A DNA stretch of 64,000 bases from Trissonchulus latispiculum (Eukaryota > Nematoda > Enoplea > Enoplida > Ironidae), in NCBI GenBank assembly GCA_030248195.1, contig JASAND010004231.1:20374-84373 (forward strand), given 5' to 3'. The translations under genes were made by a program, and so were the position numbers. Numbering within the stretch: position 1 is the first letter of the stretch; every line of letters starts with the position of its first letter. Positions 1 to 64,000 of this stretch are shown here, one piece after another. The notes beneath the pieces were generated by a model that did no database searches, was not told where the DNA came from, and saw only the letters and a list, made by a program, of their open reading frames with translations.

Positions 1-24
1 AGAATTCACACTCAAAATTACAAA

Positions 25-3000
25 ATGGACCGAGCAGCCGCCTTTGTACTGTAAGTTCTGTAAGGATATTTTCAAACTTTATACCTTTATGGCCACACTA
101 AATTGAGATTTAACTAAACTTACTAAAAGACTCTAAGCATGCAAATCGTCACATTTTGCATAGTTGCTGTTTTATAATAATTGTTGCATAATATAACATA
201 AAACGCTTTAATTCCAATTGTAGGGGAGTAGTTGAAAATTGAAAAGATAATCGTATCAACATTAAAAATTATGTATATAATTTTGGCAGTATAGGTCTTG
301 CAGGATACAATTTTTCCTGCAATTACTTTTAAGTTTACCTCTTGTTTCAACTATAAATGACAAACTAAGATATTTTTACGGTTTACCTCTAGGATATTTC
401 TATGGTGGTTTGATGATGCACTCAGTAGCGATGTGAACAATCTTGAGACCAGATTAGTTTGTGATAAACTAACAAATGATTGCAGCAGAAATGGCAACTT
501 TCATATGGTTTGTCTCAACATTAAAGGGGAAAAGATTTGCGGTGAAACCTGCTACTTAACCCATACCTACTGCAGGCGGTTTCCGCTTAAAGGTAAGGTG
601 TACAGTGGCATATGAACATTAGTACTTAGGAGTATGGATTAGGAGTAGGATGGTCACAATTTAATTAAAATGAGCACTCAGAATACGAACTCCTCGATTT
701 CAAAACAAGACATATACCCTACATAGTAAACCTAACGTTAACCTGACAGACCCCTTCATCTCGGCTCCTTTTATTATTTTTAATTCTTACAAAATTTGTG
801 TTGAACTTTTCCGATCTTCTAGCCATCTCAATGGGAATGCAACCTCACATTAAATTTATTTAAGTATGTAAAGTAGAGCCTAACTAGGAGCTATTCTTAT
901 AACGTTATAATTAATTAAAGTCACAAGACTTTGTTCCATCCAGGTGTTCTCTTTAAGGTTCAAGGTGGTATATTTACAGCTGTAAATTTTAGGTAGTTAA
1001 CCAAAATCTTTTTAGCAGCACGTTTCTTCTAATTTGGCCTGTCAGTTTTTAGTTAGTTTCCGTTTCCTATAAACAGTGTGCTGTGTTTTAGAAATCAAAT
1101 TAGCCCAAGTTTTGGAAAAGCCAAGACACGCACCTGCCAAGGAGCAACCGATTGCACAACGTAATTAGATTGAATCTTCTTTTCTAGTTTGACTTTGACT
1201 TGCAGCCATATTACACTATGTTCAAAAGGGGAAAACATAAACAGACACTCAAGAATTCAGTAGTTTCTGCAGTAGCGGTACCATATCTAGCGCATGATTT
1301 CAGTGGAATCTGTGGTAAGCTGAACTTATTCCCTCGCTTTTACGGTTCAACTGAATTTGACTTTAAGTCAATCCTCCAGAAGTGTTAAGGTAGGTACATT
1401 CATAGTTCCAGACGCAAGCAGACGCGCGTAGACGCGCGTACGTAAGCGTCTGCATGCGTTCGTGAGCATGAATACACTACAATTATTTTGAAAGGTTAAA
1501 ATGGCATGTTACAATCTGCGTCGACGCGCGACTCTCTGCGTTCGCGACTATTAATGCACGTTTAGTGCTTGTGATTGTCCTTCATGAAATTTCCTAGCAG
1601 CATAGACTTGTGCTGACGAACGAGATTTCAGCATTATATAAGGTGATTTTATAGTCACGTACGCAAGTATACGAGCGTCTACAAAAGTCAGTGCACTTCT
1701 ACGCGCGTCGGCGTGAGTCGAAGTTCGTAAACTGCGATGGTGTAATTTTAAATTGAATAATGTACAAATCGTAAACCCCTCGTAAACGCGCTTCGACGCG
1801 TCAAGTGGTAGCTCGGCAGTGTTGTGCACTGGCCCTGCCCAGACCGGCCGACCCAGAGGTCCAGAGTGGGCCGGCCGGTCAAATACGGGGCGGCCGACTG
1901 GCCAGTAACAGTTTCTGCGGCTTATCGCCTTAAACGTGCTGAAATCTGCCTTGAAAACAGTCAAATATTTATTAATTTTACTTGTATTTGGGATAGCCAG
2001 CCAGCCAAAAGTGGCACCGGCCGGCAGGGGAAGGCCGGCGAAACGGCCGAGGTTGCGAGCTGGGCCGGCCGAAACCGACCGGCCCACGAAAAATTGGGCC
2101 GGTGAACAACACTATATCACGGCATTCGGGCGAGATACTACGCCACTTACAACCGCAGCATGCGTTTACCGCGTCGACGCGCTTCGGCGCGCCTCTATGC
2201 ACATCAAAGTGCATTTATGTGCGCCTACTGCTTACTAGAAACTGAAACTTTGAATCAGCATTAATGAAATAAAAATAATACGTAAACAATAAACACCACT
2301 CTGTCTTGTCCTGTAGCTAAACACGTTATAACGATGTATTTAATGTGCGGAGATAACGTTATTCGAATATCAATAGTAAGAAAGAACGAACATCTAAATT
2401 TTCTTTAGCGTCATGAACAATTTTTAATAATATTTTTATTTCTATAGTAGCCAGTGAAAATGATCAAATTCCGCAGGAGAAACAGCACGTCCCCATTACT
2501 GAGGAACCCCGGATTCAGGAAGTTCCAGCACCAGCGCCTTCTCACGAACGAAACGACTGCCGTAAGTCTTCTCAGATCACAAAAACATTTAATAAGTAAC
2601 AGTTTACATAGTTGTTTAAGTAAAACAACAGAGCTAATAGCATTTTGTACACTTTGAAATGGGAAATTTAAAATGTCTGAATACGTGACAGGATGATGGA
2701 AGGATGTTACAAAGCCAAATTACGCACTGCATGAATTGGAAAAAGCAAACATATAGTAGGAATAGAATTCCGCTATAATGAATGATACATAATTATATAG
2801 TTTTGCATAAATTTCTTTCCTATTAATAAAATAATTTCCGCTATTGGAACGCCATCAAGTTTGTGTTATAGTTGATCTGCACAAACTTCGATTAGAAGCC
2901 CTATCTCAGACCAACATGTATCGACAAAGACACAATGTTCCACCTCTGCAGGAGGACCATAAGCTTAATGAGCAAGCCCAGGCTTATGCCGTTCATCTCG

Positions 3001-4929
3001 CATCGACAAGGGAGTTCGAGCATAGTCTCGGTGCTAGAACTGGAAAATATGGAGAAAATGTGCACTATGAGGAAGGATATGAATTTACGGGTATGCAAGT
3101 ATATATACCTTGAATGAAACTGATGTGAATCAGTGAAGCAAATGAAGAAATAAAATGCAATGATGGTTCAGTCTTGCTAAAATCAGGTTCAGGAATAGGA
3201 ACTGTAGAACAGTAGAACGAAGAGTTTATAATATGATATAATTAACAGCCTTAACGGTGCCAAAGCCGAGCATCGTGCACGATTACCTAACGATTACATA
3301 TTTATATTGGGAAGTGCTGGCTGAGTGTCTTGTTCTTCCTGCCACCAAGTGTTTATAATACCAAGAGTGGGAAGCTTGGCCCTTCCTAATGGAAATGGCC
3401 TGCGAGATGCTCGGCACATTAAGGCCGAAATCTCGGGGGGGTACCACTTACCATTATTCAGCATGTGTTTATATGCGTTTGAACTAAAACGCATCTGATT
3501 GGCTAATCGCCTACCTTATGTCAAATTTACGTGCAAACCCGGCCCACCCCCCCCCCCCCCCGAGATCTCGGGGGGGGGGGCCGCTTAGCGTTGTTAAGCG
3601 TGTGTTTATATGCAGTCGAACTGAAAAGCACTGATGAGGATTGCGGTAGCTGAGGCTTTTCAGTTCGAATGCATATAGACACACGCTTAACAACGCTAAG
3701 CGGGACCCCCCCCCCCGAGATCTCGGGGGGGGGGTCCGCTTATACACGTAAGTTTGACATAAGGTAGGCGATTAGCCAATCAGATGCGTTTTAAGTTCAA
3801 ACGCACATAAACACTTGCTGAACAATGGTAAGTGGTACCCCCCGAAATTTTGGCCTTAATGTGCCGAGCATCTCGCAGGCCATTTCCATTAGGAAGGGCC
3901 AAGCTTCCCACTCTTGGTATTATAAACTCTTGCTGCCATAAACTCACGCTTAATAGAGTAAATGATCGCGGATGTACTGAACCATCGCTGCTGATAACAT
4001 TAATCATAGATCAATATTAGTGTTAATTGTTAACATTTAACAAAACCTCTATTTAGGGTGCAATGCGTATCTGACTGACATCTGACATCAAGTGTCGCTA
4101 ATTCTTTAAATATTTAGGAACTTTTGCTATTGATAATTGGTATGACGAGATAACAGAATACGATTATTCCAGCTGTTCGTCTAGAACTGGGAAGGAAATA
4201 AGTAAGAAACTTACATGTATTTCTAACATGTTCTAACATTTAGTACGTAACATGAAATAATTTTAGTTAAATCAAAAAAGGTAAGAATACTAGAATATTC
4301 ACCCTAAAATCAATGTACTAATCAAGTTGGTGCCGGTCCACGTTTATTAAACCGCAGCAAACGGAGAAGGACTACACATAATGTTTGGTAAAAATACATT
4401 GGCTGTTTTATGAGTTCGGTGGTTTCGGTCCATAAAAGTTTTGGTCTTTCCTAAATAACCTAGAAATGTTTTTGTTGTTGTGCTTCATTTTTAAAGAGGG
4501 GAGGGCAATTCATCTGCAAATTAGGGAAGGTTACAAAAATTAAATCGTACATAATCCATATCAAGATAGTACTCCGTTTAGATTTAGCTTCATCTTCAGT
4601 TCACAAATTTTTGACATTTAGTTTTGTATCGCTTTAGTTTCAACTGTTTATGACAGATTAAACTATAATTATTTCAATTTAAAATCCTAAGTGCCATAGT
4701 ATTGGCGCCAGGCATTTTAACAGAGGAATTGTCCCTTTCCTTCCAAAACTTGTATGTTTTACCTGTTTTAGGACATTTCACGTCACTAGTTTGGAAAAGA
4801 ACTACAAAAGTGGGTCACGGATTTGCTGTCACGCCTGGCTGCATCAGACTTTACGTTGTTGCTCAATATTTGCCTGCAGGAAACATCATCGGTCGATTTT
4901 CCAAGAATGTACTCCCGCCAAAAGCTTGA
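25..4929 (+). CDS. Secreted CAP-domain (SCP/TAPS) protein, 8 exons
   Basis: Exons read by hand: 25-50, 393-592, 944-981, 1188-1314, 2448-2561, 2872-3090, 4118-4201, 4772-4929. Their sum is 966 nt (321 aa plus stop) and every junction keeps phase. Exon 1 (MDRAAAFVL) joins exon 2 (IFLWWFDDALSS) to make a convincing signal peptide, which fixes the start. A region with six cysteines in about 40 residues follows, then a Pro/Glu-rich linker (exon 5). The CAP domain lies in exons 6-8: a GENV motif, WYDEI, the CAP1-like motif HFTSLVWKRTT and the CAP2-like motif YVVAQYLPAGN. CAP proteins are mostly secreted and bind sterols, lipids or other ligands; the ligand here is unknown. The cysteine-rich domain was not recognised. 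Exons 3 and 4 are the least certain because they rest on phase and splice signals only. Confidence 0.8.
1411..1816. repeat. CpG-rich word swarm (GACGCGCGTA-like), probable decayed transposon
   Basis: The words GACGCGCGTA, TACGCGCGTC, GACGCGCG and close variants recur in both orientations through 1411-1816 and again at 2160-2230, on both sides of a hAT-like insertion. This density of CpG words is unlike the surrounding AT-rich intron. It resembles the subterminal repeat clusters of hAT-type elements, but I found no clear terminal repeat or target duplication. Confidence 0.4.
1817..2114. mobile_element. hAT-like MITE with GGCCGG subterminal repeats
   Basis: The left end CAGTGTTGTGCACTGGCCC and the right end, read in reverse as TAGTGTTGTTCACCGGCCC, form a terminal inverted repeat. 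The 8-bp flanks tagctcgg (1809-1816) and tatcacgg (2115-2122) match at six positions, consistent with a decayed hAT target duplication. The interior is packed with GGCCGG words in both orientations and has no transposase. It lies in the fourth intron of the CAP gene. ORFs crossing it are composition artefacts. Confidence 0.65.
3351..3927. mobile_element. Foldback element with a nested inner palindrome
   Basis: The arm 3351-3545 is repeated in inverted orientation at about 3743-3927; the ends are GTTTATAATACCAAGAG and its complement. Between the arms is a second inverted repeat (about 3555-3740) bounded by poly-C/poly-G tracts around CGAGATCTCG. No coding capacity. It sits in the CAP gene intron between exons 6 and 7. 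I could not identify a clean target duplication. Confidence 0.65.
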
Positions 4930-5337
4930 ATTTTGGTGGATATTGAGTTAACATGTTGTGAACTCTTATTAATAGTTTCTTGCATGTATATAAACATTAA
5001 ACTCAAACACTTATGCGCATTTATAATGCTAACAATATCCGTACTTCCGTGTTAAGTATCGAGACGAGACTGAGTCAAGAGGAAAGAGTGGGTCAAAGAG
5101 AACTAACCAAAACTAAAATAATCTTCGGAAAAGAGCTCATTGCATAAAATTGACCAAAACTCAAACAGTGTCGTTCGTATCTACGGAAAAGAGCTAAAAA
5201 CGTTTACCAGTAATCTAAGTTTCCCAATATCTAGGTAAGGTTACGATGTCCGTTTAATCATAAAAATCATTCACTTTTTCATGCCACTAACTTGATTAAT
5301 CGAAATCAATTTTGTTATTCTAACTCTGCTATATAGT
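4930..5337. other. Short intergenic tail of the CAP gene
   Basis: It holds a likely poly(A) signal ATTAAA at 4996-5001, 67 bp after the CAP stop codon. I see no gene in the remainder, which ends at the retroelement target site GATT (5338-5341). Confidence 0.5.
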
Positions 5338-5341
5338 GATT
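5338..5341. repeat. Target-site duplication GATT (left copy)
   Basis: GATT precedes the LTR start TGTAATG and matches GATT at 32173-32176 directly after the other LTR end. Confidence 0.8.
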
Positions 5342-6262
5342 TGTAATGAAGTAGGTAAGATTGGGATTCCAAATTCCGCAACAGTCTATCACGACTGACT
5401 CTGGGTATCAACCACTTCGAGTACACGGAAGGTCGACGCGTTTATCGGTGAGGATAAACTTAGGCACAGGATCTTCGGAAGGTGATTTGTCCAGAACCAA
5501 AGATTCCTTGCGGTCAACCTGGATGGGGTCTAGGAGTGAGTTCGTTTGAAGAGGATGGGGATCCAAGGGATATCAGTAGCAAGCGGGGTCGACACTTGCC
5601 GTTTCCGGATAGATGAATCAGGTCTGTATCAAAGAACACTGATTGAGAATGTTGATTGCCAAATCAAGATTCTAGAACGATGATTGTGATGTCTTTGTCG
5701 GAACCAAGGGTTCAATTTAAACACTTACTTGTGCAGGGGCTATGAATCCAAATCTTGATCTGAACCTTATGTCCTAGTCAGTAGATTCAGTATTAGGACA
5801 CAACAATTTAATAATGATAACTATAATGATATTAACAACGATAGTAGTGATAGTAAACAATAAACAGGAGCATTACAGTGCGTACAGGGGATAAGACAGG
5901 TTACAACTCACAAACTATATGCTGTATAAACAATTAGACAAACAACAGTGGTTTGCCATAGTTGCCAGTATTTGATTTACCCGAGTTACTAGTTGTTGAT
6001 AGGGACAAGGTTCTGATAACTAAACTCAATCCTACAATGTTCCTCTTTCTTTCCTTTCTTAATCAATTAACTAGATACTAAACCTAATTACTAAACTCTT
6101 TCGTGCAGTCCCTATGTGCTTGTGTTCGTGTTAATAGATTATAACTCTTTCTCCGTCCTCCTTACCAAGGACAATATAGTATCAGTTAAGAAAGCTACTA
6201 AACAGTTTAAATTAACTAAATTAAAGGGTTAGTAGCACAGTGGTTCCGGTCTGTGGGTGAGC

Positions 6263-6464
6263 CCGAAATGCTAGTAACAATAGCACTTTCGGATGCTATA
6301 CGGTCGCCAGAGGGTTAAACACAAGGGGGGTCCGGTTGGGTGTTTCCTGGTCCGTTTATGGGGTTAGTATACAATTTTGTTTAATCTCTTCTTTTGTCTT
6401 CTATATCAGATCACTACTAACAGACGGGCGGTTTAGGCCAGAGTTACGGGGATGACAACCCCGT
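6263..6464 (-). other. Two conserved-loop hairpins in the 3' LTR
   Basis: At 6269-6285 the plus strand reads TGCTA-GTAACAA-TAGCA, inside a longer CCGAAA...TTTCGG stem. At 6446-6464 it reads ACGGGG-ATGACAA-CCCCGT. The stems are unrelated in sequence but pair fully, and the loops are near identical. On the sense (minus) strand the loop is UUGNYAY. The same hairpins occur in the 5' LTR at 26539-26555 and 26715-26733. Confidence 0.7.
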
Positions 6465-6844
6465 ATTCCATAGCAAAAGACAAAATGATGAAACCCATTT
6501 TCAATGTGTAAAAAGGTAAGACTCAATTTCAGCTCAAAAGATTAGCATTATGAAAGTTCACAACTGGTTTCAGTCTCCACAGATGATTCGGTGCTGTCAA
6601 CGGTTGTCTCTGCCTTTAAGGTCAAAAAACCGTGCTCCAATCCAATCAAAGTACCTACAGTTAAATCCAAATATGACTTGATTCCCAAGAAATGCTATGC
6701 TTCCAACCGAAATGACTAATCCTTCTGCTATCCAATAATTCCGGACTGTACTGAGCTATCTCTAATCAATCAGAGGCAGATTCCGTTCTGTTCAGGCTGG
6801 AGATACAGTCTTCTGCACCTGAATCAATTGGGTTAAAACCCATT

Positions 6845-6893
6845 AATACAAGTTATAGGTGCGGGATTCGAACCCAGCAACCATTACTCACAT
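6845..6893 (-). promoter_or_regulatory. tRNA T-arm / B-box-like sequence in the LTR
   Basis: The minus strand at 6874-6864 reads GGTTCGAATCC, an exact match to the RNA polymerase III B-box consensus, flanked by a short pairing stem as in a tRNA T-arm. The other LTR has it at 27130-27140. No acceptor, D-arm or anticodon arm can be folded around it, so this is not a tRNA gene. It could be a tRNA-derived relic or a Pol III or primer-mimic site. Confidence 0.4.
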
Positions 6894-7272
6894 TTTGGCT
6901 TTCTGAACTTAAAATACACTTGCGAAAGTCGAAACTGTTATGAAAATTTGGGATTTAGGTGGATTATTACGAGCTCTGAATGATTTAAGCAAAATCAGCA
7001 GCACTTGAAGTTGACTTTAAGTAAAACACTAACTTTTTGGGCAATTTCTTGCATTCGTACGCAAGAAATTGCAATTTCAATGTGAAACTATGATTTCAAG
7101 TTGATTTCTCTTTGTACAGTCTGCTTCTGTACGATTAAAACCTATTATTCGAAATTGATACACTTTTGGGCCCTTTTACAGCAGACAGGTACCCATTCAC
7201 TCAGTTAACTCGAGAAACAATAAATTGATTAAAGTGATCAAATCTAGGACCTTTGTTTCCTGAGTCCTAGCA

Positions 7273-7530
7273 AGGAAGGTAACAACTTCCTGTCTTCAAC
7301 ACGTACTAACTAATTAGAAAGTGCCTAGTACGCGGATTTGATGAAAACACAATATTTGAATGCAGAACTTTTGATTTCACGGTTCTAAATAAGGAAGGTA
7401 ACAACTTCCTGTTCTTAACGAGCATTAACAAGTTAGAAGAAAGTTAACGCACAAATTTAATGAAACATCATAATTTAACGTAGAACCTCTGTTTTTACTA
7501 AGTTCTACCTAGGGAAGGTAACAACTCCCT
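7273..7530 (-). other. Three conserved-loop hairpins in the 3' LTR
   Basis: AGGAAG-GTAACAA-CTTCCT occurs at 7273-7291 and 7392-7410, and AGGGAAG-GTAACAA-CTCCCT (one bulge) at 7511-7530. The spacing is about 119 bp, with related flanking text, so this is a degenerate tandem repeat. 5' LTR copies are at 27539-27557, 27657-27675 and 27777-27796. Confidence 0.7.
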
Positions 7531-8057
7531 ATTTTGTAAAATGTTGAATATTGAAAACTAGTTGGATTCATAAACTGGTAATCTTGGCATTATCAGAAGA
7601 TGGTTCTAGTAAACTATCCATAATACTTACGTAACTAATTGTTAATTTACTTATTTCAGGTATATCATCAGTTATTGCTTAATATTAGTTAGAATCACCG
7701 GATTGTTGACACTTATTATTGCCATTTGCAGATAATTATCATGGATGAGTTTCACATCAATTACTAAACGAGTAAGGTTGATTTTTCAACCTTGCTAACC
7801 CTTACATAACGGAGTTTGGTTAATTTTGCCTTTGAACTTGAACACCGACATGAAAATGGTGTTAGACCGCGGTTGCGGTCATTACTAGGAATAAAACATA
7901 CATCAGATATGGCTAGCTTAACTAAAAATGGCAATAACGGTGTGTTCTGACCTTAGAAACAAAGACACAGAGAATATAACTACAAACTACGTTTATTACA
8001 GCTTGATTTGTATTAATTTGGCAAAGAGACCGACTATTTGGTAGATTCCTGTTCTTG

Positions 8058-8104
8058 CGATTCGTCCGCACTCTTGACAAAGAGTGGCTTACGCGGACGA
8101 ATCG
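8058..8104 (-). other. Two-level hairpin with TGACAA loop in the 3' LTR
   Basis: A 12-bp outer stem CGATTCGTCCGC pairs with GCGGACGAATCG and encloses CACTCT-TGACAA-AGAGTG. The loop belongs to the same TRNCAA class as the smaller hairpins. It is conserved at 28327-28373 in the other LTR. Confidence 0.7.
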
Positions 8105-10800
8105 AGGATATCCATATTCAGACTGATAAGGACCTAGTACGGAGTCCCCCATGATTCTAGGTCCTATAGCCCTAACCTCATTTGCATATTTACTAAACTG
8201 TGCCTAAATCTAGATTTCCTACGTAACCAAATATTCACCAACTTCCAGATATGCATACAAGACTTGCACCCTAAAACTACGTTACTGATTATTACTTATC
8301 CTGCGTACTATAGGAGTTCTGGTATAATTTTGGCACTTCATACAGATCATGCATACAGAGGATCATTAACCATTTAGACGGTCACTTACTCGAATACAAC
8401 TGACAATTACATTACGTGAAACATTCATACAAGGGTCCTAGGTAATCTAATATTGAACTACGTAACCCTATTTGCTAATTAGACACAATCATGCAACATT
8501 TATGCAACACCTAAACTAATAACCACTTATACCTCACTTATGCAACGTTTAGACTAGAATACGCTCATATTACTAGAAATGCAGTCATTCATGCAAATCA
8601 CACATACGTTTCATTCCTGCTTAATATCTGAGTCTTGATCACTCCAGCGATGCTCACAACCTTCATCGGACAGAAGGAGTTTCTGCGAGTCAAAGCGCAT
8701 GCAGTCATAGAAGCCAATACAATGCCATTCATACAATTCATGCATACACAAACATACAATTTCCTAGGTAAGTATTTATCTAGCTAATCCTAAAACAGAC
8801 ATGATCATAAACAATCTAAACGGGACTAACCCTAATTGATATTAAGTAATCTGTGCTTCTAGCTATTATTTTAAACGTACTAAATTAACTGAATTTATGT
8901 TATGAGTTTTAGGTATCTAAAACTCAGTTTGTAGCGCGGAATTTTTGGCAATTTTGAGAACTTTGCAATTTCTGGGAAAGCCGTGTGAGTAATGATTGCC
9001 AAGCAATCATTACTAAACAAAACTACTATTATCAAACAAAACTACCAACAATACTTAAATTAATTTGTGGGGAAGCCGGTCATTCCCCGTGAAACGCTTA
9101 ATTATTAATTATTCATAAAGTGCAAGAAGTTGTTTTAGAATTCTACTTTAAAACTTGTTCATGTGTTCTTTTGATAACCTGTTACCTTTTTTTAGTTACC
9201 GACCTACAACATACAGTGCAAATTACAAACAATGATTTTTAAGGCTTAACAAAGCCTGAGATTAAAACAATATGGCCGGCAACTCCTAGTTGCCGGCTGT
9301 GGGGTGAATATTTCTATTAACTAACTCAGTAAATTAGGGTCGTAGTAAAGGGACCCTCTAACTCAAACTTAGGGGCTGGGTCCCCGCTTAATAATCCCAT
9401 AATCTACTTTTAAACCCCAAATTTAGGTCAAAAGGACCTTAATGAAAAATTGATAAAAGTTGGCCGTGGCTTGACCAAAAGTGCAAATAAAAGTAACAGA
9501 ATGAATGAATGAAATAATCGGAGGTGGAGGTCAGCAAACCTCGATATACAGAGAATGTCGGCACGAAAAACAAAAAAACTAAAATTGGGACAATTCTCAA
9601 GACCTCCATCGAACAGGAGGGGTTTACATGAGCTGTCCCTTTATTGAAATAATAAAATAATAAAATAACAATAAAAAATAAAGAAGAAATAAAAGTGGCT
9701 CGAAAGCCCACACATGCTAGAAAACTAAAGATTGGCCTCAGGCCCAAAATATTGAAAAAATGGGGCTCGCTGGCCCAAGGGTACGCATAAAAATTGGCCC
9801 ATTGGCCTTAAAAAATGTATATAAAAAATGGCCCGAAGGCCCCAAAATAAGCACATATTAAAAAATGGCCCAAGGCCTGAAAATGTATAGAAAAGTGGCC
9901 AAAAGGGCCGTTGAACCCTAGGCTTTTTTTTTCTTCTCAATCCTCGGCCAGGTATAGAAGACCTATTCGGCCCTAGTTGGTAAGTGTTCGTTGAAATTCT
10001 CAATTCTTTTCTGGCCCAGAGGCCAGAAAAGTCCTACTATTTTCCTAACCGGGGAAATGCGCTTTAGCCCCCATGCAGTACCAACTGCACTGGAGAGCGC
10101 ATAAAGGGGAGGGGGGAAGCAACCGCTTTCGGTTGCTCTCAAACGAACACTGATTTGAAAATAAAATTTTGGACCGAGCTGACAGTTTTGCTGACAGCTC
10201 GGTGACAGGTCATTAGCGAGACCTGGAGCTCGCTTTTTCTTTGATTTTAAGGCAAAGCTTCTAGAAAGTTCTAGAACCTTCTAGAAGCTTGCCACCTTTT
10301 GTGTGTGGGGCGCAGCGGCGGGCTGAGCCAGCTGGCCATTAGTGGTCGAAATTAATGGGATTTTGAAATTATTGCCCCACAACTGACCCATTTTTGATAT
10401 ATTTCCAGTGCCGAAACTTGGCGAAACTTTGCGAAATTTTCTTTAACATATAAACGTAACCAAAGGGAAAACTTTACGAAATTTCGGCATTTTAGTGAAT
10501 TATTATGCNCGAAANATNATTTTCTANAAGTTAAAAATTATATCATGATAATCTACGTACTTATCTACGTATATCTAGCTAATAACATTTATATTATTAT
10601 ATTATTATTAAGGGGGTTAAGCCCCCTCTAAACCCAATGACTTGGGCTTATCCTACTATTTTCTTTGTTTCCTCTTTGTTGGCCTTGTCCTCGGCCAAAA
10701 GTTCAGGTGAGGACAACTGCTAGGCCTTAGAAGAAAGAGGCCTAGCAGTGAGAGAAGAGAGAGAAAAGAGGTGAGGGGAATAACACCTGACTCAGGTGTA

Positions 10801-11412
10801 GTCTGGGAGGTAGACAACCTCCCAGACAATAAAAAAGGAAAAAGGTTTGCCTTAACTTTAAGGCAAAGAAAACCAATTTTAGTACACTCCTTTTTGGAGT
10901 GTTAAGATTACGACACCAAAAGTAATCTTATAAAAACATTTTAGCTCATAACTTTCTTATTATTGGGAGTTAGAAAAGTCGGGTTTGGATTTTTAGAATC
11001 AGAATCAAATTCTCTTTCATATAAGCCCAAGTCATTTTTCGACCAAAAATACTAAAATTAACTGATTATTACCTAATAAACACTTAATTATTGCTAATTA
11101 TCTCTACCTAACTACGTACTTAGCTATTTCGTACCTAATGGTAAACCATCTTCCAATATTTGCTATTTTTGATGTCAATTTCCATTTTATAGGCAATTTT
11201 ACGACTAATTTTCAGTTTAATTATGCACATAAACTTCGTATTTTGGTTTTGTGTCTCCCTGTTAATTGTTATCCAAACACTAGTGGTTTGCTAAATTGCG
11301 GAGGAAGCCTTATTCGACTCGGATAATAGACGTTATTCGCTTATTCACCTAAGTAAAGTTCAAATGTTGACTTTTATCTTAGTGTGGGAGTAACAACTCC
11401 ACTTACTAAAGG
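10801..11412 (-). other. Two conserved-loop hairpins near the LTR end
   Basis: A perfect 10-bp stem GTCTGGGAGG-TAGACAA-CCTCCCAGAC lies at 10801-10827. GTGGGAG-TAACAA-CTCCAC with one bulged G lies at 11393-11412. Both are conserved in the 5' LTR at 31166-31192 and 31753-31772. Confidence 0.65.
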
Positions 11413-11787
11413 GATTAAGACCGGAATACCCCTTTTACATAGCTCCTGGATTAGTATTGTTAATAAACACACGTTAGTAGGACCAAATTAAGCCTAAGAT
11501 TATAATTAAAACTAAGATTCGCGTCCTAATTGGATATTAATCCTGACCCTTATTAATAAATTTCGTGATTTTCGCTAAATACTGGCAACTCTAGCTAGGC
11601 AAACATAAAATAATCTGTACAATCATTGCTTGGACATTAATTGCTAAATACATTACATATTGATGATCCTCGCTTTTCTTCACAGATCCATGGCATATGA
11701 GTTCTTCCTTGCGGGTTGATTATTTTTGAACATTTTTAGATCAATTTTCGATTATTTTTAGCACCTTATTTTACTAATTCCATTACA

Positions 11788-13657
11788 ACCTCCACAAATA
11801 AAATGGTTAGGCTTTTAACTAGGGGGGAAGACCAAAACGTTACGAAAATTGAAACCTTCGACCAAACAGAAACATTACTCAATTCATCTTGCATATACAT
11901 TCCAAATCTCATACATAATCAACAATTACTGATTTCTACTGCAAGAAGGACGGATAAAGATTATGATAGACTACTGCGTATATTGCGTTCCAAATTTTCT
12001 AATCTTATCTATCTTATGACTACGATCAATTACTAACAATTATTTCTTACTTCCTTACTTATTCTACTGCCTTATTCAAAACTCCTGATAATTAATATCT
12101 GTATACTTCCTTTCCAGGTGGGGTCGACCTTCTATGGGTCCGTTCCACAACCACCATGACTTCATACTCAGCTACTATAATATCTAATTTGCATATTTCT
12201 CTCTGAGGTGGGGTCGACCTTCTACGGGTCCGTTCCGCAACCACCATGACTTCATACTCAGCTACTATAATATCTAATTTGCATATTCCTTTCTGAGGTG
12301 GGGTCGACCTTTTTTTTATCTTTAAACACTACACAACTCCCTAAGACTCATTTTAATCGGGGTAACAACCCGAGTTCTCCTAATATCTGGGTAACAACCA
12401 GATAACCTATGATCGGGGTAACAACCCGATCATTTATTATCTTTACGTGATTTCCTTGTCCCTTTAAAGATTTTAAATCAAGTACCAGCTACTTCTTTAA
12501 TAATTTTCGTTTCACTTATGCATACTAACATCACTTTGCACATGATTGTCCGTTAACTGTCATAATTCCAATAATCATATTCATCGCACATTGTCCTATT
12601 ACTAACGCATTTTCAGACCTTCAAAATTCAGCAACATAGAAATCGAATACTCTTCACAACTCAAATTCGAGAACAAACCACTTAAAATATCTCTTCATTA
12701 ATCAACTCCTCATATACTTCTGAACTGTCTTCCTTTTCTCTACATTACACTTCAATTCTATTCCCAATTAGTAGCTGGTAACGTCACATATTACATCATA
12801 TAAACACACAACAAAATTAGGTAAACAGATTCTTCCTTCATCAACTCTATTAATCCTCATAAGTCCAAAACCTCTCAGAAAATACTTTCAGCTTTCGAAA
12901 ACGAATGTAACTAAACCAATTTTGATGAGCAAAGATCATTAGTTCAAATTTGTCGCAAGCAATTAATACATATACATGTTAAACATAAAGAACATTACAT
13001 TAGTATGACATAACTAGCTAACAGTATTAAAATATACATATTCACTAAACCTATACACAGTGCAGAACTTCTTAGCTAATAGCCGTTTAGTGAAATTACG
13101 TAAACAATAATAACAATACAACAATTACCAGATAATGATTAAACATGACATATAAAATAATAACATTACAACGATACTACTTATTAAATAATATTGAACT
13201 AATTATTTTTGGTGAGTTTTCTAATTAAGAGTCCACAAACACTATTTCTCAGTTCACACTTCTCTTTTGCCAGATCCTTTCCGTTCACCCATTATCAATT
13301 AATATAATATAACAATTATGACTGCCCATACATTTAACCAAATATACATATAACTACGCTGTACATCATTAATCCAATAAACATATTTTTGTAATGATTT
13401 TCTGATAATATCCGCAAAACGTATACAAGAAACTTTCCGTATGCAATATTTACAAAGTAGTCACAATACAGCCTGGATATAAATAGACAGATACAAGCAT
13501 AGAGTACAAGCATAGAACAATCCTTACGTAATATTTTTGGCTTTTGTGATTAAGTATTTTTTTGCATCTTTTCCAAATATGCTTCTTTTTAGACATTTTT
13601 CATCACTTTTTCTCACACTTTGTACATTATCAAGCAGTCATACTAGGGGAATTCCTT
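11788..13657 (-). other. 3' non-coding part of the element, upstream of the 3' LTR
   Basis: No credible ORF. It contains a 90-bp tandem repeat (units from 12116 and 12206, a third truncated at 12296) built on AGGTGGGGTCGACC. Three conserved-loop hairpins follow: CGGG-GTAACAA-CCCG (12358-12372), ATCTGG-GTAACAA-CCAGAT (12385-12403) and GATCGGG-GTAACAA-CCCGATC (12411-12431). The sense strand just before the 3' LTR ends in TGTGGAGGT, at best a short polypurine tract. Confidence 0.6.
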
Positions 13658-14941
13658 TTACTGACCGTACGGGTCATAGGTGAGGATTTCATTCAGGTAA
13701 TCCTCCATGTCTTCTTCCTCAAGAGGGGATTCGAGTTCACGCTCATCAGCGAATTCTCGGATAGAGCGAGCCTTCTCGTGGGCGATCAGCTTGAGTTCGC
13801 CGATTTGCCTCCAGTACTCGATCACAGGTATAATACCTGCGTCGAGGCAGCTGTCAAGGGCTCTCAACTCCCGCTGGATATAAGCGGGTACGTCGTCCCG
13901 CCATTCCTCCGGTAGGAGGGGAATCTTGATGTTCAAGGGAGGAAGGGGATCTAGATCCGCATCCAGTTCGTCGGAGTTGGCTCCCTCCTGGCTGAGGCCG
14001 AGGGCGGTCTCAAGCCGGAGCAGGAGAGGATCGTCGAGGTTGTCATCGCTATTTCCCGACGTGCGATCCCGAGCGAGGTCGTTCTCTTCACCTTCCTCAT
14101 TCCGCTCCTCCCCAGCAGAAAATGGTGAGATTTCCGACTGGGGGGAGGAAACATCAGCAGGGGCTTGCCGTTCGGCTGGAGGACCGTCTGGGTGGCGGAG
14201 GGTAGGATATGGGGGGAATTTGCCAAAAGGCGGCTCCGGAAACAGGGGGCGCTCTACTTTGAACCCAGGAGTGTTAATGAGGAGGAGAATATCTATCCTC
14301 AGGTTTTCCAATTCCCGTAGGAGGAGGGCAATGTCCGCTTCAGTCATCCGCTCGATGTTAATCTTCAGAAGAAAGTTTCTGAAAGCGGACTGAATTTCAT
14401 CATGCGGGGTCATACCGGGGAAGGGGCGGATGTGGTTCTCGAATTGAATGAGGCTGTCACGCAACCTCAACCCAACAGCGTCCATGTGAGCCTTATAACC
14501 CGGGTGCTGCATACCGACGGGGTAGCGCTTCATTTCTTCCACCAGCTTGAGGAGATGGGCGGCATTGTAGGCTGAGGGTGTGTGGAAGGGATGGTCATTG
14601 AGATCCTTCCTCTCGGTATATTTCCCAGCTGAATGCGGAATTTTGACAGAGCATTCAGTTGAGGCCTTCGGCTCTCCAGGTTTGGCAAAGGGCGTGTTGC
14701 ATTGTGGACACACGTCCACAGAGGTCGACTGGGGGGCCACTGTAATGGGCCGGAATCCCACATAGGGGATGCGGGGGCTAGGCACTGGGGCTCTATGCCT
14801 AATTGGCTGTCCTGCCAAGATTGGGATTGGGACCCGGAGTCCCGGAAGAACCATAGGGTTCCTGAAGATGCGGTTCTGCGATAGCTCCATTTGTGGGGTA
14901 TATGATCTGGGGAGGGGGTCTGGTGAAGTGGCACTGGTCAT
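13658..14941 (-). CDS. Retroelement ORF5, acidic protein of unknown function
   Basis: 427 codons from ATG at 14941. The N-terminal third is Pro-rich, with one CxxC pair (Cys78, Cys81). The centre (about residues 125-230) is predicted helical, with PGYKAHMDAVGLRLRDSL and repeated Leu/Ile spacing. After a Pro/Ser linker, the C-terminal 150 residues are strongly acidic (EEGEEND, LESPLEEEDMEDYL). I recognise no family. It is the last ORF in sense order, separated from ORF4 by a 484-bp gap with a hairpin cluster. Codon use and the uninterrupted length argue that it is real. Confidence 0.7.
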   Translation of the reverse strand: MTSATSPDPLPRSYTPQMELSQNRIFRNPMVLPGLRVPIPILAGQPIRHRAPVPSPRIPYVGFRPITVAPQSTSVDVCPQCNTPFAKPGEPKASTECSVKIPHSAGKYTERKDLNDHPFHTPSAYNAAHLLKLVEEMKRYPVGMQHPGYKAHMDAVGLRLRDSLIQFENHIRPFPGMTPHDEIQSAFRNFLLKINIERMTEADIALLLRELENLRIDILLLINTPGFKVERPLFPEPPFGKFPPYPTLRHPDGPPAERQAPADVSSPQSEISPFSAGEERNEEGEENDLARDRTSGNSDDNLDDPLLLRLETALGLSQEGANSDELDADLDPLPPLNIKIPLLPEEWRDDVPAYIQRELRALDSCLDAGIIPVIEYWRQIGELKLIAHEKARSIREFADERELESPLEEEDMEDYLNEILTYDPYGQ

Positions 14942-15425
14942 CTCCAGATTAGTTGTTCCTGAAATTATACTTTTAGCTCAATAAGAAGGTTATGACACAG
15001 TACCCATGGTTCCGGAGTGACGTGTATGCGTTCAGAGTAACAATCTGAGTGCATTATTTGATCTGGATAGCAATCTGTAGAGTTTAGTAATAAGGGTAGT
15101 ATGACTGTTGATATAGGCAATGAGGTAAACAACTCATTCGAAGTGTTTGTAGAATCTGTTAAAGTATTCTACGGGGGGTGACAACCCCAAGGTGTATAAT
15201 GCTTCAGTATTCCATGGGAGTAACAATCCCAATTTTCAGTAATTTTTCATCTTTCTGGAACTGTATAAAAACTGATTAAAAGAACAATTATACCAGAAGT
15301 AATATGTTACAAGGATATACATATATAAGTCATGGCTAATCATACGACAGTTAACATACATGCAATAGCATACACATATATATATAAAAACATTTAAAAC
15401 AGTAACAGCCTTAGTCCTGGCTTCT
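14942..15425 (-). other. Gap between ORF4 and ORF5 with hairpin cluster
   Basis: Four conserved-loop hairpins, shown as plus strand: TCAGA-GTAACAA-TCTGA (15032-15048), TGAG-GTAAACAA-CTCA (15121-15136), GGGG-GTGACAA-CCCC (15174-15188) and TGGGA-GTAACAA-TCCCA (15215-15231). In sense orientation they lie about 90-290 nt upstream of the ORF5 start codon. Nothing else is recognised. Confidence 0.65.
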
Positions 15426-16994
15426 TTAGTGGCAGCGACAGCGTTTGTGTGGAGGTGGATGACCTCGATACTTCGCACAAGGGGGCCCGAGGGATAGAGT
15501 CATCAGATTCGGGACGGGGGAAGAGTCCTTTTTCTTGTCGGGACTCGGCAAGGGACGCTTTGGACGGGCAGGGGAGGCAGAACAGGAGCAAGGGGGAGAG
15601 GGATTTCGCCATTTTCGATCCTCTCGATGTCGGGGGGAATGACTCCTCTTCTTCTGATGGCTGTTTTTGTGCGGGGAATTTCGGTGGGAGGAACTAGAGG
15701 AAGGCAGGGAAGGATGACGCGGCTTGAATATTGGACTGTCCTTCAGAGGCCGCTTTTCTCTATAGGCAACATAATTTTGCCTTTTAACATCAGGAACCAT
15801 GAGGGCAGCACGGACCCGTTGATAGTTGGGATGGTCCAGGACATAGGTGTGTCCGTTCGACACGGCAATCGGATCCTGTGGGCGGAAGTGCGTGCCATCA
15901 GACCTGAAGGTGTAGCACCCCCAGGTCAAGGCAGCCCAACCAGGATTCCGCTTCATAACTTCGGTAGGGTCACCAGAGTCCGGGACATACACTATGGTGG
16001 GGAAAGCCCTGACCATAGGGAAGGGCTCCTGATAGCCCTGGTTGGTTTGACTGAGAACTTCTGAGAGCTTGTTGGCCTCTGCCTGATAGACGGCGCCAAC
16101 ATCCAGTTTCTCCACCGTTTCTCGAACAACGGTGATTTCTGGGAGGACCAGGATCTTGGTGAGGATGGGAGAACGGATGGCGTTAACCACCCGGAGACAT
16201 CGGGCCGGGTTGGCCTTATGGATAGGGATGAGGAGGGGGTCGCTGCAACCGCTGATCTCCTTCAAGACATCAATGATTTGATTGTTCTGCAGCGCGCAGC
16301 CTCCGACGATGACAACGCGTGGGCTGGCAGGATAGAGTCCTTCGGGATCCTTTAGATATGCCCGGTAAAATTCCAACAGCTGTCCAAGGATGTTGGCAGC
16401 CTGCTTCTGACGGGCGATATCGATGACTCGCTGATCAGCTTCTTCTTTTGAAGAACTGAACTCCTCACATCTAAGGTCAAACAGCTCTTCACCGATGCCC
16501 CAGAAAATGTCACTGGTGGCTTCCATGAGTCGGCGATTTCCAGTGGCCATAAGCTGTTCTCGGAAGTAGGGCATTGAGAACTTGGACAGGAGGATGCCTG
16601 CCATCACTAGGACCTTGAAGGGTAAATAGGAATGGGGGTAGGGGAGCAAGCGACTGAGATCAATTTGATCCTTGCCCTTCTGTTTGGCATCTTGGGGCCG
16701 CTCTTGTTTCAAGATGTCTTTCGACACCTTGAAAGCACCCGTTAGATCTGCCAGGAGCACCTGATAGGCGTGCTCTACTGTAGATCGCTCCTTCTTGAGA
16801 TGTCGTATCATGATGGGCCGGTCATTGACATCTCTTCCGGGATGTTTCGCGAAGTTTGAGAGGGCCCGATGGGAATCGGCGTCGCTTCTAATCCAAAGGA
16901 AGGTTCCGGGGTTTTCCGGCATATAGGGGAGTTGGAAGATGTGCAACTTCCGTAGTTCATCCAATGCACTATGATGCAACTGGAGCTGATTCAT
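15426..16994 (-). CDS. Retroelement ORF4, NADAR-domain protein
   Basis: 522 codons. Residues about 15-170 match the NADAR (YbiA/DUF1768) pattern: ALSNFA (44-49), STVEHAYQ (71-78) with the Glu-His pair, KF...LMATG...LMEAT (138-160) and a closing FWGIG (164-168). NADAR enzymes cleave N-glycosidic bonds in ADP-ribose- or riboflavin-pathway-type substrates, including ADP-ribosylated nucleotides in some systems. The substrate here is unknown. Residues about 225-400 form a second region with a Rossmann-like RVVIVGGC start that I cannot name. The last 100 residues are Arg/Ser/Lys-rich, like an RNA-binding or nuclear-targeting tail. The ORF follows the Env ORF after an 885-bp gap containing hairpins. 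Confidence 0.75.
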   Translation of the reverse strand: MNQLQLHHSALDELRKLHIFQLPYMPENPGTFLWIRSDADSHRALSNFAKHPGRDVNDRPIMIRHLKKERSTVEHAYQVLLADLTGAFKVSKDILKQERPQDAKQKGKDQIDLSRLLPYPHSYLPFKVLVMAGILLSKFSMPYFREQLMATGNRRLMEATSDIFWGIGEELFDLRCEEFSSSKEEADQRVIDIARQKQAANILGQLLEFYRAYLKDPEGLYPASPRVVIVGGCALQNNQIIDVLKEISGCSDPLLIPIHKANPARCLRVVNAIRSPILTKILVLPEITVVRETVEKLDVGAVYQAEANKLSEVLSQTNQGYQEPFPMVRAFPTIVYVPDSGDPTEVMKRNPGWAALTWGCYTFRSDGTHFRPQDPIAVSNGHTYVLDHPNYQRVRAALMVPDVKRQNYVAYREKRPLKDSPIFKPRHPSLPSSSSSHRNSPHKNSHQKKRSHSPRHREDRKWRNPSPPCSCSASPARPKRPLPSPDKKKDSSPVPNLMTLSLGPPCAKYRGHPPPHKRCRCH

Positions 16995-17879
16995 TCTAAA
17001 ATAATGAATTTCTGATTACTTTTCAAATTTCTTTAAAATAAGTTTTCGTACACTCGCACGAAGGGTAAAATTAGGGGTACCAACCCTACTGAAACCGTTG
17101 GAGGGATATCAACCCTGCTAGATTCGCTCAATTAAGGATAACAACCTCTCTGTCTGTGTATTGCTGCATGAGGTTAGCTGTATCCGAATTTCAGACCGGT
17201 ATCAACCGATGTAGAGATGTTATATTAATGATGGCAGAGATCCTCTAAAGAAATCATAAATTCTTGTTTCGGTGGATCACAAAAGATTACATGTATAATA
17301 CATAGATACATTAATTCTCTTACACAACTTTACACACGATTATGGGCATAACAAAAACATGCAACATATAATGGGTGTGAAACGGAGGGAGCTTATCTCC
17401 CCTGGCAACTCTGGCTTACATTCCTTAATTACATACAATTATACAAGTATTTCATACACATACACATAATTAACCATGTCTTTATGATATTCTATATTTA
17501 AAACTTCATTATATCCTCGAAATTCCATTTTACACAAAATTGCAAACACTTTAACATTTCCTCCATATTTTTTATATTATTTTCTTGGAATATTGCTTTT
17601 TATATAATTTTCTTTGTTATAGCATAGGGAATGGCATTGAGGAATTATGCATAAGTAATTTAGTTATTTAAGGATATTGTTTTAGTAATAAATTAATTTT
17701 AATGATTTTAAAATTATAAAAGGAAATATTGAGCGTTAAAGATGAAACTAAATATAGTGTAAGCCTTTTTTGGTAATGCCTCTTAGGTTAACTGATTCGT
17801 ATTCCTCAACCGCCATTCCCGGGGAGAGAGCTTACATTGAGTTCTCCCCGTAATTTATATACATTTACAGTCATAGACA
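16995..17879 (-). other. Gap between ORF3 and ORF4 with hairpin cluster
   Basis: Conserved-loop hairpins on the plus strand: TAGGG-GTACCAA-CCCTA (17072-17088), AGGG-ATATCAA-CCCT (17102-17116), AGG-ATAACAA-CCT (17135-17147) and CGG-TATCAA-CCG (17197-17208). In sense orientation they lie about 80-210 nt upstream of the ORF4 start. The remainder (17210-17879) is AT-rich with no gene seen. Confidence 0.6.
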
Positions 17880-20800
17880 CTAATATTCGGGAGAAGGAGG
17901 TTCTTCTGGCCCACACAACCAGGGAACTCCGGATTGGTCTCGAGTCCGTTCTCGGGTTCGTGGAGTTGCTCGAGGATCGACTGCTCGTACATCTGTATGA
18001 TATTGTGTTGTTGTTGAATCTCTGGGAGGGTATCGGGGATTTTCACGAGGGAGCGAGTAATCTAGAGGCATATGGGCCTCCTCATCATCAAAATATCCTC
18101 CTCCAAATCCGGGTGGAACGGTGATCCTGTGTTCGGATGTTTGTCGTCTATGACTTCTTGGATCAACGTGGGCGTTCGTACTTTGGACTCGAGGTTGACT
18201 AGTAGTGGGCTGAGCAGGGTAATTAGGGGTTGGAGCTTGTTGATTTTCTTTTGGTAGGTACCGTTCTCCCACCAATGCAGATTGATACAGGTCATGCAGA
18301 CTCTTGGCTTTGTCTGGATACATTGCCGTTCGATCACGCACATCGTTTCTTAACCCAGCAATAAAAAGCAGGCTGAGATATGTGTCGACAGATTTTGCAG
18401 TGATTCGTTCAGGATATACTTGTCCGGCGTATGCAAGTAATCGTTCATAGAAGCTATCCACAGACTCATTTGGTCTTTGTTCAATTGTGCTCAGTAATTC
18501 TCTCCAGGCACGAAAATCTGCGGGAGATTGAGTCGTTCTGTCGACAAGTTTCGGTGTTACAGTTGTGGCAGGAGTGGTCTGAACCCCTGACGTAGAAGCT
18601 CTCATCCGGGTTGAAGGTCCTGGTTTATCCTTGTAGAGATCCTCTTCAACTGAGAGAGCTAGTAGATACAACTCATCCAATCGGCCAGTGGAAATGGGCA
18701 TTTGAAGGCGTATTTCCCTTTGTAATCCAATGACGAAGATTCTTCCCAAACTGATCATGATTGATTCCGAATTAACGTAATCGCCATAGACGCTATCCGC
18801 ATAGTCACGAACTCTATGATAATATTGTTTTATGGTTTCTGATTCACCCTGCTTAACTGGGGGTGAGGAGGTCGTTGCTGGATGCGCTTTAGAAGGCCGC
18901 GGGGAACGTGCTCTCGCTCCTTGGGGAGCCTCTATCTTGACGTCTGGCGTGTGTCGTGTTTGGGTGGTTGGAGCTAGAATTTTTCTCCTGAGGTCCTTTG
19001 AGATCATTTCTGATACTCGATGTGTTGTCGTTAAGGGGATGGAGTACGCTGCGGGTGGAGGGGTAAGGTGTATTTTTAATTGTTTTGTGGGCAGGCAAAG
19101 TTCAAAGGAACCACTGAACTTGGCCAGAACATCAATTCCCAATAGCATTGCCTGGGGTAAGTGAGGGCTAACTAAAATAGCATGAGGAATCGGTGGGTGA
19201 TTGGGACACCCTGGGAAGGAGATAGCTGTTTCAAGTTTCTTTGTGATATTCAATTGATGTCCGGTGGCAGATGAACTCTGTCGTGGTCGTTCCAGATTCG
19301 TCAGGGGGAAGTTGTGTCTTTGAGCTATTTCTTCGGACATCACGGTAATACTGGCTCCTGTATCAAGAACAGCTTCAATTGTGATCCCTTGAATAGATAT
19401 ATCAATACAAGGTATGGGGAGGATGGTGGGTGTACCTCTAGGTGTGTAGTCGACTTCATCCATTAAACACCAGATCCTATCTCTCCTGCCAGCGGACGAG
19501 TCTCTAGATCGGTTACCTTGATATGGTGGTGGGGTTACAGCTCGAGCTCCAGCTCTTTCAATCTCGGGACTGACAGCACGCAATGGTGGGCTCTCCCGTT
19601 CATATGATCCAGCTCTATATTGATGAAGTTGGTGAAATGGTTCATCTCTCTGATGTTCTTCTTCTGGTCCAGACAATAATGGTCTTCTAGGTCTGATAGG
19701 GTTGGGATATCCTAGTTCAGGAGAATGAGGTGGATAGGGTGGTAGTGGTTCCAAAGGAATATCTTCAAATCTCAGCTGTCCTCTTCCAGGAGCATGTGCA
19801 TAGGAACGAGGCCTAGCTCCTCTAGCTCTGCCTTCTGTGACGGCGTGTATTGGATGTAGTGGTCTTTCAAGCAGGGGCGATTGACTACGTGGTCCGGACG
19901 GACTTGAGCTGTCGGGAGGTGAGGTTGGAGGAGAAGTTGGAATTCTTTGTGTTCCTGTTCCAAATCTGCTCAGTCGCTGTCCTAAACCGAAACATGATCC
20001 GCGCATTCGTTGGAGAAGGTTTTCCCTGAATTCACTCATACACGGGGAAAACCAAATGGTAACAATTATTCCCACCGCAACCAGGATAAGAATGATTATG
20101 AAACCAGTCCAAACGTTCATGTTGAGTGGGTGGATGACGAGCGGTGCAGTACGATGATGCTTTTCCAGCAATTTCTTCACAGCTCTGTTTTCATATTCTG
20201 CTCGTTCCAAATCGGTGAATTGGATAGGTACTACGCCTAGCTCAGGAGCTTCAAAAGGTACTCTGTAGGTAATGAGAGGTGCTGAGTATTGTACCACTTC
20301 TATTGCGCTGGTTAGCACCAGATCACCAACTATAATGTGATTATAAGTTCCGTGCTCTAGCCATATCACTCCGTTACTAGGGACGGAGATTGTTTCTCCT
20401 CGTGACACATGTTGCAGTTGAGGGGTTTGTGTAAGCATAATCTCTGGATGACTAGTTCTGATCAATACACCGGCTGGTGTGGAGGCAAAATCCGTGTCAG
20501 GAGTTAGAACTTTCACCATCATCTGTTGTCTACAATTTGCAGAATCGATAGGTGTGGCTGAAACGATGGCTTTAAGACAGGCCGATTGAGGTGTTGAAAT
20601 CAATGATTCCGGTCCGCAAACCCATAAGCCGGGTGATGATTGGCATTCTGCAAGTTTGACTTCAGAGAATTCGGAGCTGCGGTGGGTGACTTCATGTCTA
20701 ACGAAACGCGGAACTGGCGCCTTCATCTGAGCGTGATTTGAGGGATCGTTGTACCCGACATTGCTGACCTCATAGATGGGTGCTACGTCTTCTCGTGTGG

Positions 20801-22790
20801 GAGTGGGTATTTCCATAATAAACCCAAAAAGTAGTTTTCTGATGTCCATTCGTACAGGATAGATCTTTCCAAATCTGTAAATCAGGCTAGGCTCGTCCCT
20901 CAGAATTGTTTGGTTAAGCTGGGCGTGATTGTTCACTATATCACGGATGATCTTATAGTTGATAAGGCTAGGGGAAATTCGTCCATCCAATCCTGCGGCC
21001 ATGACACTATCAATACTATGCTTTAGGGAGTGCTCGAAATTGGACACGATCAATGAGTAATGCACCTGAGTACTCAGGGTCAAAGCTTCACATCGTGCAG
21101 CATTGATCAATCCGAGCAGTTCCTGTAACGAGTAATGCATGAAAGCGTAGACCTGTTCATTTGTTTCGACTATCTTTTCCAAGGCTTCGGTATGAGCGAT
21201 CACTTGTTCGTCCAATTTCTGAGTTGCTTCAATAATGGCGTTGACTTTATCTTTTATGGATCCTAGATTAACAGTATTGGATATGGACATGCCAAGCCCA
21301 ACTATGCCAATGATGGTCCCAATGGCTCGTTTAGATCTCTGGAGAGGGAATTTGGATTTTACCTGTTGGTACCCATGATCTGCATACAGGGATTCGTTGT
21401 AATCCTGATACTTGGGTTGCGAGGTGTTACACAGGATAGGGCTTTTATCGCAGATGATCTTCATTACAGATGAGTAATATCTAGTGTTAAGTATTCCACC
21501 ATACATCTCATGGTATTCTTCGGTGATTTTGTTGATTAGTTGGTTCAGGTGGAGTTCATGTGGACAGTCACGGAGCCAATTATTCACCCGTTGTCCATAC
21601 GTAGTACAGGCTTGACAATGTTCCCTCATTTGTTTAGTAGCATTGGCATAGGGTATATTGCACGCAGAGCAGGAGACGCCATTATCTTTTTCTGGGTTGT
21701 GCCCACATTGATCACATCTGGATACCAAATGTTCAGGCACTTCATCAGAATGTTGCTCACAAAGGGCACAGAAAGAAAGCCAAGCTTTCATTCTCTTGGT
21801 GCTAGGAGGTTTGGGCATTTTCATATGGATTAGGATTGGGACATATTCTGTTTTGGTGTAGGTTGCCATCAATCCTTTAGGGGATAGGGCTAATCCCCAT
21901 TTGGTGGATACCATGGTGTTCATTGCCTTTGCCTTTTGAGTGAAATAATCCTCACCTTCCTGTGCTTGGATGCAGGGGACCAACATGGCTATCATTAATC
22001 CAAAGGCAATCCACATTATTAGGATGGGAAAAGGTAGTGAAATTGAACTCTTCACTTTATTAGGTGGCTTAGGCATAGGGGATCCGTTATGTTCATCCTC
22101 GGGGGGAGATAGATCCATCTTTTCCTTCTGTGGTAGTCGTACGGTAGTGGGGACAGAGCTTGATCTGAGATTATTCTTGCGGGTTGGTGTGGGAGTTCTT
22201 CTTTTGGGCACTATCGGGGGATCGGTCGTTCTTCTGACGGGATGTAGGGCTTCCATTCGAGCTCGAGCGAGCAAGAATTGTTGGTATGATTCCCAACATC
22301 GTTCCCTTTCTCTTTTCATCTGCCAAGTACGTCGTTCTTCCTTTTGGGCACGCTTTCTTTCCTTACTCCGGACATCTTTCAGAAGTCTACGAAGAAACTT
22401 GATATCCTGGGGACAGAGATCAGATTCAGGAATATGGACTTCTCCGATTACTTTCTTTATTTTCTTGATGACTTTCTTCTGTTTCTTCTTACTTTTCCTA
22501 TTCTTTCTAGTCTTTATGACAGTAGGCTCGACGGCATTTAGATTCACTCGGACTTCTCGAGTTCGGAGCTTCTTTGCAGCGTTATCCAGTTCCTCCTGTG
22601 AATCTTCTGACATATCTGAGCTAGATGTATCTGTTAGACTGTCCTTAAGGTCATTCTGGATCAATTTTCCTTGAAATAAATCAAATGTTTTGTCCTGAAG
22701 AGAGGGATCAATATTTTCTTTGTTGTCGTCCATTAGGCCCAACGTCAGGGGGATAGGAGGATCCACTTTTTTAGTAGGTTTTCGACCCAT
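17880..22790 (-). CDS. Retroelement ORF3: Env-like glycoprotein, retropepsin and Gag-like repeats
   Basis: 1636 uninterrupted codons. Residues 1-250 are strongly basic. A hydrophobic segment at about 252-272 could be a signal or anchor. Then comes an ectodomain with four CxxC motifs (about 344-400), a basic RSKR cleavage-type site near residue 488 followed by a Gly/Ile-rich hydrophobic stretch and heptad-like helices, and a transmembrane helix at about 893-915. This is the plan of a class I-type retroelement Env. A Pro-rich tail leads to a retropepsin with LDTGAS (Asp near residue 1143) and a later LLGIDVL. Two related Gag-like helical segments follow (about 1310-1380 and 1420-1507; FVIGLQ and FIAGLR). 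Env before protease before Gag-like is not a usual order. The ORF overlaps ORF2 by 46 nt and may be entered by frameshift rather than its own ATG. Confidence 0.8.
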   Translation of the reverse strand: MGRKPTKKVDPPIPLTLGLMDDNKENIDPSLQDKTFDLFQGKLIQNDLKDSLTDTSSSDMSEDSQEELDNAAKKLRTREVRVNLNAVEPTVIKTRKNRKSKKKQKKVIKKIKKVIGEVHIPESDLCPQDIKFLRRLLKDVRSKERKRAQKEERRTWQMKRERERCWESYQQFLLARARMEALHPVRRTTDPPIVPKRRTPTPTRKNNLRSSSVPTTVRLPQKEKMDLSPPEDEHNGSPMPKPPNKVKSSISLPFPILIMWIAFGLMIAMLVPCIQAQEGEDYFTQKAKAMNTMVSTKWGLALSPKGLMATYTKTEYVPILIHMKMPKPPSTKRMKAWLSFCALCEQHSDEVPEHLVSRCDQCGHNPEKDNGVSCSACNIPYANATKQMREHCQACTTYGQRVNNWLRDCPHELHLNQLINKITEEYHEMYGGILNTRYYSSVMKIICDKSPILCNTSQPKYQDYNESLYADHGYQQVKSKFPLQRSKRAIGTIIGIVGLGMSISNTVNLGSIKDKVNAIIEATQKLDEQVIAHTEALEKIVETNEQVYAFMHYSLQELLGLINAARCEALTLSTQVHYSLIVSNFEHSLKHSIDSVMAAGLDGRISPSLINYKIIRDIVNNHAQLNQTILRDEPSLIYRFGKIYPVRMDIRKLLFGFIMEIPTPTREDVAPIYEVSNVGYNDPSNHAQMKAPVPRFVRHEVTHRSSEFSEVKLAECQSSPGLWVCGPESLISTPQSACLKAIVSATPIDSANCRQQMMVKVLTPDTDFASTPAGVLIRTSHPEIMLTQTPQLQHVSRGETISVPSNGVIWLEHGTYNHIIVGDLVLTSAIEVVQYSAPLITYRVPFEAPELGVVPIQFTDLERAEYENRAVKKLLEKHHRTAPLVIHPLNMNVWTGFIIILILVAVGIIVTIWFSPCMSEFRENLLQRMRGSCFGLGQRLSRFGTGTQRIPTSPPTSPPDSSSPSGPRSQSPLLERPLHPIHAVTEGRARGARPRSYAHAPGRGQLRFEDIPLEPLPPYPPHSPELGYPNPIRPRRPLLSGPEEEHQRDEPFHQLHQYRAGSYERESPPLRAVSPEIERAGARAVTPPPYQGNRSRDSSAGRRDRIWCLMDEVDYTPRGTPTILPIPCIDISIQGITIEAVLDTGASITVMSEEIAQRHNFPLTNLERPRQSSSATGHQLNITKKLETAISFPGCPNHPPIPHAILVSPHLPQAMLLGIDVLAKFSGSFELCLPTKQLKIHLTPPPAAYSIPLTTTHRVSEMISKDLRRKILAPTTQTRHTPDVKIEAPQGARARSPRPSKAHPATTSSPPVKQGESETIKQYYHRVRDYADSVYGDYVNSESIMISLGRIFVIGLQREIRLQMPISTGRLDELYLLALSVEEDLYKDKPGPSTRMRASTSGVQTTPATTVTPKLVDRTTQSPADFRAWRELLSTIEQRPNESVDSFYERLLAYAGQVYPERITAKSVDTYLSLLFIAGLRNDVRDRTAMYPDKAKSLHDLYQSALVGERYLPKENQQAPTPNYPAQPTTSQPRVQSTNAHVDPRSHRRQTSEHRITVPPGFGGGYFDDEEAHMPLDYSLPRENPRYPPRDSTTTQYHTDVRAVDPRATPRTRERTRDQSGVPWLCGPEEPPSPEY

Positions 22791-24499
22791 AGATCGAGTC
22801 TTCCGGCATGGGGAGATTCTTCAGGGGCTTCCAATATGTCACTGTCAAGGCAACAGTAGAATTCCTCATCAGAAACTGATCTCTCCAATCTCTTCAATAT
22901 CCGTCTGCTGACTTCATAGATGGCATCCTGATCAATAGGCTTAAACTTACTTTTCCCTGGGTATTTGATGAGATCGGTGATTTGATATTCCAACTGGGGA
23001 GGGGATGAGGTTCCACCTTGGACCATGAAGATACTGGGGTCTAGGACTCGCAGGAGTTCTTCTTCAGTGAGCATTTCCCCAAATCGGTCCAGGACTCTTC
23101 GAGCAAATTTCACAACTGGGCCCATATCGATAGGGGTAAGTTCTGACTGACAGTCTTGCTTTGCTTGATGGATAACAGGGCTTTGAATCTGTAGTTTCCG
23201 ATCCTGCTCCGTCTGATTCTGGTCGTTTTGCTTCTTTTGTTCCATCAGTTCCTTTTCAGAAACCAAGGGGGCGTGCAACAGATCCATTGCCATACTGCCG
23301 TGCGCGAGAACCTTTCGCGCACTTTGCATCACTGCAGGCATATCAATCTGAGAGCTAGGTTTCGGACTTGTGGGAGCTGGGTTGGGATAAAGTGAAATGA
23401 TTCCATTATTTTGGTGACTGAGAACAGGCCCAATCTGAGGAGCTGGAGATAGACCGAGCTGTACTCTGAATTCTCGCACTGCTTCTCCTAACCCAGTGGC
23501 TAAGGCGTCAGAGGGAGGAACTGATTGGAATCTGGGGACTGGATAAGTTTGAGTGAAATCATGACATCGGGGACTTCTTCGCAATCCTCGTCCGCGTCCC
23601 AATGACCGTCCTCGTGGTTGATTCCTTCGCTGATCTTTTTCATAAGGTCCAGGGAATCTTTTCGTCGGTAAGCGGATCATCTGGGTTGTTTCAATGATTG
23701 ACTGCTCAGGAGAGTTTTCTTTGTCTGGGTTCCCTTCAGTGGAAGAGGAGGTGGGGGATGAATCCTGTGAAAGTCTCTGTTTCACATGGGAAGGATAACC
23801 GTACTCTATGGTCTGAGGTTCTCCCAACCTGTGAGTACGGGGGTAGGTGACAGACATTGGCTTCTGATACATAGGTAGGGAGTACAGTTCACGATTCAAT
23901 CGCTCAGTTTCCGGATCCGCGGAATCCTTCTCTGTATTCAGTGTATACGTGGATTTCTCCTTGGGCTGTTCGATCTTAACATAGGGAGGGATGGAAAAAT
24001 ACTGGCCTCCCAGATCCTTGATTTCTTGTTCCAATTGTAGAATCTGAGTGGGTAGACTGGATTTTTCAGGCGGGAAATAAGCAGTTTTCCTTTCCGGTTC
24101 AGCTCCAATGACTCGGATCATGGAGGGAGCATTCCTCTGTTGGTCCACATCGGCAAATCTGGATCCATAGGGGGCGTGAACAGTTTCAGCTGCGTTTCGT
24201 CCATCATTCCTGCTCCACTGAGGTCTGGGCTGAAGATATTGTTGTTGTTGTCCTGAGGGTCCGTTTCGGGGTGGATATCGGTCATTATAATTCCGATTCA
24301 TTCCATTTCCATTTTGAGGATATCTTAGACTGTCCATTGTTGGGCCGGAAATTGTTGGAATTTCCATTGTTGTTATTGTTGTAGTTATTGCGCGGGGGAG
24401 CTGGGTAGTCAGTTCTGGGTCGATAGGCTCCACCTCCGGGTGATCTGCATTCACGCTTTGAGTGTCCGGCTCTTCCACAGTTACAGCATCTGAAATCAT
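22745..24499 (-). CDS. Retroelement ORF2, Pro/Gln-rich linker with threefold repeat
   Basis: 584 codons in a different frame from Gag, overlapping it by at least 215 nt. The N-terminal half is low-complexity (Pro, Gln, Asn, Arg), with an Arg/Gly-rich patch QPRGRSLGRGRGLRRS. The C-terminal half has three degenerate copies of a helical motif at about residues 382-415, 453-490 and 519-553: IDMPAVMQSARKVL, IDMGPVVKFARRVL and IDQDAIYEVSRRIL, the latter two followed by a TEEELLRVLD-like segment. Family unknown. Position and basic patches suggest a Gag-linked structural or nucleic-acid-binding protein. The first ATG of the frame may not be its true start if it is read by a +1 shift from Gag. Confidence 0.65.
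   Translation of the reverse strand: MISDAVTVEEPDTQSVNADHPEVEPIDPELTTQLPRAITTTITTMEIPTISGPTMDSLRYPQNGNGMNRNYNDRYPPRNGPSGQQQQYLQPRPQWSRNDGRNAAETVHAPYGSRFADVDQQRNAPSMIRVIGAEPERKTAYFPPEKSSLPTQILQLEQEIKDLGGQYFSIPPYVKIEQPKEKSTYTLNTEKDSADPETERLNRELYSLPMYQKPMSVTYPRTHRLGEPQTIEYGYPSHVKQRLSQDSSPTSSSTEGNPDKENSPEQSIIETTQMIRLPTKRFPGPYEKDQRRNQPRGRSLGRGRGLRRSPRCHDFTQTYPVPRFQSVPPSDALATGLGEAVREFRVQLGLSPAPQIGPVLSHQNNGIISLYPNPAPTSPKPSSQIDMPAVMQSARKVLAHGSMAMDLLHAPLVSEKELMEQKKQNDQNQTEQDRKLQIQSPVIHQAKQDCQSELTPIDMGPVVKFARRVLDRFGEMLTEEELLRVLDPSIFMVQGGTSSPPQLEYQITDLIKYPGKSKFKPIDQDAIYEVSRRILKRLERSVSDEEFYCCLDSDILEAPEESPHAGRLDLWVENLLKKWILLSP
22766..22772 (-). promoter_or_regulatory. Candidate -1 ribosomal frameshift heptamer A AAA AAG
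   Basis: The sense strand reads A AAA AAG with the first A in third codon position of ORF2, the correct register for a -1 slip. The slip enters the ORF3 frame 8 codons before the ORF2 stop. A sense-strand structure downstream was not evaluated. Seven codons of ORF3 precede the site if its own ATG is used. Confidence 0.55.
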
Positions 24500-25427
24500 T
24501 GGGGAAAGGGATCTTATCGTTTCCTCTTCTGGGAGGAGGGGCAGATTTTGACGGTTCAGGAGAGGAAATCTTAATTTCTTTTATTTCATTAGCGAGCACG
24601 GCTGTGCTCTGGACCAGGGAGCTGATGGTATTTAGAAGGGCGGGACCAGTGAGATTTGCGCTTGAGACGGTCGCTTCCGGATCCACTTCCAAAAATGCAG
24701 GCGTTCCTTCTCCAGGATAGACACCTTCTGCTTCTCGAGCCTTTTTAAAGGCTTGGGAATAATCTGCGGTGTCCATCGGAACATGCGGCTTGAACTCATT
24801 ACGTAATCCGATGAGAAAGGTTTTCAGCTTGATATCCTCTAGCATATCCGGATCTCCTCTGTCTTCCCACGCAATTCGGGCGTATTTCTGCAGTCGGAGG
24901 GAGAAATCCGCAACAGACTCATGTGGCATCTGTCTGATACTGAACAGTTTGGCAGTGGCGTGGATGTCTGTCATAGGTGGGATCATGACTTCTCTGAGGG
25001 CTCGAACGGAGGCTTCCCAGTCGTTCTGTTGCATGGCGCCTCTGGGCATGCACTTGAAAATCTCCGCAGCTCTGCCTCTGAGAGTTGATGAGATGTTCAT
25101 GACTTTCTGATAATCGTCCAGATTGAGCCGCTGACTGAATCTTTCGTAATTGACAAGGTGATCATCAAAGTTTTCATGATCTTTTCCGGAATAAGTAGGC
25201 ATATCTCGGTAGGAGGCGGCTATGGCCTGATTCTGGATGCTATCACGGAGTTGGCCTAGCAAATCTTCAATATTCCCATTCGGCATCATTGGCACTTGAG
25301 GGAATACCAATTGGGGCATCTGAGGATTAAAGGCGGGGGGAGCTCCTGGAGGACCGGGGGGTCCGCGTTGTGGACCCATGTTCGGGGGTCCATTAACGTC
25401 GTCGTCGGCAGGATTAAATTGGTCCAT
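24285..25427 (-). CDS. gag: Retroelement Gag with zinc knuckle
   Basis: 380 codons from ATG at 25427, 180 nt inside the 5' LTR. A Pro-rich N-terminus (residues 1-50) precedes a retrotransposon-Gag capsid region (about 85-245) with the family pattern F...L..YARIAW and FLIGLRNEF. A CCHC zinc knuckle C-x2-C-x4-H-x4-C lies at about residues 311-325, then an Asn-rich tail. Gag forms the particle and binds genomic RNA in the cytoplasm. First ORF in sense order; ORF2 overlaps its 3' end. Confidence 0.85.
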   Translation of the reverse strand: MDQFNPADDDVNGPPNMGPQRGPPGPPGAPPAFNPQMPQLVFPQVPMMPNGNIEDLLGQLRDSIQNQAIAASYRDMPTYSGKDHENFDDHLVNYERFSQRLNLDDYQKVMNISSTLRGRAAEIFKCMPRGAMQQNDWEASVRALREVMIPPMTDIHATAKLFSIRQMPHESVADFSLRLQKYARIAWEDRGDPDMLEDIKLKTFLIGLRNEFKPHVPMDTADYSQAFKKAREAEGVYPGEGTPAFLEVDPEATVSSANLTGPALLNTISSLVQSTAVLANEIKEIKISSPEPSKSAPPPRRGNDKIPFPNDFRCCNCGRAGHSKRECRSPGGGAYRPRTDYPAPPRNNYNNNNNGNSNNFRPNNGQSKISSKWKWNESEL

Positions 25428-25607
25428 TTCTTCTTCTTGGATAGGGCGATAGGGTTTCAGCTGGTGTCTAGATAGGGTTAGGACTGATCCTCTTTTGATC
25501 TTAATGTTGAATCGTTGGGTCGTGAAATCTCCTCACTGGTGGATTTTCCAACAGGATTGTCTTCGTAGGATGTTCCTCACTGGGGGCTCCAAAAACTGAG
25601 TTTACCG
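25428..25607 (-). other. 5' leader between 5' LTR and gag
   Basis: 180 nt. The expected primer-binding site is not obvious: the first TGG on the sense strand lies 16 nt inside (25591-25589), followed by AGCCCCCAGTGAGG, and I cannot match it to a tRNA 3' end. The decamer CCAGTGAGGA occurs twice. Confidence 0.45.
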
Positions 25608-28600
25608 TGTAATGAAGTGGGTAGGATTGGGGTTCCAAATTCCGTCAACAGTCTATCACGACTGACTCTGGGTATCAACCACTTCAGATACACGGAAGGT
25701 CTGACGCGTTTATCGGTGAGGATAAACTTAGGCACAGGATCTTCGGAAGGTGATTTGTCCAAAACCAAAGATTCCTTGCGGTCAACCTGGATGGGGTCTT
25801 CAGGCGTGAGTTCGTTTGAAAAGGATGGGGATCCAAGGGATATCAGTAGCAAGCGGGGTCGACACTTGCCGTTTCTGGATGGATGAATCAGGTCTGTATC
25901 AAAGAACACTGATCTGAGAATCTTAGATTGCCAAATCAAGATTCTAGAATGATGATGATGATGTCTTTGTCGGGTCCAAGGGTTCAATTTAGTCACTTAC
26001 TTGTGCTGGGGGGCTATGAATCCAAATCTTGATCTGAACCTTATGTCCTAGTAAATAGATTCAGTATTAGGACACAACAATTTAATAATGATAAGATATG
26101 ATATTAACAATGATAATGATAACAACAGACTACAAAGTAATTATTACAGTGCGTACAAGGAATAAAACAAGCTACAAGTTATAAACTATATGCTGTATGA
26201 ACAATCAGACAAACAACAGTAGTTTGCCAGAGTTGCCAGTATTTGATTTACCCGAGTTACTAATTGTTGATAGGGACAAGGTTCTGGTAACTAAACTCAA
26301 TTCTGCTATATTCCTCTTTCTTTCCTTTCTTAATCAATTAACTAGATACTAAACCTATTACTAAACTCTATTGTGCGATCCCTATATGCTTGTGTTCGTG
26401 CTGTTACGTTATGACTCTTTGTCCGTCCTCCTTACCAAGGACAATATAATATCAATAAAGAAAGCTACTAAACAATTCAAATTAACTAGATTAAAGGGTT
26501 AGTAGTACAGCAGTTCCGGTCTGTGGGTGAGCCCGAAATGCTAGTAACAATAGCACTTTCGGATGCTATACGGTCACCAAGAGTCAAACACAAGGGGGGT
26601 CCGGTTGGGAGTTTCCTGGTCCGTTTATGGGATTAGTATACGGTTTTATTTAATCTTTTCTTTTGTCTTCTATATCAAATCACTACTAACAAACGGGCGG
26701 CTTAGGCCAGAGTTACGGGGATGACAACCCCGTTTTCCATAGCAAAAGACAAAATGATGAAACCCATTTTCAATGTGTAAAAAGGTAAGACTCAATTTCA
26801 GTTCAAAAGATTAAGATCATGAAAGTTCACAACTGGTTTCAGTTTCCACAGATGATTCGGTGCTGTCAACGGTTGTCTCTGCCTTAAGGTCAAAACCGTG
26901 CTCCAATCCAATCAAAGTACCTACAGTTAAATCCAAATATGACTTGATTCCCAAGAAATGCGATGATTCCAACCGAAATGACTAATCCTTCTGCTAACCA
27001 ATAATTCAGGACTGTACTGAGCTATCTCTAATCAATCAGAGGCAGATTCCGTTCTGTTCAGGCTGGAGATACAGTCTTCCGCACCTGAATCAAATGGGTT
27101 AAAACCCATTAGAACAAGTTATAGGTGCGGGATTCGAACCCAGCAACCATTACTCACGTTTTGGCTTTCTTAACTTGAAGTGAACTTGCACAAATCGAAA
27201 CTGTTGTGAAAATTTGAGACTTAAGCGGATTAACGCAAGTTCTGAACTGTTTGAGTAAAATTACACTACTTAAAATTGATTTTAAGCAAAACGCTAATTT
27301 TTAGGCAATTTCTTGCATTCTTGTGCAAGAAATTGCACTTTCAATGTGGAACTGTGATTTCAACTTGATTTCCTCTTTGTACGGTCTGCTTCCGTACAAT
27401 TAAAACCTATTATTCGAAATTGATACACTTTTGGGTCCTTTTAACAGCAGATAGGTACCCATTCACTAGACTAACTCGAGAAACATTGAATTGATTAAAG
27501 TGATCAAATCTAGGACCTTTGTTTTCCAAGTCCTAGCAAGGAAGGTAACAACTTCCTATCTTCAACACGTATTAACTTAATTAGAAAACTTGCACAAGCT
27601 TGAGGAAAACACAATATTTGAACTTGTAGAACTTTTGATTTCACGGATTCTAAATAAGGAAGGTAACAACTTCCTGTTCTTAACGAACATTAACAAGTTA
27701 GAAGAAAGTTAACGCACAAATTTCAATGAAACGTCATAATTTAACGTAGAACTTCTGTTTTTACTAGGTTCTACCTAGGGAAGGTAACAACTCCCTATTT
27801 TGTAAAATGTTGAATATTGAAAACTAGATAAATTCATAAAACTGGTGATTTTGGCCTTTATTAGAAGATGGTTCTAGTGCCCTATCCATAATACTTACGT
27901 AACTCATTGTTAATTTGCTTATTTCAAGTATATTATCAATCACTACCTTAATATTAGCTAAAATTACCAGATTGTTGACAGCTATTATTGCCATTTGCAG
28001 ATAATCATCATGGGTGAGTTTCACATTAATTACTAAACGAGCAAGGTTGATCTTTCAACCTTGCTAACCTTTATATAATGGGATTTTCGCTAGTTTTGTT
28101 TACTGAACGTGAACACCGACATGAAATGGTGTTAAACCGCGGTTGCGGTCATTATTATAAATGGAACCTGGATCAGAAATGACTAGTTCTATTATAAATG
28201 TCAATAACAGTGTGTTAAGACATCGGAAACAAGGATACAACAAATATAATTACAAACTACGTTTATTACAACTTGATTTGTATTAATTTGGCAGCGAGAC
28301 TGACCATCTGGTGGATTCCTTTCTTGCGATTCGTCCGCACTCTTGACAAAGAGTGGCTTACGCGGACGAATCGAGGATATCCAGATTCAAGCTGATGAGG
28401 ACCCAATACGGAGTCCTCGTGACTCTAGGTCCTATAGCCTTACCCTCATTTGCATATTTACTAAACTGTGCCTAAACCTAGATTTCCTACGTAACCAAAT
28501 ATTCACCAACTTCCAGATATGCATACAAGACTTGCAACCTAAAACTACATTATTTATTACTATTTTCCTGCGTACTATAGGAGTTCTAGTATAATATTGG

Positions 28601-31600
28601 TACTTCATACGGATCATGCACACAGAGAATCATTAACCATTTGGACGGTCACTTACTCAATTACAACTGACAACTACATTGCATAGAACATTCATACAAA
28701 GATCCTAGGTAATCTAATATTGAACTACGTAACCCTATTAACTAATTAAACACAATCAGCAACATTTATGCAATACCTAAACTAATAACCACTTATGCCT
28801 CACTTATGCAACATTTAGACTAGAATGCACTCATATTACAGAAATGCAATCATTCATACAAATCACACATACACTTCATTCCTGCTTATGATCTGAGCCT
28901 TGATCACTCCAGCGATGCTCACAACCTTCATCAGACAGAAGGAGTTTCCGCGAGTCAACGCGCATACAGTCATAGAAACCAATACAATGCCATTCATACA
29001 ATTCATGCATACATACAATATCTAAGGTACATACTTATCTAACTAATTCTAAAAGTAGACATGATTAAAGAAACAATCTAAATCTAAATGGAACCTAACT
29101 CTAATTAATACTAAGTGACCTATGCTACTAAACATACTAAATTAACTAAATTTAAAACGAGAATTTGTTATGAGTTTTAGACATCTAAAAACTCAGTTTA
29201 TAGCGCGGAATTTTTTGGCAATTTTGAGAACTTGGAAACTTTGAGAAAGCCACGTGAGTAATGATTGCCAAGCAATCATTACTAAACAAACTACTATTAA
29301 ACAAAACTACTGCAATAATTAAATTAATTAATGGGGAAGCCGGTCATTCCCCGTGAAAGGCTTAATTATTAATTATTTTAAAGTAAGTGATTACTTTTAA
29401 GATTTGATTTAAAAGTTCCTCTCGTATTTTGATAACCTACTGCTTTTAGATACCGACCTACAGCAACAATTACAGAATACAAACAATAGTTTTTAAGGCT
29501 TAACAAAGCCTGAGATTAAAACAATATGGCCGGCAACTCCTAGTTGCCGGCTGTGGGGTAAGTATTTCTATTAACTAACTCAATAAAAACAGGGTCGTAG
29601 CAAAGGGACCCTCTAACTCAAACTTGGAGGTTGGGTCCCCACTTAAATATCCCCATATTCTACTTTAAAAACCCCAATTTTAGGTCAAAAGGACCTTGAT
29701 AAAAACTGATAAAAGCTGGTCGTGGCTTGGCCAGAAAAATGCAACTAAATGATAACAAATAAATGAGCAAAATAATGGGAGGTGGAGGTCAGCAAACCTC
29801 GGTATACAGAGAGTGTCGGCACGAAAAACAGAAAAACTAAAGACAGGGACAATTCTCAAGACCTCCATCAAACAGGAGGAGTTTACATGAGCTGCCCCTT
29901 CATTTAAAATAATAAAATCATGACAATAATGATAAATAGAAATAAATATAAACTAAAAGTGGCTCGAAAGCCCACACATGCTATCATAACTAAAGATTGG
30001 CCTCAGGCCCAAAATACTGAAAAAATGGGGCTCTTCGGCCCAAAAAATGCGTATAAAAATAATGGCCCATTGGCCTCATAAAGTGTATATAAAAAATGGC
30101 CCGAAGGCCCAAAAAGATGCATATATATAAAAAATGGCCCTAAGGCCTCAAAAATGTACAATGAAAAAATGGCCAAAAGGGCCTTTGAAAAACCCTAGGT
30201 TTTTTTTTCTTCTCAGTTCGTGGCCAGGCATAAAAAACCTATATGGCCCTAATTGGGTAGTGTTCGTTGTTGTTTTTCTCAAAATCTTTTCTGGCCCGAA
30301 GGCCAGAAAAGTCCTACTTTTAACCTAACCTGGGAAATACGCTTTAGCCCCCATGCAGTACCAACTGCACTGGAGAGCGCATAAAGGGGAGGGGGAAGCA
30401 ACCGCTTTCGGTTGCTCTCAAACGAACACTGATTGAAAAAAAATTTTTGGGACCGAGCTGACAGTTTTGCTGACAGCTCGGTGACAGGTCATTAGCGAAA
30501 GTTGGAGCGGATTGCCTTCTTGATTTTAAGGCAAAGCTTCTAGAAAGTTCTAGAACTTTCTAGAAGCTTGCCACCTTTTTCACGTGGGGCGCAGCGGCGG
30601 GCTGAGCCAGCTGGCCATTAGTGGTCGAAATTAATGAGATTTTGGAATTATTGCCCCCCAACTGACCCATTTTTGATATATTTCCAGTGCCGAAACTTGG
30701 CGAAACTTTGCGAAATTTTCTTTAACACATAAACGTAACCAAAGGGAAAACTTTGCGAAATTTCGGCACTTTAATGAATTATTACGCAAGAAATATAATT
30801 TTCTATAAGTTACAATTTATATCATGATAATCTACGTACTTATCTACATATACCTAGCTACTTTTGCTGAGGGGGGGAGGGGGGAAGAGGGGAAGGGGGG
30901 GATGGGTGGGAAGGGGGGGGGTTGTTGTGTTTTTGGGGGTAAAATAGCTATTCATATTTACATTATTATTGTTATTAAGGGGGTTAAGCCCCCTCTAAAT
31001 CAAATGACTTGGGCTTATCCTTCTATTTTCTTGTTTCCTTTTCTTGTTGGCCTTGTCCTCGGCCAAAAGTTCAGGCGAGGACAACTGCTAGGCCTTGGAA
31101 GAAAGAGGCCTAGCAGAAAGAGAGAGAGAGAGAGAGAAAAGAAAACAACACCTGACTCAGGTGTAGTCTGGGAGGTAGACAACCTCCCAGACAATGAAAA
31201 AGGGAAAAGGTTTGCCTTAACTTTAAGGCAAAAAGAAAACCAATTTTAGTACACTCCTTTTTGGAGTGATAAGATTACGACATAAAAAGTAATCTTATAA
31301 AAACATTTTAGCTTATAACTTTCTTATTATTGGGAGTTGAAAAGTCGGGTTTGGATTTTTGGAATCAGAATCAAATTCTCTTTCATATTAGCCCAAGTCA
31401 TTTTTCGACCAAAAATATCAAAATTAACTAATTATTACCTAATTAACACTTAATTATTACTAATTAACCCTACCTAACTACGTACTTAGCTATTTTACAT
31501 CTAATGGTGAACCATCTTCCAATATTCGCTGTTTTAGATGTCCATTTTCATTTTATAGGCGATTTTACGACTAATTTTCAGTTTAATTATGCACATAAAC

Positions 31601-32172
31601 TTCGTATGTTTCAGGTTTATGACTTCCTGCTAACTGGTATCCAAACACTAGTGATTTGGTTATCTTTGCGGGGAAGGCTTATTCACTCGGCTATTATGGA
31701 CGTTATTCACTAATTCACCTAAGTATAGTTCAATTGTTGACTTTTATCTTCGTGTGGGAGTAACAACTCCACTTACTGAAGGGATGATAACCGAAGGGAT
31801 TAAGACCGGAATACCCCTTTTTTCACATCTCCTGGATTAGTATTGTTAGTAACACACGTTAGTAGGACTTAATTAGGCTTAAAATCGTATTTAAAACTAA
31901 GATTCGCGTCCTAATTGGGTATTAACCTTGAACCCTATTAATAAATTTCCTGATTTCTACTGAATACTGGCAACTCGAGCTAAACAAACATATGATAATC
32001 TATACAATTATTACTTGGACATTACTCGATAATTACATTCCCTGTTGATGATCTTCGCTCTTCTTCACAGATCCATGGCATGAGAATTTCTTCCTTGCAG
32101 TTTGATTATTTTGAAACCTTTTTAGACCGATTTCGGTTACGTTTAACACCTTATTTTATTAATTCCATTACA
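25608..32172 (-). repeat. 5' LTR of the giant element (6565 bp)
   Basis: Direct counterpart of 5342-11787 with the same order of hairpins. Differences include a G-rich stretch at about 30866-30945 that is absent from the left LTR and many single-base changes. No protein-coding ORF is supported. The promoter start could not be placed. Confidence 0.93.
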
Positions 32173-32176
32173 GATT
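32173..32176. repeat. Target-site duplication GATT (right copy)
   Basis: Immediately follows the LTR end CATTACA and pairs with 5338-5341. Confidence 0.8.
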
Positions 32177-32177
32177 C

Positions 32178-32183
32178 TTTAAT
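32178..32183 (-). terminator. Poly(A) signal ATTAAA of the esterase gene
   Basis: The minus strand reads ATTAAA 69 bp after the esterase stop and only 5 bp from the LTR boundary. Cleavage 10-30 nt further on would therefore fall in LTR sequence. Confidence 0.5.
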
Positions 32184-32251
32184 GCATTTGACGAGGTATG
32201 CTCTTTTACAACGATCACAAGTAAAATGTTACATTTACAAGCTGAGGTTAT

Positions 32252-41477
<9,226 letters not shown>

Positions 41478-42438
41478 TAAAGCTGGTGAAACTAGGTCTG
41501 ACTTAAAGCAGAAGGTACGAAAGACGCTTTGTTTAACTTAGAAGTAAAGTATGTCCAAAACAAGTTATAAGTATGCGCAATATCTTTCAACAGACGTTTT
41601 TGCTGTCTTACGTTGTCGTTTTGATACCAGTTTTTCCTTTTCAGAACTTTGTGCACAATGTTTTTAAGGAAACTACTTGACGTTTGTTTGTCCGCAGGAA
41701 TGACGATGACTGATACGCCATTTTTGACTTAAGAAATCGACAAAAAGTTCTCGATTCTATGAAGTCATTTCGCGAATATAATCCAAGACAGTTGTCCAAC
41801 TCAGGATCAGGCCAAGCAGTAGTAGTCTAACTTTGAATGCACCGTTTTCTAGTTGATTCAATCAACCCTTTCATAAAAAGATAAAAGAGGAAAAGACAAG
41901 CTCGTTTTGAGTTAAATGAGTTAGTTCATTGTAACTCAACTCTGCTAATCCACACATTCTACTCTTTCTTGAAAAGGCATCCCAAAAACTGTCAAATAAT
42001 ATCCACTAATGACCATGCATAGGAGCATTAACTGCTTTCCATAACACCAAAACAATTTAAACAGACAAATTTAAAATCAAAGTTGTTAGTGCAATTAAAA
42101 TTTGCATGCAATTAGCAAGTTTTAATGAAAAATAACGCTGTCCATGATAAATGTGTACGGACGTATCGAAAAGTTAGAGCTACGCGCCAACACCTTATGC
42201 AGGTAAACTGAAAATCTGTAGTAATGTATCTAATGTAACGTTTATTAGCAAAGTGCGCACGATATTATGTAGCAAAATTAAATTTTACAACAGTTAACTC
42301 ATAAATTCAATAAATTTGAGATAAACTAGGACTTTCTTGGCCAACGGCCCATAGCTTTGCCGGCCAATGGCCGACCATTGCCCGCACCGACCAGCGCACA
42401 ACACTATGTACTTTATATCCACTATTACATCCGACTGG

Positions 42439-43551
42439 TAGAGGCCTGCATTACGGCCCGCGGCCCGATCCAGCCAGGCCCGCGGGCCGGGCCGAGCGGG
42501 CCGACGACCAAAATTCACGGGCCGGGCCGGGCCACGGGTCGAGTGTCTAGCCCGCTTCCATTTTTTGCGAGACTTTACTAGGAAATAATAACTCAATTTT
42601 TTAGCTTCAGCGGTTTTTGTTCTTCTTGAACATGTTTCGTCCACATTAACACTGCTTTTCATAAATTAGTTTCAGCATTTTCTTTCATAAAATGTTACTG
42701 TGTATTCTATTTAAATCAAATTGTCAATTAATTAGTTAAATGAATACCGGCAAATTTTACAGTCGTCTTCTGTTAAAAAGTTGTATTCTGATTAGTGACG
42801 GTCACCCGATATTTTTTCATATCCGGATTGCGTTAACGGATATCCGGATATCCGTATATCTGGTTATCCGTCTATTCCAAACTCAAGTTCTAGAAAATTT
42901 TTCATTTTGCAGTGAAAATTTCAATTTTTCTGTCAATTCTTCGTTACGCTGTGAATTTCTATCATACAGTCAAGCCACAAACTTGGTTTCAAAGATATTT
43001 TTAGAGAAAGTTTTGAAAAATATTTTAAAATTTTCGAAATTTTTATTAAAAATTTTCTAGTTGTTCATTACCTTGTCTGAAATGTAAACGGATATCCGGA
43101 TATTTTTCTCAAATCGGATATTATCCGGATATCCAGTGCCCATCACTAATTCTAATGCTCATTTCTTGATTCGCCAAAAATAGAACTCGAAAAAATATTA
43201 TCATCTAACTGATGGTTTCCTCCACAACTCTGTGGTATGTGCAAAAATTCGAAAAAAAGAACTTTGAACTGTTAATTGCAAAAGTTGGTGTGTAAAATTA
43301 ATGTCAAGTCTCTCAATTCTTTCATGCAATTTTTGCCTTTATAACACTAAAACACCAGGCTGAATTTCGATTATAAATTTGGAAATTTTTTGCAATTTTG
43401 CATTTTCTGAAACAAAATGAAAAATGTCGCGGGCCGAAACTTTTGACGGGACGGGCCGGGCGGGCCGAAACCTTTCACGTGCCAGGCCGGGCGGGTCGAG
43501 AAAAATTTTTTACGGGCCGGGCCGGAAAAATTCGGCCCGTGTATGTCTCTA
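42439..43551. mobile_element. hAT-like MITE with perfect 8-bp target duplication
   Basis: CCGACTGG is repeated exactly at 42431-42438 and 43552-43559. The ends are TAGAGGCCTGCATTACGG and (reverse) TAGAGACATACACGGGCC, with GGGCCGGGCC subterminal clusters. No transposase. It is interrupted by another MITE. Confidence 0.85.
42793..43148. mobile_element. Nested hAT-like MITE with ATCCGGATATCC clusters
   Basis: Ends TAGTGACGGTCAC and (reverse) TAGTGATGGGCAC. The 8-bp flanks ATTCTGAT (42785-42792) and ATTCTAAT (43149-43156) match at seven positions. It inserted into the element at 42439-43551. Confidence 0.8.
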
Positions 43552-43986
43552 CCGACTGGACAAGTTGCAAAATCCGAAAAATAAAACGTTCAATTTCAAA
43601 ATAAGAGTATTTTCATGAAAGTTATCGAGTAAAATATAACTTTATTTGCTAAAGAAAACAAACATTTGATAAAGATGTTAGCAACATATACTGAAAACTT
43701 TTCCGTGGCAAACGAAACATTTGCATATTTAATTTGGACATCTTGAATGGAAAAATTCAAAAGTAAAACATTCTTGCTTTCCCCAACGTCATAATGCTGT
43801 AAATGTTCACCAGTCTTGGTCGATTGAACTATAACTGAAAACGCAGCCCTACGATTCAACCTTCGTAATGTGTGCACACGCAATTTCAAAAAAATAGTTA
43901 TAATGCTTTCGAGATCGGGACAACGTCCTTTGGACAGATGTCAGTTGACTACTCCTAGCCGACTAATTACAAGAATTAAAAAGTAG

Positions 43987-43992
43987 TTTATT
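43987..43992 (-). terminator. Poly(A) signal AATAAA of BPTF
   Basis: The minus strand reads AATAAA 87 bp beyond the BPTF stop codon. Confidence 0.6.
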
Positions 43993-44078
43993 GACACAAC
44001 TGTACAAAGAAAAACAATAACAATAAAAGGTAAACAACCGTAAATAAAACAGTTCAAAGAAATGAAAAAGATATAGAG

Positions 44079-47000
44079 TTATTTAGCCTTGAGAGCGATC
44101 TTCTTCCGAATTTCATTCACTTGTTCCGTAAAATACTTCTCCAGGACATTGGCTCGTTGGGCAATCGCATTATCTGGAGGATAGTAGGTTCGAGCATTAT
44201 CAAAGATTCGTGAACAATCAGTGATAAAATCCTGTAAGGTTAAATATTTGTATTTTCCAAGATTAGCATCCAGTGTTCGCAGATCTAAAATCAAAAATAG
44301 GATTACAATACTAGACAATGTACGTATGTAGCCAAGAGTACATAATACATAAGAGTGTGACAGCAGGCAAGCTCTCTGCTATCAGCTGTAGGTACATGCT
44401 ATGTTCGCTAACGGCTGACCCCCCACAAACGTGTATGTGCTCTTCAAAGAAATTTGCACGCTATGTTTGCGTGCTGAAGCTCGCAACAGACGCACATTGA
44501 ACCAACTGAGTATTTGTGTTTTCGAGCTTTAACACGTAAAGATAGCGTGCGAATTTCTTTGAAGAGCACATACACATTTGTGGGGGGGGGTCAGCCGTTA
44601 GCGAACATAGCATGTACCTGCAGCTAATAACAGAGAGCTTGCCTGCTGTCACACTCTTATGTATTATGTACTCTTGATGTAGCTACGCAACAAATAGGTT
44701 AGATTTTCAGGACAAAACCTCTAAATTGAATGGAGTGTTGTTGACCGGCCAGGAAGGCGGAAAACGGCCAGCCAGCAAGACTTTATATTTCAACGGATTA
44801 CTAGTCTCCTAAGTAAATAGGATTTTAAATTTTGCGGATACTTTATTTGCTGATTACTTGTTCCAGTATCCACGGAGCAGCTAGCCGACCGTTTGCCGTC
44901 TACAAGCCGTCAGCCAATCGTTTCCGGCGAGTAGGGCTTGCGAACGGCTGGCTGGGCAGGATAACGCCCGGTCGGCAGTTTCTGGCTGCCCGGCCGAGTC
45001 GGGCCGGTAGCACTCCTAAGGACGGTCAGCCGGGGAAAGCTTAATTTTAAATTAAAACGAAAAACTAAACTAAACCCAGCTAATCATGATGTTACTTTGT
45101 GCAATAGCAATTCGCCACAATTCTGTTAAAGAAAAATCCCGCATTACAAAAGCAAACATCAAAAGCAGCAGCAGCATTATAAATAGAGAAATACCCATTG
45201 GAAACTGAATTCGGTTGAGATAGTCAGGAAACTTTTTCGTGTCCACTGGATCCACAAAAGACCACGACATACGATGACGCTGAAAACATTAACATAAATA
45301 CGGCCAATTGAATGCAATATCTACCTAATAAAAATCTACATCAAAAGTGACAGCCCTTATTACGCACGAAAAAAACTGGTGCATACGTACAATTAACGAG
45401 CTGACAACTTTCTTCAACGCTGCGATATCAGCGGAAGTAAGCCGAGTGGTCAGCGCTTTGAACTGCGACTGTGACTTATGCTGACACTTCGGGCAGGTGT
45501 ATTCGTTCATCTCTTCTGCCTGGGCCTCCGTCACATTGACACACAGACCATGATACCTAAAAAAGATAAAACTTAAGAAGATATATAAGAATCGAACACA
45601 CATCATTTGGAAAAGGGGAAGACTTTGTGCAGTGTCCCGTGTGGTGGAGCATCATGGAATTTATTAAGCTTCAAGAAACCAAACTTTTTTTCTAACCACA
45701 ACAACATTTTCCTCAAGCAATGCAAAATCAACGGCAGTGATGCTTTCGCCTTTTTGTAGTAGGGACCATGCTGCAATTAAATTGCAAGAACAGGCAAAAC
45801 ATTGTACATTCCTTCCTCATTATTTCCTGGGTTAACTTTAGGAGGACACTTTTAGACCCCCCACATTCGACTTCCTCCCTCCTTGCTTGGTCCATCTCGA
45901 CTTGTTTTGGCATTTCCAATTGAGCACACCTTGAGGCACCCAAAAGGCCCCCAAATTTTGAAGAATTGCCAAAAATTCGACATTTTTACGGTTTTGAAGC
46001 ACGTTTTGGTTTCAAGTCGTCTTTTCTGTATAAATGCTGAACTTTTGAGCATTTAGCAGGGTATGTAGAAAACAGGCTAATTTTACTACAGCTTTGGCGA
46101 TTTCAGACCACTTTATGTTGCTCACACTTATGGGCACCCCACTGTTTTCGCCTAAAGTGATCCTAGTTTTACGTGAAAAAATGTGCTTTATAAACTGAAA
46201 ATGCAGAGTCCTTTAAAAATAGACAGACATAAATTTTCCAGAATTGTGTGATGACTGATACCATTTCCGTAATAATTTTTGCTAAAAGCTAAGTTTCAAA
46301 CAACCCAGAAAATGAGTGGAGTAGAGTGGTAGGAGAACACTACTGTATCCAAAGACAACTTGAGAGAATGCCAAAATGGATGTAAGAACAAATTTATCAA
46401 TGATTAAGAATGACTTTTTAGTGATACCATTCCTGGCAAACATCGCAGCAGATGTAGAATTTTGAGGCATCATAGGGAGTGCGACAGAGACAGTAGAGTT
46501 CCAGATTTTGTTTCTCCTTGGAACACGTGGGACAGGCCCATTCCTCCAATCGTTTGGCCTTGGACTCCGAAATGCCCACACACTCTCCGTGGAACCAGTT
46601 GGAGCAGAGATCGCAGCCAACCATGTACCTGAAAAAAGAAAAATAAATTTTAGTTTAGTTGTTCAAAACTGGCGCGAAAGCGTCTTCTAAAATGTCACTA
46701 CAGTTTGGGAACGAATTCCAACTTAAGCTTGGTTCGATTGTGCCCGGGTGGCTCAATCGGTAGAGCGTCGGTCTAGTTAACCGAAGGTTGTGGGTTCGAT
46801 CCCCACCTCGGGCCCGAATTTTTCGGGTCGGAGGTGCTGTAGTGACAATCTTAGTTTCGTTTGTTCTTTCATTTGTGTTCTCATCACACAGAAGAATTCT
46901 CGCCACCAAACCGGATACCAAACTGTGCCTTTTCGCAAAACTTGCTAGTTACAAAAACAGAAATGGCAAATCTTGTTCCTCTTTTGCAATTAAAAAAAGG

Positions 47001-50000
47001 AGAAGCGGATTTACAATATTTTTGAGCACTTTACATTTCACCTTTATTTTTCTCATGGGACATGCGCTTGTTTTAGGCAACCAAATATTTTCACGTATTT
47101 ACACTACTTTATGTTCTGGGCTAGCGTAAAAAATACCGCAAAAGAAACTGTTCCATTTCAAAACACTAGTAACAAAAATGCCCTAACGGTCATTGCTAAA
47201 GGGGAGAATAGGGAAATGCTGCTAAAGCGGAAAAATGCCAATAGTTTCGTGCAGATTAATGTCTACTCAGCGCCTAAAATTATTGAAACCAGCTTTTTGG
47301 CACAGAATAGGGAATCTAGCCAGCGCCTAAAATGATTGAAACCAGCTTTTTGGCGCAGAATAGGGAATCTAGCCAGCGCCTAAAATGATTGAAACCAGCT
47401 TTTTGGTGCAGAATAGGGAATCTAGTCAGCGCCTAAAATGATTGAAACCAGCACTTTGCTGCGGAATAGGGAATCTAGTCAGCGCCTAAAATTATTGAAA
47501 CCAGCTCTTTGGTGCAGAATAGGGAATCTAGTCAGCGCCTAAAATGATTGAAACCAGCGTCTGGGGTAGAATAGGCGCCTCTCGCCATCCACCCTATTCG
47601 CGTGAACTCGAAGACTTCTCGTAGAATGAACTTAGCCAATAAGCACTTGACATTTGCGTGGATAGGTGTCACATACCTGTGACGTGACGTGTCACATAGG
47701 CTGTGTGTAAGTGTGCGTGTAAGTGCATCAGCAGTTCCTCGTGAAGTTCGAAAAAACCAGTTTACTTTAGGTAGAGGGATTATGCGTACTCACAAACAAT
47801 GCCAGGTGTCGTACAATTATTTGCGTACAGCTGAATGTATGAACTCACGCATTATGCTAACCTTGGTTTGCACATGTTGCTCAGGAGGTTGAACAAACTT
47901 TATCATGGAACAAAATTTATCATGTTAAATATACGTATATACTTACACGTTTATGTATTGTATGTGCTATATATATACGCTATCGTGGTGGAGAATTTGA
48001 GTGGACTTGACGAAGCCAAATGCGTTTATGTACACATATACAGTACGTAGACGTATTTTATCTTAGGGGCGCGGTAACTAATTTTTTTCATAGCGACTGA
48101 TCATTTTCATTTCATTCAGTCACAGCGGAGCCCACATTACATGACACCAGTATCACAGTGTTCAGTCCAGCAGACAGCTCCTTGTGCGGAATTAGGTATA
48201 TACTTCATCATTTCTACTCACAAGTTATCTCATAAGCCTTCTCAATCCAAACCAACCGAACTTACGCCATTGCGATTGAGTACGTATCTGAGCACTTCAC
48301 GCGAATAGGGTGGATGGCGAGAGGCGCCTATTCTACCCCAGACGCTGGTTTCAATCATTTTAGGCGCTGACTAGATTCCCTATTCTGCACCAAAGAGCTG
48401 GTTTCAATAATTTTAGGCGCTGACTAGATTCCCTATTCCGCAGCAAAGTGCTGGTTTCAATCATTTTAGGCGCTGACTAGATTCCCTATTCTGCACCAAA
48501 AAGCTGGTTTCAATCATTTTAGGCGCTGGCTAGATTCCCTATTCTGCGCCAAAAAGCTGGTTTCAATCATTTTAGGCGCTGGCTAGATTCCCTATTCTGT
48601 GCCAAAAAGCTGGTTTCAATAATTTTAGGCGCTGAGTAGACATTAATCTGCACGAAACTATTGGCATTTTTCCGCTTTAGCAGCATTTCCCTATTCTCCC
48701 CTTTAGCAATGACCGTTAGGGCATTTTTGTTACTAGTTTCTTGTATTTTTCCGCTGTAGATCACATACGTATTACTTTTCGACTTTAATAAGCAACCGGC
48801 ATTTTCCCGGATAAGATGTGTGTAGCAATGTCGGGGAGGCTAGTGGCGCCGAGTGGGTTAGGATAAAATCCAAAATACTTTTATTAGGACCTTTTATGCA
48901 AAGTTGTGCCCACAAAAGCGAGTGTTTAACGCAATTTTCTGAATCGCTGACGATGTGCGGGGGGAGTGGCGGCACCGCGTGGGGAAGGATAGAAATCAAA
49001 ATGGCAGACTGTTTTAAAGGCACTTTTAACGCAAATTTTAGACCGCAAAATCGTGGGTTTAGCGCAGTTTTCTGAATGGCTGGCTGATGATGTGCCGAGG
49101 GGGGGGGGAATGCGGCTCCGCGTGGGGACACAGATTTAAATAGCAGGCTCTTATATGCGAACTTGGGAACGCAAATGAGTGTTTAATCCAGTTCTCTGAT
49201 CGGTTGCCGATACTTGGGGGGGGCAGCGGCACGCGTGGGGACACAGAGATTTAAATAGCAGGCTCTTATATGCGAATTTGAGAACGCAAATGAGTGTTTA
49301 ACGCAATTTTCTGAATGGCAGATGATGTGCGAAGGCGGGGGGGGGCAGCGGCACGCGTGGGGACACAGAGATTTAAATAGCAGGCTCTTATATGCGAATT
49401 TGAGAACGCAAATGAGTGTTTAACGCAATTTTCTGAATGGCTGATGATGTGCGGAGGGGGGGGGGGTAGCGGCGCCGCGTGGGGACACAGAGATTTAAAT
49501 AGCAGGCTCTTATATGCGAATTTGTGAACGCAAATGAGTGTTTAATGCAGTTCTCTGATCGGTTGCCGATATTTGGTGGGGGCAGCGGCACGCGTGGGGA
49601 CACAGAGATTTAAATAGCAGGCTCTTATATACGTATATATATATATGCGAATTTGAGAACGCAAATGAGTGTTTAATCCAGTTCTCTGATCGGTTGCCGA
49701 TATTTGGGGGGGGGGCAGCGGCACGCGTGGGGACACAGAGATTTAAATAGCAGGCTCTTATATGCGAATTTGAGAACGCAAATGAGTGTTTAACGCAATT
49801 TTCTGAATGGCTGATGATGTGCGAAGGGGGGGGGGCAGCGGCACGCGTGGGGACACAGAGATTTAAATAGCAGGCTATTATATGCGAATTTGAGAACGCA
49901 AATGAGTGTTTAACGCAATTTTCTGAATGGCTGATGATGTGCGGAGGGGGGGGTAGCGGCGCCGCGTGGGGACACAAAGATTTAAATAGCAGGCTCTTAT

Positions 50001-53000
50001 ATGCGAATTTGTGAACGCAAATGAGTGCTTAATGCAGTTCTCTGATCGGTTGCCGATATTTGGTGGGGGCAACGGCACGCGTGGGAACACAGAAATTTAA
50101 ATAGCAGGCTCTTATATATATGCGCTATATATAGGCCGCTGGGACCACTTTGGAGGGGTCCTCCAATGAGAAAAAATGTTCGCCTCACCAAGGGCTTTCA
50201 TTTGATATCAAAGTCGGAAATTTTTTAAAAAATCGATTTTTGACCAGTCCGGACCCTGGTCAGGGCGCCACAGGCCGCTGGGACCACTTTGGAGAGGTCC
50301 TCCAATGAGAAAAAATGTTCGCCTCACCAAGGGCTTTCATTTGATACCAAAGTCGGAAATTTTTTAAAAAATCGATTTTTGACCAGTCCGGACCCTGGTC
50401 AGGACGCCACAGGCCGCTGGGACCACTTTGGAGGGGTCCTCCAATGAGAAAAAATGTTCGCCTCACAAGGGCTTTCATTTGATACCAAAGTCGGAAATTT
50501 TTTAAAAAATCGATTTTTGACCAGTCCGGACCCTGGTCAGGGCGCCACAGGCCGCTGGGGCCAGTTTGGAGGGGTCCTCTAATGACAAAAAATGTTCGCC
50601 TCACCAAGGGCTTTCATTTGATACCAAACATGGCCACTTTTGGAAAACTCGATTTTTGACCATTTTGGACCGGTCCGGACCCTGGTCAGTGCGCCACAGG
50701 CCGCTGGGACCACTTTGGAGGGGTCCTCCAATGAGAAAAAATGTTCGCCTCACCAAGGGCTTTCATTGGATACCAAAGTCGAAAATTTTTTAAAAAATCG
50801 ATTTCTGACCATTCCGGACCCTGGTCAGGGCGCCACAGGCCGCTGGGACCACTTTGGAGGGGTCCTCCAATGAGAAAAAATGTTCGCCTCACCAAGGGCT
50901 TTCATTTGATACCAAAGTCGGAAATTTTTTAAAAAATCGATTTTTGACCAGTCCGGACCCTGGTCAGGGCACCACAGGCCGCTGGGACCACTTTGGAGGG
51001 GTCCTCCAATGAGAAAAAATGTTCGCCTCACCAAGGGCTTTCATTTGATACCAAAGTCGGAAATTTTTTAAAAAATCGATTTTTGACCAGTCCGGACCCT
51101 GGTCAGGGCGCCACAGGCCGCTGGGGCCACTTTGGAGGGGTCCTCTAATGACAAAAAATGTTCGCCTCACCAAGGGCTTTCATCTGATACCAAACATGGC
51201 CACTTTTGGAAAACTCGATTTTTGACCATTTTGGACCGGTCCGGACCCTGGTCAGGGCGCCACAGGCCGCTGGGACCACTTTGGAGGGGTCCTCCAATGA
51301 GAAAAAATGTTCGCCTCACCAAGGGCTTTCATTGGATACCAAAGTCGAAAATTTTTTAAAAAATCGATTTCTGACCATTCCGGACCCTGGTCAGGGCGCC
51401 ACAGGCCGCTGGGACCACTTTGGAGGGGTCCTCCAATGAGAAAAAATGTTCGCCTCACCAAGGGCTTTCATTTGATACCAAAGTCGGAAATTTTTTAAAA
51501 AATCGATTTTTGACCAGTCCGGACCCTGGTCAGGGCGCCACAGGCCGCTGGGGCCACTTTGGAGGGGTCCTCTAATGACAAAAAATGTTCGCCTCACCAA
51601 GGGCTTCCATTTGATACCAAACATGGCCACTTTTGGAAAACTCGATATTTGACCATTTTGGACCGGTCCGGACCCTGGTCAGGGCGCCACAGGCCGCTGG
51701 TGCCACTTTGGAGGGGTCCTCTAATGACAAAAAATGTTCGCCTCACCAAGGGCTTCCATTTGATACCAAACATGGCCACTTTTGGAAAACTCGATATTTG
51801 ACCATTTTGGACCGGTCCGGAGTCCGGACCCTGGTCAGGGCGCCACAGGCCGCTGGTGCCACTTTGGAGGGGTCCTCCAATGACAAAAAATGTTCGCCTC
51901 ACCAAGGGCTTTCATTTGATACCAAACTTGGCCTCTTTTAGAAAAATCGATTTGTGGCCATTTTGGGCATGGTCCACGGTCCGGACCCCTGGCCAGGGCG
52001 CCACAGGGGTCCGGGCGAAACCTACTATAGCCTATGCTGTAGTGCTCCCGCACCCCACCCCAAATCCCAAATAAGAGAGACCTGCTCACTGTAGATATTT
52101 CTGTAGAAGAGGTTAAAGTTGGAGTTGCGACACGGTAGGGCCCACCACCATCAGGGTGCCCCCCAGCCACATGGATAGGTCCTACAGCGAAACTAATGGG
52201 CCATTTAGATTCACCATATAAGGGTTCCTATTCGAATACGAAACCTCAGCCCAGCAGCTCTTATGTATAGGGCTGCCTACTCCGTAGGCCCAGACCCCCC
52301 TTTTACACGTTAACTAGTGACCCCTGGCCAGGGCGCCACAGGAGGTCTAGCAGCAAAACCTCGCTTCAGGCCCATGTTCACGTTGGGATGATACTATACA
52401 GCCAATATGAGCACCTGGCTTTGAGCCTTGCTCTCTGTGGAGTGGACCAAAGTTTTTCGGACTTAGTTTTTTCCGGGGGGGGGGGGTCAAAAATCGAAAA
52501 ATCCCAAGACTACACAGACCTATGGGGGGGGGGGGGGGGTCCTACGGCGAAAAGAAAAATTCGCCCTGAATTGCGGGGGATTCTATCCACAAAAATAGGA
52601 AAACTTTATAGAAATTTTAAGTCCTCCGACCTCTAGGGTGGGGGTAAAAAAAATGGAGAAAAAGTGCAAGCCGCCAGAGCACCTAATTTGCGTATCTCGA
52701 GATTGGCTTGACCGATTCGGCTGAAATTTTCACAGCATGTACCCCTGCCCATAGGCTCTTCACACACCGAGTTTGAGTCCGATCGGTCCACTCCTCCGTG
52801 ACTTATTAAAAAAACAGACTCCAAAAAACCGCAAACTCCCTTAATTTCCCTATTCTAGGTAGTGCGCGTTCCTGATTGTGAAAAAACTACTAAAATGAAG
52901 ATAAGGTCAGTGATTAGTGTGATCAAAAAACAAGGATCAGAAAACGGGTTTCTTTCAGTTTTAAGCCCCATTCATGGCGTATCATTGAATAAGATAGGAA

Positions 53001-56000
53001 AACAATTACTGTGTCAGATAAATTTACATACCTGGTGGGATCATAGGGCAGCCGGCAGAGACAGTACTTCTTTTTGTGACTTTTTCTGGCAATTTCTGGA
53101 TCCAGACGCGGCCGCTTCTCTGACTCCGGATATTTGGCCGGACGATAGATTTTGGACAGTGGGAGATTATTGTCCTCAGAATCCGAATCGCTGCTACTAT
53201 CACCCCCAACACCAGCACCGATAATAACTTCACCATCATCGTTGATAAAGGAACTGCCTTCCACGCTTAGCCGCTTTCTGGCTTCTGAAATTAAAGAAAG
53301 TTGAAAACAGGAGATGGAATTTAAGTGAAAATAGAGCATCACATAATATTAAGATCAGGACGGAACTTAGGGAGCGAAACTCGATTCTAGACTATCGAAA
53401 TCGTTCACTATAAAGTCAATCATCAAAACAGCTTTTTTTAAAAATTTCTTAAATGCGCGAAAATTCTCCGTCACAAAACTATTAGTAAGCTAACACGACA
53501 ACGCAAAATCAGATATAATAGTAAACTGTAAAAATGGTAGTATGACATGGTTGCTGTCTTTTTGTTTTGTCAAGCAAGTCTTTTCCAAAAAAATATCTCC
53601 TTGTTAAATACATTCATCAAAAATGGCAAAGAAAAAGGCGGCAACAAACCAGCTTTCTCAGTTTCAGTCTGCTCAGCAATTCGCTCTTTCATCATATCGG
53701 CTTCCAAGCCCAGTTCTTCCTAAAACAGATGATAAAAATGAGGACCCATAGGAAAAGCACCCTTTAATTTCCACAAATTCTACACATTCGACATTTTACA
53801 CTCATAGGTATGGCAATACTAGAATTAGGGGGAGTAACTAATTTTACTGCTCATACTCACTCGAACTTCTTCCATTAATTCTTTCACCAAGAAGTAGCGA
53901 CGTTTCACAATTTCACGCTTCACAATCTCAGCATAGGTGTCCAATTGGCGCTCAATTTGTCGACGTTCTCGCTTTTTAATCCTGCAAGCAAAACACTATA
54001 ACAGTCAATAAGCTATTTAGCATAAAGTATAAGTACTAACATGAATACAATACTAACATGAAATCATTTCACCAAATGCACAAACACTAGAAACAAAAAA
54101 GACAATCGCGTCCAACAAAAATAATTTAGTTTTATTACAGTGATACATACGAATAAAGCTTATTTCGTTCAGCCCTGGCCTCTCTGTCTTTTTCCTTTTC
54201 CAATGCCTTTTTCTCAACCAGTTCGTTATGCTCAATAGTATCCAACAGTCTATTTAGAACAGCCTGGCAATCTTTGAATCTAAAAATATAATAGTGAGCC
54301 CATCACATTTATTTGAGACCAAGCTTACCAAACCAAAGAGCAAATCCAGAAATGACAGATACAAATAACACTGCCCTGGCAAGTGGGAAATAACAGAAGC
54401 TTGATTCTGTGGTCTGTTTTTCATCCTTCATTTGCGACCTTTGGGTAGATCCGCTAGATCCTATATCACTATCCAGGAACTACCTATTTATTATACCATT
54501 CATCATAAACAGCAAAAATGTGAATGATGGTTTATCAAAAAAGTGTTACCGTTTAACGCTAGCCATAGACTGCTGTGGTGTTGCGCCAGGAGTATACGGG
54601 ATCATCTGAGATTTTCGTTTGGGATGCGCCACCGAGGTCAGTTTAATCGGTTCCGGTGGGACTGCTGTCTGTCGTCCATGCTTTTCAATCTAAATAGAAG
54701 TGGAGAAAAGGGCAATAACTACACGATTTCAGATGACGCACTCGAAGTTCGCGAAGTCCATGCGAGATAATACAAAAAATGGCTTGTGCAAAATAAATAA
54801 TTTTCGTAAAAATAAAAACTGTGGGTAAATTGCATTTACAATTTAGTATTTCATTAAACTAAAACGTAAAGAAAACAGAATACATCATAAAACGCACCTG
54901 TTTCTTTTCATAGTCCAGTAGTTTATCTTTAACTCCTTCGTCTTTGGTCTGCACCATAGCTTCTCGAATTACTAAACAAGACAAAAGACAAAAACTAACA
55001 CTAAACTACAATTCCAGGAAAATGTTTTCAAAAGACTACCGGGGCCTTTTCACGAAAGGGTAGAGTAGACTAGAGTAGAATTAAAATCAACTCTTTTAAC
55101 CTTTTTTACCATAGCTTGGGGTTCCCGCTTTTAACTCTTTTATGAAAAGGGTCTAGTTCATTTTAACTCTGCTCTACTCTTTCTTGTACAGGCCCCTAGC
55201 ACCAGTTTCTACAAAAAATCTGATCAATAAGTTAACACTACTGTTCATCAAAAATGTAAAATAAAATTTTTCACGTTTTGGTAAAACGATACCAGGTTCG
55301 AATAACTTGGACAAACTTATAGAACAATACAAGAAGACTATTTCCTATTACCATCCTGTAATACAGCCGGTGTCATTTCAAAGTCCTGATCCACAGGGCT
55401 TTCTGCGGAAGCAGAAATAGCAGCTTCCGCGATGGAAGGCACCATTATAGTGGGGGGAGGCGGAAGAACCTGCGGTTCCGCCGGTCTGGGGATCTGAAGA
55501 GGCTGGGCCTGATCTGAAATGAAGTCAGAAAAACACAGAACATCAAATTATGCAGAAAGTATACATTAGGTTTTTAACAGACAAAAAGAAACAAAATGGG
55601 GCTCTTTTCCCATCTTGAACGCATTTAGTGTGATGACTATGTTTTGTTGTACTCTTGGTTTTGTGAAAACATGGGTTATCACATTTAGATTACACTTCGA
55701 CAATATTGCTTCAAAAATAGTTAGAAAGTAATTATGTTTATGTATCAGGCATTTAGATACCAGGATTAATCAAAAGAGTACGACCATCCAATGTTCGCAT
55801 AATTCGGAGACCAGCCCCTCTTCCAGCCGGAGTTGAAGTGTTGCTAGCATCCGCTGGCTTAGTCACCACCACTGAAGGACTAGGCAAGGCTCCACCCTGA
55901 GACTGAGTACCAGCTAAAGAAGGAGAGACGAATAATTAGTGATTAGTGATAACACTACTTCCATAAACAAGAAGACTAATTAAGGGTACGTAGTATTAGA

Positions 56001-59000
56001 TGCCTACATTAACAGCTCACTGACTGCTAAACCAAAACTATTCGTGTAAGAATTATTTGAAATTACATAAAGACTGTTGGAAGACAGATTTTTCGCGTGC
56101 GACCGTTAACATAAAAGTGCACCATTATATAAACAATTTCCACTTGATTTTATTTGATTACAGAAATGACACGCAAACATAGATCCAGGGGCATGCGTAC
56201 TTTGAGATCCCAATATAATCTTAGGTCCAGCAGGAAATGCAGTCACCGCCGGCAAAGCAGTCTTGGTCAGTGTAGCTTCCTGCTTCTGACGTTCAACTCT
56301 ATAATTCAAATTAAAACAGTAACAAAAGAACAGGTCAGAAATGACTGTCCCTCATTATCCATGAACAAAATCTCTAATGACAATGTCCGTAATTTTCGAC
56401 GGTACGTCGCCAAGATTTGGCGACTTTAGTCGAAAATGTTGCTGTATACCGTGTCACCAGTTACGCAAATTGACTGGAAAACCAAAAATTCATCGTACAC
56501 CATAGGATAACGTGGGGGGAATGGGGCAGGGGGTGCAGACTCCTCCCAGACCGACAAAAAAACGGGTAGACCCCTTCAGCGCGAAGGAAAAAAGGCCAGA
56601 CCCTCTCGTCCAGAAGCGAAAAAAGGGTAGACCCTCAGCGATTTTAACCAAAAATTTAACATTTTTAGTATATTTTAGCGATTTTTTCAAAAAATTTCTT
56701 AAAAATCGCTTAAAATCGTCATTTTTGATTAAATTTCTGTCCAAAAATGGAGTAAATTTGGAATTTCTACTAATTTAGGGGTAGATCCCATTAAAATTTT
56801 AGAATTTTTAGGGGTAGACCCCTCGCCAGAGTTGAGGCAGACTCGCCCCATAAATCGGACCCCGTGTTAATGTATGATCGTACACGACTATTTAAATCTA
56901 CACAAATAAAAAGTGGTCATAGGAACGTACTTTTCCCAGTAGGCCCTGATTTCAGCAAAGGTGAGGACTTCCTCCGGGACCCAGTCATGCTGACAAGAAG
57001 GCTCATCGTATTCAACGCCCGGCAGCAGGGATCGTCGCTGTCTCAGACCCAGACGAGTTGACGCCTCTGAAACAAAACACTATCACAACTATCAAACAAA
57101 AAGCGGAAGCTTAGTGCAAAAACAGCAAGAAATTTTCAGCATTAAGACAATTCTCCGAATGAAAACAATAAAAAAAGTCCAAAACTCAAGCTTTCAGTAG
57201 TAACCAGGAATTTGTTAAAGTTCAGTAGTTACGGCTTATCTTTCTTACCCAAGCGTAGCTCTCTGTGGCCTGTCTGAGTCAACGGAACTCTGATGGTACG
57301 AACATAGTATTCCGGTTTCAAATTGAAGCGATCCAAAAAGCGATGCTTCATGATTTCTCTCTGAACCAGACCGTCTTCGCTCGTCTCCAAGTAGTGGTCC
57401 TGTTTCAGTTCAGTTGTGAGATCACTCCATCTGAAATTGGGAAAAAATAAATATTCTCGAAAACAAGTACCCACCACCGATGCCATCTATGTGCACAACA
57501 ATTATTCTTCAAACTTTCGTAAGATCTTCACTTCAAACAATAAGAGTAGGTTTACTTGATACTACTGCATATCTTTCTTTTTGCTTTACTTTAGGCTGGT
57601 AATCTTTTTTCTGCAAGTTTTAGAGTTCACGTTGTTGGCAAAACTATAGTATTGAAAGCTGTCAAGCCAAAGTATTATCTTTGGGGCTATATTCTAAACA
57701 TGAAACCTGTAACTGTATACGGCAATAAGCTAAACAAACGACCAACCACAATGCTTACCTGATAATAGCATGCAAAATCCTGTAAAGCATGGCAACTCCT
57801 TGCCAGGAATGAACGCCAGCAATCCAATAACGCCAACACGTTTCCAGGGTAGGCCTACTGCACGGATAGGGCCAGGAGGAAACACGCGTCGTTACTGATC
57901 GAGCTGAAACAAACAGAACAAAAATTCTGTGATTTGGATCCCAAAATTAGTCCGAAAAACTGAGTTTGAGGTAATTTTACACTCCATAGCAGTGCAGGGC
58001 CACATCTACTCAGGGGGAAACTAATACCAAAAATGTAGGCACTATCAAACTATTCTAAAGTTACAGTATGCAAACAACATATTATTGTTAATTACTTACA
58101 GTGCGTACAAAATCCCTCAATTTCCTCAATCAGGCCGCCTTTACGAGCCAATTTGCGCAACAGGTAGTGCGGTAGGACAAAGATGCTGCGCTTCCGACGT
58201 TTGGTAGCATAGGAGTGAACGCTCGGAAAGGCAGAACTGGAAGACTGCTGAGATCTTCCACCTGCTGACATCTGACTGGCTGGCTCCAGAACTGAGGCCG
58301 GCTTCTTCAGCCTGTAGGGCTGGGCACAGGAAGGCGGCTGGGCCGCTTGCTGTCGACTGGGACAGCTGGCCACATAGCACTTGCCTGGGCAAGGCGAAAG
58401 GGTGGAGCCTAGACCATAGGGACAGGACTGTGAATAACAGTAGGCACTGGTCTGCAAAAAAAACCCACAAAGCAAGAGATTAAACATTAGCCATTAATTT
58501 CAAGCTCATAACATTTACTTCATAATCCCAGTGAAACATTAGATAGAACTAAAAATTTACACTTCTTGTTAGTTAGAAAGCGAGTCCTTGCAAAACACGA
58601 TAAGCACAAACTAATCGAATCAAGCATTTACTTATCATCATTTTGGTACTTGTAGCTCCAGAGATACAGTTTCTGTTAGCTCAGATCTTAAAAACTTCAC
58701 ACAAAAAACATAGCTATTGTACATTTTAGTACCAAAACATTAGTACGTATAGCACCTCCAGTTTCTGTTTTTTGGCCAGCTGTCGTAGACTTTCCTCCAG
58801 CTGATACAGCTTCATACGAGCCCGCAGCACTCGATTCCAGAATGTGGAAATGGGCCACATTCGATAGTAGACAGAGTGTCGGACCAGTCCGATGGAGACA
58901 TGAACCAGGGGAACATGACGCCACAGTTCCAGCTTACGTATGGCCAGGTCACGTGATATTTCCGGAATATCCGAGGCGCCGCCCGGATCCGGTCCGGTGG

Positions 59001-62000
59001 GAAGGGAACTGCTCAGAGGGATCCCCTTTTCCTCCGCCGACAATGGATAGGGCGTGAGATCAATGTTGTCTAGACCGCCAGGCTGAGCCACATCCTTCAG
59101 CAGCCCGTCAATGTAGTTTCCTAAAATGGTAAAAATAAAAAATTAAAATAGAAAATCACTACGATGCTGATTCTGACGAAGGACCGGGAGGGAGGGCTGC
59201 GCCATCTCAATCGCTATGCTTCCGCGTTCCACTCGTATTAGGCTATAAAAATTGAACAGTACACTCGCGTTCCACTCGTATTAGGCTATAAAAATTGAAC
59301 AGTACACTCAGAGTTAGTTCCACCTTGGTGCAAAGGCTGTCATTGCCGTTGTTTTGCATTACATTTTTGTTTAGCAAGACTTGTGTTGTGTGCTGCTCCA
59401 AGGGACAGCCGTCATGGCAACATCGAGGCCGACAGAGGAGGTATCTTAAAAACGTTTCGTCGGGCAACTGGCTCCTTGGTTGAGTTGGTTTTAAAACACC
59501 TTACGTGGCCCATTTCCTGGCTAACATTTTGCACTTTTGTGTGATGATCATCACACTGTAATGTATAATGCAGCAAACAACATCAACAACAACTTAACTA
59601 TATCTCCTGAAAAGATAAGCCGACATTATGGTTCTTTGACCTTGTGCTATTCCGCAAGCTCAGATTTCTAATTCACAAAATTTGTGGAAAAAAGAATTCA
59701 ACCAGGAGCTACAGCATACCAAACTCAGATTCCCAAGCCAGTGGCGGACCAATATTCTCGCTTTGAGATAGTTCCACCGCCCGAGAGAGAGGGCGAATAA
59801 AGGAGACCCAGAGCCAGCCGCCCAATTTTCCACCTTCGCCATTCACCCGATACTGTTCATCACGGTCTTTGCGCCAAATCTACAAAGAGACAAAAACACT
59901 TAAAACCTAAATAAAAACAAAAGAAATATACAGCCAAAGTTCAACCAAAATCAAAGTAGACACACATGTACAACAGCTAAAAATAGACAGGCAAATATTA
60001 GATGCTGACCTGATGTTTGGGCAATCCTTTAGGATATTTAACCCAAACAATATCTTTACGACAGTCCGTGGGAGTCATCGCAGACAATTCGGCGTCCTTT
60101 CGCTGCTGCAGTTCCTTTCGGTTCTTTTCAGCTTGTTTGGCAGAATCACGCTCGGCCAGCGTCTCACGAGATAATGAAATCTGACCTGTAATGCAATAAT
60201 GCACTGCAATACAACAAAGAAAGCAATTACACTGTAAGAAAAAACGTAAACAATGATAAATAATATTCGAGCTTTTCACTGCAACAGCTACAGCTAATCA
60301 TTATTCTCTGCATAGAGTGTAAATAATTGAAGCCAAACCTAAAACCTAATTCCTTCTCCAAATAATTATATAATTTTGAATAAACCGGATAACATTTTGC
60401 AGCCTGTACACCAAACGAAACAAAAATTTTCAAGTCTCTTAATCTTTCTTAGCCTTCCAACCGCCTGTAACAATCTGGGTTTTCTTTAGTTGGGGCGGGG
60501 AGGGGGGCGCCCCCCCACTCACCCCCCCCCCCCCAACTTTCTTGGGCTGCCCCCCCACTCAATATAAGGTGCCCAGAAAATGCCAAATTTTAAGGATTTT
60601 TGGTCAAAATTTTCAAAATTCTTTGCTCAAAAATCGCCTATTTTGGTACTAAAACTTGATTTTTGAGCACTTTCGAGCTTAGTTGTAGCAGTATACGTAG
60701 AAAATACGTGATTTTTAGGATATTTTTAGCATTTGTATCCCATTGTATTCCCCCCACCTTTTTGGCCTAGAGAAAACCCAGACAGTAAATCCCACCCAGT
60801 CACCGCTCACTACTTACCAGCCCCTTCACGCCAAAGAACAACGGTACAGACAGGTCGAAGCATCAGTTCCAGTTTGGCCAACTGGTGGCCCAAACTTTCC
60901 GGCGTCTGACTGTGAAAGAGATCAGCCCGCCACCGGGACAGGCCAGTCTCCGCCCAGTCCGGCTGGAGAAAAGCCTTGGGAATGTCCGAGGCCAGATCAG
61001 CGATGGCGTCACGAATCAGGGCAATCACGTGCAGCTCATTACCACACAAGATATCTGTGGGCCACTGCAACAATAACAGATTCATTGGGGTATTAAGTAA
61101 GTAAGTAAAATTTATTCGCACAATACAGCTGCGCACATACAGAAAACTTTCTTCTATAAGGGACCAGTTTCACTTTTTAAACCAATTGTGCCGTATGCAC
61201 ACACTAAAAACAGCAGACCATTTCAAAGGGTCCGGTGGAATTGGTAGTAAAGCTCTTGAAACGGACAATTCGACGCGGGCTGGGGGGGGGGCAAGAATTC
61301 AAAGTATTTCTGTGAATCCCGTTACCATCTTGAAACCCTCGTCAGCAGCCTAGTCACATATAGAACAATCAACGAAAATTAGATATTAGTTCACAAAGCG
61401 GTCACAGTTTCTCAAGACGCCCCTGAATAAGAAATCAACTGTATATAACAGTGGTCCAATGTATGCAGGACAGGCCAGGAAGTGACTATAAAATGCAGGA
61501 ACAAGAACGCTCCATGTGGAGCTGATTTTGATTAAAACAGGTTTGTTTTCTGCTACTTAGGACCCCACCCCGGACTTTAGAATTCACCCACATTTTGACC
61601 TACAGTATCCATTCTCAACTGCCTGAACATCATACTACATACCTGAAAGCTGTCAGCTAAGGATACGCCAAATCGCTGATTCAAATATTTCAGTCTATCA
61701 CGCTCCCAAGCTTTCTCCTCTTCTCCTTTTGCCATGACATCAACAGAGTAAATATTGACATAATCCTAAAAAAATTCGTTAAATCAGGAAAATTTAATCA
61801 CCAGCCCATGTCAGCGCTGCAAAAAATTTCAAAATAGTTACAGAACAACAAATTAGTTACAGAACCGCAAATTTGCAACAGCTCAACACTAAAGTTTCTT
61901 TGTACAAACACCTCTGAACAAAGTGGTGGTTGGTTACGTCATGTTTGCAACGTAATTTGCATAACCATACCTAGCAAAAGGCTGCAACAGATAACTGCAA

Positions 62001-63953
62001 TAAAACTTTAGGGATGAACCGATATCACTTAACAAAATTACCTAAACGTTAAGTCAAAACGTATAGGATATACAAACCTTATAGTCCTTGCCCATGCCCA
62101 GTTTGTATGGTATGGTGTTGGGCAGAGGACTGGTAGTCCGCGCTGGCACCTGTCCAGTGGAATTCGTCATGGTCATTTCGATGGAAAATCTCCCATCATC
62201 ATCATCGTCCTCATTACTCTCAAGATCACTCTCAAAATGGACCGTCTTAGAGAAGACACTCTTCACGTCAAACTTGGACGGCGGCAGGTGGCCTGTACGA
62301 CTTCTGGTAGAGTGACCTAGAAAATTAAGAAACATATAATTCACAGCTTTAATATGTCACAACAATGATATGGCCAAAAGGCACCAACTTCTTTCCGAAT
62401 TCGAAATCTTCGTTTGACGTCATTTAGGTTCCAGGTGATGGCGGGTATACTTGCCTTGTAATGTTGACTGATTCACAATGTGGAATATTTGATTGACGCT
62501 CCTTAAGTCTTTGCAGTTGGAAAGTCTCATTTTCAGAGCTTTTATAAAATTGCTAATTGAATGTTTGTGCCTGCCACGTAATAAATTAGTGTGATAATAC
62601 TCGCCATACGAAGTGTATTTCACCAGCGATTTCTTCATCTATCGTGTGTAGAATTCTCGGCTTCGGCCATGTCAACAATTAGCAACATTTGTTAATTAGT
62701 TCATTCTATGAGTATTTTTCGATATGAGCAGTCGGGCCTGCGGTCGTATGTTTTCTATATGATTATTTCTTTGCTTCATGGTATTTCCTATCTGTTTCTC
62801 CAGTAAAATTGTAAGTCGTATACTAAATCAATGATGCCTTTTATATTCTATTAGGGTATTAGCTGTCAGAGGTCTACTTCGTTAGTAGACTTGCACCCGA
62901 CTTTACCTGCGATCAGATTCGCCTCCTTAACCCTTTGAGTGTTGTAGTTGTGGGCCCATGCCGACCCATGCAAAATTTGCTACCATGGGTCCAAAAGGAC
63001 CCAAACTTTCGTTTATTATATAAACTTCGGGAAAATTAGTAAGAGTAAAATGACTATTGCTTATGTTTCTCTGTGTGATTTATCATGCCAGATTCCAATT
63101 GGACCCACTCCACAGAATTTTGGAGTTTTCGTTGTAGGCTTGGCAACACGCAATCGGCTGATACCGGACAGTTAGCCGGTAGTTAATAAGGGCACCAAAG
63201 TTATAAAAATCATTTTCAGGGATTGGGTAAATGTCATTGCTACACGTCCCCATTCAAATAATGATCATTAATTTATTTGCAAGTTTTAAAAAACCTGCCA
63301 GCAAATTTTATATAAGTACATTCTAACCTCCACCCAAACGGTTACTGGCCTTCCATTCTTCAATCAATTTGTCACACCGATGTAGAACGATAAATGCTAA
63401 AATAGTAATAAATGAGCCTAGACATTACAAAGTAAAAATATTCGAACGGAAAATGGAGCAAGCAACCAAATAAGCAGCAAAAGCTGTAAACATAAACATT
63501 TTGGCTACAAAAACCAAGATCACTGCAATTAGGAAAGAGAAAAACTATTTATAACAGAAGCAGAGCAAACCGACACCTCTCCAGCCGGACTTGTATGCAG
63601 AGACTGAGGTGAGTTCTTAATCTCTTCAATTATGCTAGCATAGCAGACACTTTTAACCACCAAAATATTCATTCAAGCAAAAATAACCGAGTGTTTTTAC
63701 TTTCGGAAAGGCGTAAGGACAAAGACAAAGTATAGACCAGAAAGAATGCTTTATCAACAGGAACCACGCTTACCATGTTTATTAATTCCATACTGATCCA
63801 GAAGTTCAGTATCCTGCTGCTCTCGACGAGCTTTACTGTGAGCCAGTACAGTGGAGAATTGTTGCAACAAAGTCAAGGGAACCGGCTGTCCGGAACCAGC
63901 ACTCGTGGACGCTTCAGGCTGCTCAACGGAATCCGAAGCGGGTGGTAGCTCCC
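44079..63953 (-). CDS. BPTF: BPTF / NURF301 chromatin-remodelling subunit, C-terminal 25 exons (5' end outside window)
   Basis: Exons: 63953-63774, 63396-63328, 62316-62078, 61765-61643, 61064-60818, 60185-60010, 59879-59720, 59120-58756, 58451-58100, 57903-57759, 57430-57249, 57066-56931, 56298-56201, 55913-55761, 55513-55352, 54971-54898, 54689-54550, 54279-54151, 53981-53861, 53719-53650, 53284-53032, 46628-46428, 45556-45391, 45279-45195, 44284-44079. All phases agree, giving about 1410 codons. WHIM/WSD-like parts (QYRVNGEGG; WPYPCSRPTLETCWRY) come first, then a coiled basic region (exons 17-20), two PHD fingers (exons 21-23: CLCRLPYDPTRYMVGCDLC, CLCRTPYDASKFYICCDVC) that both keep the aromatic residues used to read H3K4me3, then a bromodomain (exons 24-25). 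It is the large NURF subunit, anchoring the ISWI remodeller to modified nucleosomes. The N-terminal DDT domain and first PHD finger are expected beyond position 64000. The conserved bromodomain Asn is replaced by Tyr. Confidence 0.95.
44333..44676. mobile_element. Palindromic MITE (344 bp)
   Basis: CAAGAGTACATAATACATAA at the left end is matched by its complement at the right end, and the arms pair nearly to the centre. ATGTAGC occurs on both sides (44326-44332 and 44677-44683), a 7-bp direct repeat. It lies in the last BPTF intron. Confidence 0.75.
44733..45015. mobile_element. Probable GGCCGG-family hAT-like relic
   Basis: Left GGAGTGTTGTTGACCGGCC and right (reverse) GGAGTGCTACCGGCCC are similar inverted ends enclosing CGGCC-rich sequence. 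No target duplication was found. It lies in the last BPTF intron. Confidence 0.4.
46742..46813 (+). tRNA. tRNA-Thr(AGU)-like gene or tRNA-derived SINE head
   Basis: 72 nt fold to a full cloverleaf: acceptor GCCCGGG/CTCGGGC with one G-U pair, D-stem GCTC/GAGC, anticodon stem TCGGT/ACCGA, loop CTAGTTA (anticodon AGT), T-stem GTGGG/CCCAC with TTCGATC loop. Position 37 is T, unusual where A is expected. GTCACTACAG (46694-46703) and CTGTAGTGAC (46837-46846) flank it as inverted repeats, which suggests a mobile copy. It lies in the 6.4 kb BPTF intron, antisense to that gene. Confidence 0.75.
46819..46823 (+). terminator. RNA polymerase III terminator TTTTT
   Basis: A T5 run starts 6 nt after the tRNA 3' end, inside a short CCCGAATTTTTCGGG hairpin. 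Confidence 0.6.
47165..48737. mobile_element. Foldback element with tandem-repeat arms
   Basis: Arms of about 440 bp (47165-47605 and 48299-48737) are inverted copies. Each holds five to six units of about 54 bp containing CGCCTAAAATGATTGAAACC and GAATAGGGAATCTAG. The outermost bases are ACTAGTAAC and its complement. The 690-bp centre is unique and has no long ORF. This is the architecture of Foldback-type elements. It lies in the 6.4 kb BPTF intron. Confidence 0.8.
48815..50110. repeat. Tandem array, ~120-bp unit with G-tracts
   Basis: About ten copies of a unit of roughly 120 bp, each with GCGTGGGGACACAGAGATTT, AAATGAGTGTTTAA and a run of 6-11 G. Two variants alternate: one ends TGATGATGTGCG, the other GGTTGCCGATATTTGG. 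Non-coding; minus-strand ORFs are repeat artefacts. Confidence 0.85.
50134..52015. repeat. Tandem array, 139-142-bp units with higher-order structure
   Basis: About thirteen units start GGCCGCTGG at 50134, 50273, 50412 and onward. Type A units read ACCAAAGTCGGAAATTTTTT; type B units read ACCAAACATGGCCACTTTTG. The order B-A'-A-A repeats with a 566-bp period (from about 50550 and 51115). The unit length is not a multiple of three, so ORFs seen on both strands are not genes. Confidence 0.9.
52016..53030. other. Intron sequence downstream of the arrays
   Basis: Contains a trailing piece with CCAGGGCGCCACAGG (52332-52346) matching the array unit end, and poly-G tracts at about 52475-52490 and 52525-52540. 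No gene seen. Confidence 0.5.
55041..55196. mobile_element. Small palindromic MITE (156 bp)
   Basis: Ends GGGGCCTTTTCACGAAAGGG and (reverse) GGGGCCTGTACAAGAAAGAG, followed inward by paired TAGAGTAGA / TCTACTCT. A related degraded stretch lies near 41870-41970. It lies in a BPTF intron. Confidence 0.6.
59224..59309. repeat. Perfect 43-bp tandem duplication
   Basis: The unit starting GCGTTCCACTCGTATTAGG occurs twice without differences (59224-59266, 59267-59309) in the BPTF intron between 59719 and 59121. Confidence 0.9.
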
Positions 63954-64000
63954 CTGAAATGACAAAAACGACAATGTGCAATTAGTTGAAACATACAACT

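What the first reader, a model, noticed from the sequence alone, without database searches (positions are those of the whole stretch)
6263..17208. Family of hairpins with an invariant loop (sense 5'-UUGNYAY-3') and variable stems
At least eighteen sites in the left LTR and inter-ORF gaps, with copies in the right LTR, have a 4-10 bp stem around plus-strand loop RTRNCAA (GTAACAA, ATGACAA, GTACCAA, ATATCAA). Stem sequences differ but keep pairing, which is the mark of selection on structure. I did not notice any in the host genes, though I did not scan exhaustively. Possible roles: Gag/packaging recognition, RNA processing, or sites for an element-encoded protein.
Basis: seen in the sequence. 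Interest (0 to 1): 0.9.

Follow-up and report, generated by a model that had tools for sequence, protein, structure and literature searches.

The report
Repeated RNA hairpins in a retroelement
A long retrovirus-like element carries about twenty short RNA hairpins whose tips stay the same while their stems differ, which suggests a protein reads them as tags on the element's RNA, although that protein is not yet known.

Summary
The window contains a 26.8-kb LTR element on the minus strand (LTRs 5342-11787, 25608-32172). The plus word GTAACAA occurs 16 times in it; 11 copies sit in perfect stems of at least 5 bp (about 0.04 expected), none of them in ORFs, and none sits so on the other strand or in host flanks. 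Relaxed forms (6-, 7-, 8-nt loops) bring the total to about 22 sites outside the right LTR. Across 17-25 copies, stems and loops differ by 0-11% while adjacent sequence differs by 18-31%. Five other lineages (Gag 78-95% identical) have unalignable sequence before the NADAR ORF; four of them pass a strict scan for analogous hairpins. The best common form is an N-G-N-Y tetraloop closed by U-A (or C-G), often with a 3' bulge; its first base is U here and C, G or A elsewhere. Best reading: arrays of protein-recognition hairpins on unspliced genomic RNA, marking it for export or packaging (inferred). Gag alone is not favoured as reader. Weak points: covariation inside orthologous sites is not significant, G-U strand evidence is mixed, the cross-lineage pattern was defined post hoc, and no binding partner is shown.

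The parts
5342..11787 (-). Left LTR (3' LTR in element sense), ends TGTAATG...CATTACA on plus; flanked by GATT at 5338-5341
   Evidence: self-BLAST and alignment
25608..32172 (-). Right LTR (5' LTR in sense), followed by GATT at 32173-32176
   Evidence: 10.4% of aligned bases differ from the left LTR
5402..5414 (-). Weak hairpin, 3-bp stem, loop UUGAUAC (right-LTR copy 25669-25681)
   Evidence: E=10
6269..6285 (-). Hairpin UGCUA[UUGUUAC]UAGCA (right-LTR copy 26539-26555)
6445..6465 (-). Hairpin UACGGGG[UUGUCAU]CCCCGUA (right-LTR copy 26715-26733, 6 bp)
7273..7291 (-). Hairpin AGGAAG[UUGUUAC]CUUCCU, first of three about 118 bases apart (right-LTR copy 27539-27557)
7392..7410 (-). Hairpin AGGAAG[UUGUUAC]CUUCCU, second (right-LTR copy 27657-27675)
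7513..7529 (-). Hairpin with one bulge, loop UUGUUAC, third (right-LTR copy 27779-27795)
8060..8102 (-). 10-bp stem, 7-nt one-sided bulge, 5-bp upper stem, hexaloop UUGUCA (right-LTR copy starts at 28329)
   Evidence: 14 rows; left and right LTR identical here
9242..9257 (-). Hairpin AGGCU[UUGUUA]AGCCU, 6-nt loop
10074..10089 (-). Hairpin UGCAG[UUGGUA]CUGCA (right-LTR copy 30354-30369); loop 6 or 7 nt in other copies, closing G-C becomes A-U in L050
   Evidence: (E=1.7)
10806..10822 (-). Hairpin with long GC stem and loop UUGUCUA (right-LTR copy 31171-31187)
11385..11401 (-). Hairpin with loop UUGUUA and a bulge that moves between copies (right-LTR copy 31755-31771)
12357..12373 (-). Hairpin UCGGG[UUGUUAC]CCCGA
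12384..12404 (-). Hairpin UAUCUGG[UUGUUAC]CCAGAUA
12409..12433 (-). Hairpin AUGAUCGGG[UUGUUAC]CCCGAUCAU; one pair is C-G, U-G or U-A in 6, 7 and 4 of 17 copies
15032..15048 (-). Hairpin UCAGA[UUGUUAC]UCUGA; top pair A-U in 5, G-U in 13 of 18 copies
15120..15137 (-). Hairpin AUGAG[UUGUUUAC]CUCAU, 8-nt loop
15174..15188 (-). Hairpin GGGG[UUGUCAC]CCCC
15215..15231 (-). Hairpin UGGGA[UUGUUAC]UCCCA
17072..17088 (-). Hairpin UAGGG[UUGGUAC]CCCUA; 25 of 25 aligned sequences keep all 5 pairs
17102..17116 (-). Hairpin AGGG[UUGAUAU]CCCU
17134..17148 (-). Hairpin GAGG[UUGUUAU]CCUU, 3 bp plus a G-U
17197..17208 (-). Hairpin CGG[UUGAUA]CCG, 6-nt loop
15426..16994 (-). ORF with NADAR domain and basic, Ser/Arg-rich tail; possible reader (inferred)
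   Evidence: Pfam E=5e-13; translation
13658..14941 (-). ORF of 427 aa, no family found
16996..16997 (-). Candidate 3' splice site UUUUAG one base before the NADAR start; 6 of 8 loci of other lineages have UUUYAG and 2 have UUUAGAAG right before that start
   Evidence: the script looked for AG before ATGAA; no transcript data
14959..14960 (-). Candidate 3' splice site UUUCAG before the 427-aa ORF
   Evidence: no transcript data
24285..25427 (-). Gag ORF with capsid-type domain and CCHC knuckle

Best explanation
The hairpins are cis-acting RNA recognition sites of the element, repeated many times outside the ORFs. Each presents a tip of the form N-G-N-Y closed by a U-A (sometimes C-G) pair, often with one bulged base on the 3' side; the stem only has to pair. 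Clusters of four lie upstream of candidate 3' splice sites of the two downstream ORFs, three lie after the last ORF, and about ten lie in each LTR, so the full-length unspliced RNA would carry more of them than spliced mRNAs. I propose that a protein, more likely encoded in the fast-changing 3' module (NADAR protein or 427-aa ORF) than Gag alone, binds the array cooperatively and marks genomic RNA for nuclear export and/or packaging. Shown: the hairpins, their orientation, conservation, non-coding placement and presence in relatives. Inferred: the tetraloop geometry, splicing, protein binding and the export/packaging outcome.
For: Orientation and placement. Conservation in alignments of 17-25 sequences: stems 4.5-5.8%, loops 0-10.5%, outside 18.4-31.0% mean pairwise difference. 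In 20 further stretches, 108 of 114 model hits lie on the element's sense strand; the other 6 are all in L046, where an inverted copy lies. Hairpins of the same build in other lineages: in 9 stretches (of 12 held; 3 near-duplicates left out) 10 sense, 1 antisense, shuffle mean 0.27, 0 of 500 shuffles reach 10. CUGG[UCGAUA]CCAG occurs in 14 of 20 contigs whose Gag is 77-79% identical, always on the Gag strand and downstream of it (100 of 106 places were listed). C5232 has an RT in a 3137-aa frame and the hairpin cluster 4.2 kb downstream on the same strand. 3' splice-site-like sequence before the NADAR start in several lineages.
Against: No binding, transcript or splicing data. Covariation within orthologous sites is not above shuffles (79 of 500 and 136 of 500 reach the score). 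G-U wobbles favour the sense strand by cells (31 against 9) but hardly by pair and type (10 against 8). The Y-N-G-N-Y-R pattern was written after looking at the same loci; one of its 10 sense hits overlaps the NADAR start of C16813, and one (C6765) is a UUG loop. The C6651 lineage fails that scan: it has only two AT-rich hairpins (UUGGUA, UAGGUA), and its LTR hairpin has loop ACAG. The C3815 LTR hairpin (loop GCGUUU) does not fit either. The model R1 finds nothing better than E=0.13 in eight stretches of other lineages. RNAalifold finds 3 of 3 hairpins in A2 but only 2 of 4 in A3.
Confidence: 0.5

Rival explanations
1. Classical packaging hairpins read by the Gag zinc knuckle, which binds the exposed G of the loop.
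For: The Gag ORF has one CCHC knuckle that matches a nucleocapsid structure, 1nc8, E=0.0036. The loop G is invariant at three of four sites of alignment A3. Relatives with and without RT share Gag.
Against: Relatives with Gag 95% identical to the window's have UGG or UAG loops. Sites are spread over both LTRs and the 3' region; none lies between the LTR end and gag.
Confidence: 0.2
2. Hairpins control splicing or translation of the two downstream ORFs, for instance by holding back the 3' splice sites.
For: Clusters of four hairpins end about 75 and 72 nt before candidate acceptors of the two downstream ORFs.
Against: The same hairpins also occur through the whole LTR and after the last ORF.
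Confidence: 0.17
3. Cleavage sites of an RNase III-type enzyme that reads A/UGNN tetraloops.
For: Tetraloops UGUU, UGAU and UGGU fit A/UGNN; yeast BDF2 has UGAU (passages of PMC13183374).
Against: Stems are 4 to about 11 bp while Rnt1 cuts 14 and 16 nt from the loop. Other lineages have C or G as first base.
Confidence: 0.06
4. Sites for a host RNA-binding protein such as a Brat-type NHL protein (UUGUUA/G).
For: Brat RNAcompete consensus UUGUUAA and motif UUGUUG (passages of PMC9070667 and PMC5908797); UUGUUAC/U are the commonest loops.
Against: UUGAUAU, UUGGUAC, UCGNUA and UGGGUA loops do not match those motifs. LIN41 sites need a 3-nt loop. A site for a host repressor should not be kept (inference).
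Confidence: 0.07
5. DNA-level palindromes (protein site or cruciform), or inheritance without function.
For: The LTR has many other palindromes.
Against: One orientation only, variable arms with a fixed asymmetric centre, conservation above surroundings.
Confidence: 0.04

Closest known systems
A/UGNN tetraloop hairpins recognised by yeast RNase III (Rnt1); passages of PMC13183374
   Same: G at tetraloop position 2, stem sequence free, UGAU occurs in both
   Different: Short stems instead of a long duplex, first base also C or G in relatives, 3' bulge, clusters of many
Dispersed packaging signals of small RNA viruses, such as STNV and parechovirus (recalled, no call)
   Same: Many hairpins with a shared loop and variable stems along one RNA
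   Different: LTR element; no strict sites in its ORFs; arrays before ORFs and in LTRs
Retroviral psi/NC-binding hairpins and Rev/RRE-type export elements (recalled, no call)
   Same: Marks unspliced RNA; G exposed in a loop
   Different: About 20 dispersed copies; reader unknown
NHL-domain targets: Brat UUGUUG and LIN41 tri-loop element (passages of PMC5908797, PMC9070667)
   Same: The commonest loops contain UUGUUA; several sites act together in LIN41 targets
   Different: Brat sites are linear, LIN41 loops have 3 nt; many loops here do not fit
NADAR-bearing Gypsy elements of Ectocarpus (passages of PMC12477816)
   Same: LTR elements with a NADAR domain, where a role in RNA processing has been suggested
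   Different: There NADAR is at the N terminus of Pol; here a separate downstream ORF; the passages seen mention no hairpins

Membership tests
LTR retrotransposon | Two LTRs with TG...CA ends and a target-site duplication | tested here: met
   TGTAATG...CATTACA ends, GATT on both sides
LTR retrotransposon | gag and protease | tested here: met
   Retrotrans_gag 4.7e-08, gag-asp_proteas 1.3e-09
LTR retrotransposon | Reverse transcriptase | tested here: not met
   None in the six ORFs given to Pfam; a relative with 95% identical Gag has it in the same frame, C5939
Rnt1 A/UGNN substrates | G at tetraloop position 2 | tested here: met
   If the 1-6 pair forms; the G is invariant at three of four sites of A3
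Rnt1 A/UGNN substrates | A or U at tetraloop position 1 | tested here: inconclusive
   U in 26 of 26 sense hairpins in the non-coding parts of the window element; C and G in other lineages
Rnt1 A/UGNN substrates | Stem long enough for cuts at 14 and 16 nt | tested here: not met
   Perfect stems of 4-9 bp at the sites; longest others 10-11 bp
Gag/NC packaging signal | Lies in the 5' leader between the LTR end and gag | tested here: not met
   No hit with E up to 10 between 25428 and 25607
Gag/NC packaging signal | Binds Gag or NC | not testable with these tools
   -
Dispersed packaging signals | Many hairpins, shared loop, free stems | tested here: met
Dispersed packaging signals | Present in coding sequence as well | tested here: not met
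   0 of 30 loop words in ORFs are in stems; relaxed scan 3 sense, 4 antisense in ORFs
LIN41 response element | Loop of exactly 3 nt | tested here: not met
   Loops of 6-8 nt, or 4 nt if the U-A pair forms
tRNA anticodon-arm mimic | Invariant 7-nt loop (recalled) | tested here: not met
   6- and 8-nt loops conserved at some sites

The most novel reading that the evidence does not exclude
A lineage-specific RNA address code: about twenty hairpins per element share an NGNY tip, and the first tip base is switched as a set (U in this lineage, C, G or A in relatives). It is read by an element-encoded factor that travels with the 3' module rather than with Gag, so that elements sharing almost the same Gag keep their genomic RNAs apart.
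Probability: 0.25. Interest if true: 0.88.

Novelty: new variant of a known kind. Interest (0 to 1): 0.7.

Why it matters
How LTR elements with almost identical Gag proteins choose their own RNA is, as far as I know, largely open. It also gives a clear example where RNA structure is selected in the non-coding part of a mobile element.

Tried and rejected
Considered and rejected: tRNA anticodon-arm mimicry (loops of 6 and 8 nt are conserved too); DNA palindromes (one orientation, variable arms); a described RNA family (at the gathering threshold the only Rfam match in the window is a tRNA); editing or hypermutation as the cause of LTR differences (467 transitions and 199 transversions or N, no dominant class).

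Led nowhere: homologues of the NADAR ORF and of Gag in the large protein set (no hit at E<=0.001); solved-structure relatives of the NADAR ORF (E<=0.01) and 427-aa ORF (E<=1) (none); the pattern GGGGTVGNYAYCCCC as an enrichment test (743 hits against 2568 for the reversed control); CTGGTNGNYACCAG gives 106 against 54, a weak excess; G-U asymmetry as a strand test (inconclusive by events); paper searches (no such hairpin family seen in the listings; one search listed no paper).
Full report
The element. Two direct repeats of about 6.5 kb, 5342-11787 and 25608-32172, begin TGTAATG and end CATTACA, and GATT stands on both outer sides. The longest ORFs lie on the minus strand: Gag with a CCHC knuckle, a 584-aa ORF, a 1636-aa ORF with an aspartic-protease match and a fusion-glycoprotein match below Pfam's cut-off, a 522-aa ORF with a NADAR domain, and a 427-aa ORF without match. 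No reverse transcriptase was found in these ORFs. A relative with 95% identical Gag carries RT in the same open frame (C5939), so this copy belongs to a family that has RT-bearing members. Of 108 scored Gag matches (2424 candidates) many start single frames of about 2500 or about 3800 aa; in the window copy gag, ORF2 and ORF3 lie in separate overlapping frames.

The hairpins are there. GTAACAA occurs 16 times in the element and 11 of these are inside perfect stems of at least 5 bp, where the rate for all 7-mers is 0.23%. It is also the commonest loop when no motif is chosen. A covariance model made from 11 sites and run without filters on all 64 kb gives 23 best hits (E up to 1.1), every one on the minus strand, inside the element and outside ORFs; 11 of them built the model, 5 are copies of model sites, 7 are new. 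The best hit on the plus strand has E=1.2 and the best in host flanks E=5. In the genome, GGGGTTGNYAYCCCC has 462 matches against 85 for the reversed control and GGGGTAACAACCC 191 against 16.

Selection. Copies of the stretch 17000-17300 were found in 25 other places and 20 stretches of 4.3-10 kb were fetched. In alignments of 17, 17, 25 and 18 sequences (A1-A4; L044 left out of A2 and L031 out of A3 because they are only partly homologous) mean pairwise difference is 4.5-5.8% in stems, 0-10.5% in loops and 18.4-31.0% outside. Across eleven sites of the window (ten distinct rows), all 5 stem positions show changes on both sides, covariation score 0.987 against 0.272 in shuffles, 0 of 500. That count is partly circular because sites were chosen for pairing; the base-rate test is not. 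Inside orthologous sites covariation is not above shuffles, since stems hardly vary; one pair at 12409-12433 runs through C-G, U-G and U-A in 6, 7 and 4 of 17 copies, and the 10074 site changes G-C to A-U in L050. Wobbles that pair only in the sense strand make up 31 cells against 9 of the opposite kind, but 10 against 8 when counted per pair and type, so the strand rests mainly on the uniform orientation. In the 20 fetched stretches 108 of 114 model hits (E up to 0.05) are on the sense strand; the other 6 are in L046, where an inverted copy lies. Loops of 7 nt that begin UUG and sit in stems of 5 bp number 173 (53 distinct) in sense and 20 (19 distinct) in antisense over these stretches and parts of the window.

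What the tip looks like. Besides 7-nt loops there are conserved 6-nt loops (UUGAUA at 17197-17208, UUGUUA at 9242-9257, UUGGUA at 10074-10089, UUGUCA at 8060-8102) and an 8-nt loop (UUGUUUAC at 15120-15137). At 11385 the extra base moves between loop and stem in different copies. Among 140 distinct perfect hairpins with 7-nt loops in sense and 140 in antisense, 31 and 7 have loops Y-N-G-N-Y-R-N; in the 31, positions 1 and 6 are U-A in 23, C-G in 3, U-G in 2 and C-A in 3. RNAalifold closes the 17197 site with U-A over UGAU unprompted. I read the tip as an N-G-N-Y tetraloop closed by that pair, with an optional 3' bulge; this geometry is inferred.

Other lineages. Eight stretches of 851 bases after the long frames of Gag relatives (78-95% identity; five lineages: C3815/C12107, C14497/C11457, C6651, C17124, C16813/C6111) align to the window only ahead of its hairpin cluster or not at all, and the model finds nothing better than E=0.13 in them. 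Yet hairpins of the same build are there: CCUGG[UCGAUA]CCAGG and UUUCGG[UCGGUAC]CUGAAA in C3815/C12107; CUGG[UCGAUA]CCAG and UUGG[UCGUUA]CCAA in C14497/C11457; AGAG[UGGAUAU]CUCU in C17124; GAGU[CAGUUGA]ACUC and two more of that type in C16813; AT-rich ones with loops UUGGUA and UAGGUA in C6651. At what looks by eye like the place of the LTR hairpin 26715-26733, relatives have GGGGA[UUGUUA]UCCCC (C6765) and GGGG[UGGGUAC]CCCC (C17124), but also CGGGAG[GCGUUU]CUCCCG (C3815) and GGGAGC[ACAG]GCUCCC (C6651), which do not fit. With the pattern Y-N-G-N-Y-R, pairs 1-6 as U-A, C-G or U-G, and stems of at least 4 Watson-Crick pairs, nine stretches (of twelve held, L056, L058 and L062 left out as near-duplicates) give 10 sense and 1 antisense hairpins, shuffles 0.27 on average and at most 3 in 500. 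One of the ten overlaps the NADAR start of C16813 and C6651 gives none. This pattern was written, so it is a description rather than an independent test. CUGG[UCGAUA]CCAG is found in 14 of the 20 contigs whose Gag is 77-79% identical, each time on the Gag strand and downstream of it (100 of 106 places listed). With the open pattern all 26 sense hairpins in the non-coding parts of the window element (both LTRs counted) have U at position 2, against 7 antisense hairpins there, 3 and 4 in ORFs, and 2 and 5 in 37 kb of flanks.

Which protein could read them. NADAR is 64-97% identical, over the stretches aligned, in 25 copies with the window's type of cluster and 48% over 50 aa in C6651. Gag is 85-93% identical in the six of those contigs that one search lists, and 95% in C6651. 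The loop type therefore does not simply follow Gag. This rests on few lineages.

How it may work. The four hairpins before the NADAR ORF and the four before the 427-aa ORF end about 75 and 72 nt ahead of UUUUAG and UUUCAG acceptor-like sites. In eight stretches of other lineages UUUYAG (6) or UUUAGAAG (2) stands right before the NADAR start (the script searched for AG before ATGAA, so only the pyrimidine-rich lead is independent). If those sites are used, spliced mRNAs lose clusters that the genomic RNA keeps. Together with repetition, free stems and lineage change of one loop base this fits protein-recognition sites that mark genomic RNA. The NADAR protein has a basic Ser/Arg-rich tail, and NADAR domains in Ectocarpus Gypsy elements have been linked to RNA processing as a hypothesis (passages of PMC12477816).

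Comparison. The nearest known tip is the A/UGNN tetraloop of Rnt1 (passages of PMC13183374), but its substrates need a longer stem. Brat and LIN41 sites fit only part of the loops or none (passages of PMC9070667 and PMC5908797). Of PMC12440569 (Troyka) I saw abstract and section list only; its CG...CG ends and 3-bp duplications differ from this element. Dispersed packaging signals, psi and Rev/RRE are recalled.

Noticed in passing
5342-11787 and 25608-32172: The two LTRs differ at 10.4% of aligned bases, yet 11 hairpin sites (182 columns) show no difference; 0 of 20000 random placements do as well. If both LTRs were identical at insertion, selection during transposition cannot explain this; a recombinant element or later selection or conversion would be needed.
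   Followed up: partly
17880-25427: In this copy gag, ORF2 and ORF3 lie in overlapping frames, while other copies have one frame of about 2500 or about 3800 aa starting at gag.
   Followed up: partly
17880-22790: The 1636-aa ORF has a class-I-fusion-protein-like part (Pfam Fusion_gly, below cut-off) followed by a protease domain in the same frame, an unusual order.
   Followed up: no
L033, L034: NADAR is 97% identical in protein to the window copy, while the adjoining inter-ORF DNA is only 71-75% identical: modules may be exchanged between copies.
   Followed up: no
8060-8102: LTR stem of 10 bp with a 7-nt bulge and UUGUCA tip, strongly conserved among the 14 rows compared.
   Followed up: partly
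48828-52007: Two adjoining tandem arrays with offsets of about 125-140 bases in host sequence, with strong GC skew at 49-50 kb.
   Followed up: no
37731-39586 and 47159-48743: Inverted repeats of about 500 and 450 bases, 98% and 99.6% identical; a tRNA-Thr gene lies at 46742-46815.
   Followed up: no
12116-12311: A 106-base direct repeat, 96% identical, next to the hairpin array at 12357-12433.
   Followed up: no
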